From positions 1 to 64,000 of the forward strand of contig NZ_SJOP01000010.1 of the NCBI RefSeq assembly GCF_004331415.1: DNA of 64,000 nt. Reading direction: 5' to 3'. A program made the translations under genes and the position numbers. The notes beneath the pieces are model-generated. The model did no database searches. It worked only from the letters and a program-made list of their open reading frames with translations, and had not been told where the DNA came from. Positions within the stretch are counted from its first letter, which is position 1, and every line of letters begins with the position of its first letter. This document shows positions 1 to 64,000 of this stretch, one piece after another. This stretch comes from Kosakonia quasisacchari (GTDB taxonomy: Bacteria > Pseudomonadota > Gammaproteobacteria > Enterobacterales > Enterobacteriaceae).

Positions 1-5
1 TTGTC

Positions 6-1376
6 TCAGGAATCCGGTGTGGCGCTGTTTTTAACAAACAGTGTGAGCTGATCGCCAGGCTGCAGATTATCGGTATCGTTATTCCAGCGCATTACATCTT
101 TGATGTTCACGCCGTGACGTTTCGCAATACTCGATAACGAATCACCTTTGCGTACGCGATAGGTAATGCTATCGCTGTTGCTGGCGAGACGCTGCGCGCT
201 GCTACCTGCGCCTACCGTCAGACTCTGGCCCACTTTCAGGTTCGAACCGCGCAGGTTATTCCATTGCTGGATATCCTTTGCGCTTACGCCGAGACGCGCC
301 GCGATGGCGGAAAGCGTATCGCCTGAGCGAACCTTGTAGCTCCGGCTTGGCAGCGGGGTGTTATCCGCAAGCTGGGTCGGCTGTACAGCGGCAATCTCGC
401 CGGATGCCAGGGATTCACGCAGTTGATCGGCGTGTTTCTTCGGCACCATCACATACTGTGGACCCGCTGAACCTAACGTCGAACCTTTAACGCCAGCGTT
501 AAACGTTTTCAGTTTGTTCACCGAAATCCCGGCCATTTCCGCCAACTGATCGACCTCAACCGGGCTGCTCAGTCTGACTCGCGCCAGCGCACGGCTTTCG
601 TCTGGTGTTGGCAGACTCACGCCATAACGCTTACTGTTTTTGAGAATATCACTCAAAGCCAGCATTTTAGGCACGTAAATCTTGGTTTCCTGCGGCAGTG
701 AAAGCGACCAGAAATCGGTGGGTTTACCCCGCGATTTATTGACTTTCATCGCTTTCAACACGCGACCTTCACCGCTGTTATAGGCAGCCACTGTAAGTAA
801 CCAGTCGCCGTCAAACATGCGGTTAAGACGCTGCATCATGTCAAGCGCGGCCGTGGTAGAGGCCACAATGTCACGACGCGCATCGTAGCTGCGAGTCTGC
901 TTTAAACCATAATTTCGCCCCGTGCTCGGTATGATCTGCCAAATGCCTGCGGCATTGGCGCCAGACGTCGCGTGTGGGTCAAAAGCGCTCTCCACTATGG
1001 GTAGTAGTACCAGTTCCATGGGCATGTTACGTTTTTTAACTTGCCCTGCTATCCAGTACATATACGGCTCTGCCCGTAAAGTTACATCGTGGAGATAGCT
1101 CTTATTGCTTAAATACTTGAGTTTTTGTTCGCGAATCCGGGTATTTTCCGGAATTCCCATCTTTAGCTCGTCGCTAATGGAGGTCCACAAGTCACTGTTA
1201 TTCTGGGCGGCGAATGTTCCATCGTCCATCCACCGCGCCTGACTAGTAAACTTCCCTGCTTCCCCTTGACCAGCTGCAGAAAGGCTCTGTGCGTGCTGTT
1301 GTACCGTACCGTCATGGTTAGACGCCTGGCACCCAGCAAGCAAGACAGAGGCGAATAAGATCGCTTTTGCCTTCAT
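6..1376 (-). CDS. mltD: Membrane-bound lytic murein transglycosylase D
   Basis: Cleaves the glycan strands of peptidoglycan, releasing 1,6-anhydromuropeptides, from the inner face of the outer membrane. The 456-residue protein (E. coli about 452) begins with a lipoprotein signal ending in the lipobox LLAGC, so Cys16 should be lipidated. The SLT domain follows, with the catalytic Glu in the PIVESAF motif (about residue 129) and the AGIWQ motif after it. Two LysM peptidoglycan-binding repeats occupy roughly residues 343-387 and 402-448 (SGDTLSAIA and KGDSLSSIA). The reading frame is complete; its stop lies at the extreme left edge of the window. It is transcribed in the same direction as gloB, 74 bp downstream of it, as in E. 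coli. Identity is secure. Confidence 0.97.
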   Translation of the reverse strand: MKAKAILFASVLLAGCQASNHDGTVQQHAQSLSAAGQGEAGKFTSQARWMDDGTFAAQNNSDLWTSISDELKMGIPENTRIREQKLKYLSNKSYLHDVTLRAEPYMYWIAGQVKKRNMPMELVLLPIVESAFDPHATSGANAAGIWQIIPSTGRNYGLKQTRSYDARRDIVASTTAALDMMQRLNRMFDGDWLLTVAAYNSGEGRVLKAMKVNKSRGKPTDFWSLSLPQETKIYVPKMLALSDILKNSKRYGVSLPTPDESRALARVRLSSPVEVDQLAEMAGISVNKLKTFNAGVKGSTLGSAGPQYVMVPKKHADQLRESLASGEIAAVQPTQLADNTPLPSRSYKVRSGDTLSAIAARLGVSAKDIQQWNNLRGSNLKVGQSLTVGAGSSAQRLASNSDSITYRVRKGDSLSSIAKRHGVNIKDVMRWNNDTDNLQPGDQLTLFVKNSATPDS

Positions 1377-1450
1377 GTGTGTGTCAATAGTAGTTGCTTA
1401 AAAGACGAGCGATGATAACGGCGTCGTCTTTAAAAGGCAACCCGGAAATA

Positions 1451-2206
1451 TCAGAAGTTATCTTTCTTTGACCTTAACCATGCGAAACGCTCTTGAGGGT
1501 GTTGCAACTTTGTTTCTTGGTTAATTATGTCAATTAAATCAGTGTCTTCCGTGCGTAAAAATAAATTTATTCTCCGCTCATTTTTCAGAATTACAGGGAG
1601 TGTTTTTTGATTTTTCGCACGTAACTCATTAACTTTTCGATAATATTCGTTAAGTGCAGGATCCTGCGGTAAGATGCTGATCGCAAACTTCATATTTCCT
1701 AAAGTATATTCGTGTGCGCAGCAAATCACCGTATCATCCGGAAGCGCATTGATCTTGCAAAAGGATTGATACATCTGGCTTGCCGTCCCTTCAAACAATC
1801 TTCCACAGCCACCAGAAAACAGCGTGTCACCGCAAAATAGATAAGGGGAACTAAAGAAACAGATATGTCCTAAAGTGTGACCTGGCGTGGCAAAGACGGA
1901 AAAATCATGTCCCAAAACAGAGACCACATCCCCGTCTTTAACAATCTGTGTGGTTCCCTTATCTTGCGTTTCCTCTGGGCCATAAACCGCCAGATTAGGG
2001 AAATGCTGACACAATGCTTTCACACCGCCAACGTGGTCATTGTGGTGGTGAGTGAGCAAGATCGCTTCCGGCTGCCATTGGTTTTCTTCTATGGCGCGTA
2101 ATACCGGCGCGGCTTCACCCGGATCGACAATCAGGCAGCGGCCATCATCATTGTTCAGCACCCAGATGTAGTTATCCTGGAACGCCGGAATACTGTTAAG
2201 ATTCAT
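1451..2206 (-). CDS. gloB: Hydroxyacylglutathione hydrolase (glyoxalase II)
   Basis: Hydrolyses S-D-lactoylglutathione to D-lactate and glutathione in the cytosol, the second step of methylglyoxal detoxification. The 251-residue protein has the metallo-beta-lactamase metal motif [10 protein letters not shown] near residue 55, a further ligand in ATPGHTLGH and the C-terminal CAHEYTLGN segment typical of glyoxalase II. Length matches E. coli GloB (251). It is divergent from yafS with 33 bp between starts, and mltD follows in the same direction. The 3' half is noticeably richer in A+T than the neighbouring genes. The family assignment is firm. Confidence 0.97.
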
Positions 2207-2239
2207 AAATTACCTCTCAAAGCGTAGCGGAAGGTTGTG

Positions 2240-2947
2240 ATGAAACCGGCAAGGACTCCTCAAACATTGGCCGCACCTGCAAGCTGGAGCGACTTACCTA
2301 AAGGCGCGTATTACCGCGAGGCGCTGGAAGGAGAACTAAAGCCGTGGTTGGCAAAAATGTATGGATTTCATTTGCTTAAGATCGGCAATCTGAGCGCGGA
2401 AATCAATGTCGAAAGCTGCGCTATTTCCCATCAGGTCAATGTTTCCCTTAGCGGTGAACCGGCGCAGGTCAGAGCCGATCCGCTGCATTTACCGTTCGCA
2501 GAGAAATCAGTGGATGCCTGCTTGCTGGCGCACACGCTTCCCTGGTGTACCGATCCGCATCGGTTATTGCAGGAAGTGGATCGTGTGCTCATTGACGACG
2601 GCTGGCTGGTGATGAGCGGCTTTAATCCGATTAGCCTGCTTGGTCTTTGCAAAGCGGTCCCTTTTGCGCGCCGCTCACCCGCAGTAAAAAGCCGGATGTT
2701 CACCCTGATGCGCCAGTTTGACTGGCTATCGCTGCTCAATTTCGAGGTGTTACATTATAGCCGCTTTCGCGTACTGCCCTGGACAAAGCAGGGCGGGAAA
2801 CTGCTTAGCACGCATTTACCGGCGCTGGGGTGTATGCAGCTCATTGTCGCACGCAAACGCACCATTCCGTTGACGCTCAATCCGATGAAGCAGAGTCGCA
2901 GCAAGCACCACGTTCGCCAGACTGTTGGCGCGACCCGACAGTCTTAA
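2240..2947 (+). CDS. yafS: YafS, SAM-dependent methyltransferase-like protein
   Basis: Predicted class I methyltransferase of unknown substrate. The central part (about residues 75-130) reads like a Methyltransf_11 domain, with an acidic D-x-LHLPF turn followed by the segment [17 protein letters not shown], but a classical Gly-rich motif I is not obvious. A GTG immediately precedes the ATG used here. The ATG has better spacing to the GGAAGG ribosome-binding site. The product is then 235 residues, close to E. coli YafS. The last four bases overlap the end of the convergent rnhA. It is divergent from gloB, as in E. coli. Homology is clear; function is not known. Confidence 0.9.
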
Positions 2948-3411
2948 CTTTCTGGCTGATAACCGACATCTTCCTGAGTTGGGTTCATCGCGGCGGTGCG
3001 TGCCAGTTCATCGCAGCGTTCGTTTTCTGGGTGACCTGCGTGGCCTTTTACCCATTCCCAGCGAATTTGATGTTGGCTCAGTGCCGCATCGAGCCGCTTC
3101 CAGAGATCGACATTCTTAACCGGCTTTTTTTCCGCTGTTTTCCAGCCGCGTTTTTTCCAGTTGTGGATCCACTGCGTGATCCCCTGGCGTACATACTGGC
3201 TGTCGGTGCTGAGCACCACTTCGCAATGCTCTTTTAACGCTTCAAGTGCCACAATAGCCGCCATCAGTTCCATACGGTTATTGGTGGTGAGACGGTAGCC
3301 TTCGCTAAACAATCTTTCGTGCTGACGATAGCGTAAAATCGCCCCGTAACCGCCCGGACCCGGGTTGCCAAGACAAGATCCGTCGGTGAAAATCTCTACC
3401 TGTTTAAGCAT
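2944..3411 (-). CDS. rnhA: Ribonuclease HI
   Basis: Degrades the RNA strand of RNA-DNA hybrids, removing R-loops and RNA primers. From the internal ATG chosen here the product is 155 residues and begins [20 protein letters not shown], matching E. coli RNase HI. Upstream in-frame codons extend into the dnaQ promoter and are not needed. Catalytic acidic residues are visible in FTDGS (Asp10), NNRMELMA (Glu48), STDSQY (Asp70) and the C-terminal ERCDELA region. It is divergent from dnaQ with 52 bp between starts, the classic enterobacterial arrangement with overlapping promoters, and convergent with yafS (4-bp overlap). Confidence 0.98.
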
Positions 3412-3463
3412 CTCTGGTAGACTTCCTGTGTTTAAAACGACAAGTCTGACATAAATGGCCGCT

Positions 3464-4195
3464 ATGAGCACAGCAATTACACGACAGATCGTCCTCGATA
3501 CCGAAACCACCGGTATGAACCAGATTGGCACCCACTATGAAGGGCACAAGATTATTGAGATCGGTGCGGTGGAAGTGATCAACCGCCGCCTGACCGGTAA
3601 TAACTACCATATTTACCTCAAGCCAGACCGGCTGGTGGATCCGGAAGCGTTTGGCGTTCACGGTATCGCCGACGAATTCCTGCTTGATAAACCGACGTTC
3701 GCCGACATCGCCGATGATTTTATTGAGTATATTCGCGGTGCGGAACTGGTCATTCACAACGCGTCGTTTGATATCGGCTTTATGGATTACGAGTTCAGCA
3801 AGCTGAACCGTGGTATTCCAAAAACCGAAACGTTTTGCAAAATCACCGACAGCCTGGCGCTGGCGCGTAAAATGTTCCCCGGCAAGCGTAACAGCCTTGA
3901 TGCGCTCTGCTCGCGTTACGAAATAGACAACAGCAAACGTACGCTGCACGGTGCATTACTCGACTCCCAAATCCTTGCTGATGTCTATCTGATGATGACT
4001 GGCGGCCAGACATCGATGAAATTTTCGATGGAAGGTGAAGGGCAAACGCAAGCAGGCGATGCGGGGATCCAGCGTGTTGTTCGCCAGGCAAGCCGCTTGC
4101 GGGTGGTTTTAGCCAGTGATGAGGAACTGACGGCCCATGAATCACGGCTCGACTTAGTGCAGAAGAAGGGCGGAAGCTGCCTGTGGCGCGGGTAA
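3464..4195 (+). CDS. dnaQ: DNA polymerase III epsilon subunit (3'-5' proofreading exonuclease)
   Basis: Proofreading exonuclease of the replicative polymerase core; it binds the alpha and theta subunits. The start giving MSTAITRQ yields 243 residues, the E. coli length; an ATG three codons upstream is less likely. DEDDh-family motifs are present: DTETTG (Exo I), HNASFDIGF (Exo II) and the HGALLDSQ segment (Exo III, catalytic His and Asp). The C-terminal alpha-binding tail ending [10 protein letters not shown] is conserved. It is divergent from rnhA, with tRNA-Asp following on the same strand. Identity is secure. Confidence 0.98.
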
Positions 4196-4271
4196 AATCG
4201 TTTTGTTAACGCAGGAAAATCGCCGCACGGGTGATTTTTGCAGCAAACAATTCAAAACGATGGAAAAAGCG

Positions 4272-4300
4272 TTGACGGCATTAGGTGCAATCCGTAATAT
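4272..4300 (+). promoter_or_regulatory. Sigma-70 promoter of tRNA-Asp
   Basis: TTGACG at 4272-4277 and TAATAT at 4295-4300 are separated by exactly 17 bp. The following bases (GCGCCTCG) form a G+C-rich discriminator, as usual for stable-RNA promoters under stringent control. The mature tRNA begins 30 bp after the -10 box. Read directly from sequence; promoter activity is inferred. Confidence 0.75.
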
Positions 4301-4330
4301 GCGCCTCGTTCCCTAACAGGAACACAACGC

Positions 4331-4407
4331 GGAGCGGTAGTTCAGTCGGTTAGAATACCTGCCTGTCACGCAGGGGGTCGCGGGTTCGAGTCCCGTCCGT
4401 TCCGCCA
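4331..4407 (+). tRNA. aspV: tRNA-Asp (anticodon GTC)
   Basis: The 77-nt sequence folds as a cloverleaf: acceptor GGAGCGG pairs with CCGTTCC, the anticodon loop CTGTCAC contains GTC, the T-arm has GGTTCGAGTCC, and CCA is encoded. It matches enterobacterial tRNA-Asp. Lying directly after dnaQ it corresponds to aspV. In E. coli the next conserved gene to the right is yafV. Here about 55 kb intervenes, so the tRNA marks the left side of the rearranged or acquired region. Confidence 0.97.
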
Positions 4408-4414
4408 CTATTCA

Positions 4415-4446
4415 GAAGGCCTGAATCAGCAATGATTCAGGCCTTC
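4415..4446. terminator. Hairpin terminator between tRNA-Asp and hpxC
   Basis: A perfect stem GAAGGCCTGAATCA / TGATTCAGGCCTTC with a short loop sits between two convergent genes (tRNA-Asp rightward, permease leftward). On the + strand it is followed by a modest T-rich stretch. It could serve either direction. Confidence 0.75.
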
Positions 4447-4453
4447 GTCGTTT

Positions 4454-5926
4454 CTACTCCTTTGCCGCCACGGGCTGTGCGGTAAATGTGCTGCTCACAC
4501 CTTCGCGTTCGTGGCGCGCCAGAAAACGGTAGCAACCTGCACCGAGGAACGCGCCAATAAACCAGCTAAAGTTGGCCACTTCATGCAACGCCGGAATAAA
4601 GCTAATAATCAGACCGACCGCCACCGACGGCACCAGCGCGGCAATGGCTTTCGGGTTAAAACCATTTTTGTACCAGTAACGCCCATTTGGTGAGTCGGTA
4701 AACAGATCATCGACAAACACGTTTCCGCGTTTAATCAGATAAAAATCGGTCAGTAAAATACCGAACAACGGGCCAATAAACGCGCCGAGCACATCCAGCG
4801 TGTAGTGGATCAACTCCGGTGACTGGAACAAATTCCACGGTGTTAGCAGTACCGAGCCGACAGCCGCGATCATCCCGCCGGTACGAAAGCTGATTTTCTG
4901 CGGGGAACAGTTAGAAAAATCGAAGGCCGGGGAGACGAAATTCGCCACAATGTTGATGCCGATGGTGGCGGTGATCATCGTCAGCAGCCCAATTGCCATC
5001 GCCAGGCTGTTGCCAACATGGCTCACTGTTTCGATAGGGTCGGTGATCATCTTGCCAAACAGCGATTGTGTCCCGGAAACAATTATCACCGTGACAATGG
5101 AAAACAGCAGGAAGTTAAACGGCAGCCCCCAGCGGTTGCCGCGGCGGATCTCCTGCATGCTTTTACCGTAACGGGAAAAATCGCCAAAATTGAGCAACGG
5201 GCCGGAGAAATAAGAAACCACTAATGCCGTCGCGGTGATCATCTGCCAGGTTTGCTCGCCTGCCGTGAGCTGTTTGCTGGCGAGTGTAAAAGAGATGCCA
5301 TCGAAACCGGTTTGCCAGAGGATCCATCCTGCCAGTGCCATCATCACCACGTATACTGCCGGGCCGGCGATATCGATAAAGCGTTTAATCGCGCTCATCC
5401 CGTGCCAGAACACCAGTGCTTGCAACACCCACATAATGCCGAAACAGAGCCAGCCCAAATGTGACAGACCGAGAAAGTGGCCGCTGGTCAGGGGAGTAAG
5501 GGAAGGCCAAAATTTCAGTATGACCAGCATCAGCGCGTTGGCGGCCAGATAGGTCTGGATGCCGTACCACGCAAATGCAATTAACCCGCGGATCACCGCC
5601 GGGATATTCGCGCCGAATACGCCAAATGCCTGACGGCAGATCACGGCATACGGCACACCGGCCATTTGGCTCGGTTTCGCCACCAGGTTTGCGCACAGTT
5701 GCACAATGCAGATCCCCAGCAGCAGGCAAAGTAGCACCTGCCAGCTGGCAAGCCCTAAGGCGAAGAAGCTGGCGGCGACCACATAGCCGCCCATGCTATG
5801 CACATCGGACATCCAGAAAGAGAAAATATTGTACCAGCTCCAGGTCTGATGGCGGGTCGGCGCCAAATCTTCATTGGTCAGGCGTGGGCTGTAGCGAGCA
5901 TCGTAATTTGGTTCAAGGTTTGGCAT
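4454..5926 (-). CDS. hpxC: NCS1-family permease, probable allantoin permease HpxC
   Basis: Inner-membrane nucleobase:cation symporter-1 transporter, predicted to import allantoin because it is divergent from a GntR-racemase-allantoinase operon. The start chosen (product MPNLEPNYDARYS..., 490 residues) follows a strong AGAGGAG ribosome-binding site at 8-base spacing; in-frame ATGs lie up to 19 codons upstream. About 12 hydrophobic segments are evident. The N-terminal NEDLAPTRHQTWSWYNIFSFWMSD region and the QMAGVPYAV segment are typical of NCS1 uptake proteins. Hydantoin, uracil or cytosine permeases belong to the same family, so the substrate is inferred from context. Regulation probably involves the GntR sites and a sigma-54-like element in the 146-bp divergent region. 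Confidence 0.85.
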   Translation of the reverse strand: MPNLEPNYDARYSPRLTNEDLAPTRHQTWSWYNIFSFWMSDVHSMGGYVVAASFFALGLASWQVLLCLLLGICIVQLCANLVAKPSQMAGVPYAVICRQAFGVFGANIPAVIRGLIAFAWYGIQTYLAANALMLVILKFWPSLTPLTSGHFLGLSHLGWLCFGIMWVLQALVFWHGMSAIKRFIDIAGPAVYVVMMALAGWILWQTGFDGISFTLASKQLTAGEQTWQMITATALVVSYFSGPLLNFGDFSRYGKSMQEIRRGNRWGLPFNFLLFSIVTVIIVSGTQSLFGKMITDPIETVSHVGNSLAMAIGLLTMITATIGINIVANFVSPAFDFSNCSPQKISFRTGGMIAAVGSVLLTPWNLFQSPELIHYTLDVLGAFIGPLFGILLTDFYLIKRGNVFVDDLFTDSPNGRYWYKNGFNPKAIAALVPSVAVGLIISFIPALHEVANFSWFIGAFLGAGCYRFLARHEREGVSSTFTAQPVAAKE

Positions 5927-5978
5927 GGATTCTGCTCCTCTGAATACAGATAGTGACATGTTGTCTGCTATCCCTCGT

Positions 5979-5994
5979 TGCATTAACCAGGCCA
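5979..5994 (-). promoter_or_regulatory. Candidate sigma-54 (-24/-12) promoter of hpxC
   Basis: On the minus strand the element reads TGGCCTGGTTAATGCA, with GG and GC dinucleotides exactly 12 bases apart as sigma-54 requires. It departs from consensus at three inner positions. The predicted start near 5968 gives a 42-base leader to the hpxC ATG. It is weaker than the elements before hpxW and hpxJ. Confidence 0.45.
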
Positions 5995-6004
5995 GGTTTT
6001 AATT

Positions 6005-6040
6005 TTTTGTATACAAAATAAATTAACGGTGTATACAAAA
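6005..6040. promoter_or_regulatory. Paired GTATAC operators in the hpxC-hpxS divergent region
   Basis: A perfect 14-bp palindrome TTTTGTATACAAAA lies at 6005-6018, and a second copy GTGTATACAAAA at 6029-6040, 22-24 bp centre to centre (about two helical turns). The TNGT-NN-ACNA form fits FadR-subfamily GntR operators. They sit between the hpxC and hpxS starts, so HpxS is the likely ligand and could control both directions. Further copies lie at 6800-6809 and 7289-7298. Confidence 0.7.
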
Positions 6041-6072
6041 ATGGATAAATTGAGTAACAAAGGAACGGTGTT

Positions 6073-6789
6073 ATGAACCAGCAAATCGGGCTGCGAACCC
6101 CTGCGGATCTGGAAGATAAAGAGCATCTCATTTGGCAATCTTTGCTGACTGCTATCGTTGAACATCAGTTGCCGCCGGGAAGTAAATTGCCGGAAGAAGC
6201 GCTGGCGGAGGTTTTTGGCGTTAGCCGCACCGGGATCCGCAAGGTATTAACCCGCCTTGCGACGGTGCAAATGATCACCATGACGCCCAGACGTGGTGCA
6301 TTTGTCGCCAATCCCGGTGTTGAAGAGTCAAAAGCTATCTTTACTACCCGTAAAATGATCGAGTGCGCCAACCTGCCGTTGGTACTGGAACATCTGCAGC
6401 CGCCGCACCTTGCGGGGCTAGAAAACATCATCGCGCAGGAAGAAGAGGCACATCAAAACCATGATGGCGCGGCGGCAATTCGCCATTCTGCCGCTTTCCA
6501 TATCCAGCTTCAGGCCATTTCTGGTAATGCGGTGGTAACGGACATTATTACTACGCTGGCTCAGCGTTCTTCGCTGGTGATAGCCGCCTGGGGGGCGCCC
6601 TGGCAGCGCGGTTGCCGCTGCGACGATCATGACCAGCTTATTACGCTATTGCGTAAAAAAGATCTGCCGGGGCTCAGCGATGCAATGGCCCACCATTTTG
6701 ATCACATTGTTTCCAGCCTGCGCTTTGAGCGCAGCGGCGAGACATTACCGGATTTTGCCCGCCTGTTTGGTGCGCCTGGAGAACATTGA
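6073..6789 (+). CDS. hpxS: GntR/FadR-family transcriptional regulator HpxS
   Basis: Predicted DNA-binding regulator of the allantoin module. The 238-residue protein has an N-terminal winged helix (about residues 18-80; the LPEEALAEVFGVSRTGIRKVLTRL segment carries the recognition helix) and an all-alpha FCD ligand-binding domain (about 90-225) with His residues such as HIQLQAISGN and DDHDQLI likely to bind a metal. It starts at an ATG after an AAAGGA ribosome-binding site. The stop overlaps the next start by one base (TGATG), so it forms one operon with hpxA and hpxB. The same order, hpxS-A-B with a divergent hpxC, is described in Klebsiella. The effector, probably allantoin or a downstream product, is unknown. 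Confidence 0.85.
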   Translation: MNQQIGLRTPADLEDKEHLIWQSLLTAIVEHQLPPGSKLPEEALAEVFGVSRTGIRKVLTRLATVQMITMTPRRGAFVANPGVEESKAIFTTRKMIECANLPLVLEHLQPPHLAGLENIIAQEEEAHQNHDGAAAIRHSAAFHIQLQAISGNAVVTDIITTLAQRSSLVIAAWGAPWQRGCRCDDHDQLITLLRKKDLPGLSDAMAHHFDHIVSSLRFERSGETLPDFARLFGAPGEH

Positions 6790-7526
6790 TGAGCCAATTT
6801 TGTATACAAGTAATCAACCCCAATACCAGCCCTGAAATGACCGACACCATCGCCAGCGCAGCGCGCAGTGTGGCGGCGCCCGGCACCACCATTCTCGCCT
6901 GTTGCCCCTCGCAGGGCGTGGAATCCATCGAAGGGCATTTTGATGAAGCCATTGCTGCAATTGGCGTGCTGGAGCAAATCAAACAGGGCAAAACACAAGG
7001 CGCACAGGGGCACGTGATTGCCTGTTTTGGTGACCCCGGATTACTGGCAGCACGCGAGTTGGCGAGCGGGCCGGTCATCGGTATTGCTGAAGCGGCTATG
7101 CATATGGCGACGCTGGTGGCGACGCGTTTTTCGATTGTTACTACGCTCCCGCGAACGGTGATTATTGCCCGCCATTTACTGCGTCAATATGGCTTCGAAC
7201 ACCATTGTGCGGCGCTGCATGCCATCGATTTACCGGTACTGGCGCTGGAAGATGGCACGGGTCTTGCTCAGCAAAAGGTACGCGAACGTTGTATACAAGC
7301 TAAACGGGAAGATCACAGCGGTGCCATTGTGCTCGGTTGCGGCGGCATGGCGAATCTCGCCTGCGAGTTGACGCAAGAGCTGGGCATTCCGGTGATCGAC
7401 GGTGTTACGGCCGCGGTGAAGATGGTGGAATCTCTTCTCACGCTGGGGCTTGGCACCAGCAAATATGGCGATCTCGCGTATCCCAATAAAAAGCCGCTTT
7501 CAGGATGTTTCGAACAGCTTTGCTGA
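6789..7526 (+). CDS. hpxA: Allantoin racemase (Asp/Glu/hydantoin racemase family)
   Basis: Interconverts S- and R-allantoin so that the stereospecific allantoinase can consume both. The 245-residue protein has the two catalytic cysteines of the family: Cys79 in ACFGDPG and Cys184 in LGCGGMA. These positions agree with my recollection of Klebsiella HpxA. The N-terminus VINPNTSPEMT is the family signature. The ATG overlaps the hpxS stop by one base; a TTG one codon earlier is an unlikely alternative. Two GntR-type TTGTATACAA sites lie within the gene, which is unusual. A hydantoin racemase is the alternative reading, but the linked allantoinase favours allantoin. Confidence 0.88.
   Translation: MSQFCIQVINPNTSPEMTDTIASAARSVAAPGTTILACCPSQGVESIEGHFDEAIAAIGVLEQIKQGKTQGAQGHVIACFGDPGLLAARELASGPVIGIAEAAMHMATLVATRFSIVTTLPRTVIIARHLLRQYGFEHHCAALHAIDLPVLALEDGTGLAQQKVRERCIQAKREDHSGAIVLGCGGMANLACELTQELGIPVIDGVTAAVKMVESLLTLGLGTSKYGDLAYPNKKPLSGCFEQLC
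6800..6809. promoter_or_regulatory. GntR-type operator inside the start of hpxA
   Basis: The palindrome TTGTATACAA (within TTTTGTATACAAG, 6798-6810) lies 11 bp inside hpxA. It is the same motif as the two copies upstream of hpxS. An intragenic operator could act as a roadblock or support looping to the upstream pair. Confidence 0.55.
7289..7298. promoter_or_regulatory. GntR-type operator within hpxA
   Basis: A further perfect TTGTATACAA lies 500 bp into hpxA, encoding part of the RCIQAK segment. It is the fourth copy in 1.3 kb. It could be a binding site for HpxS or coincidental; its recurrence argues for function. Confidence 0.45.
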
Positions 7527-7556
7527 AAGCGGCCCCGGTAAAGAGGTCGAATCAGC

Positions 7557-8498
7557 ATGCAATCAGCAACGGACAAACCTTTCTGGCATTTCACCGCCGA
7601 CTACCCCCGCGATATGGCAGGCTATGCGGGAAAACCGCCGCATGCCCGCTGGCCGAACGGCGCGCGTATTGCTGTCCAGTTTGTCCTTAATTTTGAAGAG
7701 GGCGGCGAGAACCATGTGCTGCACGGCGACAGCGGATCGGAGCAGTTTTTGTCCGATATTATTGGCGCTGCCAGCTACCCCGCGCGGCATATGTCGATGG
7801 ACTCGTTGTACGAGTATGGATCGCGCGCCGGGTTCTGGCGTATTCATCAGGCTTTTCAGCAACGTGGTCTGCCGCTGACGGTTTTTGGTGTGGCAATGGC
7901 GCTGGCGCGTAACCCGGAAATTGTCGCGGCGATCAAAGCGGCAGATTACGACGTTGTAAGCCACGGCTGGCGCTGGATCCATTATCAGGATCTCGATATC
8001 CAAACCGAACGACAGCACATGCAACAGGCGATTGAGATCCTGCAAACGCTGTTTGGCAAAAAGCCGCTTGGCTGGTACACCGGGCGCGACAGTCCAAACA
8101 CCCGTAAGTTGGTGGTCGAACAGGGCGATTTTCTCTACGACAGCGATTATTACGGCGATGATTTACCCTTCTGGACCACGGTGGAAGGGAAACCACATCT
8201 GATTGTGCCGTATACGCTTGATGCCAACGATATGCGCTTTGCCACCGCCCAGGGTTTTAACACCGCCGAACAGTTTTATACCTACCTGAAAGACAGTTTC
8301 GATGTGCTGTATGAAGAAGGCGAGCATGCGCCAAAAATGATGTCGATTGGCATGCACTGCCGCCTGCTCGGGCGGCCAGGGCGCTTTCGCGCATTACAGC
8401 GTTTTCTGGATTACGTACAAAGCCACAGCGATGTCTGGATCTGCCGCCGCCAGGATATCGCTGAACACTGGCTGAAGCACCATCCGTTTAAGGCCTGA
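7557..8498 (+). CDS. hpxB: PuuE-type allantoinase (polysaccharide deacetylase family)
   Basis: Hydrolyses allantoin to allantoate. The 313-residue protein belongs to the NodB/polysaccharide-deacetylase superfamily branch PuuE, unrelated to the amidohydrolase-type allantoinase AllB. Visible signatures are the N-terminal PRDMAGY and WPNGARIAVQFVLNFEEGGE, the SRAGFWRI segment, DVVSHGWRWI, GWYTGRDSPNTR and the C-terminal SIGMHCRLLGRPGR. It starts 30 bp after hpxA with an AAGAGG ribosome-binding site, and a strong terminator follows. HpxA and HpxB together convert racemic allantoin to allantoate, the substrate of HpxK encoded 41 kb to the right. Confidence 0.9.
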   Translation: MQSATDKPFWHFTADYPRDMAGYAGKPPHARWPNGARIAVQFVLNFEEGGENHVLHGDSGSEQFLSDIIGAASYPARHMSMDSLYEYGSRAGFWRIHQAFQQRGLPLTVFGVAMALARNPEIVAAIKAADYDVVSHGWRWIHYQDLDIQTERQHMQQAIEILQTLFGKKPLGWYTGRDSPNTRKLVVEQGDFLYDSDYYGDDLPFWTTVEGKPHLIVPYTLDANDMRFATAQGFNTAEQFYTYLKDSFDVLYEEGEHAPKMMSIGMHCRLLGRPGRFRALQRFLDYVQSHSDVWICRRQDIAEHWLKHHPFKA

Positions 8499-8510
8499 AG
8501 CGAGGCGAAT

Positions 8511-8535
8511 AGCCCGCCACCGTGCGGGCTTTTTC
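8511..8535 (+). terminator. Rho-independent terminator of the hpxSAB operon
   Basis: Stem AGCCCGC / GCGGGCT with a six-base loop is followed by TTTTT. The T-tract overlaps the stop codon of the convergent xni. This hairpin is also the exact junction between the allantoin module and the relocated core block. Confidence 0.88.
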
Positions 8536-9286
8536 AGCGCGTCAGCCGCAGTTGTTGTAAGTTGCCATCCAGTTGCAGATCCGTTTGCAGACGCGCCACA
8601 TCACGGCAGGTAAAGGCCATTGCTTTATGCGTTTCAAGTTTTTGCCGCCACTTTTCCGGCACATCCGCGAGGTTTTCGTACAGCGCTTCCAGCGTCGGGA
8701 AGGTGTTTAACAACTGGGTCGCGCTTTTCGGGCCAATGCCTGCAACGCCTGGCACTTTAGAACTGCTGATCCCCGCCAGCCCCCAATAATCCGGTAATTG
8801 TTGCGGCGTGACACCATACTCCTGCGCGATAAAGGGCGCATCCAGCCAGCGTTTCTGGAAATAGTCGCGGATACGAATGGTCGGGGAAAGCAACTGGCAA
8901 TAGCCTTTGTCCGTGGAGATTATCGTCGCCTGCTGCCCGGCTTGTGCCATCTTTACGGCAAGTGTGGCGGCGAGATCGTCCGCTTCGTTACCCGGTGTTG
9001 CCCAGCAGCGAATGCCGCGCTGTTCAAAAGCGGTGCGTAAAGCGGGCATCTCGGCGTGCAGCGTCTCCGGCATCGGCGGTCGCCCGGCTTTATAGTCGGG
9101 TAATAGCTGGTGACGCCAGCCCTGGCTGCGGGCCTCATCGTCAAACACCGCCACGGCGTGCGTCGGCTGGCTGTGAACCACAAGCTGTTCCAGCGCGTGA
9201 AGACAGGTGTCTACACAGGGCGATCCCTGCACCGCGTGGATCCGGCGGATAAGATTAAGCGCGTCGACAATTAACAGATGAGCCAC
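8534..9286 (-). CDS. xni: Flap endonuclease Xni (ExoIX)
   Basis: Structure-specific nuclease of the 5'-nuclease (PIN/H3TH) family, homologous to the 5' nuclease domain of DNA polymerase I. The GTG start chosen gives a 250-residue product beginning [15 protein letters not shown], as in E. coli. It follows an AAGGAGG site at good spacing; the longer frame upstream is non-coding. Acidic metal ligands are seen in [26 protein letters not shown] and STDKGY, and the helix-hairpin-helix region is [16 protein letters not shown]. It lies downstream of sdaB, separated by 109 bp containing a hairpin. In E. coli xni also follows sdaCB. Confidence 0.95.
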
Positions 9287-9360
9287 AGATACCCTCCTTG
9301 AAATCGTGCCTAAGGGTAACATTGCGTGCGGCGTGAGGCTATGAAGCGGGGGATAATCAG

Positions 9361-9389
9361 GAAGATGCCTCGCAAAACGAGGCATCTTC
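9361..9389 (-). terminator. Terminator downstream of sdaB
   Basis: A 12-bp perfect stem GAAGATGCCTCG / CGAGGCATCTTC with loop CAAAA lies 7 bp beyond the sdaB stop. The T-run on the minus strand is short, so termination may be moderate. Confidence 0.75.
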
Positions 9390-9395
9390 CAAGGC

Positions 9396-10763
9396 TTAAT
9401 CGCAGGTCACGATCTTCATCGCCAGCCCACCGCGTGAGGTTTCGCGGTACTTAGCGTTCATATCTTTCCCGGTTTCGTACATGGTTTCGATGACTTTATC
9501 CAGGCAGACGCGCGGCTCGCTGGTACGGCGCAGCGCCATACGCGCGGCGTTCACCGCTTTCACCGACGCAATGGCGTTGCGCTCAATGCACGGAACCTGA
9601 ACCTGGCCCGCGACCGGATCGCAGGTCAGACCAAGGTTGTGTTCCATACCAATCTCCGCTGCAATGCAGACCTGCGCCGGGCTTGCGCCGAGCAGTTCCG
9701 CAAGGCCTGCGGCGGCCATCGAACAGGCGACACCAACTTCGCCCTGGCAACCCACTTCCGCGCCGGAAATGGATGCGTTCATTTTATAGAGCGATCCAAT
9801 CGCGCTGGCGACCAGCAGGTAGCGCGCCAGTGAATTGGCGTTCACCTGGCGAATAAACTTATCGTAATAAGCCAGTACTGCCGGAACAATGCCGCATGCG
9901 CCGTTGGTGGGCGCGGTCACCACGCGGCCACCGGCGGCGTTCTCTTCGTTAACCGCCAGTGCGAACATGTTGATCCAGTCGACAACCTGCATTGGATCTT
10001 TACTGGTGTTATCGCTGCTTACCAGCATGCGGCGCAGCGCGGCGGCGCGGCGCGGAACGCGTAATTTGCCCGGCAACACGCCTTCGGTGGTGATCCCACG
10101 TTCAATTCCGCCCTGCATGACTTCCCAGACGCGCGTGAGGTGCTGTTCCAGCTCCTCTTTACTGTGCAGCGCCAGTTCGTTCTTCATCATCAGACCAGAG
10201 AGCGAAAGTCCTGTTTCCTGGCAGTGGCGTTGCAGATCCGCAGCATTCTTGTACGGGTAAGGTACAGCGACGGGTGCGTTGTTGGTCTGGCCAAAATGTT
10301 CTTCATCGACAATAAAACCGCCGCCGATGGAGTAATACGTCTGGCTATAGAGAACCTTGTTGCCCACCAGTGCGGTAATACGCATGCCGTTCTCATGCAG
10401 CGAGAGGTTATCGGCATGGAAGTTCATGCATTGATCGACAGGAAACTCGACTTCGTGCTCACCGTTGGCCAGCAGCAGGCGGCCGTGAGTGTTTACATCC
10501 TGAATAAATCCCGGAATGGCATCAATATCGACGCTATCCGGCAAATTACCCGCCAGACCCATAATGATAGCGATATCGGTATGGTGCCCTTTCCCCGTCA
10601 GAGAGAGGGAACCGTACACGTCTACCACTACTCGGGTCACGTCGTGGAGCATGCTGCGAGCAATCAGATCGTCAGTGAATTGCTTACCGGCTTTCATTGG
10701 GCCAACGGTGTGCGAACTGGAAGGGCCAATGCCGATTTTAAAGATATCGAATACGCTGATCAT
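9396..10763 (-). CDS. sdaB: L-serine ammonia-lyase 2 (serine deaminase)
   Basis: Iron-sulfur enzyme converting L-serine to pyruvate and ammonia in the cytosol. The 455-residue protein starts [20 protein letters not shown], identical to E. coli SdaB, and has the alpha/beta-domain fusion of the one-chain type. Cysteines that should hold the 4Fe-4S cluster are visible in [19 protein letters not shown] and the [14 protein letters not shown] segment. It lies 58 bp downstream of the serine transporter sdaC on the same strand, forming the sdaCB operon. No abnormality was seen. Confidence 0.97.
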
Positions 10764-10821
10764 GACGCATTATCCATTGCAAAGAGAGTCGCGCTGCCCG
10801 TGGAGAGCGGCGCGAAAGAGA

Positions 10822-12111
10822 TTAGCTGAACAGAGAGAAGAAGATCGCGGAGATAGCGATAAGGCCCATGATAACAATGAAGATGTTACTGATTTTGCCG
10901 CTGTATTTACGCATTGCCGGTACTTTGGCGATGGCGTACATCGGCATCAGGAACAGGATCATCGCGATAATCGGGCCGCCCATCGTTTCGATCATCCCCA
11001 GGATGCTCGGGTTCCAGGTCGCGACTGCCCAGGTGGTCAGCAGCATAAACAGCGCGGTAATGCGGTTCAGCTTGTTGATTTCGATGCTCTTGCCTTTGCC
11101 ACGCAGAGACTTGATGACCATACCGTTGAAACCTTCACGCGCGCCAAGGTAGTGGCCGAGGAAAGATTTGGTGATGGCGATCATCGCGATGATCGGCGCC
11201 ATCCAGGCGATGACCGGTGCGTTAAAGTGGTTTGCCAGGTAAGAGAGAATTGAGATGTTCTGCTCTTTTGCCGACGCCAGGTCAGCCGGAGCAAGGCTCA
11301 GCACACAGCTGAACACGAAGAACATCACCGTCAGCACCATCATGATATGTGCGAACGCCAGGATGCGGGAACATTTGCTTTCTGCTTCGTCGCCGTACTC
11401 TTCACGTTTTGCAACAGCAAAAGAGGAGATGATCGGCGAGTGGTTAAAGGAGAACACCATCACCGGAATGGCCAGCCACAGGGTCATCCACAGGCCATTA
11501 CCCGTCGGAGAAGTGCTATTGAAAGACAGGGTGTCGAGTACTGCGCCGTTCCACTGCGGGATCAGGTAAACCGCTAGCAGCATCAGAGCGATAACAAACG
11601 GGAATACCAGAATACTCATCGCTTTTACGATCATCTGCTCGCCAAAACGCACGATAGTCATCATGCCGACAATCAAGATCAGCGACAGAATAGCGCGCGG
11701 CGGCGGCGTCATACCCAGTTGGTGGGTCATAAAGCTGTCGACGGTGTTGGTGATTGCCACGCTGTACACCAGCAGGATCGGGTAGATAGCGAAGAAGTAG
11801 AGCAGGGTAATCAGTTTACCTGCGCCGATACCAAAGTGCTCTTCGACCACTTCGGTGATGTCTTCACCTGGGTTTTTACCGGACAGCACAAAGCGAGTCA
11901 GGCCGCGGTGTGCGAAGTACGTCATTGGGAAAGCGAGGATGGCCATGATGATCAGCGGGATTAAACCGCCAACACCGGCGTTAATTGGCAGGAACAGTAC
12001 ACCAGCGCCGATGGCAGTACCGTACAGGCCCAGCATCCACATGGTATCCGTTTTACGCCATGAACTTCGTGTAGCCGATGTGGCCAGAGTACTGGTTTGA
12101 GTGGTTTCCAT
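10822..12111 (-). CDS. sdaC: Serine/proton symporter SdaC
   Basis: High-affinity L-serine uptake protein of the HAAAP family in the inner membrane. The 429-residue product has about 11 hydrophobic segments and the hallmarks [18 protein letters not shown] and [25 protein letters not shown]. Nearly the whole sequence matches E. coli SdaC by eye. It forms an operon with sdaB. The upstream 450-bp gap holds a CRP-like site, consistent with the known CRP dependence of E. coli sdaC. Confidence 0.97.
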
Positions 12112-12535
12112 TTATAAATCTCCTGGGAAAAGCAAAATGCTGGCATGACGGGCGAATACAATGCCTGGCAGGCTGGCGGTAATATTAAATTCGGTCAATC
12201 ACGGTTTTTTTATAATTTCTTTCCGTAATTATTTGCGGCGGAAAGATACATTTATGTTATGACTCTATCAGTGATCGGGATCGCAATTGCAATAAATCAC
12301 TTTTTATGTGGATATATTTAGACCATCTCTCTGCTTAATGATCGAGAGGTGAAATTTATGCGCGCGAAGGCTATCACCAGCAAGATTTGCGATCAAACGC
12401 ACACCGTTGAAAGACGATAAATGCCCTGTAAAAAACCGCTATCGCAGTGATTTATCGACGTTTAAGGGCAACTGTAACGTATGATTATCCTGGCGATATC
12501 GATGGGATTTATGTGGGGAAAAATCTTAGGTATAA
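12112..12535 (-). promoter_or_regulatory. sdaC upstream control region with CRP-like site
   Basis: The gap between ppnN (3' end) and sdaC (5' end) contains no credible gene. At 12270-12285 the minus strand reads TGCGATCCCGATCACT, close to the CRP consensus TGTGA-N6-TCACA and about 160 bp upstream of the sdaC start. The segment around 12181-12320 is A+T rich. Site identity is a motif match only. Confidence 0.5.
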
Positions 12536-12555
12536 GGGCGACTTATGGGTCGCCC
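12536..12555 (-). terminator. Hairpin downstream of ppnN
   Basis: Stem GGGCGAC / GTCGCCC with a six-base loop lies 8 bp beyond the ppnN stop. On the minus strand the following bases (TTATAC) are only weakly T-rich. Confidence 0.6.
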
Positions 12556-12562
12556 CTGAAGG

Positions 12563-13927
12563 TCAGGCGCAGATTTCGTAGCAAGGAATGTACGTGCTGC
12601 CTGGCAGTTTCATACGATGCTGGGCGACAAAGCCCTGCAGCAAGTCATCCATACGGCACATCATGTTACTATCACCATGAATTTTATACGGGCCGAACTC
12701 CTCGATCGCTCGAATACCGTGCTCTTTCACGTTACCCGCCACGATGCCCGAGAACGCCCGGCGCAGATCCGCGGCTAACGTTTCTACCGGTTGATCTGGA
12801 TAAAGTTTCAGGTTAGCCATATTTTCGTGCGTCGGTTCGAATGGCACTTGCAGATCCGGTGCGATGCGAATAGACCAGTTAAAACTATATGCATCCCCGG
12901 TATCACGGCGGTTTTCTTTTACCCGTGGCATCGCTTTTTTCATCTGACGCGCCACTTCAGCCGCATCATTGATGATGATGGTGTAGTGGCTGCGTGCAGC
13001 TTCACCCAGCGTGTTGACGATAAACTCGTCCAGCACGCGGAAATAATCCGCACTCTCTTTTGGCCCGGTCAGAATCAGCGGCAATACCTGGTTTTTGTTA
13101 GCCGGGTTCATCAAAATCCCCAGCAGATACAACAACTCTTCTGCCGTGCCTACGCCGCCAGGGAAGATAATGATCCCGTGTGCGATGCGTACAAAGGCTT
13201 CCAGACGTTTTTCAATATCCGGCATGATGATCAATTCATTGACCAGCGGATTTGGCGGTTCGGCGGCAATGATTGACGGCTCGGTCATACCGATAAAACG
13301 GCCTTCTTTATAGCGTTGCTGAGCGTGGCCGACCGCGGCACCTTTCATGGGGGCTTCCATAGCACCTGGGCCGCAGCCCGTGCAGATGTTCAGCTCACGC
13401 AAGCCAAGCTGAGTTCCTACGCGGCGAGCATAAAGGTACTCGGTTTCGTTAATTGAGTGACCGCCCCAGCAGACCACCATGCTTGGCGCTTCGCCGACAT
13501 GCAGCGCACGGGCGTTACGCAAAATAGAAAAGACCAGGTTAGTGATATGAATAGAGCTTTCCAGATTTAAATGCTGGACGCGCCCGGCGTTATGAATTTG
13601 CCCATTGACGAAGAGAATATCGCGCAGGACAGCAAACAGGTTGGCCTGCAGCGAGCGAATAATGCGCCCGTCGACAAAGGCCTCTTCCGGTGGGTTTATC
13701 AACTCCAGTTTAACGCCGCGTTCACGGCGTAACACGTTGATATCAAAACTTTCGTTACGAGAGAGCAGCTCTTTGCTGCTGTCGGTCTGGCTCCCTGAGT
13801 TCAGTACAGCGAGCGAGCAGTTGCGAAACAGTTGATACAGGTCGCTGCTGGCCGTGCGTTTAAGCATATCGACTTCCAGTTGCGACAGCATATCCATTGA
13901 GCCAAGCGGGCTAATATGTGTAATCAA
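12563..13927 (-). CDS. ppnN: Pyrimidine/purine nucleotide 5'-monophosphate nucleosidase PpnN
   Basis: Cleaves nucleoside monophosphates to base and ribose 5-phosphate. In E. coli it is a (p)ppGpp-binding enzyme (formerly YgdH). The 454-residue protein has the lysine-decarboxylase-like LOG fold, with [13 protein letters not shown] and the [12 protein letters not shown] motif in the centre, plus N- and C-terminal family-specific domains. It is transcribed leftward ahead of sdaC, from which it is separated by 450 bp. Gene order queF-ppnN-sdaC-sdaB-xni equals E. coli. Nearby relA supplies its presumed effector. Confidence 0.96.
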
Positions 13928-14044
13928 GTGAACTCCTTACGGGACGAAAATTTTATCTTTCCCGTGATTACAATAGCCCTGGCTTATGACGTTTAACAAC
14001 CTGCCGCGTGGGATCTTCCACGCAGAGTAGTAAAATGTTGTGTT

Positions 14045-14890
14045 TTATTGGCGCACTAATCGCCCGGTAGCCGGAACAAAGTCGGTATTGGTGCGCCATG
14101 GGTTGATATCCAGCCCGCCGCGTCGGGTATAGCGCGCGTACACGCTCAGTTTCTCCGGTTGGCAGAAACGTTGAATGTCCGTGAAAATGCGTTCGACACA
14201 TTGTTCATGAAATTCATTGTGATGGCGGAAAGAGACCAGGTAGCGCAGCAATTTTTCGCGATCGATTTTCGCGCCGTGATACTGGATTTGTACCGAGCCC
14301 CAATCCGGCTGGTGGGTGATCAGGCAGTTCGATTTTAATAAATGGCTGACCAGCGTCTCTTCGACAACTTTACCGCTGGCGGCATCGGTTAGCAGAGCGG
14401 CGTCAAAGTCGTAGCTTTCGATCGCGATATCCTGGTCGTCGATGCAGGTGCCGTGAAAATGGGCGACAGGCTGCCCTTCCAGCTCATCAATGCGGTACAG
14501 CACCACGCTGACATGACCCTGGGCGCAGGCGCTCAAATCGCGCTGTAAAGTGTCATGCACCTCTTGCCAACTGGCAAAACGAGTCTGGTTAAAACTGTTG
14601 AGATAGAGCTTAAAGCTTTTTGATTCCACCAGATTGATGCTGGCGTGATCCAGCTCAACGTGGCCAACCGCCACCTGCGGCAAACCTTTCGCGTTAAGCC
14701 AGGAGAGTTCATACAACGTCCAGATATCCGCGCCGCGAAAAGGCAGACTCTCGGCTTTTAAGCCTAACGGATCGCGGTTTAACGAACGGGGAACGCCCTG
14801 TAATAAGCTGGCGTCGTAGGTGTCGCGGTAATCGGTGGTTTTGCCAAGCGTCAGGCCAGCCAGCGCCTGGTGGTTATCATAAGAGGACAT
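14045..14890 (-). CDS. queF: NADPH-dependent 7-cyano-7-deazaguanine reductase QueF
   Basis: Reduces preQ0 to preQ1 in queuosine tRNA modification. The 281-residue protein is the long, two-domain (YqcD-type) QueF. The catalytic Cys is in [15 protein letters not shown] and the QueF motif [11 protein letters not shown] is present; the C-terminal part includes [10 protein letters not shown]. queE and queD of the same pathway lie at 36.8-38.9 kb. It is divergent from syd with 69 bp between starts, where the promoters of both must lie. Confidence 0.96.
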
Positions 14891-14959
14891 GTTTCATCGC
14901 CATTTTGCAGGTAAACTATGACGCAGAGTTTATCCTGGCTTATGTGAAGAGAGAAATCG

Positions 14960-15505
14960 GTGGAAAAAGAGACGGCGCATGCCCTGAAAGCCTTTACGGA
15001 ACGGTATTGTAATGTGTGGCACGAACAGCGAGATAGCTGGCCGCAAAGCGAAGAACTTTACGGTATTCCCTCGCCGTGCATTATTTCTTCCACCGACAAG
15101 TACGTTATCTGGCAGCCAAAACCGTTCGTGCCAGAACGAAATGTAAACCCAATTGAACAGGCCATGGAAATTGTGGTACAAACGCCGCTCCATACCTTTT
15201 ACACCACACAATTTGCCGGTGATATGGCTGCGCGTTTTGGCGAACTGACGCTGACGCTGCTGCAAACGTGGAGTGAGGATGACTTCGTGCGTATGCAGGA
15301 AAATCTGATTGGTCACCTGGTTACGCAGAAAAGACTGAAGTTATCACCTACACTTTTTATTGCTACGCTCGACAGCGAACTGGATGTGATTTCGTTGTGT
15401 AACCTGAGCGGCGAAGTGGTGAAAGAGACGCTGGGTACGCGCCAGCGCACCGTTCTTGCCCCAAACCTGGCGGCATTTCTCGACCAACTCGAACCCGTTG
15501 TGTAA
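14960..15505 (+). CDS. syd: SecY-interacting protein Syd
   Basis: Peripheral inner-membrane protein that binds SecY and is thought to monitor translocon quality. The 181-residue product (GTG start) matches E. coli Syd throughout, including [22 protein letters not shown] and [32 protein letters not shown] stretch before the GTG is a weak ribosome-binding site. It is divergent from queF. csrB begins about 210 bp downstream on the same strand, as in E. coli. Confidence 0.95.
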
Positions 15506-15524
15506 TCCTCTATACTACTCATCT

Positions 15525-15542
15525 TGTGAGAGATCTCTTACG
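15525..15542. promoter_or_regulatory. UvrY-type palindrome upstream of csrB
   Basis: TGTGAGAGATCTCTTACG is nearly the 18-bp inverted repeat reported for UvrY binding upstream of E. coli csrB. It lies about 190 to 175 bp before the predicted csrB 5' end, a similar distance to the E. coli site. A partial copy (TGTAAGAGATC) follows at 15549-15559. UvrY is the response regulator partner of BarA, encoded 8 kb away in this window. Confidence 0.75.
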
Positions 15543-15716
15543 CGACCTGTAAGAGATCGCCAGGTCTTTTCCCATACATCTGATGCGGTTTCTCATTCAT
15601 AATGATTCTAAATCATGAGGTTAATCTAAAACCTTTGCTATTTTAGGGCTTCGTTCAAAGGTGAATTTGCGTTAAGTATTCTTGTAAGACGCGGCAGAAT
15701 CAGTAATTCTATCTGA

Positions 15717-16081
15717 GTCGACACGGAGTCTGACAACGAAGCGTACATCAGGATGATGTTGTTTCGAGGACTCACCAGGACGGTGCTGCAAGGATAGGCT
15801 TCAGGACGAAGCAAGGGGACATCGCTGGAATGCGTTAACGGACACCTCCAGGACGGAGAATGAGAGCCGGTAAGGATACCTGGCAGATCAGGAAGATCCA
15901 GGACACGCTTTACGGATGAGGCCAGGTCACATCGGGGTGGTGTGAGCAAGATGCGCTGTTTAAGGATGAACGGGTCAGGAGACCGCAGGAAAAGTTTTCA
16001 AGGATGAGCAGGGAGCACACGAGTAGCGGGACTGCTGCGAAACGAACCGGGAGCACTGTTTTTACAGTGCTCCCTTTTTTT
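15717..16081 (+). ncRNA. csrB: CsrB, CsrA-sequestering small RNA
   Basis: The non-coding stretch between syd and yqcC is packed with GGA motifs (about 21 by hand count), mostly as CAGGA or AAGGA in hairpin loops. This is the signature of CsrB, which titrates the translational regulator CsrA. The 5' end (GTCGACACGGAGTCTGACAA) resembles E. coli CsrB, and the 3' end is a strong terminator with stem GGGAGCACTGT / ACAGTGCTCCC followed by seven T. Predicted length is about 365 nt. Its position between syd and yqcC is the same as in E. coli. Exact 5' end is inferred from that similarity. Confidence 0.95.
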
Positions 16082-16136
16082 ATTTGTTCCGCTCTTTGGT
16101 ATGCTGCGCGCCAGTCTGATTATTCCGGGGGTTTAC

Positions 16137-16466
16137 ATGACTCAACATCAACGCGTGCGTGAGCAACTTCATCTTCTCGAAGCGCAACTGCGCGAGCACA
16201 ATCTGTGGCAAACCCACGCACCCGCAGCAAGCGCCTTCGAAAGCACACAGCCTTTTTGTATGGACACCCTGGAGCCATTCGAATGGCTGCAATGGGTGCT
16301 CATTCCTCGCATGCATGCTTTGCTGGATGGCCAGCAGCCGTTGCCGCAGGCATTCGCCGTTGCGCCGTACTATGAAATTGCCCTTGAGGCGACCCATCCC
16401 TCCCGTGAAGTGATGCTGGTGCATTTACAGCAGCTCGACGCGCTGTTCAGCGGCGAAGACGCCTAA
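16137..16466 (+). CDS. yqcC: YqcC family protein
   Basis: Small 109-residue conserved cytosolic protein of unknown function, typical of the YqcC family, with the LEPFEWLQWVLIPRMHAL motif. The start chosen follows a GGGGG-containing ribosome-binding site and matches the E. coli length; a longer frame starting at 16101 overlaps the csrB tail region. The stop overlaps the truC start by one base (TAATG), so the two are translationally linked. A role related to tRNA modification is suggested only by this linkage. Confidence 0.9.
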   Translation: MTQHQRVREQLHLLEAQLREHNLWQTHAPAASAFESTQPFCMDTLEPFEWLQWVLIPRMHALLDGQQPLPQAFAVAPYYEIALEATHPSREVMLVHLQQLDALFSGEDA

Positions 16467-17260
16467 TGCTGGAAATTATTTACCAGGATGAGTGGCTGGT
16501 TGCGGTGAATAAACCTTCCGGCTGGCTGGTGCACCGTAGCTGGTTAGATCGCGATGAAAAAGTGGTGGTCATGCAAACCGTGCGTGACCAAATCGGCCAG
16601 CACGTTTTTACCGCGCATCGCCTCGACAGGCCCACTTCCGGCGTGTTGTTAATGGGCTTATCCAGCGAGGCCGGTCGCCGCTTATCGCAGCAATTTGAGC
16701 AACATCAGATTCAAAAGCGTTATCACGCCATTGTGCGTGGCTGGCTGATGGAAGAGGCGTTGCTTGATTATCCACTGGTCGAAGAGCTGGATAAAGTGGC
16801 CGATAAATTCGCCCGCGCCGATAAAGACGCGCAGCCTGCCGTAACGCACTATCGTGGCCTTGCTACGTGCGAAATGCCGGTGGCGACGAGCAAATTTCCC
16901 ACCACGCGTTATGGCCTGGTCGAACTGGAGCCAAAAACGGGCCGCAAGCATCAATTACGTCGCCACCTGGCGCATCTGCGCCATCCGATTATTGGCGACA
17001 GTAAACATGGCGATTTGCGGCAAAATCGTAGCGCGGCGGAACACTTTGGCTGTAACCGCCTGATGCTGCATGCCAGCCAGTTAACGCTCACGCACCCGTT
17101 TACCGGCGAGCCGTTAACGATTCGCGCCGGGCTGGATGAAACCTGGATGGGCGCGCTGTCGCACTTTGGCTGGCGCGGGCTTCTCCCTGAAAATGAAAGG
17201 GTTGAGTTATTGCCAGTGAGCCGCCAGGATGAGGGCAATCTGGAATCACGCAAGGAGTGA
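16466..17260 (+). CDS. truC: tRNA pseudouridine(65) synthase TruC
   Basis: Isomerises U65 of tRNA to pseudouridine. The 264-residue RluA-family protein has the catalytic HRLDRPTSG motif with Asp54, the early PSGWLVH segment and the RKHQLRRHL motif. Length is about that of E. coli TruC (260). It starts within the yqcC stop codon and is followed after 5 bp by yqcA: a compact yqcC-truC-yqcA operon, as in E. coli. Confidence 0.96.
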
Positions 17261-17265
17261 TGAGC

Positions 17266-17715
17266 ATGGCGAAGGTCGGAATTTTTGTTGGCACCATGTA
17301 CGGCAATTCGCTGCTGGTGGCGGAAGAAGCGCAGGAGATTTTACAGGCGCAGGGCCACAAGGCGACGGTAATTGAAGATCCCGAAGCCAGCGACTGGGAA
17401 AACAACAAAGGCAATTACGCGCTGATAGTGACCTCCACGACCGGTCAGGGCGATTTGCCGGAAAGCATTGCGCCGCTGTTCCATTATCTGCGCGATACCG
17501 TGGGTTATCAGCCCGATCTGCACTATGGCGTGATTGCCCTGGGCGATAGCACATACACCCATTTCTGCGGCGGGGGTAAGCAGTTCGATGCGCTGTTACA
17601 AGAGCAAGGCGCGCAGCGTATCGGCGAAATGTTGCTGATTGACGCCAGCGAAGACCCGGAACCCGAAACCATTTCTAATCCGTGGGTTGAACACTGGGCG
17701 ACCCTGCTTAAATAG
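17266..17715 (+). CDS. yqcA: Flavodoxin YqcA
   Basis: Short-chain FMN-binding flavodoxin, an electron carrier of uncertain partner. The start chosen gives 149 residues beginning [15 protein letters not shown], as in E. coli, with the FMN phosphate loop at GTMYGNS and further flavin contacts in STTGQGDLP and [13 protein letters not shown]. The AAGGAG ribosome-binding site lies inside the end of truC. Upstream in-frame ATG codons are not at proper spacing. Confidence 0.95.
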
Positions 17716-17718
17716 CCT

Positions 17719-17755
17719 TTTTTCCTCTCCGTAAGCGGAGAGGAAAACCCTCTTT
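17719..17755 (+). terminator. Terminator after yqcA
   Basis: Stem TTTTCCTCTCCG / CGGAGAGGAAAA with loop TAAG directly follows yqcA and ends in CCCTCTTTTT. The CTCTCC...GGAGAG core resembles the hairpins after cysH and after the gamma-glutamyltransferase-like gene at 59172. Confidence 0.85.
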
Positions 17756-18093
17756 TTGCCGCGTCAAGCGACGCATTTCACACTCTTTAATGCTGCCTCT
17801 CTTTTAACCGCCTTCGGTTACGTTCCTTTTCATTTCCGTGAAGTACTCCCCATCCGCCTGGGCTAATGCCTTAAAGGGAATAGCCGCGTCTTACGAATGT
17901 TGTGTTGTTGCACGGTGAGAGTTGAAAAGGGGCTTCATATACTTTTCTCGCCAGTTAAAAAAACGCGGCCCGCCGGATGTGGCAAACCCGGCAGGAGCGG
18001 CAAAAACACAATGACATCATCCTGTCTTCCCCTACAGGTTGCGCCGTACAGGATGAATGGACAAAAGAACATTTATGCTTCGGGAGTACAACC
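17756..18093 (+). promoter_or_regulatory. gudP upstream region with leader inverted repeat
   Basis: No gene is seen in these 338 bp. An inverted repeat CATCCTGT (18018-18025) / ACAGGATG (18048-18055) lies about 40-75 bp before the gudP ATG. It could be an operator (CdaR controls gud genes in E. coli) or a leader hairpin. No confident -35/-10 pair was identified. Confidence 0.35.
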
Positions 18094-19449
18094 ATGAGTA
18101 CATTTAGCCAGGCGGCGAGCGGCGCTGAAAAGCGTACCAACGCCCGCTACTGGATAGTGGTGATGCTGTTTATCGTCACATCCTTCAACTATGGCGATCG
18201 CGCCACGCTGTCGATTGCCGGTTCGGAGATGTCCAAAGCGATAGGTTTGGATCCGGTCGGTATGGGGTATGTTTTCTCCGCGTTTTCCTGGGCTTATGTG
18301 ATTGGCCAGATACCGGGCGGCTGGTTGCTTGACCGCTTCGGATCAAAACGCGTCTATTTCTGGTCTATCTTCACCTGGTCGCTGTTTACCTTGTTGCAAG
18401 GTTTTGTCGACATCTTTAGCGGCTTTGGCATCATCGTTGCGCTCTTCACCCTGCGCTTTATGGTCGGTTTGGCCGAATCACCTTCCTTCCCTGGTAATAG
18501 CCGCATCGTTGCGGCCTGGTTCCCGGCGCAGGAGAGGGGCACGGCGGTGGCGATTTTTAACTCCGCGCAATACTTCGCGACGGTGATATTCGCCCCGATC
18601 ATGGGCTGGCTGACGCATGCAGTGGGCTGGTCACATGTGTTCTTCTTTATGGGCGGTCTCGGCATTTTCATCAGCTTCCTGTGGCAGAAAATGATCCACG
18701 AGCCGCACCAGCATCCTGGTGTGAACAAGAAAGAGCTGGAATACATTGCCGAAGGTGGCGCGCTGATCAACATGGATCAGGCGAAAAGTGCTCAGCATGT
18801 TCCGTTCTCAGAAAAATGGGCACAAATCAAGCAGATGCTGGGTTCGCGCATGATGATCGGCGTCTACCTCGGCCAGTACTGTATCAATGCCCTGACGTAT
18901 TTCTTTATTACCTGGTTCCCGGTTTACCTGGTGCAAGCGCGCGGGATGTCGATTTTGAAAGCGGGATTTGTTGCTTCAATCCCGGCGATCTGCGGCTTTG
19001 TCGGTGGCGTGTTGGGCGGGATTATTTCCGACTGGTTAATGCGCCGCTACGGTTCACTGAATCTGGCGCGTAAAACGCCAATCGTGTTGGGGATGCTGCT
19101 CTCCATGAGCATGGTGTTCTGCAACTACACAGACTCCGAAACGCTGATCATCGCCTTTATGGCGCTGGCCTTCTTCGGTAAAGGTATCGGTGCGCTGGGC
19201 TGGGCGGTGATGGCAGATACCGCGCCGAAAGAGATAAGCGGCCTGAGCGGCGGCCTGTTCAACATGTTCGGCAACATCTCCGGCATCGTAACGCCAATTG
19301 CCATTGGCTACATTGTTGGCACGACTGGCTCGTTTAACGGCGCGCTGATTTATGTCGGTATCCATGCGCTGGTGGCGGTACTGAGTTACCTGGTTCTGGT
19401 GGGTGATATCAAGCGTATCGTACTGAAACCTGTGACAGGACGTGAATGA
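18094..19449 (+). CDS. gudP: D-glucarate/galactarate MFS transporter GudP
   Basis: Proton-coupled importer of D-glucarate in the anion:cation symporter branch of the major facilitator superfamily. The start giving [20 protein letters not shown] follows a GGGAG site and yields 451 residues (E. coli 450); a 39-codon upstream extension covers leader DNA. About 12 membrane segments are evident, with the MFS loop [12 protein letters not shown] after segment 2. First gene of gudP-gudX-gudD; its stop overlaps the gudX start. Confidence 0.96.
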
Positions 19450-20789
19450 TGAACACACAAGCAAGCCCCACCATCACAGAGATGAAAGTCATTCCCGTTG
19501 CCGGGCATGACAGCATGTTGATGAACATCGGCGGCGCGCATAACGCTTACTTCACCCGCAACATCGTGGTGCTCACCGACAACGCCGGTAATACTGGCGT
19601 CGGTGAAGCGCCGGGCGGCGAAGTGATTTACAAAACGCTGGTCGATGCCACACCGATGGTGGTCGGCCAGGAAGTTGCGCGGCTAAACAAAGTGGTGCAG
19701 CGCGTACACAAAGGCAACCAGGCCGCGGATTTCGATACTTTCGGCAAAGGTGCCTGGACCTTTGAACTGCGCGTAAACGCGGTGGCGGCGCTGGAAGCCG
19801 CCCTGCTGGATCTGTTAGGTAAAGCGCTGAATGTCCCGGTGTGCGAGCTGCTTGGCCCCGGCAAACAGCGCGATGCGGTGACGGTGCTGGGTTATCTGTT
19901 TTATGTTGGCGATCGCACCAAAACCGATCTGCCATACCTGGCGGCGACGCCTGGTAGCCACGAGTGGTATCACCTGCGTCATCAGGAAGCGATGAACAGC
20001 GATGCAGTCGTTCGTCTGGCAGAAGCGTCGCAGGATCGCTACGGCTTTAAAGATTTCAAACTCAAGGGCGGCGTACTGCCGGGTGAAAAAGAGATCGACA
20101 CCGTGCGGGCGCTGAAGAAACGCTTCCCGGAGGCACGCATCACTGTCGATCCCAATGGAGCCTGGCTGCTCGACGAAGCCATCAGTCTGTGCAAAGGCCT
20201 CAATGACGTGCTGACCTACGCAGAAGATCCGTGCGGCGCGGAACAGGGTTTTTCCGGGCGTGAAGTGATGGCGGAGTTCCGCCGAGCGACCGGTTTGCCG
20301 GTGGCCACCAATATGATTGCCACCAACTGGCGTGAAATGGGCCATGCGGTGATGTTAAACGCGGTGGATATTCCGCTGGCGGACCCGCACTTCTGGACGC
20401 TTTCCGGCGCGGTACGCGTGGCGCAACTGTGCGACGACTGGGGATTAACCTGGGGTTGCCACTCTAACAACCATTTCGACATCTCGCTCGCGATGTTCAC
20501 CCATGTTGGCGCTGCGGTGCCAGGAACGCCGACCGCCATCGACACGCACTGGATCTGGCAGGAGGGCGACGCACGTCTGACCAAACAACCGCTGGAGATC
20601 CGTCAGGGAAAAATCGCCGTGCCGGATGCGCCAGGCCTTGGCGTAGAGATCGACTGGACGCAAATCGAAAAAGCGCACGCGACATACAAGAAGCTGCCCG
20701 GCGGCGCGCGCAATGACGCAGGCCCGATGCAGTATCTCATCCCTGGCTGGACGTTTGACAAAAAACGCCCCGTTTTTGGACGTCATTGA
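19446..20789 (+). CDS. gudX: Glucarate dehydratase-related protein GudX
   Basis: Enolase-superfamily paralogue of glucarate dehydratase; E. coli GudX has low activity on D-glucarate or L-idarate and its role is unclear. The 447-residue frame (446 from the second ATG) has the KxK pair in DFKLKGG, metal ligands in VDPNGAW and [11 protein letters not shown], and the SHNNHF-like motif [10 protein letters not shown] with the general-base His. It overlaps gudP by 4 bp (ATGA). It is strongly similar to gudD downstream, with one segment near residues 255-300 almost identical at DNA level. Confidence 0.93.
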
Positions 20790-20808
20790 TAGACCAAAAG
20801 GATTAAAA

Positions 20809-22149
20809 ATGAGCACATACAGTTCGACTCCCGTTGTCTCCTCCATGCAAATCATCCCGGTTGCGGGCCACGACAGCATGCTGATGAACCTGAGCGGTGC
20901 GCACGCCCCGTTCTTCACCCGCAATATCGTGGTGATTAAAGACAACGCCGGCCATACCGGCGTCGGTGAAATCCCCGGCGGGGAGAAAATCCGTAAAACA
21001 CTGGAAGACGCCATCCCGCTGGTGGTGGGTAAGACGCTGGGTGAGTACAAAAATATCCTCAACACCGTGCGCAGCAACTTTGCCGACCGCGATGTCGGTG
21101 GCCGCGGCCTGCAAACCTTCGATCTGCGTACTACGATCCATGTGGTGACCGGCATTGAAGCGGCGATGCTCGACCTGCTCGGTCAGCACCTCGGTGTGAA
21201 CGTCGCGTCCCTGCTTGGCGAAGGCCAACAGCGCAGCGAAGTTGAGATGCTCGGTTACTTGTTCTTCGTTGGCGACAGCAAAAAAACACCGTTGCCGTAC
21301 CAGAGCCAGCCGGATGAGAAATGTGACTGGTATCGCGTACGCCACGAAGAGGCAATGACGCCGGATCGCGTGGTACGCCTGGCGGAAGCGGCGTATGAGA
21401 AATATGGTTTTAACGATTTCAAACTGAAAGGCGGCGTACTGGCCGGAATGGAAGAAGCTGAAGCGATTTCCGCGCTGGCAAAACGTTTCCCGCAGGCGCG
21501 CGTCACGCTCGATCCAAACGGTGCCTGGTCGCTGGAGGAAGCGATCAAAATCGGTAAGCATCTGAAAGGCGTACTGGCCTACGCGGAAGATCCGTGTGGC
21601 GCGGAACAGGGCTTCTCCGGTCGTGAAGTGATGGCGGAGTTCCGCCGCGCGACCGGCCTGCCGACCGCCACCAATATGATCGCCACCGACTGGCGTCAAA
21701 TGGGCCATACGCTCTCATTACAATCAGTGGATATCCCGCTGGCGGATCCGCACTTCTGGACCATGCAGGGTTCGGTGCGTGTCGCGCAGATGTGCCACGA
21801 GTTCGGTCTGACCTGGGGCTCGCACTCAAATAACCACTTTGATATTTCGCTGGCGATGTTTACCCATGTCGCCGCTGCCGCACCGGGTAATATCACCGCT
21901 ATCGATACACATTGGATCTGGCAGGAGGGCAACCAACGCCTGACTAAACAGCCGTTCGAAATCAAAGGCGGGATGGTGCAGGTGCCGAACAAACCGGGTC
22001 TTGGCGTAGAGCTGGATATGGACCAGGTGATGAAAGCTAACGAGCTGTATCAAAAACACGGCCTCGGTGCGCGTGATGATGCAATGGGAATGCAATACCT
22101 GATCCCGGACTGGAAATTTGATAACAAACGTCCGTGCATGGTGCGTTGA
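20809..22149 (+). CDS. gudD: Glucarate dehydratase GudD
   Basis: Dehydrates D-glucarate to 5-keto-4-deoxy-D-glucarate. The start giving [14 protein letters not shown] follows an AAAGGA site and yields 446 residues, the E. coli length. Enolase-superfamily residues are in place: the KxK lysines in DFKLKGG, ligands in LDPNGAW and [18 protein letters not shown], and catalytic His in [12 protein letters not shown]. Third gene of the gud operon, 19 bp after gudX. The next genes of the pathway (garL aldolase and garR reductase) are not in this window, but a glycerate kinase follows. Confidence 0.96.
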
Positions 22150-22155
22150 TGAAAT

Positions 22156-22182
22156 TGCCAGTCCTTGCGGGGGCTGGCATTT
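22156..22182 (+). terminator. Hairpin between gudD and the glycerate kinase
   Basis: GCCAGTCC / GGGGGCTGGC can pair around a TTGC loop a few bases after gudD. There is no clean T-run, so it may attenuate or protect mRNA rather than terminate. Confidence 0.45.
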
Positions 22183-22236
22183 CCTCATCTTTCCTGGGTG
22201 TATGCTTAAAGCGGTGAATATGCGTAAGGATGGCTT

Positions 22237-23376
22237 ATGAAAATTGTGATCGCACCAGACTCTTATAAAGAAAGTTTAAGTGCGCTGGATGTGGCGACCG
22301 CGATTGAGAGCGGTTTTCGTGAAATTTTCCCGACGGCGGAATACGTTAAAATACCGGTGGCGGACGGTGGCGAAGGGACGGTTGAAGCCATGGTCGCCGC
22401 TACCAATGGGCGTATCGTTAAGGTCGCGGTAAAAGGCCCGCTCGGCGAGCAGGTTGAAGGGTTCTATGGGATTTCTGGCGACGAGCAATCCGCTTTTATC
22501 GAAATGGCCGCCGCCAGCGGGCTGGAAATGGTGCCACCCGCTAAACGCGATCCGCTCATCACTACTTCGTGGGGTACCGGCGAGTTGATTCGCCATGCGC
22601 TGGACGCGGGCGTAAAACATATCATCATTGGCATTGGCGGCAGTGCAACCAATGACGGTGGGGCAGGCATGGTGCAGGCTCTGGGTGCAAAGCTACTGGA
22701 TGAGAAAGGCCAGCAGATTGCCCTTGGCGGCGCGGCGCTGGAAACGCTGGCGCGTATTGATACTGCGCACCTGGATAAACGCCTTGCTGAGTGCCGTATC
22801 GAAGTGGCATGTGACGTGACCAATCCACTGACCGGAAAAGAGGGCGCTTCGGCGGTGTTTGGCCCGCAGAAAGGGGCGACGCCGGAAATGATCGACAGGC
22901 TCGATAAAGCGCTCGGACATTATGCGCGGCTTATTGCCCGCGACCTGGATTTGGACGTGCTGCACCTGGCGGGCGGCGGTGCGGCAGGTGGGATGGGCGC
23001 GGCGCTGTATGCGTTTTGCGGCGCAGAACTGCGCCAGGGAATAGAGATCGTCACCGATGCGCTGGCGCTGGATGAGTACGTGATTGGCGCAGACCTGGTG
23101 ATTACTGGCGAAGGGCGTATTGATAGCCAGACGGTGCACGGCAAAGTGCCGGTCGGCGTAGCGAAAGTGGCGAAGCGACATAATATTCCAGTGATCGGCA
23201 TTGCCGGCAGCCTGACCGCCGATGTTGGCGTGGTATACGATCACGGTATCGATGCGGTGTTCAGTGTGATCTACAAAGTCTGCTCGCTGGAAGACGCGCT
23301 GGAAAACGCCGGAGAAAATGTCCGCATGACCGCGCGCAACGTGGCGGCGGTGCTGAAAGCTGGGCAAAAACTGTAA
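22237..23376 (+). CDS. Glycerate 2-kinase (GarK/GlxK family)
   Basis: Phosphorylates D-glycerate to 2-phosphoglycerate, joining the glucarate pathway to enolase. The 379-residue protein starts MKIVIAPDSYKESLSA and has family signatures VADGGEGTVEAM, IGIGGSATNDGGAGM, VACDVTNPLTG, GGGAAGGMGAALYAF and LVITGEGRIDSQT. It resembles E. coli GarK (381) and also GlxK/GlxK2, so no symbol is fixed. It lies 87 bp after gudD on the same strand and may be read with the gud operon or from its own promoter. In E. coli the comparable gene is with garPLR elsewhere. Confidence 0.92.
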   Translation: MKIVIAPDSYKESLSALDVATAIESGFREIFPTAEYVKIPVADGGEGTVEAMVAATNGRIVKVAVKGPLGEQVEGFYGISGDEQSAFIEMAAASGLEMVPPAKRDPLITTSWGTGELIRHALDAGVKHIIIGIGGSATNDGGAGMVQALGAKLLDEKGQQIALGGAALETLARIDTAHLDKRLAECRIEVACDVTNPLTGKEGASAVFGPQKGATPEMIDRLDKALGHYARLIARDLDLDVLHLAGGGAAGGMGAALYAFCGAELRQGIEIVTDALALDEYVIGADLVITGEGRIDSQTVHGKVPVGVAKVAKRHNIPVIGIAGSLTADVGVVYDHGIDAVFSVIYKVCSLEDALENAGENVRMTARNVAAVLKAGQKL

Positions 23377-23386
23377 CCGCAAACCG

Positions 23387-23495
23387 CCCGGTGGCATGCA
23401 CGCTTACCGGGCTTATATCAATGCCTTCTCACTGGCTTCGCGCTGGTTTGAGTTGATAATCAACGTGTTGGCCATCAAATAGTGGATAACCAATG
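23387..23495 (+). repeat. Terminator-like hairpin and short direct repeat after the glycerate kinase
   Basis: GCCCGGT (23387-23393) and ACCGGGC (23405-23411) form a stem 10 bp after the kinase stop. Beyond it two 16-bp imperfect copies of GATAAYCAAYGTGTTG start at 23455 and 23485 (period 30). This 159-bp gap holds no gene and separates convergent kinase and barA. Confidence 0.5.
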
Positions 23496-23535
23496 TGTTG
23501 ATAATCTAAACACCCACCGACAGTCATGCGCCTGG

Positions 23536-26304
23536 CTACCCCAGCAATTTATGTGCTTCGCGCGTGACGTTATCCATCTCATCGAGCAGTTCCAGGAACT
23601 CCGGCTCCAGCTCTTCGGCTGCAACGCCACTGCGTAACTGCTGCTCAATCAACTGGCAGAGGTTTTTCAGCCGCGGTACGCCGCTATAACCGCAACTGCC
23701 GTGCAACTTATGGATCCCTTCAGAAAGCCCTTGTGGTGCTTCGCCAACCAACTGTTCTTCCACCATATTGCGGATCTCCGGCAGAAACTCGACCAGCATA
23801 TGCAGCATTTCGCGCGCCATATCCGTTTTCCCGGCCGCCTGGCGCAGCGCCAGTTGCCAGTCGAGCGTGGTGTCGGCGTCAACCACGATGTTCGCGGGTG
23901 TCGCCGCCTGTTCCGGCGGTATCAGCCAACTGCCGATATTTTGGCCGGGTTTATAGCGCCGCAGCAGGCTGCGCAACTTATCCTCTTCGATAGGCTTCGC
24001 CAGATAATCGTTCATCCCGGCGCTGAGCAGTTTCTCTTTTTGCCCGGCCATCGCGTGAGCAGTAACGGCAATTACTGGCGTTTGCTGCTGGTGCGGTAAC
24101 TGGCGAATCAGCTCGCAGGCGCGAATGCCATCCATGTCCGGCATCTGAATATCCATCAGGATCAGATCGAACTGTAGTTGTCGGGCTCGCTCGATGGCCT
24201 GTATACCGCTTTCGCACAGCTCGACATGTTGCACCTGATCTTCCAGCAGTGCGCCGATGAGCTTCAGGTTGGCCGGGTTATCGTCCACCGCCATGACCGT
24301 CATCGGCAGTTTTGTTTCATCCACTGGCTGAGTCTGCGTGATGCGGGTCGCACGGCAATATTCCGTGAGTGCGGGCAGCAGACGGGTCGTGGTCAGCGGT
24401 TTTAGCAGGCAGGCCGCCGCGCCGTCTTGTTTCAACTCTTCGGCGTTCACCTGAGCGTGACAGGGCAGCGCTAACAGCAGGTAGTCGGTCATTGCGGCGG
24501 CCCGCGCGAGGCGGTCGTGCTGCATGTTGAGCGGCTCACGCACCGTCACCGGAATAGCCATCAGCAGAATGTCGTAATGCGCCTGTGGCAGCGCCGAGAA
24601 CGACGGGCTGTAAATGACCTCCAGCGGTGTTTCGTGCAACACGTCCAGCGTACTTTGTGCGGCAGTCGCATTGGGCTCGACATAGGCAAGGCGTTTGCCC
24701 GCCAGGCAGCCGGTGGCGGGCACTTCGCTGATAGCGTTTGGATTGAGATCGAGATTAATGTGGAACCAGAAGGTGGAGCCGCGATTTGGCTGGCTATGGA
24801 AGGAGATATCCCCGCCCATTTCATTGACCAGCCGTTGAGTGATCACCAGCCCCAACCCGGTACCGCCGTGGCGGCGAGAGATACTGGCGTCTGCCTGGCG
24901 AAATGCCTGGAACAGCCGCGACTGATCGCGCTCGGGGATGCCGATGCCCGTATCGCGGATCTGCATCTCAACTTGCACTTTATTGTTACTGATGGCGCGC
25001 TTCTCAACCACAATGTCGATATTGCCATGTTCGGTAAACTTGATGGCGTTACCGACGAGATTGGTGATCACCTGTTGCAGACGCAGCGGGTCGCCAATCA
25101 CGTTATCCGGCACATCGTTTTTAATATTCAGCGTCAGTTCCAGACCTTTGTCGTGAGCCGAATGCGCCAGCAGGATAACCACTTCATCAAGCGTATTACG
25201 CAGCGGGAACGGAATGCTTTCCAGAATTAACTTGCCCGCCTCCAGCTTGGAGAAATCCAGCACGTCGTTAATGATCGCCAGCAGGTTATTTGCCGAACGT
25301 TCGATAGTCAGCAGGTGATCGCGTTGCGTGGGATTGAGCTCAGATTTCAGCGTCAGTCGGGTAAAGCCAATCACCCCGTTCAGCGGCGTGCGCAGCTCAT
25401 GGGACATATTGGCGAGAAACTCAGATTTGATACGCGCCGCTTCCTGGGCGCGTTTTTTCGCCAGATCCAGCTCGACGTTCTGGATCTCCATCTGCTCCAG
25501 CGTTTCGCGCAGGTCGGAAGTGGACTGGTCAATGTTGTGCTGCATCTCTTCATGGTAAGCCGCCAGCGACATTGCCATCGAGTTGATGCCGTTTTTCAGC
25601 ATATCCAGCTCGCCGAGCATAAAGCCTTCGACGCGACTGTCGAGCTGCCCGCGACGAATACGGTCCACGGTGTTCACCATATTACGAATCGGGCTGGTTA
25701 CATCGCGCATTAAGCGCCAGCCGAAAATCAGCGCAATGCCAATACAGAACAAAATCATCAGACTGGAGATAAAAATCTCTTTGTACTGCTGCAAACGTAC
25801 CGATTTGAGATCCAGCTCCAGCGCCACATAACCGAGCATGTTGCCGGTGATTTTATCCGCCGGTAGTGCCGTGTTGGTTTGCGTATAGCCTTCAGAGAGG
25901 ATTGGCGTGCGCAGCACCATCACATCGCCGCGCCGTGTCACGCTGAGTTTGCGCGGGAAAGGTTGCCCTTCCGCCAGCCGGAGATCGTCGCCATCGAGTT
26001 GAAAATTAGAGGAAACGAATACGTTATTCTGCCCATCGTAAATGGAAATTGCCCGCACAATATCGGAATGGCGGCGATGCAACACGCTCACCAGTTGGCC
26101 AATCGCGTCTTTGTCCTGCAACGTCATGCTGTATTCGCTGGAGACCGCCAGCGGCTCAATGATACTGGCACCAGCGTCTTCCAGTTGACGCTGCAAATCG
26201 TTATAGCGATGAACGACAAAGAAGATGCTGAGCAACACACCGATAAGCACGGTGGGCGCCAGAATCAGAATCATCATGCGTGCGCGCAAGCTGTAGTTGG
26301 TCAT
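23536..26304 (-). CDS. barA: Hybrid sensor histidine kinase BarA
   Basis: Membrane sensor that phosphorylates UvrY and so activates csrB/csrC transcription; short-chain carboxylates are reported signals. The 922-residue protein has TM1 about 9-31, a periplasmic domain, TM2 about 177-197, HAMP 198-250, a coiled linker, HisKA with [11 protein letters not shown] (His302), HATPase with RDTGIG and GGTGLGL, a receiver with [12 protein letters not shown] and [11 protein letters not shown], and a C-terminal HPt domain with [12 protein letters not shown]. All phosphorelay residues are intact. It is divergent from rlmD. Its target csrB lies in the same window. Confidence 0.97.
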
Positions 26305-26361
26305 GGAGTTCCGTTATGGGAGAATTAGGCCATTAATCTGTAAATGAGATAAATCCCTGCA

Positions 26362-27663
26362 ATGGCGCAATTCTACTCTGCAAAACGACGTGTGACGACT
26401 AGTCAGAAAGTAACCGTAACAGTAACTGACCTTGATCCCTTTGGGCAGGGGGTTGCGCGCCATCATGGGAAAGCGCTGTTCATCCCAGGGCTTTTACCCG
26501 GCGAAACGGCGGAAATTGTGCTTAAAGAGGATAAGCGACAGTTTTCGCGCGGTGAGGTGAAACGCCGCCTTAATGATAGCGACGAGCGCGTTACGCCGCT
26601 GTGTTCGCATTTTGGCGTCTGCGGTGGTTGCCAGCAACAGCATGCCAGTGTTGCCCTGCAACAGCGCAGCAAAAGCGCGGCGCTGGCGCGTTTGATGAAG
26701 CAGGATGTTGATGAAGTGATCGCCAGCGAACCCTGGGGGTATCGCCGCCGCGCGCGGCTCAGCCTGAGCTGGCAGCCCAAAGGCCAATGCCTGGAGATGG
26801 GGTTTCGCAAAGCGGGCGGCAGCGACATTATTAATGTCACGCGTTGCCCGGTGTTGGTGCCTCGTCTTGAGGCATTACTTGCGCCGCTACATGAATGTCT
26901 GAGTGGGTTACAGGGCGTGCGTCAGCTTGGACATGTTGAGTTGGTGGAAGCCGATAATGGCCCATTAATGGTTTTGCGTCATACCGCGGCATTAAGTGCA
27001 ACAGACAGAGAAAAACTGGAACAGTTTTCGCATTCTCAGGAACTCTCTCTGTATCTCGCGCCACAAAGCGAGATACTAGAACAGGTTAGCGGAGAATCTC
27101 CCTGGTACAGCTCTGACGGGCTACGCTTAACGTTCAGCCCGCGGGATTTTATTCAGGTTAACGATGGTGTGAACCAACAGATGGTGGCGCGCGCACTGGA
27201 GTGGCTTGATGTACAGCCCAGCGACCGGGTGTTGGATCTGTTCTGCGGCATGGGCAATTTCACACTACCGCTGGCAAAACGTGCGGCCAGCGTGGTCGGC
27301 GTGGAGGGCGTCGCCGAATTGGTGGCGAAAGCGCAGGATAACGCGCAACAGAATGGCTTGCAGAATGTGACATTCTTTCATGAAAATCTGGAGGAAGATG
27401 TCACGAAACAGCCCTGGGCGAGCCGTGGGTTTGACAAAATTTTACTCGACCCGGCACGTGCAGGCGCTGCTGGGGTGATGCAACATATTATAAAATTATC
27501 GCCGGGCAGAGTGGTGTACGTTTCCTGTAACCCCGCCACGCTTGCCCGCGACAGTGAAGCGCTATTGGATGCGGGTTACCAGATCCAGCGGCTGGCGATG
27601 CTGGACATGTTCCCGCACACTGGCCACCTGGAATCGATGGTGTTGTTTGTGAATCACAAATGA
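26362..27663 (+). CDS. rlmD: 23S rRNA (uracil-1939-C5)-methyltransferase RlmD
   Basis: Methylates U1939 of 23S rRNA using SAM. The 433-residue protein (same as E. coli) has an N-terminal TRAM domain, an iron-sulfur motif with Cys81, Cys87 and Cys90 in [13 protein letters not shown]-binding [11 protein letters not shown] and the nucleophile Cys in [13 protein letters not shown]. It is divergent from barA (57 bp) and followed by relA after 52 bp, as in E. coli. Confidence 0.97.
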
Positions 27664-27715
27664 TTAATTTCGGCTTGTCGAGTTCGACAGGCCCGGTCCC
27701 TGAAAGGAGAGGACA

Positions 27716-29953
27716 ATGGTTGCGGTACGCAGTGCGCATTTGAACAAAGCGGGTGAATTCGATCCGGCCAAATGGATCGCGAGTCTGGGGATCACCAGTC
27801 AGCCGTCGTGTGAACGCTTAACCGAAACCTGGGCATATTGTCTGCGACAAACACAGGGACATCCGAACGCGGAATTACTGCTGTGGCGCGGCGTGGAGAT
27901 GGTGGAAATCCTCTCCATGCTGAGCATGGATACCGACACGCTGCGCGCGGCGCTACTGTTCCCACTGGCCGATGCAGAAGTGGTCAGCGAGGAGGTGCTG
28001 CGCGAAAGCGTCGGCACGTCGGTCGTCAACCTGATTCATGGTGTGCGCGATATGGCGGCTATCCGCCAGTTGAAAGCCACCCATACAGATTCCGTCTCCT
28101 CCGAACAAGTCGATAACGTTCGTCGTATGCTGCTGGCGATGGTGGATGATTTTCGCTGCGTGGTTATCAAGCTGGCGGAGCGTATTGCTCACCTGCGTGA
28201 AGTGAAAGATGCGCCGGAAGATGAGCGCGTGCTGGCGGCGAAAGAGTGTACCAATATCTATGCGCCGCTCGCGAACCGGCTGGGCATCGGGCAGCTTAAA
28301 TGGGAACTTGAAGATTATTGCTTCCGTTACCTGCACCCGGCCGAGTACAAACGCATCGCTAAGCTGCTGCACGAACGTCGCATCGATCGCGAACATTATA
28401 TCGACGAATTTGTTGGCCATTTACGTTCGGAGATGAAAACCGAAGGGGTGAAGGCTGAAGTATATGGTCGCCCGAAACACATCTACAGCATCTGGCGCAA
28501 AATGCAGAAAAAGCATCTCGCCTTTGACGAGCTGTTTGATGTGCGCGCCGTGCGTATTGTCGCCGAACGTTTGCAGGACTGCTACGCTGCGCTGGGGATC
28601 GTGCACACCCATTACCGCCATCTGCCGGATGAGTTTGACGACTACGTCGCAAACCCAAAGCCGAACGGTTACCAGTCTATCCATACAGTGGTGCTTGGAC
28701 CAGGCGGGAAAACCGTTGAAATCCAGATTCGTACCCGCCAGATGCATGAAGATGCAGAGCTTGGCGTCGCCGCTCACTGGAAGTACAAAGAGGGTACCGC
28801 GACCGTTGGCAGCCCGCGTTCGGCGCACGAAGACCGCATCGCATGGCTGCGTAAACTGATCGCCTGGCAGGAAGAGATGGCCGATTCCGGCGAGATGCTC
28901 GACGAAGTTCGCAGCCAGGTGTTCGATGACCGCGTGTATGTCTTTACTCCGAAAGGCGATGTGGTGGACTTGCCTGCTGGCTCGACGCCGCTGGACTTTG
29001 CCTACCATATTCACAGCGATGTCGGACATCGTTGCATCGGCGCGAAGATTGGCGGACGCATCGTGCCGTTCACCTACCAGTTGCAGATGGGCGATCAGAT
29101 CGAAATTATCACCCAGAAGCAACCGAACCCAAGCCGCGACTGGCTGAACCCGAACCTGGGTTACGTTACCACCAGCCGTGGACGCTCGAAGATCCACGCC
29201 TGGTTCCGTAAACAGGATCGTGACAAAAACATTCTTGCGGGGCGTCAGATACTCGATGATGAACTGGCGCATCTTGGTATCAGCCTGAAAGAGGCGGAAA
29301 AATTCCTGCTGCCGCGCTACAACTTTAACGAGCTGGACGAGTTGCTGGCGGCGATTGGCGGCGGGGATATCCGTCTCAATCAAATGGTGAATTTCCTGCA
29401 GTCGCAGTTCAACAAACCGAGCGCAGAGGAGCAGGACGCCGCCGCGCTGAAGCAACTGCAACAGAAAACGTACACGCCGCAAAGCCGCAGTAAAGACAAT
29501 GGCCGCGTCGTTGTCGAAGGCGTAGGTAATCTGATGCACCATATCGCGCGGTGCTGCCAGCCGATCCCGGGCGATGAAATCGTCGGTTTTATCACTCAGG
29601 GGCGTGGGATCTCTATTCACCGCGCCGATTGCGATCAGCTGGAAGAGCTGCGTAACGTGGCGCCGGAACGTATCGTTGATGCTGTCTGGGGAGAAAGTTA
29701 TTCGGCGGGTTACTCGCTGGTGGTGCGCGTCACCGCGAACGACCGTAGCGGTCTGCTGCGCGACATCACCACGATTCTCGCCAATGAGAAGGTGAACGTG
29801 CTCGGCGTCGCCAGTCGCAGCGACACCAAAGAACAACTGGCCACCATTGATATGAATATCGAAATCTACAACCTGCAAGTGCTGGGCCGCGTGCTTGGCA
29901 AACTCAACCAGGTGCCGGACGTTATCGACGCTCGCCGCCTGCACGGTAGCTGA
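27716..29953 (+). CDS. relA: GTP pyrophosphokinase RelA ((p)ppGpp synthase I)
   Basis: Ribosome-associated enzyme that makes (p)ppGpp when uncharged tRNA enters the A site. The 745-residue protein (E. coli 744) contains an inactive hydrolase-like N-terminal domain, a synthetase domain with YGRPKHIYSIWRKM and FDELFDVRAVRI, a TGS domain (DRVYVFTPKGDVVDLPAGSTPLDFAYHIH), the conserved-cysteine region ARCCQPIPGD and a C-terminal ACT domain (VTANDRSGLLRDITTIL). A GAAAGGAGAGG ribosome-binding site precedes the ATG. Unlike E. coli, no mazEF module separates it from mazG. Confidence 0.98.
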   Translation: MVAVRSAHLNKAGEFDPAKWIASLGITSQPSCERLTETWAYCLRQTQGHPNAELLLWRGVEMVEILSMLSMDTDTLRAALLFPLADAEVVSEEVLRESVGTSVVNLIHGVRDMAAIRQLKATHTDSVSSEQVDNVRRMLLAMVDDFRCVVIKLAERIAHLREVKDAPEDERVLAAKECTNIYAPLANRLGIGQLKWELEDYCFRYLHPAEYKRIAKLLHERRIDREHYIDEFVGHLRSEMKTEGVKAEVYGRPKHIYSIWRKMQKKHLAFDELFDVRAVRIVAERLQDCYAALGIVHTHYRHLPDEFDDYVANPKPNGYQSIHTVVLGPGGKTVEIQIRTRQMHEDAELGVAAHWKYKEGTATVGSPRSAHEDRIAWLRKLIAWQEEMADSGEMLDEVRSQVFDDRVYVFTPKGDVVDLPAGSTPLDFAYHIHSDVGHRCIGAKIGGRIVPFTYQLQMGDQIEIITQKQPNPSRDWLNPNLGYVTTSRGRSKIHAWFRKQDRDKNILAGRQILDDELAHLGISLKEAEKFLLPRYNFNELDELLAAIGGGDIRLNQMVNFLQSQFNKPSAEEQDAAALKQLQQKTYTPQSRSKDNGRVVVEGVGNLMHHIARCCQPIPGDEIVGFITQGRGISIHRADCDQLEELRNVAPERIVDAVWGESYSAGYSLVVRVTANDRSGLLRDITTILANEKVNVLGVASRSDTKEQLATIDMNIEIYNLQVLGRVLGKLNQVPDVIDARRLHGS

Positions 29954-29967
29954 TTTTCTCTTCACCC

Positions 29968-29994
29968 GAGCCTCGCCTTTGTTGGGCGAGGCTC
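29968..29994 (+). terminator. Hairpin between relA and mazG
   Basis: Stem GAGCCTCGCC / GGGCGAGGCTC with a short TTTGTT loop occupies most of the 65-bp gap. Only a few T follow, so read-through into mazG is likely. Confidence 0.6.
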
Positions 29995-30018
29995 AACACT
30001 TATTATCAGGGATTTCTC

Positions 30019-30810
30019 ATGACTCAAATCGATCGTCTGCTCGGGATTATGCAACGTCTGCGTGACCCGAAAACCGGCTGCCCATGGGACAAAGAGCAGA
30101 CTTACGCCACCATTGCGCCCTACACGCTGGAAGAGACGTACGAAGTGCTGGACGCTATCTCGCGGGAAGATTTCGACGACTTACGCGGTGAGCTGGGTGA
30201 CCTGCTGTTCCAGGTAGTTTTTTATGCGCAGATGGCCCAGGAAGAGGGGCGTTTCGATTTCAACGATATTTGCGCCGCCATCAGTGACAAGCTGGAGCGC
30301 CGCCATCCGCACATTTTCGGTGACGCACACGCGGGAAACAGCACGGAAGTGCTGGTGCGGTGGGAGCAAATTAAAAGCGAAGAGCGCGCGGAAAAATCTC
30401 AGCATTCAGCGCTGGACGATATTCCCCACAGTCTGCCTGCGCTGATGCGTGCGCACAAAATTCAGAAACGCTGCTCGACCGTCGGCTTTGACTGGACTTC
30501 GCTCGGCCCGGTGCTCGACAAGGTGTATGAAGAGATCGACGAAGTCATGGATGAAGCCAAACAAGCGGTGGTAGACGAAGCGAAACTGGAAGAAGAGGTC
30601 GGCGATTTACTGTTTGCCACCGTCAACCTTTCGCGCCATCTTGGCGTCAAAGCAGAAGTGGCGCTGCAAAAAGCCAACCTTAAATTTGAGCGGCGTTTCC
30701 GCGAAGTTGAGCGCATTGTGCGCGAACGCGGTCTGGAAATGACAGGTGTAGATCTGGAAACAATGGAAAATGTCTGGCAACTGGTAAAACGCCAGGAACA
30801 TGATCTTTAA
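30019..30810 (+). CDS. mazG: Nucleoside triphosphate pyrophosphohydrolase MazG
   Basis: Hydrolyses nucleoside triphosphates to monophosphates and pyrophosphate; in E. coli it lowers (p)ppGpp levels. The 263-residue protein has two tandem MazG domains, with LEETYEVLDAI and GELGDLLFQVVFYA in the first and DKVYEEIDEVMDE and EEEVGDLLFATVNL in the second. It lies 65 bp downstream of relA on the same strand. The usual E. coli partner mazEF is missing, so here it is simply relA-mazG. Confidence 0.96.
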   Translation: MTQIDRLLGIMQRLRDPKTGCPWDKEQTYATIAPYTLEETYEVLDAISREDFDDLRGELGDLLFQVVFYAQMAQEEGRFDFNDICAAISDKLERRHPHIFGDAHAGNSTEVLVRWEQIKSEERAEKSQHSALDDIPHSLPALMRAHKIQKRCSTVGFDWTSLGPVLDKVYEEIDEVMDEAKQAVVDEAKLEEEVGDLLFATVNLSRHLGVKAEVALQKANLKFERRFREVERIVRERGLEMTGVDLETMENVWQLVKRQEHDL

Positions 30811-30934
30811 AGCATTTGTTCTAGTAAGCGCGATTTGTGTGATTTTTTAAATAACAAGCGCTTGATTTACGTCAAAAACATTTACCCAAAAGTGGCTATT
30901 TTCACACTCCTTAAGTTTGTTGAAATGCCTTGAG

Positions 30935-31055
30935 AATCGCCTCTTCGAGTAATTCGGGTCGCAGCAAGGCGGCAACCGAGCGAATCTTCAGACGCTGCAA
31001 AACACAACAAGTCTGAGGTGAGTGCAAGAAGCCAATGCAGATGCGGCCTGAAGAA
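30935..31055. repeat. Diverged ERIC/IRU-like intergenic repeat upstream of pyrG
   Basis: The segment running GCAAGGCGGCAACCGAGCGA, then an inverted repeat CTTCAGAC / GTCTGAGG around a 15-base loop, GGTGAGTGCAAGAAGCCAAT and a TGCGGCCTGAAGAA end follows the layout and many bases of enterobacterial ERIC elements. It is clearly degenerate in the central arms. It occupies about a third of the 352-bp mazG-pyrG gap. The rest (30811-30934) is A+T rich with no gene seen. Confidence 0.6.
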
Positions 31056-31078
31056 CAGAGGAGAGGGGCAATGAAAGT

Positions 31079-31107
31079 TTGTGGCGTAAGCCATCATCGG
31101 GTATACT
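31079..31107 (+). promoter_or_regulatory. Probable sigma-70 promoter of pyrG
   Basis: TTGTGG (31079-31084) and TATACT (31102-31107) are 17 bp apart, giving a start near 31114 and a leader of about 50 nt to the pyrG ATG. It lies immediately beyond the ERIC-like repeat. Confidence 0.6.
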
Positions 31108-31147
31108 GCTTTCCCGTCCTGGTTATTCCATCGTCTTTTAAACCTAA

Positions 31148-34180
<3,033 letters not shown>

Positions 34181-34201
34181 TCGCTAAGCGTTGATCAAAT
34201 A

Positions 34202-34233
34202 AAAATGCCAGTCAGTTGACTGGCATTTTTTTT
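34202..34233 (+). terminator. Terminator of eno
   Basis: Stem AAAATGCCAGTCA / TGACTGGCATTTT followed by a run of T, a textbook intrinsic terminator. The A-rich left arm makes it usable from the opposite direction by the leftward reductase gene at 34247. Confidence 0.92.
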
Positions 34234-34246
34234 GGTTATTTTTCGA

Positions 34247-35356
34247 CTACTTAAAATCGACTTCCATCTGTTGCGGAATCGTTAGTCCGCGCGTTGTCTG
34301 TACACAGCGGGCGATATAGTCGGTAAAGCGCGGCGGCTTCGGCATCCCCATGCTGAGCAGCTTATCATTGCTGAAACGCACATTAAGTGTGGCAAACGCA
34401 CCGTAAAGACGCATCGCTTTCAACATCAGGCGCTCATTGCACGGCCCGAAAATATCCTTCAGCTCGCGGCGCATTTTTACCAGCGTTTCATAGCTAACCT
34501 GCGCGTATTTATCGCCAACCGGCGCTTTTTCCAGCGCCAGCGCCATTGCCCGGTCGATATCGGCAAAGCGTACGCTATTCTCTTCACCGGCGGAAATATG
34601 CACCACTTCACCCTGAGCAATCTGTCCGCTAAGCAGCATTAGCAGCGCGTCGGCGCAGTAATCCACCGGGATCACATCAACGCGATCTTCCAGTGAACAC
34701 ATAAATTTTTGCAACATCAGCCCCATGCTGAACACCCAGAAGATGCTGGTAGACGGGGTGCAGCCGTGGCTGGTGTGGCCGACGACAATAGATGGACGTG
34801 CAATAACCAGCGGCAACTGTGGGCACTCTTTGCGCATCAGTTGTTCGATAGTGGATTTGGAGTGCGTATAGGTCACCAGGTGCTCGGCATTCTCGCGAAA
34901 CTCGCTGCTTTCCGGTACCAGTGAATCCGGCTCCGGGGTACAAGACATCGCGGTGCCAACGTGTAGAAAACGCTGTAACCCGGCAACTTGCGACATCCGG
35001 CGTGCAAAGGCCAGCGTGCCTTCCACGTTGACTTTCCAGACCAGCGGATTATTACCAAAAGAGGCCACCGCCGCGCAGTTCAGCACGTGGGTTACCTTTT
35101 CCAGGCGCGGATCGGCAATAAAACCCTCTGGTTCGCCCAAATCGCCGAGCAGGATCTGCGACGTCGAAAGCGAGTTCAGTACCTCTTCACCGAAGTTGAA
35201 TTTGCGCATATTACTTTTAACGCGCGCAAGCCCGGCTTCGCTATCTTCGGCCCGAACCAGCAGCAATAAATTCATCGGTACATTGTCGTTAAGAACTTTT
35301 TCTAATACCGCCCCGCCAAGAAACCCAGTGACACCCGTAATCAATAATGTATTCAT
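34247..35356 (-). CDS. Extended SDR / thioester-reductase-like NAD(P)-binding protein
   Basis: Predicted NAD(P)-dependent reductase of the NAD_binding_4 type, related to fatty acyl-CoA and peptide-synthetase terminal reductases. From the ATG chosen (MNTLLITGVTGFLGGAV) it has 369 residues; 14 more codons lie upstream without a better ribosome-binding site. Visible are the Rossmann TGVTGFLG motif, LGDLGEPE, VNVEGT, the YxxxK active site in TYTHSKSTIEQL and ARPSIVVGH. No carrier-protein or adenylation domain is attached, so it is a stand-alone reductase. It sits between eno and ygcG, leftward, in a place empty in E. coli. Substrate unknown. Confidence 0.75.
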   Translation of the reverse strand: MNTLLITGVTGFLGGAVLEKVLNDNVPMNLLLLVRAEDSEAGLARVKSNMRKFNFGEEVLNSLSTSQILLGDLGEPEGFIADPRLEKVTHVLNCAAVASFGNNPLVWKVNVEGTLAFARRMSQVAGLQRFLHVGTAMSCTPEPDSLVPESSEFRENAEHLVTYTHSKSTIEQLMRKECPQLPLVIARPSIVVGHTSHGCTPSTSIFWVFSMGLMLQKFMCSLEDRVDVIPVDYCADALLMLLSGQIAQGEVVHISAGEENSVRFADIDRAMALALEKAPVGDKYAQVSYETLVKMRRELKDIFGPCNERLMLKAMRLYGAFATLNVRFSNDKLLSMGMPKPPRFTDYIARCVQTTRGLTIPQQMEVDFK

Positions 35357-35656
35357 CAACGCTTTCTCATCATGGTTGTTCTGGCGGATTGTAGGCACAG
35401 AAAGCTAAACGCCATATCAATAAAATGAAGTACAAAAGCGGGGTTTCTTAAGCTGGTTTTAAGGAATAAAGCGCAGGGGATTTGCCTATGACAACCGATA
35501 AAATAAAAAGATTCCGTAACGCGTCGTAAAATATTTATCTCAATGATTTTTAATGGATTGTTTTTATTTTGTTAGCCTGCTAATTATCAGTAAATATAAT
35601 TCAAAATATAAAATAAATAATATCTTGTTACATCATTTCTTTTGCGATTTTACGGC

Positions 35657-36595
35657 TTACCAATTTCCCGAAGAACCGCCGCCGTCACTCGAACCGCCAC
35701 CACCGCTGGAGCTGTCGCTACTGTTATGGCTGGAACTCTCGCTGCTGGTGTAATGGGGTGTGTCGGTGCTGGTCTCGCCTCCGCGAAACTGACTCAGTTG
35801 CCTGCTCTCACGATATTTTTGCCGGCCTGCGGCGGTAAGCCGTTGCGGGTAAATCAACCATACACACAAAATCATCAGCAAAATAAAAATGGGCACGGCG
35901 GCGCAGAATATCGTAAAAGGCAGCAGCAAAGGGTTTTGTTCACTGAACGCGAACAAAATCACGGCCAGAGGGCAGGCGATAAGAAACAGTCCAGCTAGTG
36001 TGCGAATGTTACCCTTAACCGTCAGGGCAATGATCACCACCGCCAACACAATCAAACTCTTCCACAGAGAAAACCAAGCTGCCATTTGCTGAAAAAACGA
36101 AGGGGACTGCGCTTTGGGCAGTGGTTGGCTGGCAAGCACGGTGGTGATCCCCTCAACGCCGCGCACAATCCCGGTATTCAGGTCATCCTGTCTGAAGGCT
36201 GGAATCATGTATTCATCAATAATTTGCTTTGCAAGTGCGTTGGTTAGCATATCCTCAAGACCCGTTCCCACCTCGATACGCACTTTCCGGTCCTGCCAGG
36301 CGACCAGCAGCAATACGCCGTCATTACGCTGGGCATCACCAAGCTGCCAACGGTGAAACACCGCGTTGGCGAACTGCTCAATAGTTTCACCATTTGTCGT
36401 TGGTACCAGCAATACGGCGGTTTGCGTACCCGTGCGGGCATTCAGGTCGCTTACCTGCTGGGTTAGCGCTTTACGCTGCCAAAGGCTTAACTGATTTTCG
36501 GCATCGTTAACCACGCCATTCATCGGTGGAACAGGCACAGCCAGCGCCGGAAGGGTAAAACTCAGCACCAGCAGCAGTGCCAATATGCGCGCCAT
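35657..36595 (-). CDS. ygcG: YgcG family TPM-domain membrane protein
   Basis: Predicted inner-membrane protein with a periplasmic TPM domain. The 312-residue sequence has a signal peptide (cleavage probably after LPALA, residue 19), a TPM domain about residues 25-150 (VNDAENQLS, GTQTAVLLVPTTNGETIEQFA, GVLLLVAWQDRKVRIEVG), then three hydrophobic segments between about 185 and 265, a basic loop and a low-complexity Ser/Gly tail ending SSDGGGSSGNW. The tail resembles those of other TPM proteins. Function unknown. It is divergent from queE, as in E. coli. The 300-bp gap to its left (35357-35656) is A+T rich with no gene seen. Confidence 0.85.
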   Translation of the reverse strand: MARILALLLVLSFTLPALAVPVPPMNGVVNDAENQLSLWQRKALTQQVSDLNARTGTQTAVLLVPTTNGETIEQFANAVFHRWQLGDAQRNDGVLLLVAWQDRKVRIEVGTGLEDMLTNALAKQIIDEYMIPAFRQDDLNTGIVRGVEGITTVLASQPLPKAQSPSFFQQMAAWFSLWKSLIVLAVVIIALTVKGNIRTLAGLFLIACPLAVILFAFSEQNPLLLPFTIFCAAVPIFILLMILCVWLIYPQRLTAAGRQKYRESRQLSQFRGGETSTDTPHYTSSESSSHNSSDSSSGGGGSSDGGGSSGNW

Positions 36596-36793
36596 TTACA
36601 TCATCCTTGCGAGGCAAAATCTGGGAAAGAACCGTCATAGGATAGCGGCTGATAGCGGGTAATGACAATTTGCCATAACTGATAGTTTTCATTATCAGCG
36701 GTTTAAAGAGCCGCCGTGCGCGGCGCAAATGGCACATGATCCCTTGAGGGTTATCTGCAATAATGGCGTTTTTCCCTGGTAATAAGAGCGACG

Positions 36794-37465
36794 ATGCAGT
36801 ACCCGATTAACGAGATGTTCCAGACCCTGCAAGGCGAGGGTTACTTCACCGGCGTTCCCGCCATTTTTATTCGTTTACAGGGATGCCCGGTGGGTTGCGC
36901 CTGGTGCGATACCAAACACACCTGGGATAAGCTCGAGGATCGGGAGGTTTCGCTGTACAGCATTCTCGCGAAGACCAAAGAGAGCGACAAATGGGGCGCG
37001 GCAAGCAGCGAAGATCTGCTCGCCATTATCCAGCGTCAGGGCTGGACAGCGCGCCATGTGGTCATCACCGGCGGTGAACCCTGTATTCACGATCTCACCC
37101 CGCTGACCATGCTGCTGGAGCACAACGGCTTTAGCTGTCAGATTGAAACCAGCGGCACGCACGATGTTCGTACGTCGCACGCCACCTGGGTCACCGTATC
37201 GCCGAAAGTGAATATGCGCGGCGGCTATGATGTACTCCAGCAGGCGCTGGAACGCGCCGATGAAATTAAGCACCCTGTTGGTCGCCTGCGCGATATTGAA
37301 GCGTTGGACGAGCTGCTGGCTCAATTGCACGATGATAAACAGCGGGTGATCGCCTTACAGCCGATAAGCCAGAAAGAGGATGCGACACGCTTGTGTATTG
37401 AAACCTGTATCGCTCGCAACTGGCGGCTGTCGATGCAGACACACAAATACCTCAATATTGCTTAA
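36794..37465 (+). CDS. queE: 7-carboxy-7-deazaguanine synthase QueE
   Basis: Radical SAM enzyme converting 6-carboxytetrahydropterin to 7-carboxy-7-deazaguanine in queuosine synthesis. The 223-residue protein has the cluster motif CPVGCAWC (Cys31, Cys35, Cys38) and the GGEPCIHD glycine-rich SAM contact. Length matches E. coli QueE (223). It has its own promoter region (198 bp to the divergent ygcG) and a downstream terminator. queD, which makes its substrate, is 1.1 kb away on the other strand. Confidence 0.96.
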   Translation: MQYPINEMFQTLQGEGYFTGVPAIFIRLQGCPVGCAWCDTKHTWDKLEDREVSLYSILAKTKESDKWGAASSEDLLAIIQRQGWTARHVVITGGEPCIHDLTPLTMLLEHNGFSCQIETSGTHDVRTSHATWVTVSPKVNMRGGYDVLQQALERADEIKHPVGRLRDIEALDELLAQLHDDKQRVIALQPISQKEDATRLCIETCIARNWRLSMQTHKYLNIA

Positions 37466-37467
37466 TA

Positions 37468-37491
37468 GAAACCCGCCGCTGGCGGGTTTTT
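37468..37491 (+). terminator. Terminator of queE
   Basis: AACCCGCC / GGCGGGTT stem with a GCT loop followed by TTTT, starting 3 bp after the queE stop. Confidence 0.88.
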
Positions 37492-37683
37492 TAATCCAGA
37501 AAGGGAAATCGAAAGTGATTATTCCGAAGTGAATTCTCGTGATAATTTAACTTTGACCTTTATCAAGTGTCATTTTATTTATCTGTGTTAGAAAACGTCC
37601 GGTCACGATATTTAAATATTGCAAAAGGTCGCTTCATTATTACGAGGCGTTGCTTTTTTTCTAAAAGGATTTTGGAACACGCA

Positions 37684-38469
37684 ATGTCAATCAGGTCAAT
37701 TAATAATTTTTCGCTGGACTTTTTCTCCTTACAGGGCAAAACCGCCATTGTCACTGGCGGTAATAGTGGATTAGGGCAGGCCTTTTCCGTCGCGCTGGCA
37801 AAGGCAGGGGCAAATGTTTTTATTCCCGCAATTACCTCGGATGGCGGGGAAACAGAAGAAGCCATTAAGCAGCAGGGCGTAGATGTTGAATTTATGGAAG
37901 TTGATATTACCGCCGAAGGGGCGCCGCAAAAGATAATCAGCGCCTGCTGTGAGCGCTTCGGTACGGTTGATATTCTGGTGAATAATGCAGGCATCTGCAA
38001 AATGAATAATGTCTGGGAGTTTAATCGCGCCGATTGGGATCCGATGATTAGCGTTAATTTAACGGCTGCCTTTGAATTATGTCATGAAGCTGCAAAAGTG
38101 ATGGCGAAAAATCTTCGCGGTAAAATTATCAATATTTGTTCCGTGCGTTCATTTTTAGGTCAGCAGGGATCACCTGCCTATTCCGCGACAAAACATGCGC
38201 TGGCTGGTTTAACAAAAGCCTATTGTGACGAATTAGCGCAATTTAATATTCAGGTAAATGGTATTGCGCCGGGATATTTTTCCACGGATATCACGCAAAT
38301 AATTCGCAAAGATCGTAAGCAATATAAATGGGGAATTGATCACACGCCGGCTATGCGCTGGGGAGATACGCAGGATTTAATGGGCGCGGTAATTTTTCTC
38401 GCCAGCCGCGCCTCGGATTTTGTTAATGGGCATTTATTAGTCGTCGATGGCGGTTATCTGGTGCGTTAA
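37684..38469 (+). CDS. ygcW: YgcW, SDR-family oxidoreductase (KduD-like)
   Basis: Classical short-chain dehydrogenase, annotated in E. coli as a putative deoxygluconate dehydrogenase; substrate unproven. The start giving MSIRSINNFSLDFFSLQGKTAIV yields 261 residues, the E. coli length; an upstream 39-codon extension is A+T-rich non-coding DNA. Motifs: TGGNSGLGQ cofactor loop, NNAGIC, Ser of ICSVRSF, YSATKHA active site, and GYLVR C-terminus. The gene and the 190 bp before it are markedly richer in A+T than neighbours, with many AAT, ATT and TTA codons. Of the E. coli ygcN-ygcE gene set between queE and queD, only this one remains. Confidence 0.88.
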   Translation: MSIRSINNFSLDFFSLQGKTAIVTGGNSGLGQAFSVALAKAGANVFIPAITSDGGETEEAIKQQGVDVEFMEVDITAEGAPQKIISACCERFGTVDILVNNAGICKMNNVWEFNRADWDPMISVNLTAAFELCHEAAKVMAKNLRGKIINICSVRSFLGQQGSPAYSATKHALAGLTKAYCDELAQFNIQVNGIAPGYFSTDITQIIRKDRKQYKWGIDHTPAMRWGDTQDLMGAVIFLASRASDFVNGHLLVVDGGYLVR

Positions 38470-38498
38470 ATACACCGGCGTGTGCGGGGGCAAATGTG

Positions 38499-38537
38499 CC
38501 GTCAACCCGCATGCCTGGTAGGCTCGCAGGTTGACGG
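38499..38537. terminator. Hairpin between convergent ygcW and queD
   Basis: CCGTCAACC / GGTTGACGG, 9-bp arms around a 21-base loop, lies between the two convergent stops. It lacks clear T-runs on either side. Confidence 0.5.
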
Positions 38538-38549
38538 TACGAAAGCATT

Positions 38550-38912
38550 TTATTCGCCGCGATAAACGCAACCCGCCGTGCAGGTCTCTTTTACCATCAC
38601 CGCGCTCAGCAGCGGCACCACCGGTTTCATCTGATCCCAAATCCATTGCGCCAGCACTTCGCTGGTGGGATTTTCCAGACCAGGGATCTCATTCAAATAG
38701 TAGTGATCCAGGCGCTCGTAAAGCGGCTTAAACGCGGCTTTCAGCTCGGCGAAGTCCATTATCCAGCCGGTATAAGGATCCACCTCGCCGGTGATCTCCA
38801 GGCGCACCATAAACGAGTGGCCATGCAGACGACCGCATTTGTGCCCCAGCGGGACATGCGGCAGGTGATGAGCGGCTTCGAAAGTGAAATCTTTAAACAA
38901 CGTGGTCGACAT
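38550..38912 (-). CDS. queD: 6-carboxy-5,6,7,8-tetrahydropterin synthase QueD
   Basis: Converts 7,8-dihydroneopterin triphosphate to 6-carboxytetrahydropterin, first committed step of queuosine synthesis. The 120-residue protein has zinc ligands in EAAHHLP and GRLHGHSF, the catalytic Cys in [10 protein letters not shown], and the C-terminal [16 protein letters not shown]. It is divergent from cysJ as in E. coli, with a 356-bp control region between. Confidence 0.96.
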
Positions 38913-39055
38913 AATGAACTCTCAGGCTTACAAAAAACCGCCGCATGGTAGCGGAAATGACCTTTTTTAGCATTAATTAAAATCACTAAAAGCGGTTACG
39001 ACAAAAGCCGAACAGCAACGCATTCATTTTATCAATATAATTCAATAGGTTATTC

Positions 39056-39094
39056 AACCGGTTTTAGTGTTAACAACTATAACTAAAACAGGTT
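39056..39094. promoter_or_regulatory. Long inverted repeat in the queD-cysJ control region
   Basis: The 356-bp gap 38913-39268 has no gene; from about 38960 to 39200 it is A+T rich. An inverted repeat with 13-bp arms, AACCGGTTTTAGT at 39056 and ACTAAAACAGGTT at 39082, has one mismatch and a 13-bp spacer. It lies about 175-213 bp upstream of cysJ. CysB, the LysR-type activator of cysJIH, binds A+T-rich DNA in this region in E. coli, but the repeat is longer than its usual half-sites, so the ligand is uncertain. Confidence 0.45.
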
Positions 39095-39268
39095 AGTTCT
39101 TTTGGTTATTTATTATTTCCAACCTTTCTTTAATTGTTATTATCCCCACCGTTAACCTTAGTTTCACTTCACTTTTTTAAAATTATATCCCAATAGATTT
39201 CGCGGCGTTGGCGCGTTCACAGGCTGCGCGAAAGACGAAAGGGAATTGCTACTGGAACAATACGACGC

Positions 39269-41074
39269 ATGACGACCCAGGTCCCACCTTCCGCGTTGCT
39301 TCCGCTTAATCCGGAGCAACTGGCGCGCCTCCAGGCGGCCACCACTGATTTAACGCCGAACCAGCTCGCCTGGGTTTCCGGTTATTTCTGGGGCGTGCTG
39401 AATCAGCAGCCAGTCGGCTCGACGGTCGCTGCGACGCCGGTTGCCGAAGCGTCTTCTATTACGCTGATTTCCGCCTCGCAGACCGGTAACGCCCGCCGCG
39501 TGGCAGAAGCGCTGCGCGATGATTTGCTGGCCGCGAAACTCAATGTCACGCTGGTCAACGCGGGCGACTACAAATTCAAACAGATTGCGAACGAGAAACT
39601 GCTGATCGTTGTCGCCTCAACGCAGGGCGAAGGGGACGCGCCGGAAGAAGCCGTTGCGCTGCATAAATTCCTGTTCTCGAAGAAAGCGCCAAAACTGAAT
39701 GGCACCGCCTTTGCGGTCTTCGGCCTTGGCGACACCTCGTATGAGTTTTTCTGCCAGGCCGGGAAAGACTTCGACAGCAAACTGGCGGAGCTGGGCGCTG
39801 AACGTCTGCTGGATCGCGTCGATGCGGATGTGGAGTACCAGGCCGCCGCCGCAGAATGGCGCGCCCGTGTCGTCGAGGTGCTGAAAGCTCGCGCGCCAGC
39901 CACCTCACCAGCGCAAACCGTTGCTGCCGCCAGCGGCGCAGTGAATGAAATCTTCTCCAGTCCGTACACCAAAGAAGCACCACTCAGCGCAAGCCTGTCG
40001 GTTAACCAGAAAATTACCGGTCGTGATTCAGAAAAAGATGTGCGTCACATCGAAATTGATTTGGGCGACTCCGGCCTGCGTTACCAGCCGGGTGATGCGC
40101 TTGGCGTCTGGTATCAGAACGATCCTGCGTTGGTCAAAGAGCTGGTTGAGCTGCTGTGGCTGAAAGGCGATGAACCCGTCACGGTCGATGGCAAAACTCT
40201 GCCGCTCGCCGAAGCGTTGCAATGGCATTACGAATTGACGGTCAACACTGCCAATATCGTGGAAAACTACGCCACGCTGACGCGCAGTGAATCACTCCTG
40301 CCGCTGGTCGGCGATAAAGCGCAATTGCAGCACTACGCTGCGACCACGCCGATTGTTGACATGGTGCGTTTCTCTCCGGCACAGCTGGATGCGGACGTGC
40401 TGATTGGCCTGCTACGCCCGCTGACGCCGCGCCTTTACTCCATTGCCTCTTCGCAGGCAGAAGTGGAGAGCGAAGTGCATGTCACCGTCGGCGTGGTGCG
40501 TTATGACGTCGAAGGCCGCGCTCGTGCGGGCGGAGCATCCAGCTTCCTCGCCGATCGCGTAGAAGAAGAGGGCGAAGTTCGCGTATTTATCGAGCATAAC
40601 GATAATTTCCGCCTGCCAACGAATCCGCAAACGCCGGTGATCATGATTGGGCCAGGCACCGGTATTGCACCGTTCCGCGCCTTTATGCAACAACGCGCCG
40701 CCGATGAAGCGCCAGGCAAAAACTGGCTGTTCTTTGGCAACCCGCACTTTACCGAAGATTTCCTCTACCAGGTGGAATGGCAGCGTTACGTGAAAGAGGG
40801 CGTGCTGAGCCGGATTGATTTGGCCTGGTCCCGCGATCAAAAAGAAAAAGTTTACGTACAAGACAAACTGCGCGAGCAAGGCGCGGAACTGTGGCGCTGG
40901 ATTAACGACGGTGCGCACATTTATGTCTGCGGCGACGCCAATCGCATGGCGAAAGACGTTGAGCAGGCTTTACTGGATGTGATTGCCGAATTTGGTGGCA
41001 TGGACACCGAAGCGGCGGATGAATTTTTAAGTGAGCTGCGCGTTGAGCGCCGTTATCAGCGAGATGTCTACTAA
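39269..41074 (+). CDS. cysJ: Sulfite reductase (NADPH) flavoprotein alpha subunit
   Basis: Passes electrons from NADPH through FAD and FMN to the CysI hemoprotein. The 601-residue protein has an FMN flavodoxin domain (about 66-200; [17 protein letters not shown]), a connecting and FAD-binding domain ([18 protein letters not shown]) and an NADP domain ([32 protein letters not shown]) ending in the conserved RRYQRDVY. Two residues longer than E. coli CysJ because of the hydrophilic linker near residues 50-60. It overlaps cysI by one base. Confidence 0.97.
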
Positions 41075-42786
41075 TGAGCGAAAAACACCCAGGCCCACTG
41101 GTGGTCGAAGGCAAACTGACCGACGCCGAACGTATGAAACGCGAAAGCAACTACCTGCGCGGTACCATTGCGGAAGATTTGCATGATGGTCTGACCGGCG
41201 GCTTCAAAGGCGACAACTTTCTGCTGATCCGTTTTCACGGCATGTATCAGCAAGACGATCGCGATATCCGCGCCGAGCGTGCTGAGCAAAAGCTGGAGCC
41301 GCGCCACGCGATGATGCTGCGTTGCCGTTTGCCGGGCGGCGTTATCACCACCAAACAGTGGCAGGCGATTGATAAATTCGCCCACGACAACACCATTTAC
41401 GGCAGCATCCGCCTGACCAACCGTCAGACGTTCCAGTTTCACGGCATTTTGAAGAAAAATGTGAAACCGGCGCACCAGATGCTGCACTCTGTTGGGCTGG
41501 ACGCGCTGGCGACCGCCAACGACATGAACCGTAACGTGCTCTGCACATCGAACCCGTACGAATCTGAACTGCACGCTGAAGCTTACGAATGGGCGAAAAA
41601 GATCTCTGAACATCTGCTGCCGCGCACTCGCGCGTATGCGGAGATCTGGCTCGATCAGGAAAAAGTGGCGACCACGGATGAAGAGCCGATCCTCGGCCAG
41701 ACATACTTGCCGCGTAAGTTTAAAACCACGGTGGTTATTCCGCCGCAGAACGATATCGATCTGCACGCCAACGACATGAACTTCGTGGCGATTGCGGAAA
41801 ACGGCAAGCTGGTAGGTTTTAACCTGCTGGTTGGCGGTGGTCTGTCTATTGAGCATGGCAATAAGAAAACGTACGCCCGCACGGCGAGCGAATTCGGTTA
41901 TCTGCCGCTGGAGCACACACTGGCCGTCGCGGAAGCGGTGGTCACGACGCAGCGCGACTGGGGCAACCGTACCGATCGCAAAAATGCCAAAACCAAATAC
42001 ACGCTGGAGCGCGTTGGCGTTGATACTTTCAAAGCGGAAGTTGAACGCCGCGCCGGGATCAAATTTGAACCGATCCGCCCGTACGAATTTACCGGTCGCG
42101 GCGATCGCATCGGTTGGGTGAAAGGCATCGACAATAAATGGCACCTGACGCTGTTTATTGAAAATGGCCGCATCCTGGATTATCCAGGACGTCCGCTAAA
42201 AACCGGTCTGCTGGAAATTGCCAAGATCCATAAAGGCGAGTTCCGCATTACTGCCAACCAGAACCTGATCATCGCCGGTGTGCCGGAAAGTCAGAAAGCG
42301 AAAATCGAAAAACTGGCGCGCAGCCACGGGCTGATGGACGCGGTAAAACCGCAGCGCGAAAACTCCATGGCCTGCGTGTCGTTCCCGACCTGCCCGCTGG
42401 CGATGGCGGAAGCCGAGCGTTTTCTGCCTTCGTTCGTCGATAAAGTCGAAGCGGTGATGGAAAAACACGGTGTGGGCGATGACCACATTGTGCTGCGTGT
42501 GACTGGCTGCCCGAACGGCTGCGGTCGCGCAATGCTGGCGGAAATCGGCCTGGTCGGCAAAGCGCCGGGACGCTATAACTTGCATATCGGTGGTAATCGC
42601 AGTGGTACACGCATTCCGCGCATGTACCGCGAAAACATTACTGAACCCGAAATTCTGGGCGCCATCGACGAACTGGTCGCTCGCTGGGCGCACGAGCGTG
42701 AAGAGGGCGAAGGTTTTGGCGACTTCACCATCCGCGCTGGAATTATCCGCCCGGTACTCGATCCGGCGCGAGATTTCTGGGAATAA
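41074..42786 (+). CDS. cysI: Sulfite reductase (NADPH) hemoprotein beta subunit
   Basis: Six-electron reduction of sulfite to sulfide using siroheme and a 4Fe-4S cluster. The 570-residue protein matches E. coli length and has the cluster cysteines in [16 protein letters not shown] and [10 protein letters not shown]. Start codon shares its A with the cysJ stop (TAATG), so translation is coupled, which suits a fixed subunit ratio. cysH follows after 54 bp containing a G-rich hairpin. Confidence 0.97.
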
Positions 42787-42840
42787 CGCCTGATTCCTTC
42801 CTCCCCGGTCGGGGGGGAAGAGGTGATAAGAGAGGTCAAT

Positions 42841-43575
42841 ATGTCCGTACTCGATCTGAACGCGCTAAACGAGCTGCCCAAAGTAGAACGCATACTGCAG
42901 CTTTCTGAAACCAACGCGCAGCTTGAGAAATTCAGCGCGGAAGAGCGTGTCGCCTGGGCGCTGGAAAACCTGCCGGGTGAATATGTGCTCTCCTCAAGCT
43001 TTGGCATTCAGGCGGCGGTGAGTCTGCATCTGGTCAATCAGGTGCGCCCGGATATCCCGGTGATCCTCACCGATACCGGTTATCTGTTTCCTGAAACTTA
43101 CCAGTTTATCGACGAGCTCACGGACAAGCTCAAGCTGAACCTGAAAATCTACCGCGCCGAGCAAAGCCCGGCATGGCAGGAGGCGCGCTACGGTAAATTG
43201 TGGGAGCAGGGCGTTGAAGGGATTGAAAAATACAACCAGATTAACAAAGTCGAGCCGATGAACCGCGCGCTCGCCGACCTGAACGCGAAAACCTGGTTTG
43301 CCGGACTGCGCCGCGAGCAATCCGGTAGCCGCGCCACACTTCCGGTGCTGGCTATCCAGCGCGGTGTATTCAAAGTGCTGCCGATCATCGACTGGGATAA
43401 CCGCACGGTGTACCAGTACCTGCAAAAACACGGGCTGAACTACCACCCGCTGTGGGATCAGGGCTACCTTTCGGTGGGCGACACGCACACCACCCGCAAA
43501 TGGGAGCCTGGCATGGCAGAAGAAGAGACCCGCTTCTTTGGCCTGAAACGCGAATGCGGGCTGCACGAAGGTTAA
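42841..43575 (+). CDS. cysH: Phosphoadenosine phosphosulfate reductase
   Basis: Thioredoxin- or glutaredoxin-dependent reduction of PAPS to sulfite. The start giving [14 protein letters not shown] yields 244 residues as in E. coli; six upstream codons are leader. Motifs: [10 protein letters not shown] phosphate loop, [21 protein letters not shown] and the redox Cys in the C-terminal ECGLHEG. The protein lacks the extra cysteine pairs of iron-sulfur APS reductases. Last gene of cysJIH. In E. coli the next region holds CRISPR-cas genes and iap; here it is the hpx module. Confidence 0.97.
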
Positions 43576-43580
43576 TTTTT

Positions 43581-43602
43581 CCCTCTCCTTTACCGGAGAG
43601 GG
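43581..43602. terminator. Terminator between cysH and hpxZ
   Basis: CCCTCTCC / GGAGAGGG stem with a TTTACC loop lies between convergent genes; T-rich bases occur on both sides. The same stem type closes the other end of the accessory segment at 59172. Confidence 0.85.
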
Positions 43603-43608
43603 TATTTG

Positions 43609-43992
43609 TTACCCCATCACACTCACATGCGCCGCCACAATCCGCCAGCCCCACGGGAACTTCACCCAGGTCTGCATCTGGCGGCCAATTTTTTCGCTGT
43701 TTTCCCGCGTAAACTCGGTGCTCGCTACCGCCATATCATCGCCGAAGGTGGTGATAGTCGTATTGCGTAGCACGCGCTCAAGCCCGGCAGAAGGGCGCGC
43801 GTTGCGAAAATCGCGGATCGCGGCAATCCCGTACAGGTTTTCGGTTGCGCCGTAACGCACCGTGCGTTCGTCATCCCAGAACAACTCGTCCAGCACATCA
43901 ATATCGTTGCTGATAAGCGCCTGCTCATAACGGTAAAATGCGGTCGTCACTTCATTGAGGATCGCCGGGCGATCAACATTGTCTCGGTTCAT
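43609..43992 (-). CDS. hpxZ: HpxZ, AtzH-like (DUF3225) protein
   Basis: Small cone-shaped SnoaL/NTF2-like protein of the AtzH family. In Klebsiella it is the last gene of hpxWXYZ; AtzH of the cyanuric-acid pathway is reported as a dicarboxyurea-related amidohydrolase. From the ATG that overlaps the hpxY stop (ATGA) it has 127 residues, beginning MNRDNVDRPAILNEVTTAF. Conserved segments are LFWDDERTVRYGATENLYG and FPWGWRIVAAHVS. Fifteen further upstream codons overlap hpxY and are not needed. Its role in purine catabolism is unproven; coupling to hpxY suggests joint action on a ureido or oxalyl intermediate. Confidence 0.85.
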   Translation of the reverse strand: MNRDNVDRPAILNEVTTAFYRYEQALISNDIDVLDELFWDDERTVRYGATENLYGIAAIRDFRNARPSAGLERVLRNTTITTFGDDMAVASTEFTRENSEKIGRQMQTWVKFPWGWRIVAAHVSVMG

Positions 43993-45365
43993 GCTGCATC
44001 CTGTGGGAAAAGAAGACCGGCCTGCTCCAGCCGCCATGCCGCCTGTAAACAGTACGCTTCCTGCCAGGGCGCGGCAATAATCTGTACGCCTATCGGTAAA
44101 CCGCTGGCGGTTTTCAGCGCCACGGTCACTACCGGTAAGCCAAGAAAGGAGATCGGCTGCGTTAGCATGCCCATGCTCGCTTTCACCGGCAAATCGACGC
44201 CGTTAATATGCATCGTCTGTGCGCCAATTAGCGTGGCGCTGCAGGGCGTTGCCGGGGCTAACAGCAGGTCAACACCATCGAATAACGGTAGCGTTTTGTC
44301 GCGAAACCAGGCGCGAAACCGCTGTGCTTGTGTGTACCAGGCTGAGGGTGTCATCGCGCCCGCCAGCAGGCGTTCGCGCGAATTGGGTTCGAACGCGTCG
44401 GCATCGGTGCGCAGGGCTGGCAGATAGTGGTTGCCGCCTTCCGCCGCTGACAGCAAAAATGCCGCCGTTCGCGCCAGCTCTGCTTCCGGCAGCGTCATCG
44501 CATGGTCAGCATCCAGCGCTCGCGCCACACGTGCAACGGCCTGGCGGGCATCGTCATCGCACCAGCTCGCGAAATACCCCTCCAGTACGGCGCAGCGCAG
44601 CCTGCTTTCCCCATGCAACTGCGGCAAGGCGGTATCACTGGCGCGATCGGATTGCCAGCGATCGTCCGGATCGTAGCCTTGCAACGCGTCATACACGCGC
44701 GTCAAATCCTCAATGCTGCGCGCCAGTGGGCCGATATGGTCGAGGCTGGCGACAAACGGGTGGCTACCGCTGCGCGACAGGCGACCAAATGTCGGTTTCA
44801 GCCCGTTAATGCCACACAGCGAGGCGGGCACGCGAATTGATCCGTTGGTATCGCTGCCGAGCGAGAAATTGACCATTCCCGCCGCGACAGCCGCCGCCGA
44901 GCCACCGGAAGAACCGCCCGCAATACGCTGTGGATCGCGCGGGTTGTGCGTTGCACCGTAGTGGCTGTTTTCGGTGGTGAAACCATAGGCGTAGGCATCC
45001 ATATTCAGCGCCCCGGCGAGCATCGCACCCGCGCTCGCCAACCGGTGAACCGCAAAAGCATCTGCCTTTGCGGGCGGTTGCTGGCTGAAGAGTTTCGCTC
45101 CGGCAAGCGTGGTGACGCCTTCGATATCAAACAGGTTTTTCACCGCATAGGGTACGCCCGCCAGCGCGGGCAATGGTTCGCCATTGGCGACTTGCCGGTC
45201 GAGTTGCGTCGCTTCCGCCAGCAGCCGCGTGGCTGTGATGCCAGTAAAGGCGTTGAGGCGCGGATTGTCGCGCTCAATGCGCGCCAGCGTCTGCTGTGCC
45301 AGTTCGCTGGCGCTAAAGGTTTTTTCCCGCAGGCCACGCTGAATATCAGCAATTGATAAATTCAT
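43989..45365 (-). CDS. hpxY: HpxY, AtzE-like amidase (amidase signature family)
   Basis: Predicted amidohydrolase acting on a small ureido or carboxy-amide compound. The 458-residue protein carries the Ser-cisSer-Lys triad: Lys76 in YAVKNLF, Ser152 in AGGSSGGSAAA and Ser176 in SDTNGSIRVP. It is close to AtzE, which works as an AtzG-AtzE heterotetramer, and the AtzG-like hpxX lies just upstream. Both ends are coupled by ATGA overlaps, to hpxZ downstream and to a 34-codon mini-gene upstream. That mini-gene is a diverged copy of this gene's own first 23 codons. Indole-acetamide or Glu-tRNA amidases are related but less likely. Confidence 0.87.
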   Translation of the reverse strand: MNLSIADIQRGLREKTFSASELAQQTLARIERDNPRLNAFTGITATRLLAEATQLDRQVANGEPLPALAGVPYAVKNLFDIEGVTTLAGAKLFSQQPPAKADAFAVHRLASAGAMLAGALNMDAYAYGFTTENSHYGATHNPRDPQRIAGGSSGGSAAAVAAGMVNFSLGSDTNGSIRVPASLCGINGLKPTFGRLSRSGSHPFVASLDHIGPLARSIEDLTRVYDALQGYDPDDRWQSDRASDTALPQLHGESRLRCAVLEGYFASWCDDDARQAVARVARALDADHAMTLPEAELARTAAFLLSAAEGGNHYLPALRTDADAFEPNSRERLLAGAMTPSAWYTQAQRFRAWFRDKTLPLFDGVDLLLAPATPCSATLIGAQTMHINGVDLPVKASMGMLTQPISFLGLPVVTVALKTASGLPIGVQIIAAPWQEAYCLQAAWRLEQAGLLFPQDAA

Positions 45366-45498
45366 AGCCGGTGCTCTCCTGCGCCTTGCTGACGGTGCGC
45401 CAGTTCGCAGGCGCTAACGTTTTTTCCCCGCAGACCGCGCTTGATCTCAGCAATCGATAAATTCATAACCGGTACTCCCCAGCACCTTCCTGGCGATG
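45297..45498. repeat. 101-bp imperfect tandem duplication at the hpxX-hpxY junction
   Basis: 45297-45397 and 45398-45498 align without gaps. On the minus strand each unit holds the end of hpxX (coding HRQxGAGExRL then stop) followed, across the overlap, by the first codons of hpxY. By eye about 19 of 101 positions differ, mostly third-codon changes in the hpxX part and more replacements in the hpxY part. So it is an old duplication, not an assembly stutter. Confidence 0.9.
45362..45466 (-). CDS. 34-codon mini-gene made by the hpxX/hpxY duplication
   Basis: ATG at 45466 opens a 34-residue frame: its first 23 residues copy the N-terminus of HpxY (MNLSIAEIKRGLRG... against MNLSIADIQRGLRE...) and its last 11 copy the C-terminus of HpxX (HRQQGAGEHRL against HRQEGAGEYRL). 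It starts in the hpxX stop (ATGA) and stops in the hpxY start (ATGA), so ribosomes ending hpxX would probably pass through it to reach hpxY. It may be only a translational relay, or a remnant. A folded function is unlikely but not excluded. It is in a different frame from hpxY. Confidence 0.6.
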   Translation of the reverse strand: MNLSIAEIKRGLRGKNVSACELAHRQQGAGEHRL

Positions 45499-45648
45499 CG
45501 GCAGCGTAAAGGTCATCAGCGGTTGTGCCATCGCGGCGATTCTGGTGAGCTGGATTTCCAGCTCGGCGCGGCGTGTGTCATCCAGCGGGACATCAAGCAG
45601 TTGTTCCATCAGCCGGATATAGGTCGGCCAGTCAAACATCGGGTTCAT
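45463..45648 (-). CDS. hpxX: HpxX, AtzG-like (DUF4089) small amidase subunit
   Basis: Short 61-residue alpha-helical protein, product MNPMFDWPTYIRLMEQLLDVP..., resembling AtzG and GatC. In the AtzEG complex such a chain wraps the amidase and completes the enzyme. The ATG chosen has 5-base spacing from an AAGGAG site that overlaps the hpxW stop; an ATG one codon earlier is too close. It ends TLPHRQEGAGEYRL with an ATGA overlap to the next frame. Klebsiella hpxX occupies the same place. Confidence 0.82.
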   Translation of the reverse strand: MNPMFDWPTYIRLMEQLLDVPLDDTRRAELEIQLTRIAAMAQPLMTFTLPHRQEGAGEYRL

Positions 45649-45657
45649 CATCGCTCC

Positions 45658-47241
45658 TTAAAATCCTGCTGCGCTGCCGTTACTGCGCGGATCGTACGCC
45701 CCTTCCAGCATGCCACTGGTGTGGCGCACAATCGCTCCTGCATGTCCGGTCGCTTCGCTCATTCCCGGCAGCCACTCGACGTCATGCCCCAACGCGCGTA
45801 GCGCCTGGAATGTCTCTTCGCTAAAACGCCCCTCCAGTTTCAGGCTCTCTGACGACTGTCCCCATGTGCGGCCCAACAACCAGCGTGGGGCGCAAACCGC
45901 CTCCTGCAATGGCATGCCCTGCATCACATGGCGGGTAAAAATGGCGGCCTGCGTTTGCGGCTGCCCGTCGCCACCCATGGTGCCGTAAACCAGCGTGCGC
46001 CCATCTTTCAGCCGCGCGGCGGCGGGGTTTAAGGTGTGGAACGGCTGTTTGCCCGGCATCAGCGCCAGCAGGTGTGACGGATCGAGACTAAAGGCCGCGC
46101 CACGGTTTTGTAGCAGCACGCCGCTTTCCGGCAGCACCACGCCGCTGCCAAATTCGTGGTAAATGCTCTGGATAAACGACACCGCCAGGCCGTTTTTATC
46201 GATAACCCCCATCCACACCGTATCGCCCGGCCCTTTTCCCTGGCCCCAGGGCGCGGCGCGCTGCTCATCGATGCTGGCAGCCAGTTGCTCCAGCGGTGCT
46301 TGTTCCAGCAGGCTCTGTACCGGCAGCGTGACGTGACGCGGATCGGTGATGTAGCGATCGCGCAGGCCGAAGGCCTTCTTGGTCGCTTCCACAATGCGGT
46401 GAATGGTTTGCACTTCGCTGGCCTGCGCCATCTCCAGATGGTCGGTAATCCCGAGGATAGCCAGCGATACCAGCCCCTGCGTTGGTGGCGTCATATTGAA
46501 AATTTCGCCCTGGCTGTGTGTCAGTTTCAACGGCACGCGGCGTTGGGCGCGATGGTTCGCCAGATCCTGAGCGGTAATGGGTAAACCCAACGTCTGCATT
46601 TCACTGGCAATTAACTGCGCCAGTGAACCGCGATAAAAGCTGTCCAGCCCTTCGGTGGCAAGCTGAGTCAGCGTGCGGGCGAGCTTCGGTTGGCAAAAAC
46701 GGCTGCCAGCCAGCGGGGCTTTACCTTGCGGTAAAAAGGTGTGCGCAAAACCGGGGATATCCACCAGTTCCGCATATTTACTTTGCGTGGCGCTGGCTTG
46801 CGACTGGGTGACCGGGATGCCGTCTGCGGCGTATCGAATTGCGTCCGCCAGTAGCCGTGAGAGCGGAAGCTGCCCGCCACCGAGCGCGGCGGAGACTTTC
46901 AGCGCCTCATCCCAGCCGCTGAGCGTGCCGGGTACGGTCAGCGCAGCAAGCGTACCGCGATGGGGGATCTGCGTGTGGCCCGCATAAAACTCGCATGTCG
47001 CCCGCTGCCCAGCCGCACCGCTGGCGTCGATGGCGAGCGGTTCGCCGTCAGGCGGCACAATCAACCAGAAGCCGTCACCGCCAATGCCGTTCATATGCGG
47101 GTAGGCCACCGCAATGGTTGCCGCTGCCGCTACCATCGCTTCAATCGCGTCACCGCCGTGGCGTAAAACCGACAATGCCGATTCGCTGGCGAGATGGTGT
47201 GGCGTTACCGCCATACCGGAGGGGGCCATATTACTTTGCAT
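45658..47241 (-). CDS. hpxW: HpxW, oxamate amidohydrolase (gamma-glutamyltransferase fold)
   Basis: Ntn-hydrolase that converts oxamate to oxalate and ammonia at the end of urate catabolism in Klebsiella. From the ATG with an AGGAA ribosome-binding site it has 527 residues; upstream codons cover the promoter. There is no signal peptide, so it is cytosolic, unlike periplasmic Ggt. Self-cleavage is expected before Thr341 in the KGPGDTVWMG motif, giving a large and a small chain. Other family features are GGDAIEAMVAAA, NGIGGDGFW, SFIQSIYHEFGSGVV and TMGGDGQPQTQ. First gene of hpxWXYZ, with a sigma-54-type promoter upstream; divergent from the RpiR regulator. Confidence 0.88.
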   Translation of the reverse strand: MQSNMAPSGMAVTPHHLASESALSVLRHGGDAIEAMVAAAATIAVAYPHMNGIGGDGFWLIVPPDGEPLAIDASGAAGQRATCEFYAGHTQIPHRGTLAALTVPGTLSGWDEALKVSAALGGGQLPLSRLLADAIRYAADGIPVTQSQASATQSKYAELVDIPGFAHTFLPQGKAPLAGSRFCQPKLARTLTQLATEGLDSFYRGSLAQLIASEMQTLGLPITAQDLANHRAQRRVPLKLTHSQGEIFNMTPPTQGLVSLAILGITDHLEMAQASEVQTIHRIVEATKKAFGLRDRYITDPRHVTLPVQSLLEQAPLEQLAASIDEQRAAPWGQGKGPGDTVWMGVIDKNGLAVSFIQSIYHEFGSGVVLPESGVLLQNRGAAFSLDPSHLLALMPGKQPFHTLNPAAARLKDGRTLVYGTMGGDGQPQTQAAIFTRHVMQGMPLQEAVCAPRWLLGRTWGQSSESLKLEGRFSEETFQALRALGHDVEWLPGMSEATGHAGAIVRHTSGMLEGAYDPRSNGSAAGF

Positions 47242-47282
47242 CGTCACGCTTCCTGTTTTCTGCGGGTAAGTGCAGAACACTA

Positions 47283-47298
47283 AGCAAGAGCTGTTCCA
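47283..47298 (-). promoter_or_regulatory. Sigma-54 (-24/-12) promoter of hpxWXYZ
   Basis: The minus strand reads TGGAACAGCTCTTGCT: GG and GC at exactly 12-base spacing, and only one departure from the TGGCAC...TTGC consensus core. The predicted start near 47272 gives a 31-base leader to the hpxW ATG. The adjacent GTTTCA (47312) ... TGAAAC (47334) inverted repeat may bind the divergent RpiR protein. Confidence 0.7.
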
Positions 47299-47359
47299 GA
47301 TTGACGACGGGTGTTTCACTGTGTCAGCTTAGCCTGAAACAAAAGTTGCAGGAGAAGCT

Positions 47360-48199
47360 ATGCAGCAGCTGGATGAGCGTTTACGGGCGAGCTTTGACGA
47401 GCTATCCCCACAGGAACAACGGATTGCCTCATTTATCATTGATCATTTCGACGATCTGGTGAGTTACAACAGCGCCGAGCTGGCGCGCTTGAGTGGCGTA
47501 TCGAAAGCCACCGTCAGCCGTTTGTTTAAGCGGTTGGGCTATGATCGTTTCAAAGAGATGCGCGATGAGCTGCGCACGCTGCGCCAGAGCGGTATGCCGC
47601 TGACCGAGAATCGCGATGCGGTGCAGGGCAACACGCTCCTGGCGCGCCATTACAAGCAGGAGATGGCGAATCTGACGCTGTGGGTCAATACGCTGGATGC
47701 CGGGCAATTCGCCGAAATCGTCACCGCACTCAACACGGCGAAGCGGGTTTTTATTATGGGTCTGCGTAACAGCGCGCCTGTGGCACTTCACCTGCGCCAG
47801 CAACTGCTGCAAAGCCGTGGTCAGGTGCTGCTAATGCCGCAGCCTGGGCAGACGCTGGCGGAAGAGGTGGTCGATATCACCCCGCAAGATATGGTGGTGG
47901 TGGTGGCTTTTCGCCGCCGCCCGCGCGTGGTGCGCCCGCTGCTGGAAGTGCTGCATCAGCAGGGCATTCCGTTGCTAGCAATCAGTGAACCACAGGCGGC
48001 CAGCATTAAGTCGCTGTGCCGCTGGCACATCGGTTTGCCGCTGGAGAGCGTCTCCGCGTTCGACAGCTACAGCAGCGCCATGAGCCTGGTTAATTTGCTG
48101 TCTAATGCCGTGCTGCACACTGCGCTGAGCGAAGGGCGTCAGCGCATCCACAACATCGCTGCCCTGTATGGAGAACTGGATGAGCTTGAACAACGCTAA
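47360..48199 (+). CDS. RpiR/MurR-family transcriptional regulator
   Basis: Predicted regulator of the flanking hpxWXYZ and hpxJK operons. The 279-residue protein has an N-terminal HTH_6 domain (about 1-77; NSAELARLSGVSKATVSRLFKRLGYDRF contains the recognition helix) and a SIS domain (about 120-255; VFIMGLRNSAPVALHLR, DITPQDMVVVVAFRRRPR) that usually senses a phosphorylated or anionic metabolite. Start has a CAGGAGA ribosome-binding site. Klebsiella carries a regulator gene (hpxU) beside hpxWXYZ; I am not certain it is the same family member, so no symbol is given. Confidence 0.85.
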   Translation: MQQLDERLRASFDELSPQEQRIASFIIDHFDDLVSYNSAELARLSGVSKATVSRLFKRLGYDRFKEMRDELRTLRQSGMPLTENRDAVQGNTLLARHYKQEMANLTLWVNTLDAGQFAEIVTALNTAKRVFIMGLRNSAPVALHLRQQLLQSRGQVLLMPQPGQTLAEEVVDITPQDMVVVVAFRRRPRVVRPLLEVLHQQGIPLLAISEPQAASIKSLCRWHIGLPLESVSAFDSYSSAMSLVNLLSNAVLHTALSEGRQRIHNIAALYGELDELEQR

Positions 48200-48239
48200 T
48201 GCACCATAACGGTGCTTTTGCACCAGGGTAATGTGTTAT

Positions 48240-48266
48240 GACGGGGCGTTTATCGCCCCGTTTTCT
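48240..48266 (+). terminator. Terminator of the RpiR regulator gene
   Basis: ACGGGGCG / CGCCCCGT stem with a TTTAT loop followed by TTTTC, 41 bp after the regulator stop. It insulates the sigma-54 promoter of hpxJK. Confidence 0.88.
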
Positions 48267-48322
48267 TTGGTATTTGCGTATGAAATAACAGCGATTCAGC
48301 GCTGGTGTCGATTTTTTGTCTG

Positions 48323-48338
48323 TGGCACATTAGTTGCA
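48323..48338 (+). promoter_or_regulatory. Sigma-54 (-24/-12) promoter of hpxJK
   Basis: TGGCACATTAGTTGCA matches the TGGCAC-N5-TTGCA consensus perfectly, with GG and GC 12 bases apart. The predicted start near 48349 gives a 53-base leader to hpxJ. Upstream NtrC-type activator sites were not recognised with confidence. ATGAAAT (48280) and TTTCAT (48363) flank it and could be regulator half-sites. Confidence 0.82.
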
Positions 48339-48401
48339 GAAATTAATTTAAAGAATCTTTCGTTTCATATCGTACGCAGTTGCAGACTAAAGGACGCGCC
48401 C

Positions 48402-49640
48402 ATGTTTGATTTTCAGCAGTTCCCGCAAATTAATCCACCTTCGCGCCTGTTGATGGGGCCTGGGCCAATCAACGCCGACCCGCGTGTACTGCGGGCGATG
48501 GCGAGCCAGTTGGTGGGGCAATACGATCCGGTAATGACCGGCTATATGAACGAAGTCATGGTGCTCTACCGCGAAGTGTTTCGCACCGAAAACCGCTGGA
48601 CGATGCTGGTGGATGGCACCTCGCGCGCGGGTATTGAGGCGATCCTCGTTTCTGCCATTCGGCCTGGCGATAAGGTGCTGGTGCCGGTGTTTGGCCGTTT
48701 TGGTCATCTGCTGTGTGAAATTGCCCGCCGCTGTCGCGCTGAAGTCCACACCATTGAGGTGCCGTGGGGCGAGGTGTTTAGCCCGGATCAGATTGAAGAT
48801 GCGATTGTTCGCATCAAGCCGCGTTTGCTGTTAACGGTGCACGGCGATACCTCGACCACTATGCTGCAACCGTTGGAGCAATTCGGTGAGATTTGCCGCC
48901 GCCACGATGTGCTGTTTTATACCGATGCGACCGCCTCGCTCGGCGGTAATCCGTTAGAAAGCGATGCGTGGGGGTTAGATGCCGTTTCCGCCGGGCTGCA
49001 AAAATGCCTGGGCGGCCCGTCGGGCAGCTCGCCTGTTACCCTGAGCCCACGGATGGAAGCGGTGGTGCGGGCGCGCAAATGCGTAGAACAAGGCATTCGC
49101 ACCGAGGCGCATCAGGACGGCGCAGAGGAGATGATTTACTCCAACTATTTCGATCTCGGCATGGTGATGGATTACTGGGGGCCGGAACGTCTGAATCACC
49201 ACACGGAAGCGACCAGCATGCTGTTCGCCGCCCGCGAATGCGCGCGCATTATGCTCGAAGAGGGCATGGATAAGCTGATTGCGCGCCACGAACTGCACGG
49301 GCGCGCAATGCTGGCGGGCATCCAGGGCATGGGGCTGGAAGTATTTGGCGATATTCAGCACAAGATGAACAACGTACTCGGTGTGCAAATCCCGCGGGAA
49401 GTGCATGGCGAAGAGGTACGTAAACGTCTGCTGGATGATTTCCACATTGAGATTGGCACCTCGTTTGGCCCGTTGCAGGGCAAGATCTGGCGCATCGGCA
49501 CCATGGGGTATAACGCGCGCAAAGATTGCGTGCTGCAAACGCTAACGGCGCTGGAAGCGGTGCTGAACCGTCTGGGTTTTCGCACCGTACAGGGTGCGGG
49601 TATGCAGGCGGCATGGGACATTTACGAAGGAGCCAGTTAA
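48402..49640 (+). CDS. hpxJ: Ureidoglycine-glyoxylate aminotransferase HpxJ
   Basis: PLP enzyme (class V, alanine-glyoxylate aminotransferase-like, PucG type) that transfers the amino group of unstable S-ureidoglycine to a 2-oxo acid, giving oxalurate. From the ATG giving MFDFQQFPQINPPSRLLMGPGP it has 412 residues; the 57-codon extension upstream would cross the promoter and terminator. PLP lysine is Lys201 in SAGLQKCLGGPSG; other motifs are DGTSRAGIEA, HGDTSTT and DATASLGG. It overlaps hpxK by one base, and HpxK makes its substrate, so channelling of ureidoglycine is plausible. Confidence 0.9.
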   Translation: MFDFQQFPQINPPSRLLMGPGPINADPRVLRAMASQLVGQYDPVMTGYMNEVMVLYREVFRTENRWTMLVDGTSRAGIEAILVSAIRPGDKVLVPVFGRFGHLLCEIARRCRAEVHTIEVPWGEVFSPDQIEDAIVRIKPRLLLTVHGDTSTTMLQPLEQFGEICRRHDVLFYTDATASLGGNPLESDAWGLDAVSAGLQKCLGGPSGSSPVTLSPRMEAVVRARKCVEQGIRTEAHQDGAEEMIYSNYFDLGMVMDYWGPERLNHHTEATSMLFAARECARIMLEEGMDKLIARHELHGRAMLAGIQGMGLEVFGDIQHKMNNVLGVQIPREVHGEEVRKRLLDDFHIEIGTSFGPLQGKIWRIGTMGYNARKDCVLQTLTALEAVLNRLGFRTVQGAGMQAAWDIYEGAS

Positions 49641-50890
49641 TGATGACGTCTTTCGATGCCGCGCAAGCCGCCAGCCGGGTTATGCAGCGCTGTGATGCGC
49701 TGGCGCAAATCAGCGAAACGCCGGGGCAACTCACCCGCGTTTATCTCTCGCCTCAGCATTTGCAGGCAAATGCGCTGGTTGCCGGGTGGATGCAGCAGGC
49801 GGGGATGCACACCTGGCAGGATGCGGTCGGCAATATATTTGGCCGTTACGAGGGTGTCGAAGCGGGTGCCCAGGCGCTGCTGCTCGGTTCACATCTTGAT
49901 ACCGTGCGCGATGCCGGGCGTTACGACGGGATGCTTGGCGTGCTGGCGGCGATCGAAGTCGTCGAGGGTCTGCATCGGGCCAACCTACGGGGCAGACAGG
50001 CTATTGAGATTGTCGGTTTCGCCGACGAAGAGGGCACGCGGTTTAATATCGCGCTGCTTGGCAGCCGTGGGCTGACCGGCAGTTGGCCGCAAACGTGGCT
50101 GGCCTGTGAAGATACGCAGGGCGTCAGCGTGGCGCAGGCGCTGGAACAGGCCGGGTTGGATCCCGCGCAGATTGCCAATGCGCAGCGCCCGGTCGCGGAT
50201 TTTTCCGCCTACCTTGAGCTGCATATTGAACAGGGGCCGGTGCTGGAACAAGCGGATCTGGCGCTCGGCGTGGTCACGGCCATCAACGGTGCGCGACGGC
50301 TCAGTTGCCGTTTTACCGGCGAGGCCGGACACGCCGGTACGGTGCCGATGCGTCATCGCCGCGATGCGCTGACGGCCGCCGCCGAATGGATACAGATTAT
50401 CGAACAGGCAACGATCGAGGCCGGGCCAGAGATGGTCGCTACCGTCGGCACGTTACAATGCGAACCCGGCGCGGTAAATGTGATCCCCGGCGCGGTGGGG
50501 CTTACGCTGGATATCCGCAGCCCGCAGGATGATAAACGCGAAGCGTTGCTCAATCACTTACTGGACGAAGCAAACCGCATCGCGCAGCAACGTAGGCTTG
50601 AGTTCCGCCACGACATTTTTTACACCATCGCCGCTACGCCGTGCGATATGCCATTGCGTGAAGAGCTGGCCGATGCGGTACACACCGTGCAGGGGAAGGT
50701 TTTATCTCTGCCGAGTGGCGCGGGGCATGATGCTATCGCCATTGCGGAACGCTGGCCTTCAGCCATGCTATTCGTGCGTTGCCATAAAGGCATCAGCCAT
50801 CACCCGGCGGAAAGCGTGGCCTGTAGCGATGTCGCCCAGGCGCTGCGCGCCCTGAGTCTTGCGGTAGGGCGGCTTATTCACACGGAGTAG
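49640..50890 (+). CDS. hpxK: Allantoate amidohydrolase HpxK
   Basis: Hydrolyses allantoate to S-ureidoglycine, ammonia and CO2. Dinuclear-metal M20/hydantoinase-carbamoylase family member of 416 residues. Metal-binding segments are LLLGSHLDTVRDAGRYDGMLG, FADEEGTRFNIALLGSRGLTG, LELHIEQGPVLE and SGAGHDAIAIA. The first ATG shares its A with the hpxJ stop (TAATG); a second ATG follows directly. A longer frame beginning at 49526 runs inside hpxJ and is not real. It takes the product of HpxB, encoded in the other hpx half. N-carbamoyl-amino acid hydrolase is the alternative. Confidence 0.9.
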   Translation: MMTSFDAAQAASRVMQRCDALAQISETPGQLTRVYLSPQHLQANALVAGWMQQAGMHTWQDAVGNIFGRYEGVEAGAQALLLGSHLDTVRDAGRYDGMLGVLAAIEVVEGLHRANLRGRQAIEIVGFADEEGTRFNIALLGSRGLTGSWPQTWLACEDTQGVSVAQALEQAGLDPAQIANAQRPVADFSAYLELHIEQGPVLEQADLALGVVTAINGARRLSCRFTGEAGHAGTVPMRHRRDALTAAAEWIQIIEQATIEAGPEMVATVGTLQCEPGAVNVIPGAVGLTLDIRSPQDDKREALLNHLLDEANRIAQQRRLEFRHDIFYTIAATPCDMPLREELADAVHTVQGKVLSLPSGAGHDAIAIAERWPSAMLFVRCHKGISHHPAESVACSDVAQALRALSLAVGRLIHTE

Positions 50891-51278
50891 CGGTGATGTG
50901 TTACCTCCGTTACAAGGTGCTGCTGTCGAAAAAATATCCAGCACCTCGTTCCGTTCGGGCATACCTGAACGGTGGCCGCTGCAATACTGAATCAGCGGGC
51001 AAGTCATCATGCTGAGAACCGGCCGGGCTGGCAGGCGCGGCAGGTTGTGTTTGTTTCTATCTTCGACATAGTGATTGAGAAAGCGTCATTTCGCCCGCTC
51101 ACCACTACGTTCATGTCGCATTCACGTATTCCCCCTTTGGTTCCTTTCTTCCCTTTTAGTGCATTGTTTGCACGCTAACTGTGCATTTCATCGCCGGCCC
51201 TTCTGTGCACCCAGTGTGCCCTCTGCGTTCTTACCAAAAATAAACATTAATAAATCAAAGTATTAACAAAAATTTCGT
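50891..51278. other. Gene-free region after hpxK with hairpin and GTGCA palindrome
   Basis: No credible gene was found in this stretch. A hairpin CCGTTCGGG / CCTGAACGG lies at 50951-50972 (one mismatch). A palindrome GTGCA-TTGTT-TGCAC lies at 51159-51173, with further GTGCA copies at 51181 and 51204. The right part is A+T rich and probably contains the promoter of the following GntR-ABC operon. No sigma-54 element was seen. Confidence 0.5.
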
Positions 51279-51396
51279 CGAACCAATTCAGTATTGGTTC
51301 GCGAATTGCTTAGGAAGTAGCGAGGCATACAGTCAGTGTAAGTGTTAACTGACTGTAATTTAATAAAAAGATAACGCGAAACGCGGATGAACCAAT
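51279..51396 (+). promoter_or_regulatory. Operator region of the GntR-ABC-hydrolase operon
   Basis: A perfect inverted repeat CGAACCAAT-TCAGT-ATTGGTTCG lies at 51279-51301, and a third half-site GAACCAAT (51389-51396) abuts the GntR ATG. Between them is a second inverted repeat ACAGTCAGT (51329-51337) / ACTGACTGT (51348-51356). The arrangement suggests autoregulation by the GntR protein. The ATG has no strong ribosome-binding site, so repressor on the third half-site could also affect initiation. Confidence 0.65.
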
Positions 51397-52113
51397 ATGG
51401 AAAAACCGTCACGCTATCTGGCAAATTCCAGTACAGCGCTTGAACAACTTCGTGGGCTGATTCACCAACATGAGTCAACACCAGGGACTCCTCTGCCTAC
51501 GGAACGTGAGCTGGCGGAAACGCTGGGTATTGGGCGACGGGAAGTGCGTCGTGCGCTGGACGTGCTGGAAGAAGAGGGGCGAATCTGGCGTAAGCAGGGC
51601 AAAGGCACGTTTATTGGCCCTGCGGCACCGGTCGCGTCTCACGCACTACAGGGACTCGTGCAACAAACCAATATGCTGGAAGTGATGGAAGCCCGTTTGC
51701 AGATTGAACCCGGTCTTGCACGGCTGGCGGCGCTTCGTGCCAGCCCGGAAAACCTGGCGCTAATGCAACGCATGCTGGAACGCATCGACAACGTTAACCC
51801 GGATGATCCGGATCTGAATGAGCTGTGGGACAGCGCTTTTCACCGGGCTATCGCCGAGGCGGCAGGAAACCGTCTGATGCTCGGTCTTTTTGACACCCTT
51901 GACGCGGTGCGGCGCGAACCGGCCTGGCACCATCTGCGTGAACTGGCGCGAACGCCAGCGAAAGTGGATCGCTACAACGATCACCATCACCGCATCATGA
52001 TCGCTATTCGCCAGCGCCAGCCACATGAGGCGGCGACGGCGATGCGTGAACACTTGCTCGACCTGCAACACGCCTTGATTCAGGCCATTCATCTTGAGGA
52101 CGATACCCCATGA
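51397..52113 (+). CDS. GntR/FadR-family regulator of the ABC-hydrolase operon
   Basis: A 238-residue protein with an N-terminal winged helix (about 10-75; TPLPTERELAETLGIGRREVRRALDVLEEEGRI) and a C-terminal FCD domain (about 90-230) with likely metal-binding His and Asp residues in WDSAFHRAIAEAAGN and NDHHHRIM. It resembles HpxS in plan but is clearly a different protein. It overlaps the first ATPase gene by ATGA, so it is the first cistron of the operon it probably controls. The effector is likely the imported compound or its hydrolysis product. Confidence 0.85.
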   Translation: MEKPSRYLANSSTALEQLRGLIHQHESTPGTPLPTERELAETLGIGRREVRRALDVLEEEGRIWRKQGKGTFIGPAAPVASHALQGLVQQTNMLEVMEARLQIEPGLARLAALRASPENLALMQRMLERIDNVNPDDPDLNELWDSAFHRAIAEAAGNRLMLGLFDTLDAVRREPAWHHLRELARTPAKVDRYNDHHHRIMIAIRQRQPHEAATAMREHLLDLQHALIQAIHLEDDTP

Positions 52114-53123
52114 CGACGATCCCGTTTAAAGAGGCTGCGCCGGTGCTCCGCTTGCATAACCTGGAGGTGCAGTTTGCTGGCAGCCCGGTGAGCGTGCTGG
52201 ACAGAATTTCGCTCACCGTCAAAGGTGGAGAAACGCTGGCGCTGGTGGGGGAGTCCGGCTGCGGTAAAAGCATTACCTCGCTGGCGCTGATGGGGCTCCT
52301 GCCCGCCAGCGCACAGATCCTTGGCGGAGAGATGCAGTTTCGCGACCATAACTTGCGTCAACTCTCTCCGCGCGAATATGCCGACCTGCGCGGCAACGAA
52401 CTGGCGATGATTTTCCAGGAACCGATGACCTCGCTCAACCCGGCATTTACGCTCGGTGACCAGCTCAGTGAAGCGGTGATACGCCACCAAAATGTATCGG
52501 CGAAAGCGGCGCACGAGGCGGCGCTTCGCATCCTGGAAAAAGTGCAGATCCCGGCGGCGGAGATGCGTCTGAAAGCGTATCCACACCAGCTTTCCGGCGG
52601 TATGCGCCAGCGGGTGATGATCGCGATGGCACTCATCAACAAGCCGCGCCTGTTAATTGCCGACGAACCGACAACCGCACTGGATGTAACAATTCAGGCG
52701 CAGATCCTCGCGCTGCTCAATACCATGAAAGCCGAAACCGGCACCGCCGTATTGATGATCACCCACGATCTCGGTGTGGTGGCGGAAGTGGCGCAGCAGG
52801 TGGCGGTGATGTACGCCGGACAAGTGGTGGAGCAGGGCAGCGTGGAGGCGATTTTTGCCGATCCGCAGCACCCGTACACCATTGGCCTGATGGGATCGAT
52901 CCCTTCGTTGGGCGCGCGAAAAGGGCAACTGTCGACCATTCCCGGCGCGGTGCCGCTGCCGGAAGCGATGCCGCAAGGCTGCCGTTTCGCTACCCGCTGC
53001 CCGTTTGCGCAGCCGCGCTGCCTGGAGCAAAAACCCCCACTGACACCGCAAGGGAAAGGCCATCTGGTGGCCTGTTTCCGCGTCCCTCTTGAACAGCACA
53101 TCGCGCTGGGAGAAACCGCATGA
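52110..53123 (+). CDS. ABC transporter ATPase, DppD/OppD type
   Basis: Cytosolic ATPase of a peptide/nickel-type importer. The 337-residue protein has Walker A GESGCGKS (47-54), Q-loop FQEPMTSLNP, signature LSGGMRQR, Walker B LLIADEPTTALD, H-loop THDLGVV and a C-terminal oligopeptide-type domain with the Cys pattern GCRFATRCPFAQPRCL that in relatives binds an iron-sulfur cluster. ATGA overlaps at both ends tie it to the regulator and to the second ATPase. Substrate is not deducible from the ATPase. Confidence 0.9.
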   Translation: MTTIPFKEAAPVLRLHNLEVQFAGSPVSVLDRISLTVKGGETLALVGESGCGKSITSLALMGLLPASAQILGGEMQFRDHNLRQLSPREYADLRGNELAMIFQEPMTSLNPAFTLGDQLSEAVIRHQNVSAKAAHEAALRILEKVQIPAAEMRLKAYPHQLSGGMRQRVMIAMALINKPRLLIADEPTTALDVTIQAQILALLNTMKAETGTAVLMITHDLGVVAEVAQQVAVMYAGQVVEQGSVEAIFADPQHPYTIGLMGSIPSLGARKGQLSTIPGAVPLPEAMPQGCRFATRCPFAQPRCLEQKPPLTPQGKGHLVACFRVPLEQHIALGETA

Positions 53124-54187
53124 GTACGCCGATTCTCGAAGCTCATGATCTGAGCAAACGTTTTGCCGGGCCAACCCGCCTGTTTGCACCAAAACGTTAT
53201 CTTACTGCCGTCGATCGTATTTCGCTGGCGGTGTACCCCGGCGAAACGCTGGCAATTGTCGGTGAGTCTGGCTCTGGAAAATCGACCCTTGGCCGCCTGT
53301 TGCTCCGCTTGCTGGCAGCGTCCGAAGGTCGCGTTTACTACCAGGGTGAGGAGATCACTCACGCCAGCGGTGCGCGCTTAAACCAGCTCCGGCGCGAGCT
53401 GCAAATTATCTTTCAGGATCCGTTTGCTTCGCTGAACCCGCGTATGACCGTGGAGCAAATTGTCGGCGAGCCGCTGTGGTTGCACCAGAAAATGGGCAAA
53501 GCGGAGCGCCAGGCTCGGGTCGCGGAGCTGCTCGGCACCGTCGGCCTGCCTGCCGCCTGGGCCAGACGCTACCCGCACGAGTTTTCCGGCGGCCAGCGCC
53601 AGCGTATTGGCATTGCCCGCGCGCTGGCTTCCGGGCCGAAATTGCTGCTTGGCGATGAACCAGTTTCCGCGCTGGATGTGTCGGTGCAAGCGCAGGTGGT
53701 AAACCTGCTGGAGAAGCTGAAGCAACAGCTTGGCTTAACGATGATCATTGTTGCGCACGGGCTAGCGGTGATCCGCCATATGAGCGATCGCGTGGCGGTG
53801 ATGTACCTTGGGCAAATAGTGGAAATGGCAACGGTGGATGAGATCTTCGATGCGCCGCTGCACCCGTATACCCAGGCGCTGATCGCGTCCGCACCGCAGC
53901 CGCAACCCGGCATTGTGCGTGAAACGCCGCTGTTACAGGGCGATTTACCCAATCCCTCCAGCCCGCCGCAGGGCTGTCGTTTTCACACTCGCTGTCCGTT
54001 TGCGACAGACGAGTGCCGTCAACACGAGCCCATTACTCAGGTGCTCGAAGGCGGTCGCCAGGTTTCTTGTCATCGCTGGCAAGAGATTAACCGCGACCGC
54101 AGCGTGATTCAGATTGCTCCCCCCTCAGCCGCGTTTTTGCGCCGTCGCGCGCTGTTTGAATACGCGGCCTCTCACTCCTCCCCTTAA
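53120..54187 (+). CDS. ABC transporter ATPase, DppF/OppF type
   Basis: Second ATPase of the importer, 355 residues. Walker A is GESGSGKST (48-56), Q-loop FQDPFASLNP, signature FSGGQRQRIGIARAL, Walker B LLLGDEPVSALD. The H-loop reads IVAHGLAVI: the His is kept but the usual following Asp is Gly. A C-terminal GCRFHTRCPFATDECR motif matches the partner ATPase. The last 30 residues after the family domain are extra and basic. It ends 11 bp before the binding-protein gene. Confidence 0.9.
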   Translation: MSTPILEAHDLSKRFAGPTRLFAPKRYLTAVDRISLAVYPGETLAIVGESGSGKSTLGRLLLRLLAASEGRVYYQGEEITHASGARLNQLRRELQIIFQDPFASLNPRMTVEQIVGEPLWLHQKMGKAERQARVAELLGTVGLPAAWARRYPHEFSGGQRQRIGIARALASGPKLLLGDEPVSALDVSVQAQVVNLLEKLKQQLGLTMIIVAHGLAVIRHMSDRVAVMYLGQIVEMATVDEIFDAPLHPYTQALIASAPQPQPGIVRETPLLQGDLPNPSSPPQGCRFHTRCPFATDECRQHEPITQVLEGGRQVSCHRWQEINRDRSVIQIAPPSAAFLRRRALFEYAASHSSP

Positions 54188-54198
54188 AGGAAACAATA

Positions 54199-55713
54199 AT
54201 GATGATGCGAAATTCGCTTTTGACCGTTCTGGGAAGTGTCATGTTGCTGGGCGCGGCATTGCCTGCTCAGGCTGAAAGTGTGCTGCGCGTGGGTCTTGGC
54301 GCGGATCCGGATATGCTCGATCCGCACCTGGCGCGTACTTACTATGGCCGTTTTGTCTTCGCTTCGCTGTGCGACCGGCTGGTGGACGTGGATGAAAACC
54401 TGAAAGTGGTGCCGGGGCTGGCGAAAGCCTGGTCGTGGAGCGAGGATGGCAAAACCCTGACCATGGATCTGCGTGAGGGCGTGACTTTTCACGATGGCGA
54501 GAAGTTTGACGCCGCAGCGGCGAAATTCAGTCTTGACCGTGCGCTGACGCTGCCGGGTTCGCTGCGTAAAAGTGAAATCTCTTCGATCGAGTCCGTGGAG
54601 GTCAACGGGCCGATGCAAATCAAGCTGCATTTGAAAACGCCGGACTCGGCGTTGCTGATGCAATTAACCGATCGCGCCGGCGCGATGCTGGCCCCAAATG
54701 CGGCGAAGAAAGCGGATTTCGCCGCCCACCCGGTGTGTTCCGGCCCGTATAAATTTGACAGCCGCGTTTCACAAGATCGCATTGTGTTGTCGCGTTTTGA
54801 CAACTACTGGAACAAAGGCGCGTACCACTTCGACAAAGTTATCTACCTGCCGATCCCGGATGCCTCCGTACGACTGGCGAACCTGCGTGCGGGCGATCTC
54901 GATCTGACCGAAGGGATTGCCGCCAGCGATGTGAAAACCGTAGAGGCCGATAGCAAACTGCAACTGGCGAAAGTGACAGGGCTGGGGTATCAGGGCATCA
55001 CGTTTAATATCAATAACGGCAAAGTCCCGGCCAACGATCCGTTCAAAGATGCGCGCGTGCGCGAGGCGTTCTCGCTGGCGATTGACCGCGAGGCGCTCAA
55101 CCAGGTGGTATTCGAAGGGTTATACGCCCCGGCGAATCAGGCGTTTTCGCCTGTCAGCCCGTATCACGTCAAACTGCCGGTGCCGCCGCGCGATGTGGAA
55201 AAAGCCAAAGCCTTGTTGCAAGCGGCAGGAGTGAAGACGCCGCTCACCGTCTCACTGCTGGTGCCGAACAACCCGACGTCGCAGCAGGTTGGCCAGGTGC
55301 TGCAGGCGATGACTGCCGAAGCGGGTTTCAACGTCAATCTGCAAATGACCGAATTTGCCACCCTGCTGGACAGGCAGCAAACCGGCGATTTTCAGCTTAG
55401 CTATTCCGGCTGGTCTGGTCGCCCGGATCCCGATGGCAGCATCTTCGGCTTCATCAATAGCAAAGGCACGCTCAACGATGGTCGCTACAGCAACCCGCAG
55501 GTGGATGAGTGGTTGACGCAGGCGCGTTTGCACAACGATCCGGCAACCCGGCAGGCATTGTATGAAAAGGTCGTGAAACAGTTGCAAACGGATATGCCGA
55601 TTGCCTACCTCTACTTTGAGCCGCGCCTGTTTGGGCTGAACAAGAAAGTGCAGGGCTTCAAACCCTACCCGGACGGCATTGTGCGCCTGGCGGGTCTGTC
55701 GCTCGCCAACTAA
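54199..55713 (+). CDS. Periplasmic substrate-binding protein, SBP family 5
   Basis: Family 5 (DppA/OppA/GsiB-like) binding protein of 504 residues, delivering substrate to the permease pair. A signal peptide ends LPAQA (cleavage about 25/26). The body starts ESVLRVGLGADPDMLDPHLA and contains the family signature region GLAKAWSWSEDGKTLTMDLREGVTFHDG. Three ATGs occur in a row; the first has best spacing to AAAGGA. There is no lipobox. The linked hydrolase suggests a gamma-glutamyl, oxamyl or other amide substrate rather than a generic dipeptide. Confidence 0.9.
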   Translation: MMMRNSLLTVLGSVMLLGAALPAQAESVLRVGLGADPDMLDPHLARTYYGRFVFASLCDRLVDVDENLKVVPGLAKAWSWSEDGKTLTMDLREGVTFHDGEKFDAAAAKFSLDRALTLPGSLRKSEISSIESVEVNGPMQIKLHLKTPDSALLMQLTDRAGAMLAPNAAKKADFAAHPVCSGPYKFDSRVSQDRIVLSRFDNYWNKGAYHFDKVIYLPIPDASVRLANLRAGDLDLTEGIAASDVKTVEADSKLQLAKVTGLGYQGITFNINNGKVPANDPFKDARVREAFSLAIDREALNQVVFEGLYAPANQAFSPVSPYHVKLPVPPRDVEKAKALLQAAGVKTPLTVSLLVPNNPTSQQVGQVLQAMTAEAGFNVNLQMTEFATLLDRQQTGDFQLSYSGWSGRPDPDGSIFGFINSKGTLNDGRYSNPQVDEWLTQARLHNDPATRQALYEKVVKQLQTDMPIAYLYFEPRLFGLNKKVQGFKPYPDGIVRLAGLSLAN

Positions 55714-55734
55714 ACGGTAACGCCTGGAGAAACC

Positions 55735-56679
55735 ATGCTGGAATTGATTTGCAAACGCCTGCTGCTCGCCGTTCCGACCCTGCTGCTGGTCAGCATGATG
55801 GTGTTCGGGCTGCAAAAGCTGCTGCCCGGCGATCCGCTAACGGCAATGCTGGGCGAGGAGCGCGATCCGGCGGTCATCGCCCAGTTGCGTGCGGAGCTGA
55901 ACCTGGATGCGCCGATTCCGGTGCAGTACTTTCACTGGCTGACTCGCGCGTTGCAGGGCGATCTTGGCGTCTCGTTGCGCACACAGGAGCCGGTAACGCA
56001 CCTGATTGCCACCAAGCTGCCGGTGACGCTGGAGATGTCGCTACTGGCGATGGTCATTGCGCTGCTGTTCGGTATCAGCATGGGCATTCTGGCGGCGGTG
56101 AACAAGAATAGCTGGATCGATCACGGCGCCAACTTTGTGGCTATCTCCGGCATTTCGGTGCCGCACTTCTGGCTGGGGATCCTGCTGATCCTCATTTTTT
56201 CCGTCAACCTGCAATGGCTGCCCGCCTCGGGTTTTGTGCCGTTTAGTGAAGATCCGTTGCAGAACCTGCGTACATTGTTGTTGCCTGCGCTGGTGCTGGG
56301 AACGGGGCTGGCGGCAACGTTAATGCGCCATACCCGCGCGTCGATGATTGCGGTACTGAAAGCGGATTATATTCGCACTGCGCGCGCCAAGGGGTTGCTG
56401 CCAAAAGCGGTGATCATGAAACATGCGTTTCGTAATGCGCTGGTGCCGGTGATTACCCTCACCACGCTGCTGTTTGGCGAGCTGCTGGGTGGCGCGGTGC
56501 TGACCGAGCAGGTGTTCACCATTCCTGGTTTCGGCAAGATGATTGTCGACTCGGTATTCAACCGGGACTACGCGGTGGTGCAGGGCGTGGTGCTGGTGGT
56601 GGCGATTGGGTTTCTCGCGCTGAATCTGCTGGCGGATGTGCTGTATGTGTTAATCAACCCGAAAATGCGGAGCGAATAA
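55735..56679 (+). CDS. ABC transporter permease, DppB/GsiC type
   Basis: Inner-membrane permease of 314 residues with about six membrane segments. The first lies at residues 9-30 and is followed by the family N-terminal signature PGDPLTAMLGEERDP. The EAA loop for ATPase contact is around DYIRTARAKGLLPKAVIMKHAFRNALVP. It shares one base with the next permease gene (TAATG). The DppB/GsiC order and lengths are typical. Confidence 0.92.
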   Translation: MLELICKRLLLAVPTLLLVSMMVFGLQKLLPGDPLTAMLGEERDPAVIAQLRAELNLDAPIPVQYFHWLTRALQGDLGVSLRTQEPVTHLIATKLPVTLEMSLLAMVIALLFGISMGILAAVNKNSWIDHGANFVAISGISVPHFWLGILLILIFSVNLQWLPASGFVPFSEDPLQNLRTLLLPALVLGTGLAATLMRHTRASMIAVLKADYIRTARAKGLLPKAVIMKHAFRNALVPVITLTTLLFGELLGGAVLTEQVFTIPGFGKMIVDSVFNRDYAVVQGVVLVVAIGFLALNLLADVLYVLINPKMRSE

Positions 56680-57554
56680 TGGCCGAACTGTCCACCACCG
56701 GCGTGGCGGCATCGCTGCCACGTACAGAAAACCGGGTGCTGAAAAAATTCCTCGCTAACCGTAGCGCGGTCATTGGTGCGGTGATTGTCGGCGTGTTTGT
56801 GCTGATTGCACTGCTCGCACCGTGGATCGCGCCGTTTGATCCGGTCAAGGCGAACTTTCTGGCAGTACGCAAACCCCCTTCCGAGCTTTACTGGTTCGGC
56901 ACCGATGAGCTGGGGCGCGATATTCTCTCACGCATGATTTGGGGCGCGCGCACTTCGCTGTTGGCGGGGTGCGTGTCGGTAGTGATCGCGGTCGCGATCG
57001 GTGTACCGCTCGGCTTGCTGGCGGGCTACTTTCAGGGCATCTGGGACGGCGTGATTTCCCGCGTTATCGAAGCGCTGCTCGCCTGTCCGTTCCTGATTAT
57101 GGCGATTGCACTGGGGGCGTTTCTTGGCCCCAGCCTGACCAACGCGATGATCGCCATTGGCTTGTCGGCGATGCCTATCTTTGCCCGCCTGACGCGCGGC
57201 CAGGTGATCGCGATTCGTAACGAAGAGTACATCGACGGCGCGCGGGCGATTGGTCTGCCGGATCGTTGGATCATCGTGCGCTACGTGCTGCCGAATGTGA
57301 TGTCGCCGATCCTCGTGCAGGCTACGCTGGCGATCGCTTCGGCGATCATTACCGAAGCGAGCCTCTCGTTTCTCGGCCTCGGCCAGCAGCCACCGTACCC
57401 GTCGTGGGGCGCGATGCTGAACACGGCGAAGGGCTTTCTGGAACAGTCGCCCTGGATGTCTATTTTCCCCGGTGTGGCCATCTTTCTGACCGTGCAGGGA
57501 TTTAATTTACTCGGCGACGGGCTGCGCGATGCGCTCGATCCGCGCCACGACTAA
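56679..57554 (+). CDS. ABC transporter permease, DppC/GsiD type
   Basis: Second permease, 291 residues, with an N-terminal segment at about 28-50, the FGTDELGRDILSRMIWGARTSL signature and the EAA loop in EYIDGARAIGLPDRWIIVRYVLPNVMSP. It pairs with the preceding permease. The hydrolase gene follows after 9 bp, so all six cistrons appear to be one transcript. Confidence 0.92.
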   Translation: MAELSTTGVAASLPRTENRVLKKFLANRSAVIGAVIVGVFVLIALLAPWIAPFDPVKANFLAVRKPPSELYWFGTDELGRDILSRMIWGARTSLLAGCVSVVIAVAIGVPLGLLAGYFQGIWDGVISRVIEALLACPFLIMAIALGAFLGPSLTNAMIAIGLSAMPIFARLTRGQVIAIRNEEYIDGARAIGLPDRWIIVRYVLPNVMSPILVQATLAIASAIITEASLSFLGLGQQPPYPSWGAMLNTAKGFLEQSPWMSIFPGVAIFLTVQGFNLLGDGLRDALDPRHD

Positions 57555-57563
57555 GGAGTTTTG

Positions 57564-59165
57564 ATGACCAAGCCGATTGATTTCAAAGTTAATTATGCAT
57601 CGTATCGCGCGCCGATGATCGGCCGCAACGCAGTCGCAACCTCACAGCCACTGGCGGCGCAGGCCGGGATGCGTATGCTCGCACTCGGTGGTAACGCGGT
57701 GGATGCGGCGATTGCCACCGCGATGGCATTAACGGTTGTTGAACCGACCGGCTGCGGGATCGGCAGCGATGCATTCGCCATTGTCTGGGACGGCAAAGAA
57801 CTCCACGGATTGAATGCCTCCGGGCGTTCGCCAGCGAGCTGGCATGCGGATATGTTCGCGGGGAAAACGGCAGTGCCAGAACTGGGCTGGGATGCGGTCA
57901 CTGTGCCGGGCGCGGTATCCGGTTGGGTGGCGCTGGCGGAACGTTTTGCCACACTGCCGCTGACCACGCTGGCGCAGCCGGCCATTGAGTATGCGCGCAA
58001 TGGTTTTCCCGTTTCGCCGTTGATTGGCCATTTGTGGCAGCGCGGCTACCACAAACTGAAAGATCAGCCGGGTTTTAGCGCCTGCTTTGCACCGGAAGGG
58101 CGCGCACCGAAGATCGGCGAAATTTTCCGTAACCCGGCGCAGGCGCGCACGCTGGAGCTTATTGCGCAGACTAATGGTGAAGCATTTTATCGCGGTGAGC
58201 TGGCACAGAAGATTGCCGCATTCGCCAACGCACACGGCGCGCACCTGAGCGAAGCGGACCTGGCGAATCATAAAGCCGATTGGGTTACGTTGCTGTCGCG
58301 TGAGTTTGCCGGTGGCTCCGTACAAGAGTTACCACCGAACGGGCAGGGGATCGCCACGCTGATTGCACTCGGCATCCTTGAACAGTGTGATATTGCTCAT
58401 CACCACCCGGACTCAGTGCAGTCTCAGCATCTTGCCATTGAAGCCATGAAGTTGGCGCTGGCCGATCTTGATCGCTATGTTGCCGACGACGAGCACCTGG
58501 AGTTTGCCGCAGAACTGCTGCTCAGTGACGACTATCTGAAATCGCGTGCGGCGCTGATCGACCCGGATAACGCGTCTGATTTTGTCTATGGCGCACCGAC
58601 GCAAAGCGGTACGGTTTACCTTTCTACCGCCGATGCCAGCGGCATGATGGTGTCGTTTATTCAGTCCAACTTTATGGGTTTTGGCTCCGGCGTTGTGGTG
58701 CCGGAAACCGGCATCAGCCTGCAAAACCGGGGCTGCGGTTTTGTGCTTGATCCAAAACACCCGAATGCGCTGGCGGGCAGCAAACGCCCGTTCCATACCA
58801 TTATTCCTGGTTTTGCGATGGGCGCAGATGGCAAACCGCTCATGTCGTTTGGCGTGATGGGCGGGCCAATGCAGGCGCAGGGTCATTTGCAAATGGCGCT
58901 ACGCATTATGCTGCACGGGCAAAACCCGCAGGCGGCGATCGACGCGCCGCGCTGGCGAGTTGTGCAGGGCAGAGAGGTGTCCGTTGAAGCGAGTTTTGAC
59001 CGTAACGTCATTGCCGCATTACGCGAGCGCGGGCATGTGATAACGGTGGAAGATCCGCTGGCGGGCTATAACTTTGGCGGTGCGCAGGTCATTTACCGGA
59101 TGCCGGAAGGCCACTACGTCGCAGCAACAGAGAGCCGCAAAGACGGGCAGGCGTTGGTGAGCTGA
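57564..59165 (+). CDS. Gamma-glutamyltransferase-fold Ntn-hydrolase linked to the ABC importer
   Basis: A 533-residue Ntn-hydrolase with no signal peptide, so it should act in the cytosol on what the importer brings in. The start codon ATG follows AAGGAG; a TTG one codon before is less likely. Self-processing is expected before Thr350 in TQSGTVYLS. Family segments include LGGNAVDAAIATAMAL, GIGSDAFAIVW, SFIQSNFMGFGSGVVVPETG and GVMGGPMQAQGH. It is a paralogue of HpxW (both keep SFIQS...FGSGVV.PE.G). It belongs with YwrD-like enzymes rather than classical periplasmic Ggt. Oxamate-like amides or gamma-glutamyl compounds are possible substrates. Confidence 0.85.
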   Translation: MTKPIDFKVNYASYRAPMIGRNAVATSQPLAAQAGMRMLALGGNAVDAAIATAMALTVVEPTGCGIGSDAFAIVWDGKELHGLNASGRSPASWHADMFAGKTAVPELGWDAVTVPGAVSGWVALAERFATLPLTTLAQPAIEYARNGFPVSPLIGHLWQRGYHKLKDQPGFSACFAPEGRAPKIGEIFRNPAQARTLELIAQTNGEAFYRGELAQKIAAFANAHGAHLSEADLANHKADWVTLLSREFAGGSVQELPPNGQGIATLIALGILEQCDIAHHHPDSVQSQHLAIEAMKLALADLDRYVADDEHLEFAAELLLSDDYLKSRAALIDPDNASDFVYGAPTQSGTVYLSTADASGMMVSFIQSNFMGFGSGVVVPETGISLQNRGCGFVLDPKHPNALAGSKRPFHTIIPGFAMGADGKPLMSFGVMGGPMQAQGHLQMALRIMLHGQNPQAAIDAPRWRVVQGREVSVEASFDRNVIAALRERGHVITVEDPLAGYNFGGAQVIYRMPEGHYVAATESRKDGQALVS

Positions 59166-59171
59166 TAAGCA

Positions 59172-59193
59172 CCCTCTCCCGGCAGGGAGAGGG
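59172..59193. terminator. Terminator between the hydrolase gene and yafV
   Basis: CCCTCTCCC / GGGAGAGGG with a GGCA loop, between convergent genes. It is nearly the same stem as at 43581, so the two enclose the whole hpxZ-to-hydrolase segment. Confidence 0.85.
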
Positions 59194-59200
59194 GGTCGCG

Positions 59201-59971
59201 TTACTCCAGCGTAAAGGGATCGGCGTCCTGCCAGGCCGGAAATTTCTCGCGGTACTCCTGTAACGCGCTTAATGACAGCTCGGCGTCAATGCGCGCCGCC
59301 TGGTGTGGCTCGGCGGTAGCGATAATTTCGCCCTGCGGGCTGATAACCCGACTGTCGCCACGATAGTGGTGGCCGTTACCATCGGTGCCGACGCGGTTGC
59401 AGCCCGCCACCCAGGCGAGGTTTTCAATCGCGCGGGCAACCAGCAGAGATTGCCAGTGCAGCGAGCGCGGCGCTGGCCAGTTGGCAACGTAGAGCAGCAG
59501 ATCGTAATCATTGCGGTTGCGCGACCACACCGGAAAGCGCAGGTCGTAACAGACCAGCGGCAGAATGCGCCAGCCGCGCCACTCAAACACCACGCGCTCG
59601 TTACCCGCTTCGTAGTGGTGGTGCTCATCGGCCATACGGAACAGATGGCGTTTATCGTAGAAGTGCACCTTACCTTGCGGTTCGACCAGCAAAAAACGGT
59701 TCACCGGTCCGCGCTCGGTTTGCAGCGCGGCGCTACCGGCGACCAGTGCATTGGTCTGGCGGGCCTTGTTCTGCATCCAGGCGATAACCTCGTCTTGCGG
59801 CATGGATTGTTTCGCCGCCTCCATGGCAAAACCGGTGGTGAACATTTCCGGTAGCACAATCACATCACGCCCGGTGACGTCTTCTAACTGAATATCGAAA
59901 TGGCGCAGGTTGGCAGGGCCATCCATCCAGACTAACGGTTGTTGTAACAGCGTAATTTTTAAACCAGGCAC
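59201..59971 (-). CDS. yafV: Omega-amidase YafV (nitrilase superfamily)
   Basis: Hydrolyses alpha-ketoglutaramate-type omega-amides, aiding the methionine salvage and glutamine transaminase side reactions. From the GTG chosen (GGGGAG site, 8-base spacing) it has 256 residues beginning with GLKITLLQQPLVWMDG after the start, as E. coli YafV; the longer frame would begin inside the terminator region. The nitrilase triad is visible: Glu in VLPEMFTTGF, Lys in FYDKRHLF, Cys in LVCYDLRFPVW. First conserved gene to the right of the inserted region. E. coli has ivy between yafV and fadE; here it is absent. Confidence 0.94.
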   Translation of the reverse strand: MPGLKITLLQQPLVWMDGPANLRHFDIQLEDVTGRDVIVLPEMFTTGFAMEAAKQSMPQDEVIAWMQNKARQTNALVAGSAALQTERGPVNRFLLVEPQGKVHFYDKRHLFRMADEHHHYEAGNERVVFEWRGWRILPLVCYDLRFPVWSRNRNDYDLLLYVANWPAPRSLHWQSLLVARAIENLAWVAGCNRVGTDGNGHHYRGDSRVISPQGEIIATAEPHQAARIDAELSLSALQEYREKFPAWQDADPFTLE

Positions 59972-60022
59972 AATAGCAACTCCCCGTAAGACAGCATTTG
60001 CACACTGTAGCATGAGGATAAA

Positions 60023-60047
60023 TAAAAAAACCCGCATGATGCGGGTT
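60023..60047 (-). terminator. Terminator of fadE
   Basis: On the minus strand AAACCCGCAT / ATGCGGGTTT is followed by a run of T, 36 bp after the fadE stop. The GTG start of yafV lies just beyond. Confidence 0.88.
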
Positions 60048-60083
60048 TCGATAAGAAGAGAGGATTTTCAGCAGCTTACTTCG

Positions 60084-62531
60084 TCAGGCAGCTTCCGGTT
60101 TGCGCACTTTCTCCGGCGTTTTTACCACCGGCTGAGTTGCCAGTGCCTCCGGTTCAAAGTCGTCAACGTTGATACTGCGCAGGCGGCTGACTTCGGCTTT
60201 GTTCAACAATGCGGCCTCTTCCTGATTAATCAGCCCGCTTGCCAGCGCCTGCTGCGCCAGCACGTCCAGACGGGTAAACGGCAGGTTTTTGCCCAACTCT
60301 TTGCAGATGCGCTGATGAATCGGATCCGCCGCCATCACATCAACCAGCGCCTCTTCCAGCAGACCGACCGGGTTATGCTCGCTCGGCGTCAGATACTGAC
60401 CGCGACCAATGCGTGAACGTGTTGCGCTCGGGGTTTGCAGGATCTTCGCCACTTTGTGATCCAGTTTGTCGGACGGTGCGCGGTAGTGACGACCGGTGGG
60501 GAAAATCACCAGGCTCAGGGCGCCAGCCACAAAGCGGTTCGGGAAGTTCTCCAGCAAGTCGTGCATGGCCTGTTCCGCCTGGTAGAGCGCATCCTGCACG
60601 CCCCAGTGTACCAGCGGCAGATCTGCTTCCTGACGGCCTTCGTCGTCATAGCGTTTCAGCACTGCCGAGGCGAGGTAGAGTTGGCTTAACACATCGCCGA
60701 GACGTGCCGAGATGCGCTCGCGGCGTTTCAGGCTGCCGCCAAGCACCGCCATCGATACATCCGAAAGCAGTGCGAGGTTGGCACTCACACGGTTCAGATG
60801 CTGGTAGTAACGCTTAGTGGCATCACGGGTCGGCGTGGCGCTGGTTAAACCGCGCGTCAGGCCGAGCCAGAGGCTGCGCATTTTATTGCTACCGACGTGG
60901 CCGATATGTTTGAACAGCAGCTTATCGAAGGCGTCCACATCGTTATTCTGCGCGGCGGCCATCTCTTCGAGCACATACGGATGACAGCGGATAGCGCCCT
61001 GGCCGAAGATCATCATGGTACGGGTGAGAATATTCGCGCCTTCTACGGTAATGGCGATCGGTGCGCCCTGGTAGCTACGTGCCAGGAAGTTGCCCTCGCC
61101 GAGCATGATGCCTTTCCCGCCGGCAATATCCATTGCATCAATGATTGACTGCTGACCACGGTGGGTACAGTGATATTTAACGATTGCCGAAAGCACCGCC
61201 GGTTTTTCACCGAGCATAATGCCGTAGGTCACCAGCGATGCGGCTGCATCCATGGCGTAGGCATTACCGCCAATGCGCGCCAGCGGCTCTTCGATGCCTT
61301 CCATTTTACCAATCGACACTTTGAACTGGCGGCGGATATGAGCGTACGCGCCAATCCCCATTGCGACGGATTTGACGCCGCCGGTGGAGTTGGACGGCAG
61401 CGTGATACCGCGGCCTACCGACAGACATTCCACCAGCATACGCCAGCCCTGACCGGCCATTTTCGGCCCGCCAATAATGTAATCAATCGGCACAAAGATA
61501 TCGTCGCCACGGGTCGGGCCATTCTGGAATGGCACGTTCAGCGGGAAGTGACGGCGTCCAATTTCCACGCCCGGCGTTGAGGTTGGGATCAGCGCACAGG
61601 TAATGCCTAACTCTTCGTCGCCGCCCAGCAGTTTATCCGGGTCAGAGAGTTTGAATGCCAGGCCCAGCACGGTGGCGATCGGTGCCAGCGTAATATAGCG
61701 TTTGTTCCAGGTGAGGCGCATACCGAGCACCTGCTCACCTTGCCAGTCGCCCATGCAGACAATGCCGGTATCCGGGATGGCACCTGCATCGGAGCCGGCT
61801 TCCGGGCTGGTCAGCGCGAAGCAGGGGATTTCCACACCGCGTGCCAGGCGCGGCAGATAGTGATTTTTTTGTTCCTCGGTGCCGTAATGTTGCAGCAGTT
61901 CACCCGGGCCTAAGGAGTTCGGCACGCCGACGGTGATCGCCAGGATACCCGAGACACCAGAGAGTTTTTGCAGCACGCGGGATTGGGCATAAGCCGAGAA
62001 TTCCAGACCGCCGTACTCTTTTTTGATGATCATTGCAAAGAAGCGGTGCTCTTTTAAGAACGCCCACAGTTCCGGCGGCAGATCGGCCATTTCATGGGTG
62101 ATCTGGAAGTCATTCGCCATGCGACAGGCTTCTTCCACCGGGCCGTCGATAAACGCCTGTTCTTCGGCGGTCAGACGCGGCTGCGGGTAGTTATGCAGTT
62201 TTTTCCAGTCCGGGTTACCGCGAAACAGATCGCCTTCCCACCAGGTTGTCCCGGCGTCGATGGCCTCTTTTTCCGTACGTGACATCGGCGGCATCACTTT
62301 ACGGAAACCACGGAATGCCGGCGCGGAAATTAACGCTTTACGCATCGGCGGCAAGTTAAACGGCACCAGAATAATCGCGAGCGGCAGCAGCACCCAGATT
62401 GACCACAGGCCAGCAACGCCCAGCGCGGCGGTCCACGCCAGCAAAATCACGCTGCTGAGCAGCAGATTAACGCGGTGGTAAAACAGCGCGCCGAGTAGAA
62501 CAACCGTTGCGATAATGCTCAAAATCATCAT
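60084..62531 (-). CDS. fadE: Acyl-CoA dehydrogenase FadE
   Basis: FAD-dependent first step of fatty acid beta-oxidation. The 815-residue protein matches E. coli FadE (814) and belongs to the large enterobacterial type with two N-terminal hydrophobic segments (about 1-20 and 25-60) before the acyl-CoA dehydrogenase core ([57 protein letters not shown]). ATG follows a GGGAG site; a second ATG is adjacent. A FadR-like operator lies upstream. Confidence 0.97.
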
Positions 62532-62553
62532 AAAGAAAAGCTCCCTTGCTTGT

Positions 62554-62570
62554 AGGAGGTCTGACCACTT
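62554..62570. promoter_or_regulatory. FadR-like operator upstream of fadE
   Basis: AGGAGGTCTGACCACTT agrees with the FadR consensus at the central GGTCnGAC and 12 of 17 positions overall, 23 bp upstream of the fadE ATG on its non-coding side. FadR repression of fadE is known in E. coli. The divergent gmhA start is 200 bp to the right. Confidence 0.6.
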
Positions 62571-62769
62571 GTGATGTATTGGTTGTAGTGGATGTGATTT
62601 CTTTTAGCAATGTGTTTACAAAATAATTACAACCTGGTTCACATTGTTGAGGGCTTTTCGCGCACGGAAAATGAAAACGACAGGGGGCGCTTCGGCTTTA
62701 ACTTCTCGCCTGGAATAGTATCCGGTACACTGCGCAGTGTTATTTACATTTATGCTGAAGGATATCCTC

Positions 62770-63351
62770 ATGTACCAGGATCTTATTCGTAACGAACTGA
62801 ACGAAGCGGCGGAAACGCTGGCGAACTTCTTGAAAGATGATGCCAATATTCACGCTATTCAGCGCGCGGCGGTATTGCTGGCCGACAGTTTTAAAGCCGG
62901 CGGCAAAGTGTTGTCCTGTGGTAACGGTGGCTCACATTGTGATGCGATGCATTTCGCTGAAGAGTTAACCGGGCGCTACCGTGAAAACCGTCCGGGTTAT
63001 CCGGCGATTGCCATCTCTGACGTGAGTCATCTCTCCTGCGTCAGCAACGACTTCGGTTACGACTATGTTTTCTCCCGTTATGTGGAAGCTGTTGGCCGCG
63101 AAGGCGATGTGCTGTTGGGGATCTCCACATCCGGTAACTCCGGCAACGTGATCAAAGCAGTTGCGGCGGCGCGTGAGAAGGGGATGAAAGTCATCACCCT
63201 GACCGGTAAAGACGGCGGCAAAATGGCGGGCAGCGCAGATGTTGAAATTCGCGTGCCGCATTTTGGCTATGCAGACCGTATTCAGGAAATTCACATTAAG
63301 GTGATTCATATCCTGATTCAGTTGATTGAAAAAGAGATGGTTAAGGCTTAA
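62770..63351 (+). CDS. gmhA: Sedoheptulose 7-phosphate isomerase
   Basis: First step of ADP-heptose synthesis for the lipopolysaccharide core (also called lpcA). From the ATG giving [17 protein letters not shown] it has 193 residues (E. coli 192); eleven upstream codons are leader. It is a SIS-domain protein: [18 protein letters not shown] and [14 protein letters not shown] form the sugar-phosphate site and the His-Asp-Glu residues bind zinc. A GAAGGA ribosome-binding site precedes it. yafJ follows on the same strand. Confidence 0.97.
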
Positions 63352-63380
63352 GAAAGGCTATTTTTTGCCATTTTGGCCTC

Positions 63381-63425
63381 GGGCAGTGCGCGAACCCCTG
63401 TCTACGCACCGTTGAAGCACTGCCC
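63381..63425. repeat. Inverted repeat between gmhA and yafJ
   Basis: GGGCAGTGC and GCACTGCCC form 9-bp perfect arms around a 27-base loop in the 135-bp gap. Function unclear; not followed by T. Confidence 0.45.
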
Positions 63426-63486
63426 GTGCGCAAACTGGCTGCACCAATTACGCCTTCTCTGATAAGGGCGCTATGTGGGGGTGTGT

Positions 63487-64000
63487 ATGTGCGAACTGCT
63501 CGGTATGAGCGCAAATGTGCCAACCGATATCTGCTTTAGTTTTACTGGTCTCGTCCAGCGCGGCGGCGGAACCGGGCCGCATAAAGATGGCTGGGGCATT
63601 ACTTTTTACGAAGGTAAGGGCTGTCGCACGTTCAAAGATCCGCAACCGAGTTTTAATTCCCCTATTGCGAAATTAGTGCAGGACTATCCGATCAAATCCC
63701 GATCGGTGATTGCCCATATTCGCCAGGCTAACCGTGGCGAAGTGGCGCTGGAAAATACCCATCCGTTTACCCGCGAACTGTGGGGGCGCAACTGGACGTA
63801 TGCGCATAACGGACAGCTTATGGGTTATAAGTCTTTAGTGACGGGTAATTTCCGCCCGATTGGCGAAACCGACAGCGAGAAAGCCTTTTGCTGGCTGTTA
63901 CATAAGCTGACCGAACGCTACCCGCGTACGCCGGGGAATATGGCGGCGGTGTTTAAGTACATTGCGGAATTAGCGGTGGAGCTACGGCAAAAGGGTGTTT
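63487..64000 (+). CDS. yafJ: YafJ, class II glutamine amidotransferase (partial, cut by window end)
   Basis: The frame opens at ATG 63487 and runs without a stop to the window edge, giving 171 residues. After removal of Met the N-terminal Cys2 ([10 protein letters not shown]) would be the Ntn-type nucleophile of a class II glutamine amidotransferase. Further conserved segments are [42 protein letters not shown] and [10 protein letters not shown]. coli YafJ (about 255 residues) also follows gmhA. The acceptor substrate is unknown. Confidence 0.93.

Follow-up and report, generated by a model that had tools for sequence, protein, structure and literature searches.

A sigma-54 promoter that may double as a repressor operator in the hpx region of Kosakonia quasisacchari

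Sigma-54 promoters are usually described as being governed by activation from a distance. Those of glnK-amtB, our control set, carry a -24/-12 box and an NtrC palindrome, which lies 98 to 123 bp upstream in 25 of 30 controls, and the hpx region described here is alike in both respects; it differs in that glnK spacers are free and lack a GTTGCA, whereas the hpx box is proposed to serve as a repressor site too. The hpx locus of Klebsiella pneumoniae (L044) is closer still, with the same genes around hpxU, an HpxU that is 71% identical, both -24/-12 elements, and counterparts of the three candidate operators O1, O2, and O3 described below. It differs in holding hpxFGHI between hpxU and hpxJ, whereas the lineage of our window has these genes at a yeiE-like locus with a promoter copy of their own. 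Guzman et al. (2013, Int Microbiol 16:165, cited in PMC7828314 and PMC10810197) describe HpxU in their title as a repressor of the RpiR type, and that paper may already report operators or sigma-54 promoters. HexR, another member of the RpiR family, shares the HTH_6 plus SIS architecture, and the available part of PMC5902321 likewise places its operators near the start site, but gives them as TTGT-N7/8-ACAA, whereas the hpx sites read TGMAAC-N4-GTTKCA and one proposed copy falls within a sigma-54 core promoter. In the literature searched, from which most subscription papers were absent, the text available mentioned neither an HpxU operator nor a -24/-12 box with a repressor operator inside it. 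Novelty is lowered because HpxU was already known, and our comparison suggests that the new parts are the operator embedded in a core promoter and the copied control module at an unlinked transporter operon.

The window, by which we mean the whole 64-kb stretch of DNA analyzed, contains hpxU (47360-48199, + strand), encoding a 279-aa RpiR-family regulator recognized by its HTH_6 (PF01418, 43.2 bits) and SIS (PF01380, 37.2 bits) domains, both over cut-off, and by synteny; the gene has the position of an HpxU orthologue, between hpxW and hpxJ/hpxF beside allantoate genes. On its right lie hpxJ (48402-49640, + strand), a class-V aminotransferase gene whose top PDB match is the ureidoglycine-glyoxylate aminotransferase 3nnk (E 4e-235), and hpxK (49640-50890, + strand), for allantoate amidohydrolase (NF006773 over cut-off). 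To the left, all on the - strand, are hpxW (45658-47241), a gamma-glutamyltranspeptidase-family hydrolase gene by family models whose product we take to be oxamate amidohydrolase, an hpxX-like small ORF of 62 aa picked by eye from the sequence (45463-45651), hpxY (43989-45365), for an AtzE-family amidohydrolase (AtzE models over cut-off), and hpxZ (43609-43992), for the oxalurate catabolism protein HpxZ (NF033625 over cut-off). The name HpxZ was given by a model, while yeiE, lysP, and the remaining hpx letters are names we presume to apply. The order hpxZ-Y-W / hpxU / hpxJK or hpxFGHIJK is conserved, with a few gaps, among the 80 related loci introduced below. Farther away, 4454-8498 holds genes for an hpxA-like permease, an hpxS-like GntR regulator, an hpxC-like racemase, and an hpxB-like PuuE-type allantoinase (7557-8498); an allantoinase of the TIGR03178 type gave no match over cut-off. 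At 45295-45496 a 101-nt unit is directly repeated in tandem with 81% identity, covering the beginning of hpxY and the end of the hpxX-like ORF. Beside hpxK, 51397-59165 carries genes for a GntR-family regulator, a dipeptide/glutathione-type ABC transporter, and a second gamma-glutamyltransferase-like protein, and a GntR gene is also found 3' of hpxK in L010, L011, L021, L036, and L052. The window also encodes a CsrB/RsmB small RNA at 15726-16084 (Rfam RF00018, 301.8 bits).

A preliminary description of this DNA had placed a perfect -24/-12 element, TGGCACATTAGTTGCA (48323-48338, + strand), before hpxJ and a one-mismatch element, TGGAACAGCTCTTGCT (47283-47298, - strand), before hpxW, both directed away from the RpiR gene. 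The positions and strands proved right, and these are the sigma-54 elements of hpxJK and hpxWXYZ, respectively. With the consensus TGGCAC-N5-TTGCW, in which the GG and GC of the two boxes stand at fixed spacing, a weighted score with a maximum of 15 was computed at 127,970 positions in the window, of which two reached 15 and four reached 14; the hpxJ element scores 15 and the hpxW element 14. The second site with the full score (7253-7268, + strand) falls within the coding region of the hpxC-like gene, some 290 bp ahead of the allantoinase gene, and was not accepted as a promoter. Because a perfect match can thus also occur within a coding sequence, a match by itself is weak proof. The plain pattern with at most two mismatches gave 62 matches in the window versus 46.8 expected. 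The -12 box ends 63 nt before the start codon of hpxJ and 41 nt before that of hpxW, and if transcription starts about 11 nt past the -12 box the leaders would measure about 52 and 30 nt, in agreement with the 30 to 55 nt proposed earlier. The genome also has rpoN (TIGR02395 over cut-off, contig C41).

What decides the matter is conservation. Among the best 80 of 224 HpxU relatives from named genomes, a non-random sample with many close kin, both elements have counterparts in 80/80 loci, always in the same outward orientation. The top score in the gap 3' of hpxU, for a box pointing to the next operon, is 15 in 73 loci and 14 in the other 7, and that in the hpxU-hpxW gap, pointing to hpxW, is 14 in 72 and 13 in 8. 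A score of 14 is reached by 0.25% of shuffled right gaps and a score of 13 by 1.0% of shuffled left gaps, and random windows of equal length taken from real loci reach these scores in 2.2% and 6.8%, respectively. Even the single deviation of the hpxW element, C to A in TGGAAC, is kept in 76/80 loci. Both -24/-12 elements are thereby confirmed as real.

The link to nitrogen starvation that had been suggested for oxamate as well as allantoate use finds good support on the allantoate side. A perfect NtrC-type palindrome, GCACC-N5-GGTGC, at 48200-48216 (TGCACCATAACGGTGCT), found by pattern and matrix, starts 122 bp upstream of the hpxJ -24 box, within the 100 to 200 bp where such sites had been anticipated and at the usual distance, and has the top NtrC score of the 64-kb window. 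An intrinsic-terminator-like hairpin, a consensus match only, lies 3' of hpxU between this site and the hpxJ promoter (48240-48262, + strand). The NtrC palindrome consensus was checked against glnK-amtB promoters, for which boxes upstream of amtB were taken as glnK promoters (30 loci out of 32 matches); all 30 have an NtrC site. In the 300 bp preceding the right-hand promoter the palindrome is present with at most two mismatches in 77 of 81 loci, the window included, the exceptions being L040, L053, L057, and L074, versus 16% of mononucleotide shuffles. With a matrix built solely from the glnK-amtB control sites, the right-hand NtrC site ranks first in its own locus in 66/80. At hpxW, on the oxamate side, the expectation was not upheld, as the matrix found no site of its own 40 to 400 bp upstream, the rank being worse than third in the locus in 79/80. 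Pattern matches with two mismatches do occur in the 400 bp upstream of hpxW in 36/81 loci versus 20% of shuffles, but many of them read GCGCC-N5-GGCGC, a G+C-rich string in hpxU codons, and an NtrC site for hpxW was rejected. Since hpxWXYZ lacks a site of its own, its nitrogen control would have to rely on the enhancer some 0.9 kb distant or on a different activator. Judged from these sites, nitrogen control of the allantoate side via sigma-54 and NtrC is well supported.

Comparison of the promoters revealed a second conserved block, AGAATCTTTTGTTTCA, mostly 29 to 30 bp past where the -24 box starts, together with sites similar to TGYAACTTTYGTTTCA upstream of hpxU. These blocks resemble a palindrome, TGMAAC-N4-GTTKCA, of which we propose three copies as candidate HpxU operators. 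O3 (47335-47350), a perfect copy recognized in the related loci as well, ends 9 nt before the hpxU start codon; it is present in the hpxU-hpxW gap in 80/80 loci, with no mismatch in 14, one in 64, and two in 2, and stands 8 to 14 nt before hpxU in 73 loci and 19 to 124 nt before it in 7. O2 (48352-48367; AGAATC-TTTC-GTTTCA), proposed from the window and the comparison, lies downstream of the -12 box, close to the predicted hpxJ transcription start, and is found in 80/80 loci at no more than three mismatches (two in general, three once), its left half deviating from the palindrome in every locus. O1 would be embedded in the hpxJ -24/-12 element itself (48323-48338; TGGCAC-ATTA-GTTGCA), 29 bp from O2 start to start and two mismatches from the palindrome. 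Any TGGCAC-N4-GTTGCA box would carry the same two mismatches, and the case for O1 rests on its GTTGCA half, its spacing, and the relocated cases. In two small groups the core bases of O1 and O2 change together, ATTC with ATTC (L019, L022) and AATC with AATC or AATA (L037, L061). The RpiR protein had been put forward as the pathway-specific control of both operons, and operator-like sites at hpxU and at the hpxJ promoter fit that idea, but the hpxW box fits the operator poorly, with three mismatches in 75/80 loci. HpxU would be the reader of these palindromes, judging by their location and co-occurrence.

The overlap of O1 with the core promoter was examined in 127 promoters (the window, the 80 loci, and 46 transporter loci), 114 of them distinct. 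In 99 of the 114 the GTTGCA half is embedded and there is no separate O1; in 14 GTTGCA is lacking and a palindrome separate from the box, no more than one mismatch off, lies 28 to 30 bp from O2; one (L106) has both, and none has neither. A separate O1 arises in 0.04% of shuffles. Embedded O1 sites stand 29 bp (82 cases) or 30 bp (16 cases) from O2, separate ones 30 bp (8), 29 bp (6), or 28 bp (1). Two more values are 34 and 41: in L113 O2 reads GTTTCG at 29 and was overlooked by the rule used, and L106 has its perfect separate O1 at 29 bp from O2. The distance between O2 and the -24/-12 box, by comparison, is 51 to 54 bp in the Pectobacteriaceae type and 41 bp in the Pluralibacter type. As the O1-O2 spacing is constant while the box-O2 spacing varies, O2 keeps its distance to O1 and not to the box, although few independent events are involved, because the named cases with a separate O1 come from one family, the Pectobacteriaceae, and from Pluralibacter.

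A complementary case is G078 (L209/L235), in which the -24 box reads TGATTC while the GTTGCA half of O1, O2, and O3 are retained; no NtrC site was found near the former promoter, hpxW does not occur in the 12 kb read, and the genome still has rpoN. In G017 (L236), hpxW and the left-hand box are both missing from the 15 kb read, and the right-hand box, a two-mismatch NtrC-like site, and O3 are retained. The palindrome alone is unspecific, with 88 places at no more than one mismatch versus 67 for a reversed control, and specificity is claimed for the composite only. That composite, GTTGCA-N13-16-GAAYC-N4-GTTTCA, was found at 35 places in 30 of the 149 genomes searched, while its reversed control was found at none. 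In all 30 loci opened, one per genome, it precedes hpxFGHI (19) or hpxJK (11), preceded in turn by TGGCAC in 29 of them, all but G078. We regard it as likely that one 16-bp sequence, TGGCACATTAGTTGCA, is at once the sigma-54 core promoter and a repressor operator, paired with O2 29 to 30 bp downstream, that the two roles have been separated in Pectobacteriaceae and in the transporter promoters of Pluralibacter, where O1 is separate, that only the operator role is left in one genome, and that NtrC and HpxU signals would be combined as they compete directly for the core promoter.

The genome of the window accounts for two places of the composite, and its second, one of five second places overall, is the promoter of an unlinked transporter. 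A search of this genome with the intergenic DNA as query had given an unexpected 46-bp match (91%) to 48323-48368 on another contig, before the genes of an amino-acid-type ABC transporter (L004:6076-8958, G000:C11, - strand) for a solute-binding protein, two permeases, and an ATPase, which correspond to hpxFGHI by homology and by this promoter-operator copy. They are flanked by a yeiE-like gene of the LysR family on one side and a lysP-like permease gene on the other and are not contiguous with hpxJK, whereas the gene for the binding protein follows hpxU in 48/80 loci; L075 ends inside that gene, and L078 has just this one transporter gene before hpxJ. Among the 31 genomes of the window's clade in which no binding-protein gene follows hpxU (L036 left out), the transporter lies elsewhere in 16 and was not found in 15 at E <= 1e-60. 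All 16 relocated transporters adjoin a LysR-family gene and have a -24/-12 box and O2, and with the family sample included an NtrC-like site is present in 19/19 distinct relocated promoters, 12 of them with two mismatches only. In a quick, midpoint-rooted tree of HpxU plus HpxJ, the unlinked rows fall within one group of 32 (SH-aLRT 99) except for L062, which is a separate loss, and among named relatives Kosakonia oryzendophytica is closest to the window. The simplest reading is one move of the transporter followed by several losses, of which counts alone are no proof. By homology and by the shared promoter-operator module the ABC transporter appears to belong to the allantoate pathway, and the operon would have been split, yet its regulation retained through a copied control region. 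The preliminary description mentions neither the operators, nor their overlap with the hpxJ box, nor this third promoter copy. Several hpx or transporter genes of L021, L091, L127, L034, and L076 match piecewise in different frames, which may be sequencing error; the completeness of G028, the genome of L091, is given as 49%.

Taken as a whole, the hpxU region is quite probably a two-signal switch for the use of allantoate and oxamate as nitrogen sources. Without inducer, HpxU would occupy O1 and O2 and bar sigma-54 RNA polymerase from the promoter, while at O3 it would limit its own synthesis. A pathway intermediate, acting via the SIS domain, would free the DNA of HpxU, and under nitrogen shortage phosphorylated NtrC would act from 48200-48216 to activate the freed sigma-54 complex, so that both signals would be required and would converge on one 16-bp stretch. 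The promoter of hpxW would likewise depend on sigma-54, perhaps sharing the enhancer 0.9 kb away, and in the lineage of the window hpxFGHI would have left the operon and taken a copy of the promoter-operator along. We rely on the published title for HpxU being a repressor, and its binding to the hpx promoters is what we infer from sequence. Looping between O3 and O1/O2 across hpxU was considered but found no support, as the O3-O2 distances vary (51 distinct values, 982 to 2543 bp), and no significant helical phase was found in these distances at the four periods tried (Rayleigh p 0.07 to 0.75). If the switch operates as proposed, a scarcity signal (NtrC) and a food signal (HpxU) compete for the same 16 letters. 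The comparison suggests that a local repressor competes for the very -24/-12 box, and nature offers cases where the functions are separated; the hpx system would be a ready-made, testable case of repression combined with enhancer-dependent activation.

One might instead suppose that these are plain sigma-54/NtrC promoters on which HpxU forms a roadblock at O2 only, the GTTGCA ending of the box being inherited chance. O2 alone sits near the predicted start, the embedded O1 is two mismatches off the palindrome, and the left-hand box, which has no proposed operator, keeps its spacer at 5.62 bits versus 7.62 bits for the right-hand one (80 loci), so that part of the spacer conservation reflects kinship of the sample. 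Still, the glnK promoters of the same group vary freely, with 20 distinct spacers in 30, and GTTGCA occurs in none of those 30 versus 72/80 right-hand sites; spacer conservation amounts to 3.52 bits in these 30 glnK promoters versus 5.63 bits in 30 transporter promoters of the family sample. Each of the 14 distinct promoters without GTTGCA carries a separate palindrome whose spacing from O2 is unchanged, and GTTGCA persists where the -24 box is gone. A roadblock at O2 only seems unlikely to us on this evidence, and an operator embedded in the core promoter is the reading that we prefer.

It is far less probable that the palindromes are read by another regulator, for instance one of the LacI family, as PtxS of Pseudomonas reads TGAAACCGGTTTCA, and that HpxU acts elsewhere. 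The half-site TGAAAC is indeed not peculiar to RpiR proteins, going by the part of PMC5902321 available, but O3 recurs in every hpxU-hpxW gap of the sample and mostly just before hpxU, the composite precedes hpxFGHI or hpxJK wherever a locus was opened, and hpxFGHI was accompanied by the sites when it moved. Hardly credible at all is the view that the sigma-54 elements are chance matches and that hpxJ and hpxW are read from ordinary sigma-70 promoters. The perfect match within hpxC and the one relative that has lost the element speak for such a view; against it stand two oriented elements conserved in the full sample, an NtrC site at the classical distance, and the result of a simple consensus scan, in which the sole sigma-70-like match in 47200-48450 falls inside hpxU.

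Beyond the two known promoters, the half-operator pattern RAHCTTTYGTTTCA has two further exact matches in the genome of the window, four in all, as well as 17 one-mismatch matches that include the O3 site. Neither of the two further matches was accepted as an HpxU target: L183 lies inside an ORF, and L184 is surrounded by similar CTTTC repeats without an O1 partner. These CTTTC-type repeats (L184:2376-2389, G000:C41:168875-168888) resemble half an HpxU operator and are probably sites of another regulator. The gap in which they occur separates a DeoR-family-like regulator gene from a divergent aldolase-subunit-like gene, and the match stands 17 to 30 bp upstream of the likely start of the DeoR-family-like gene.
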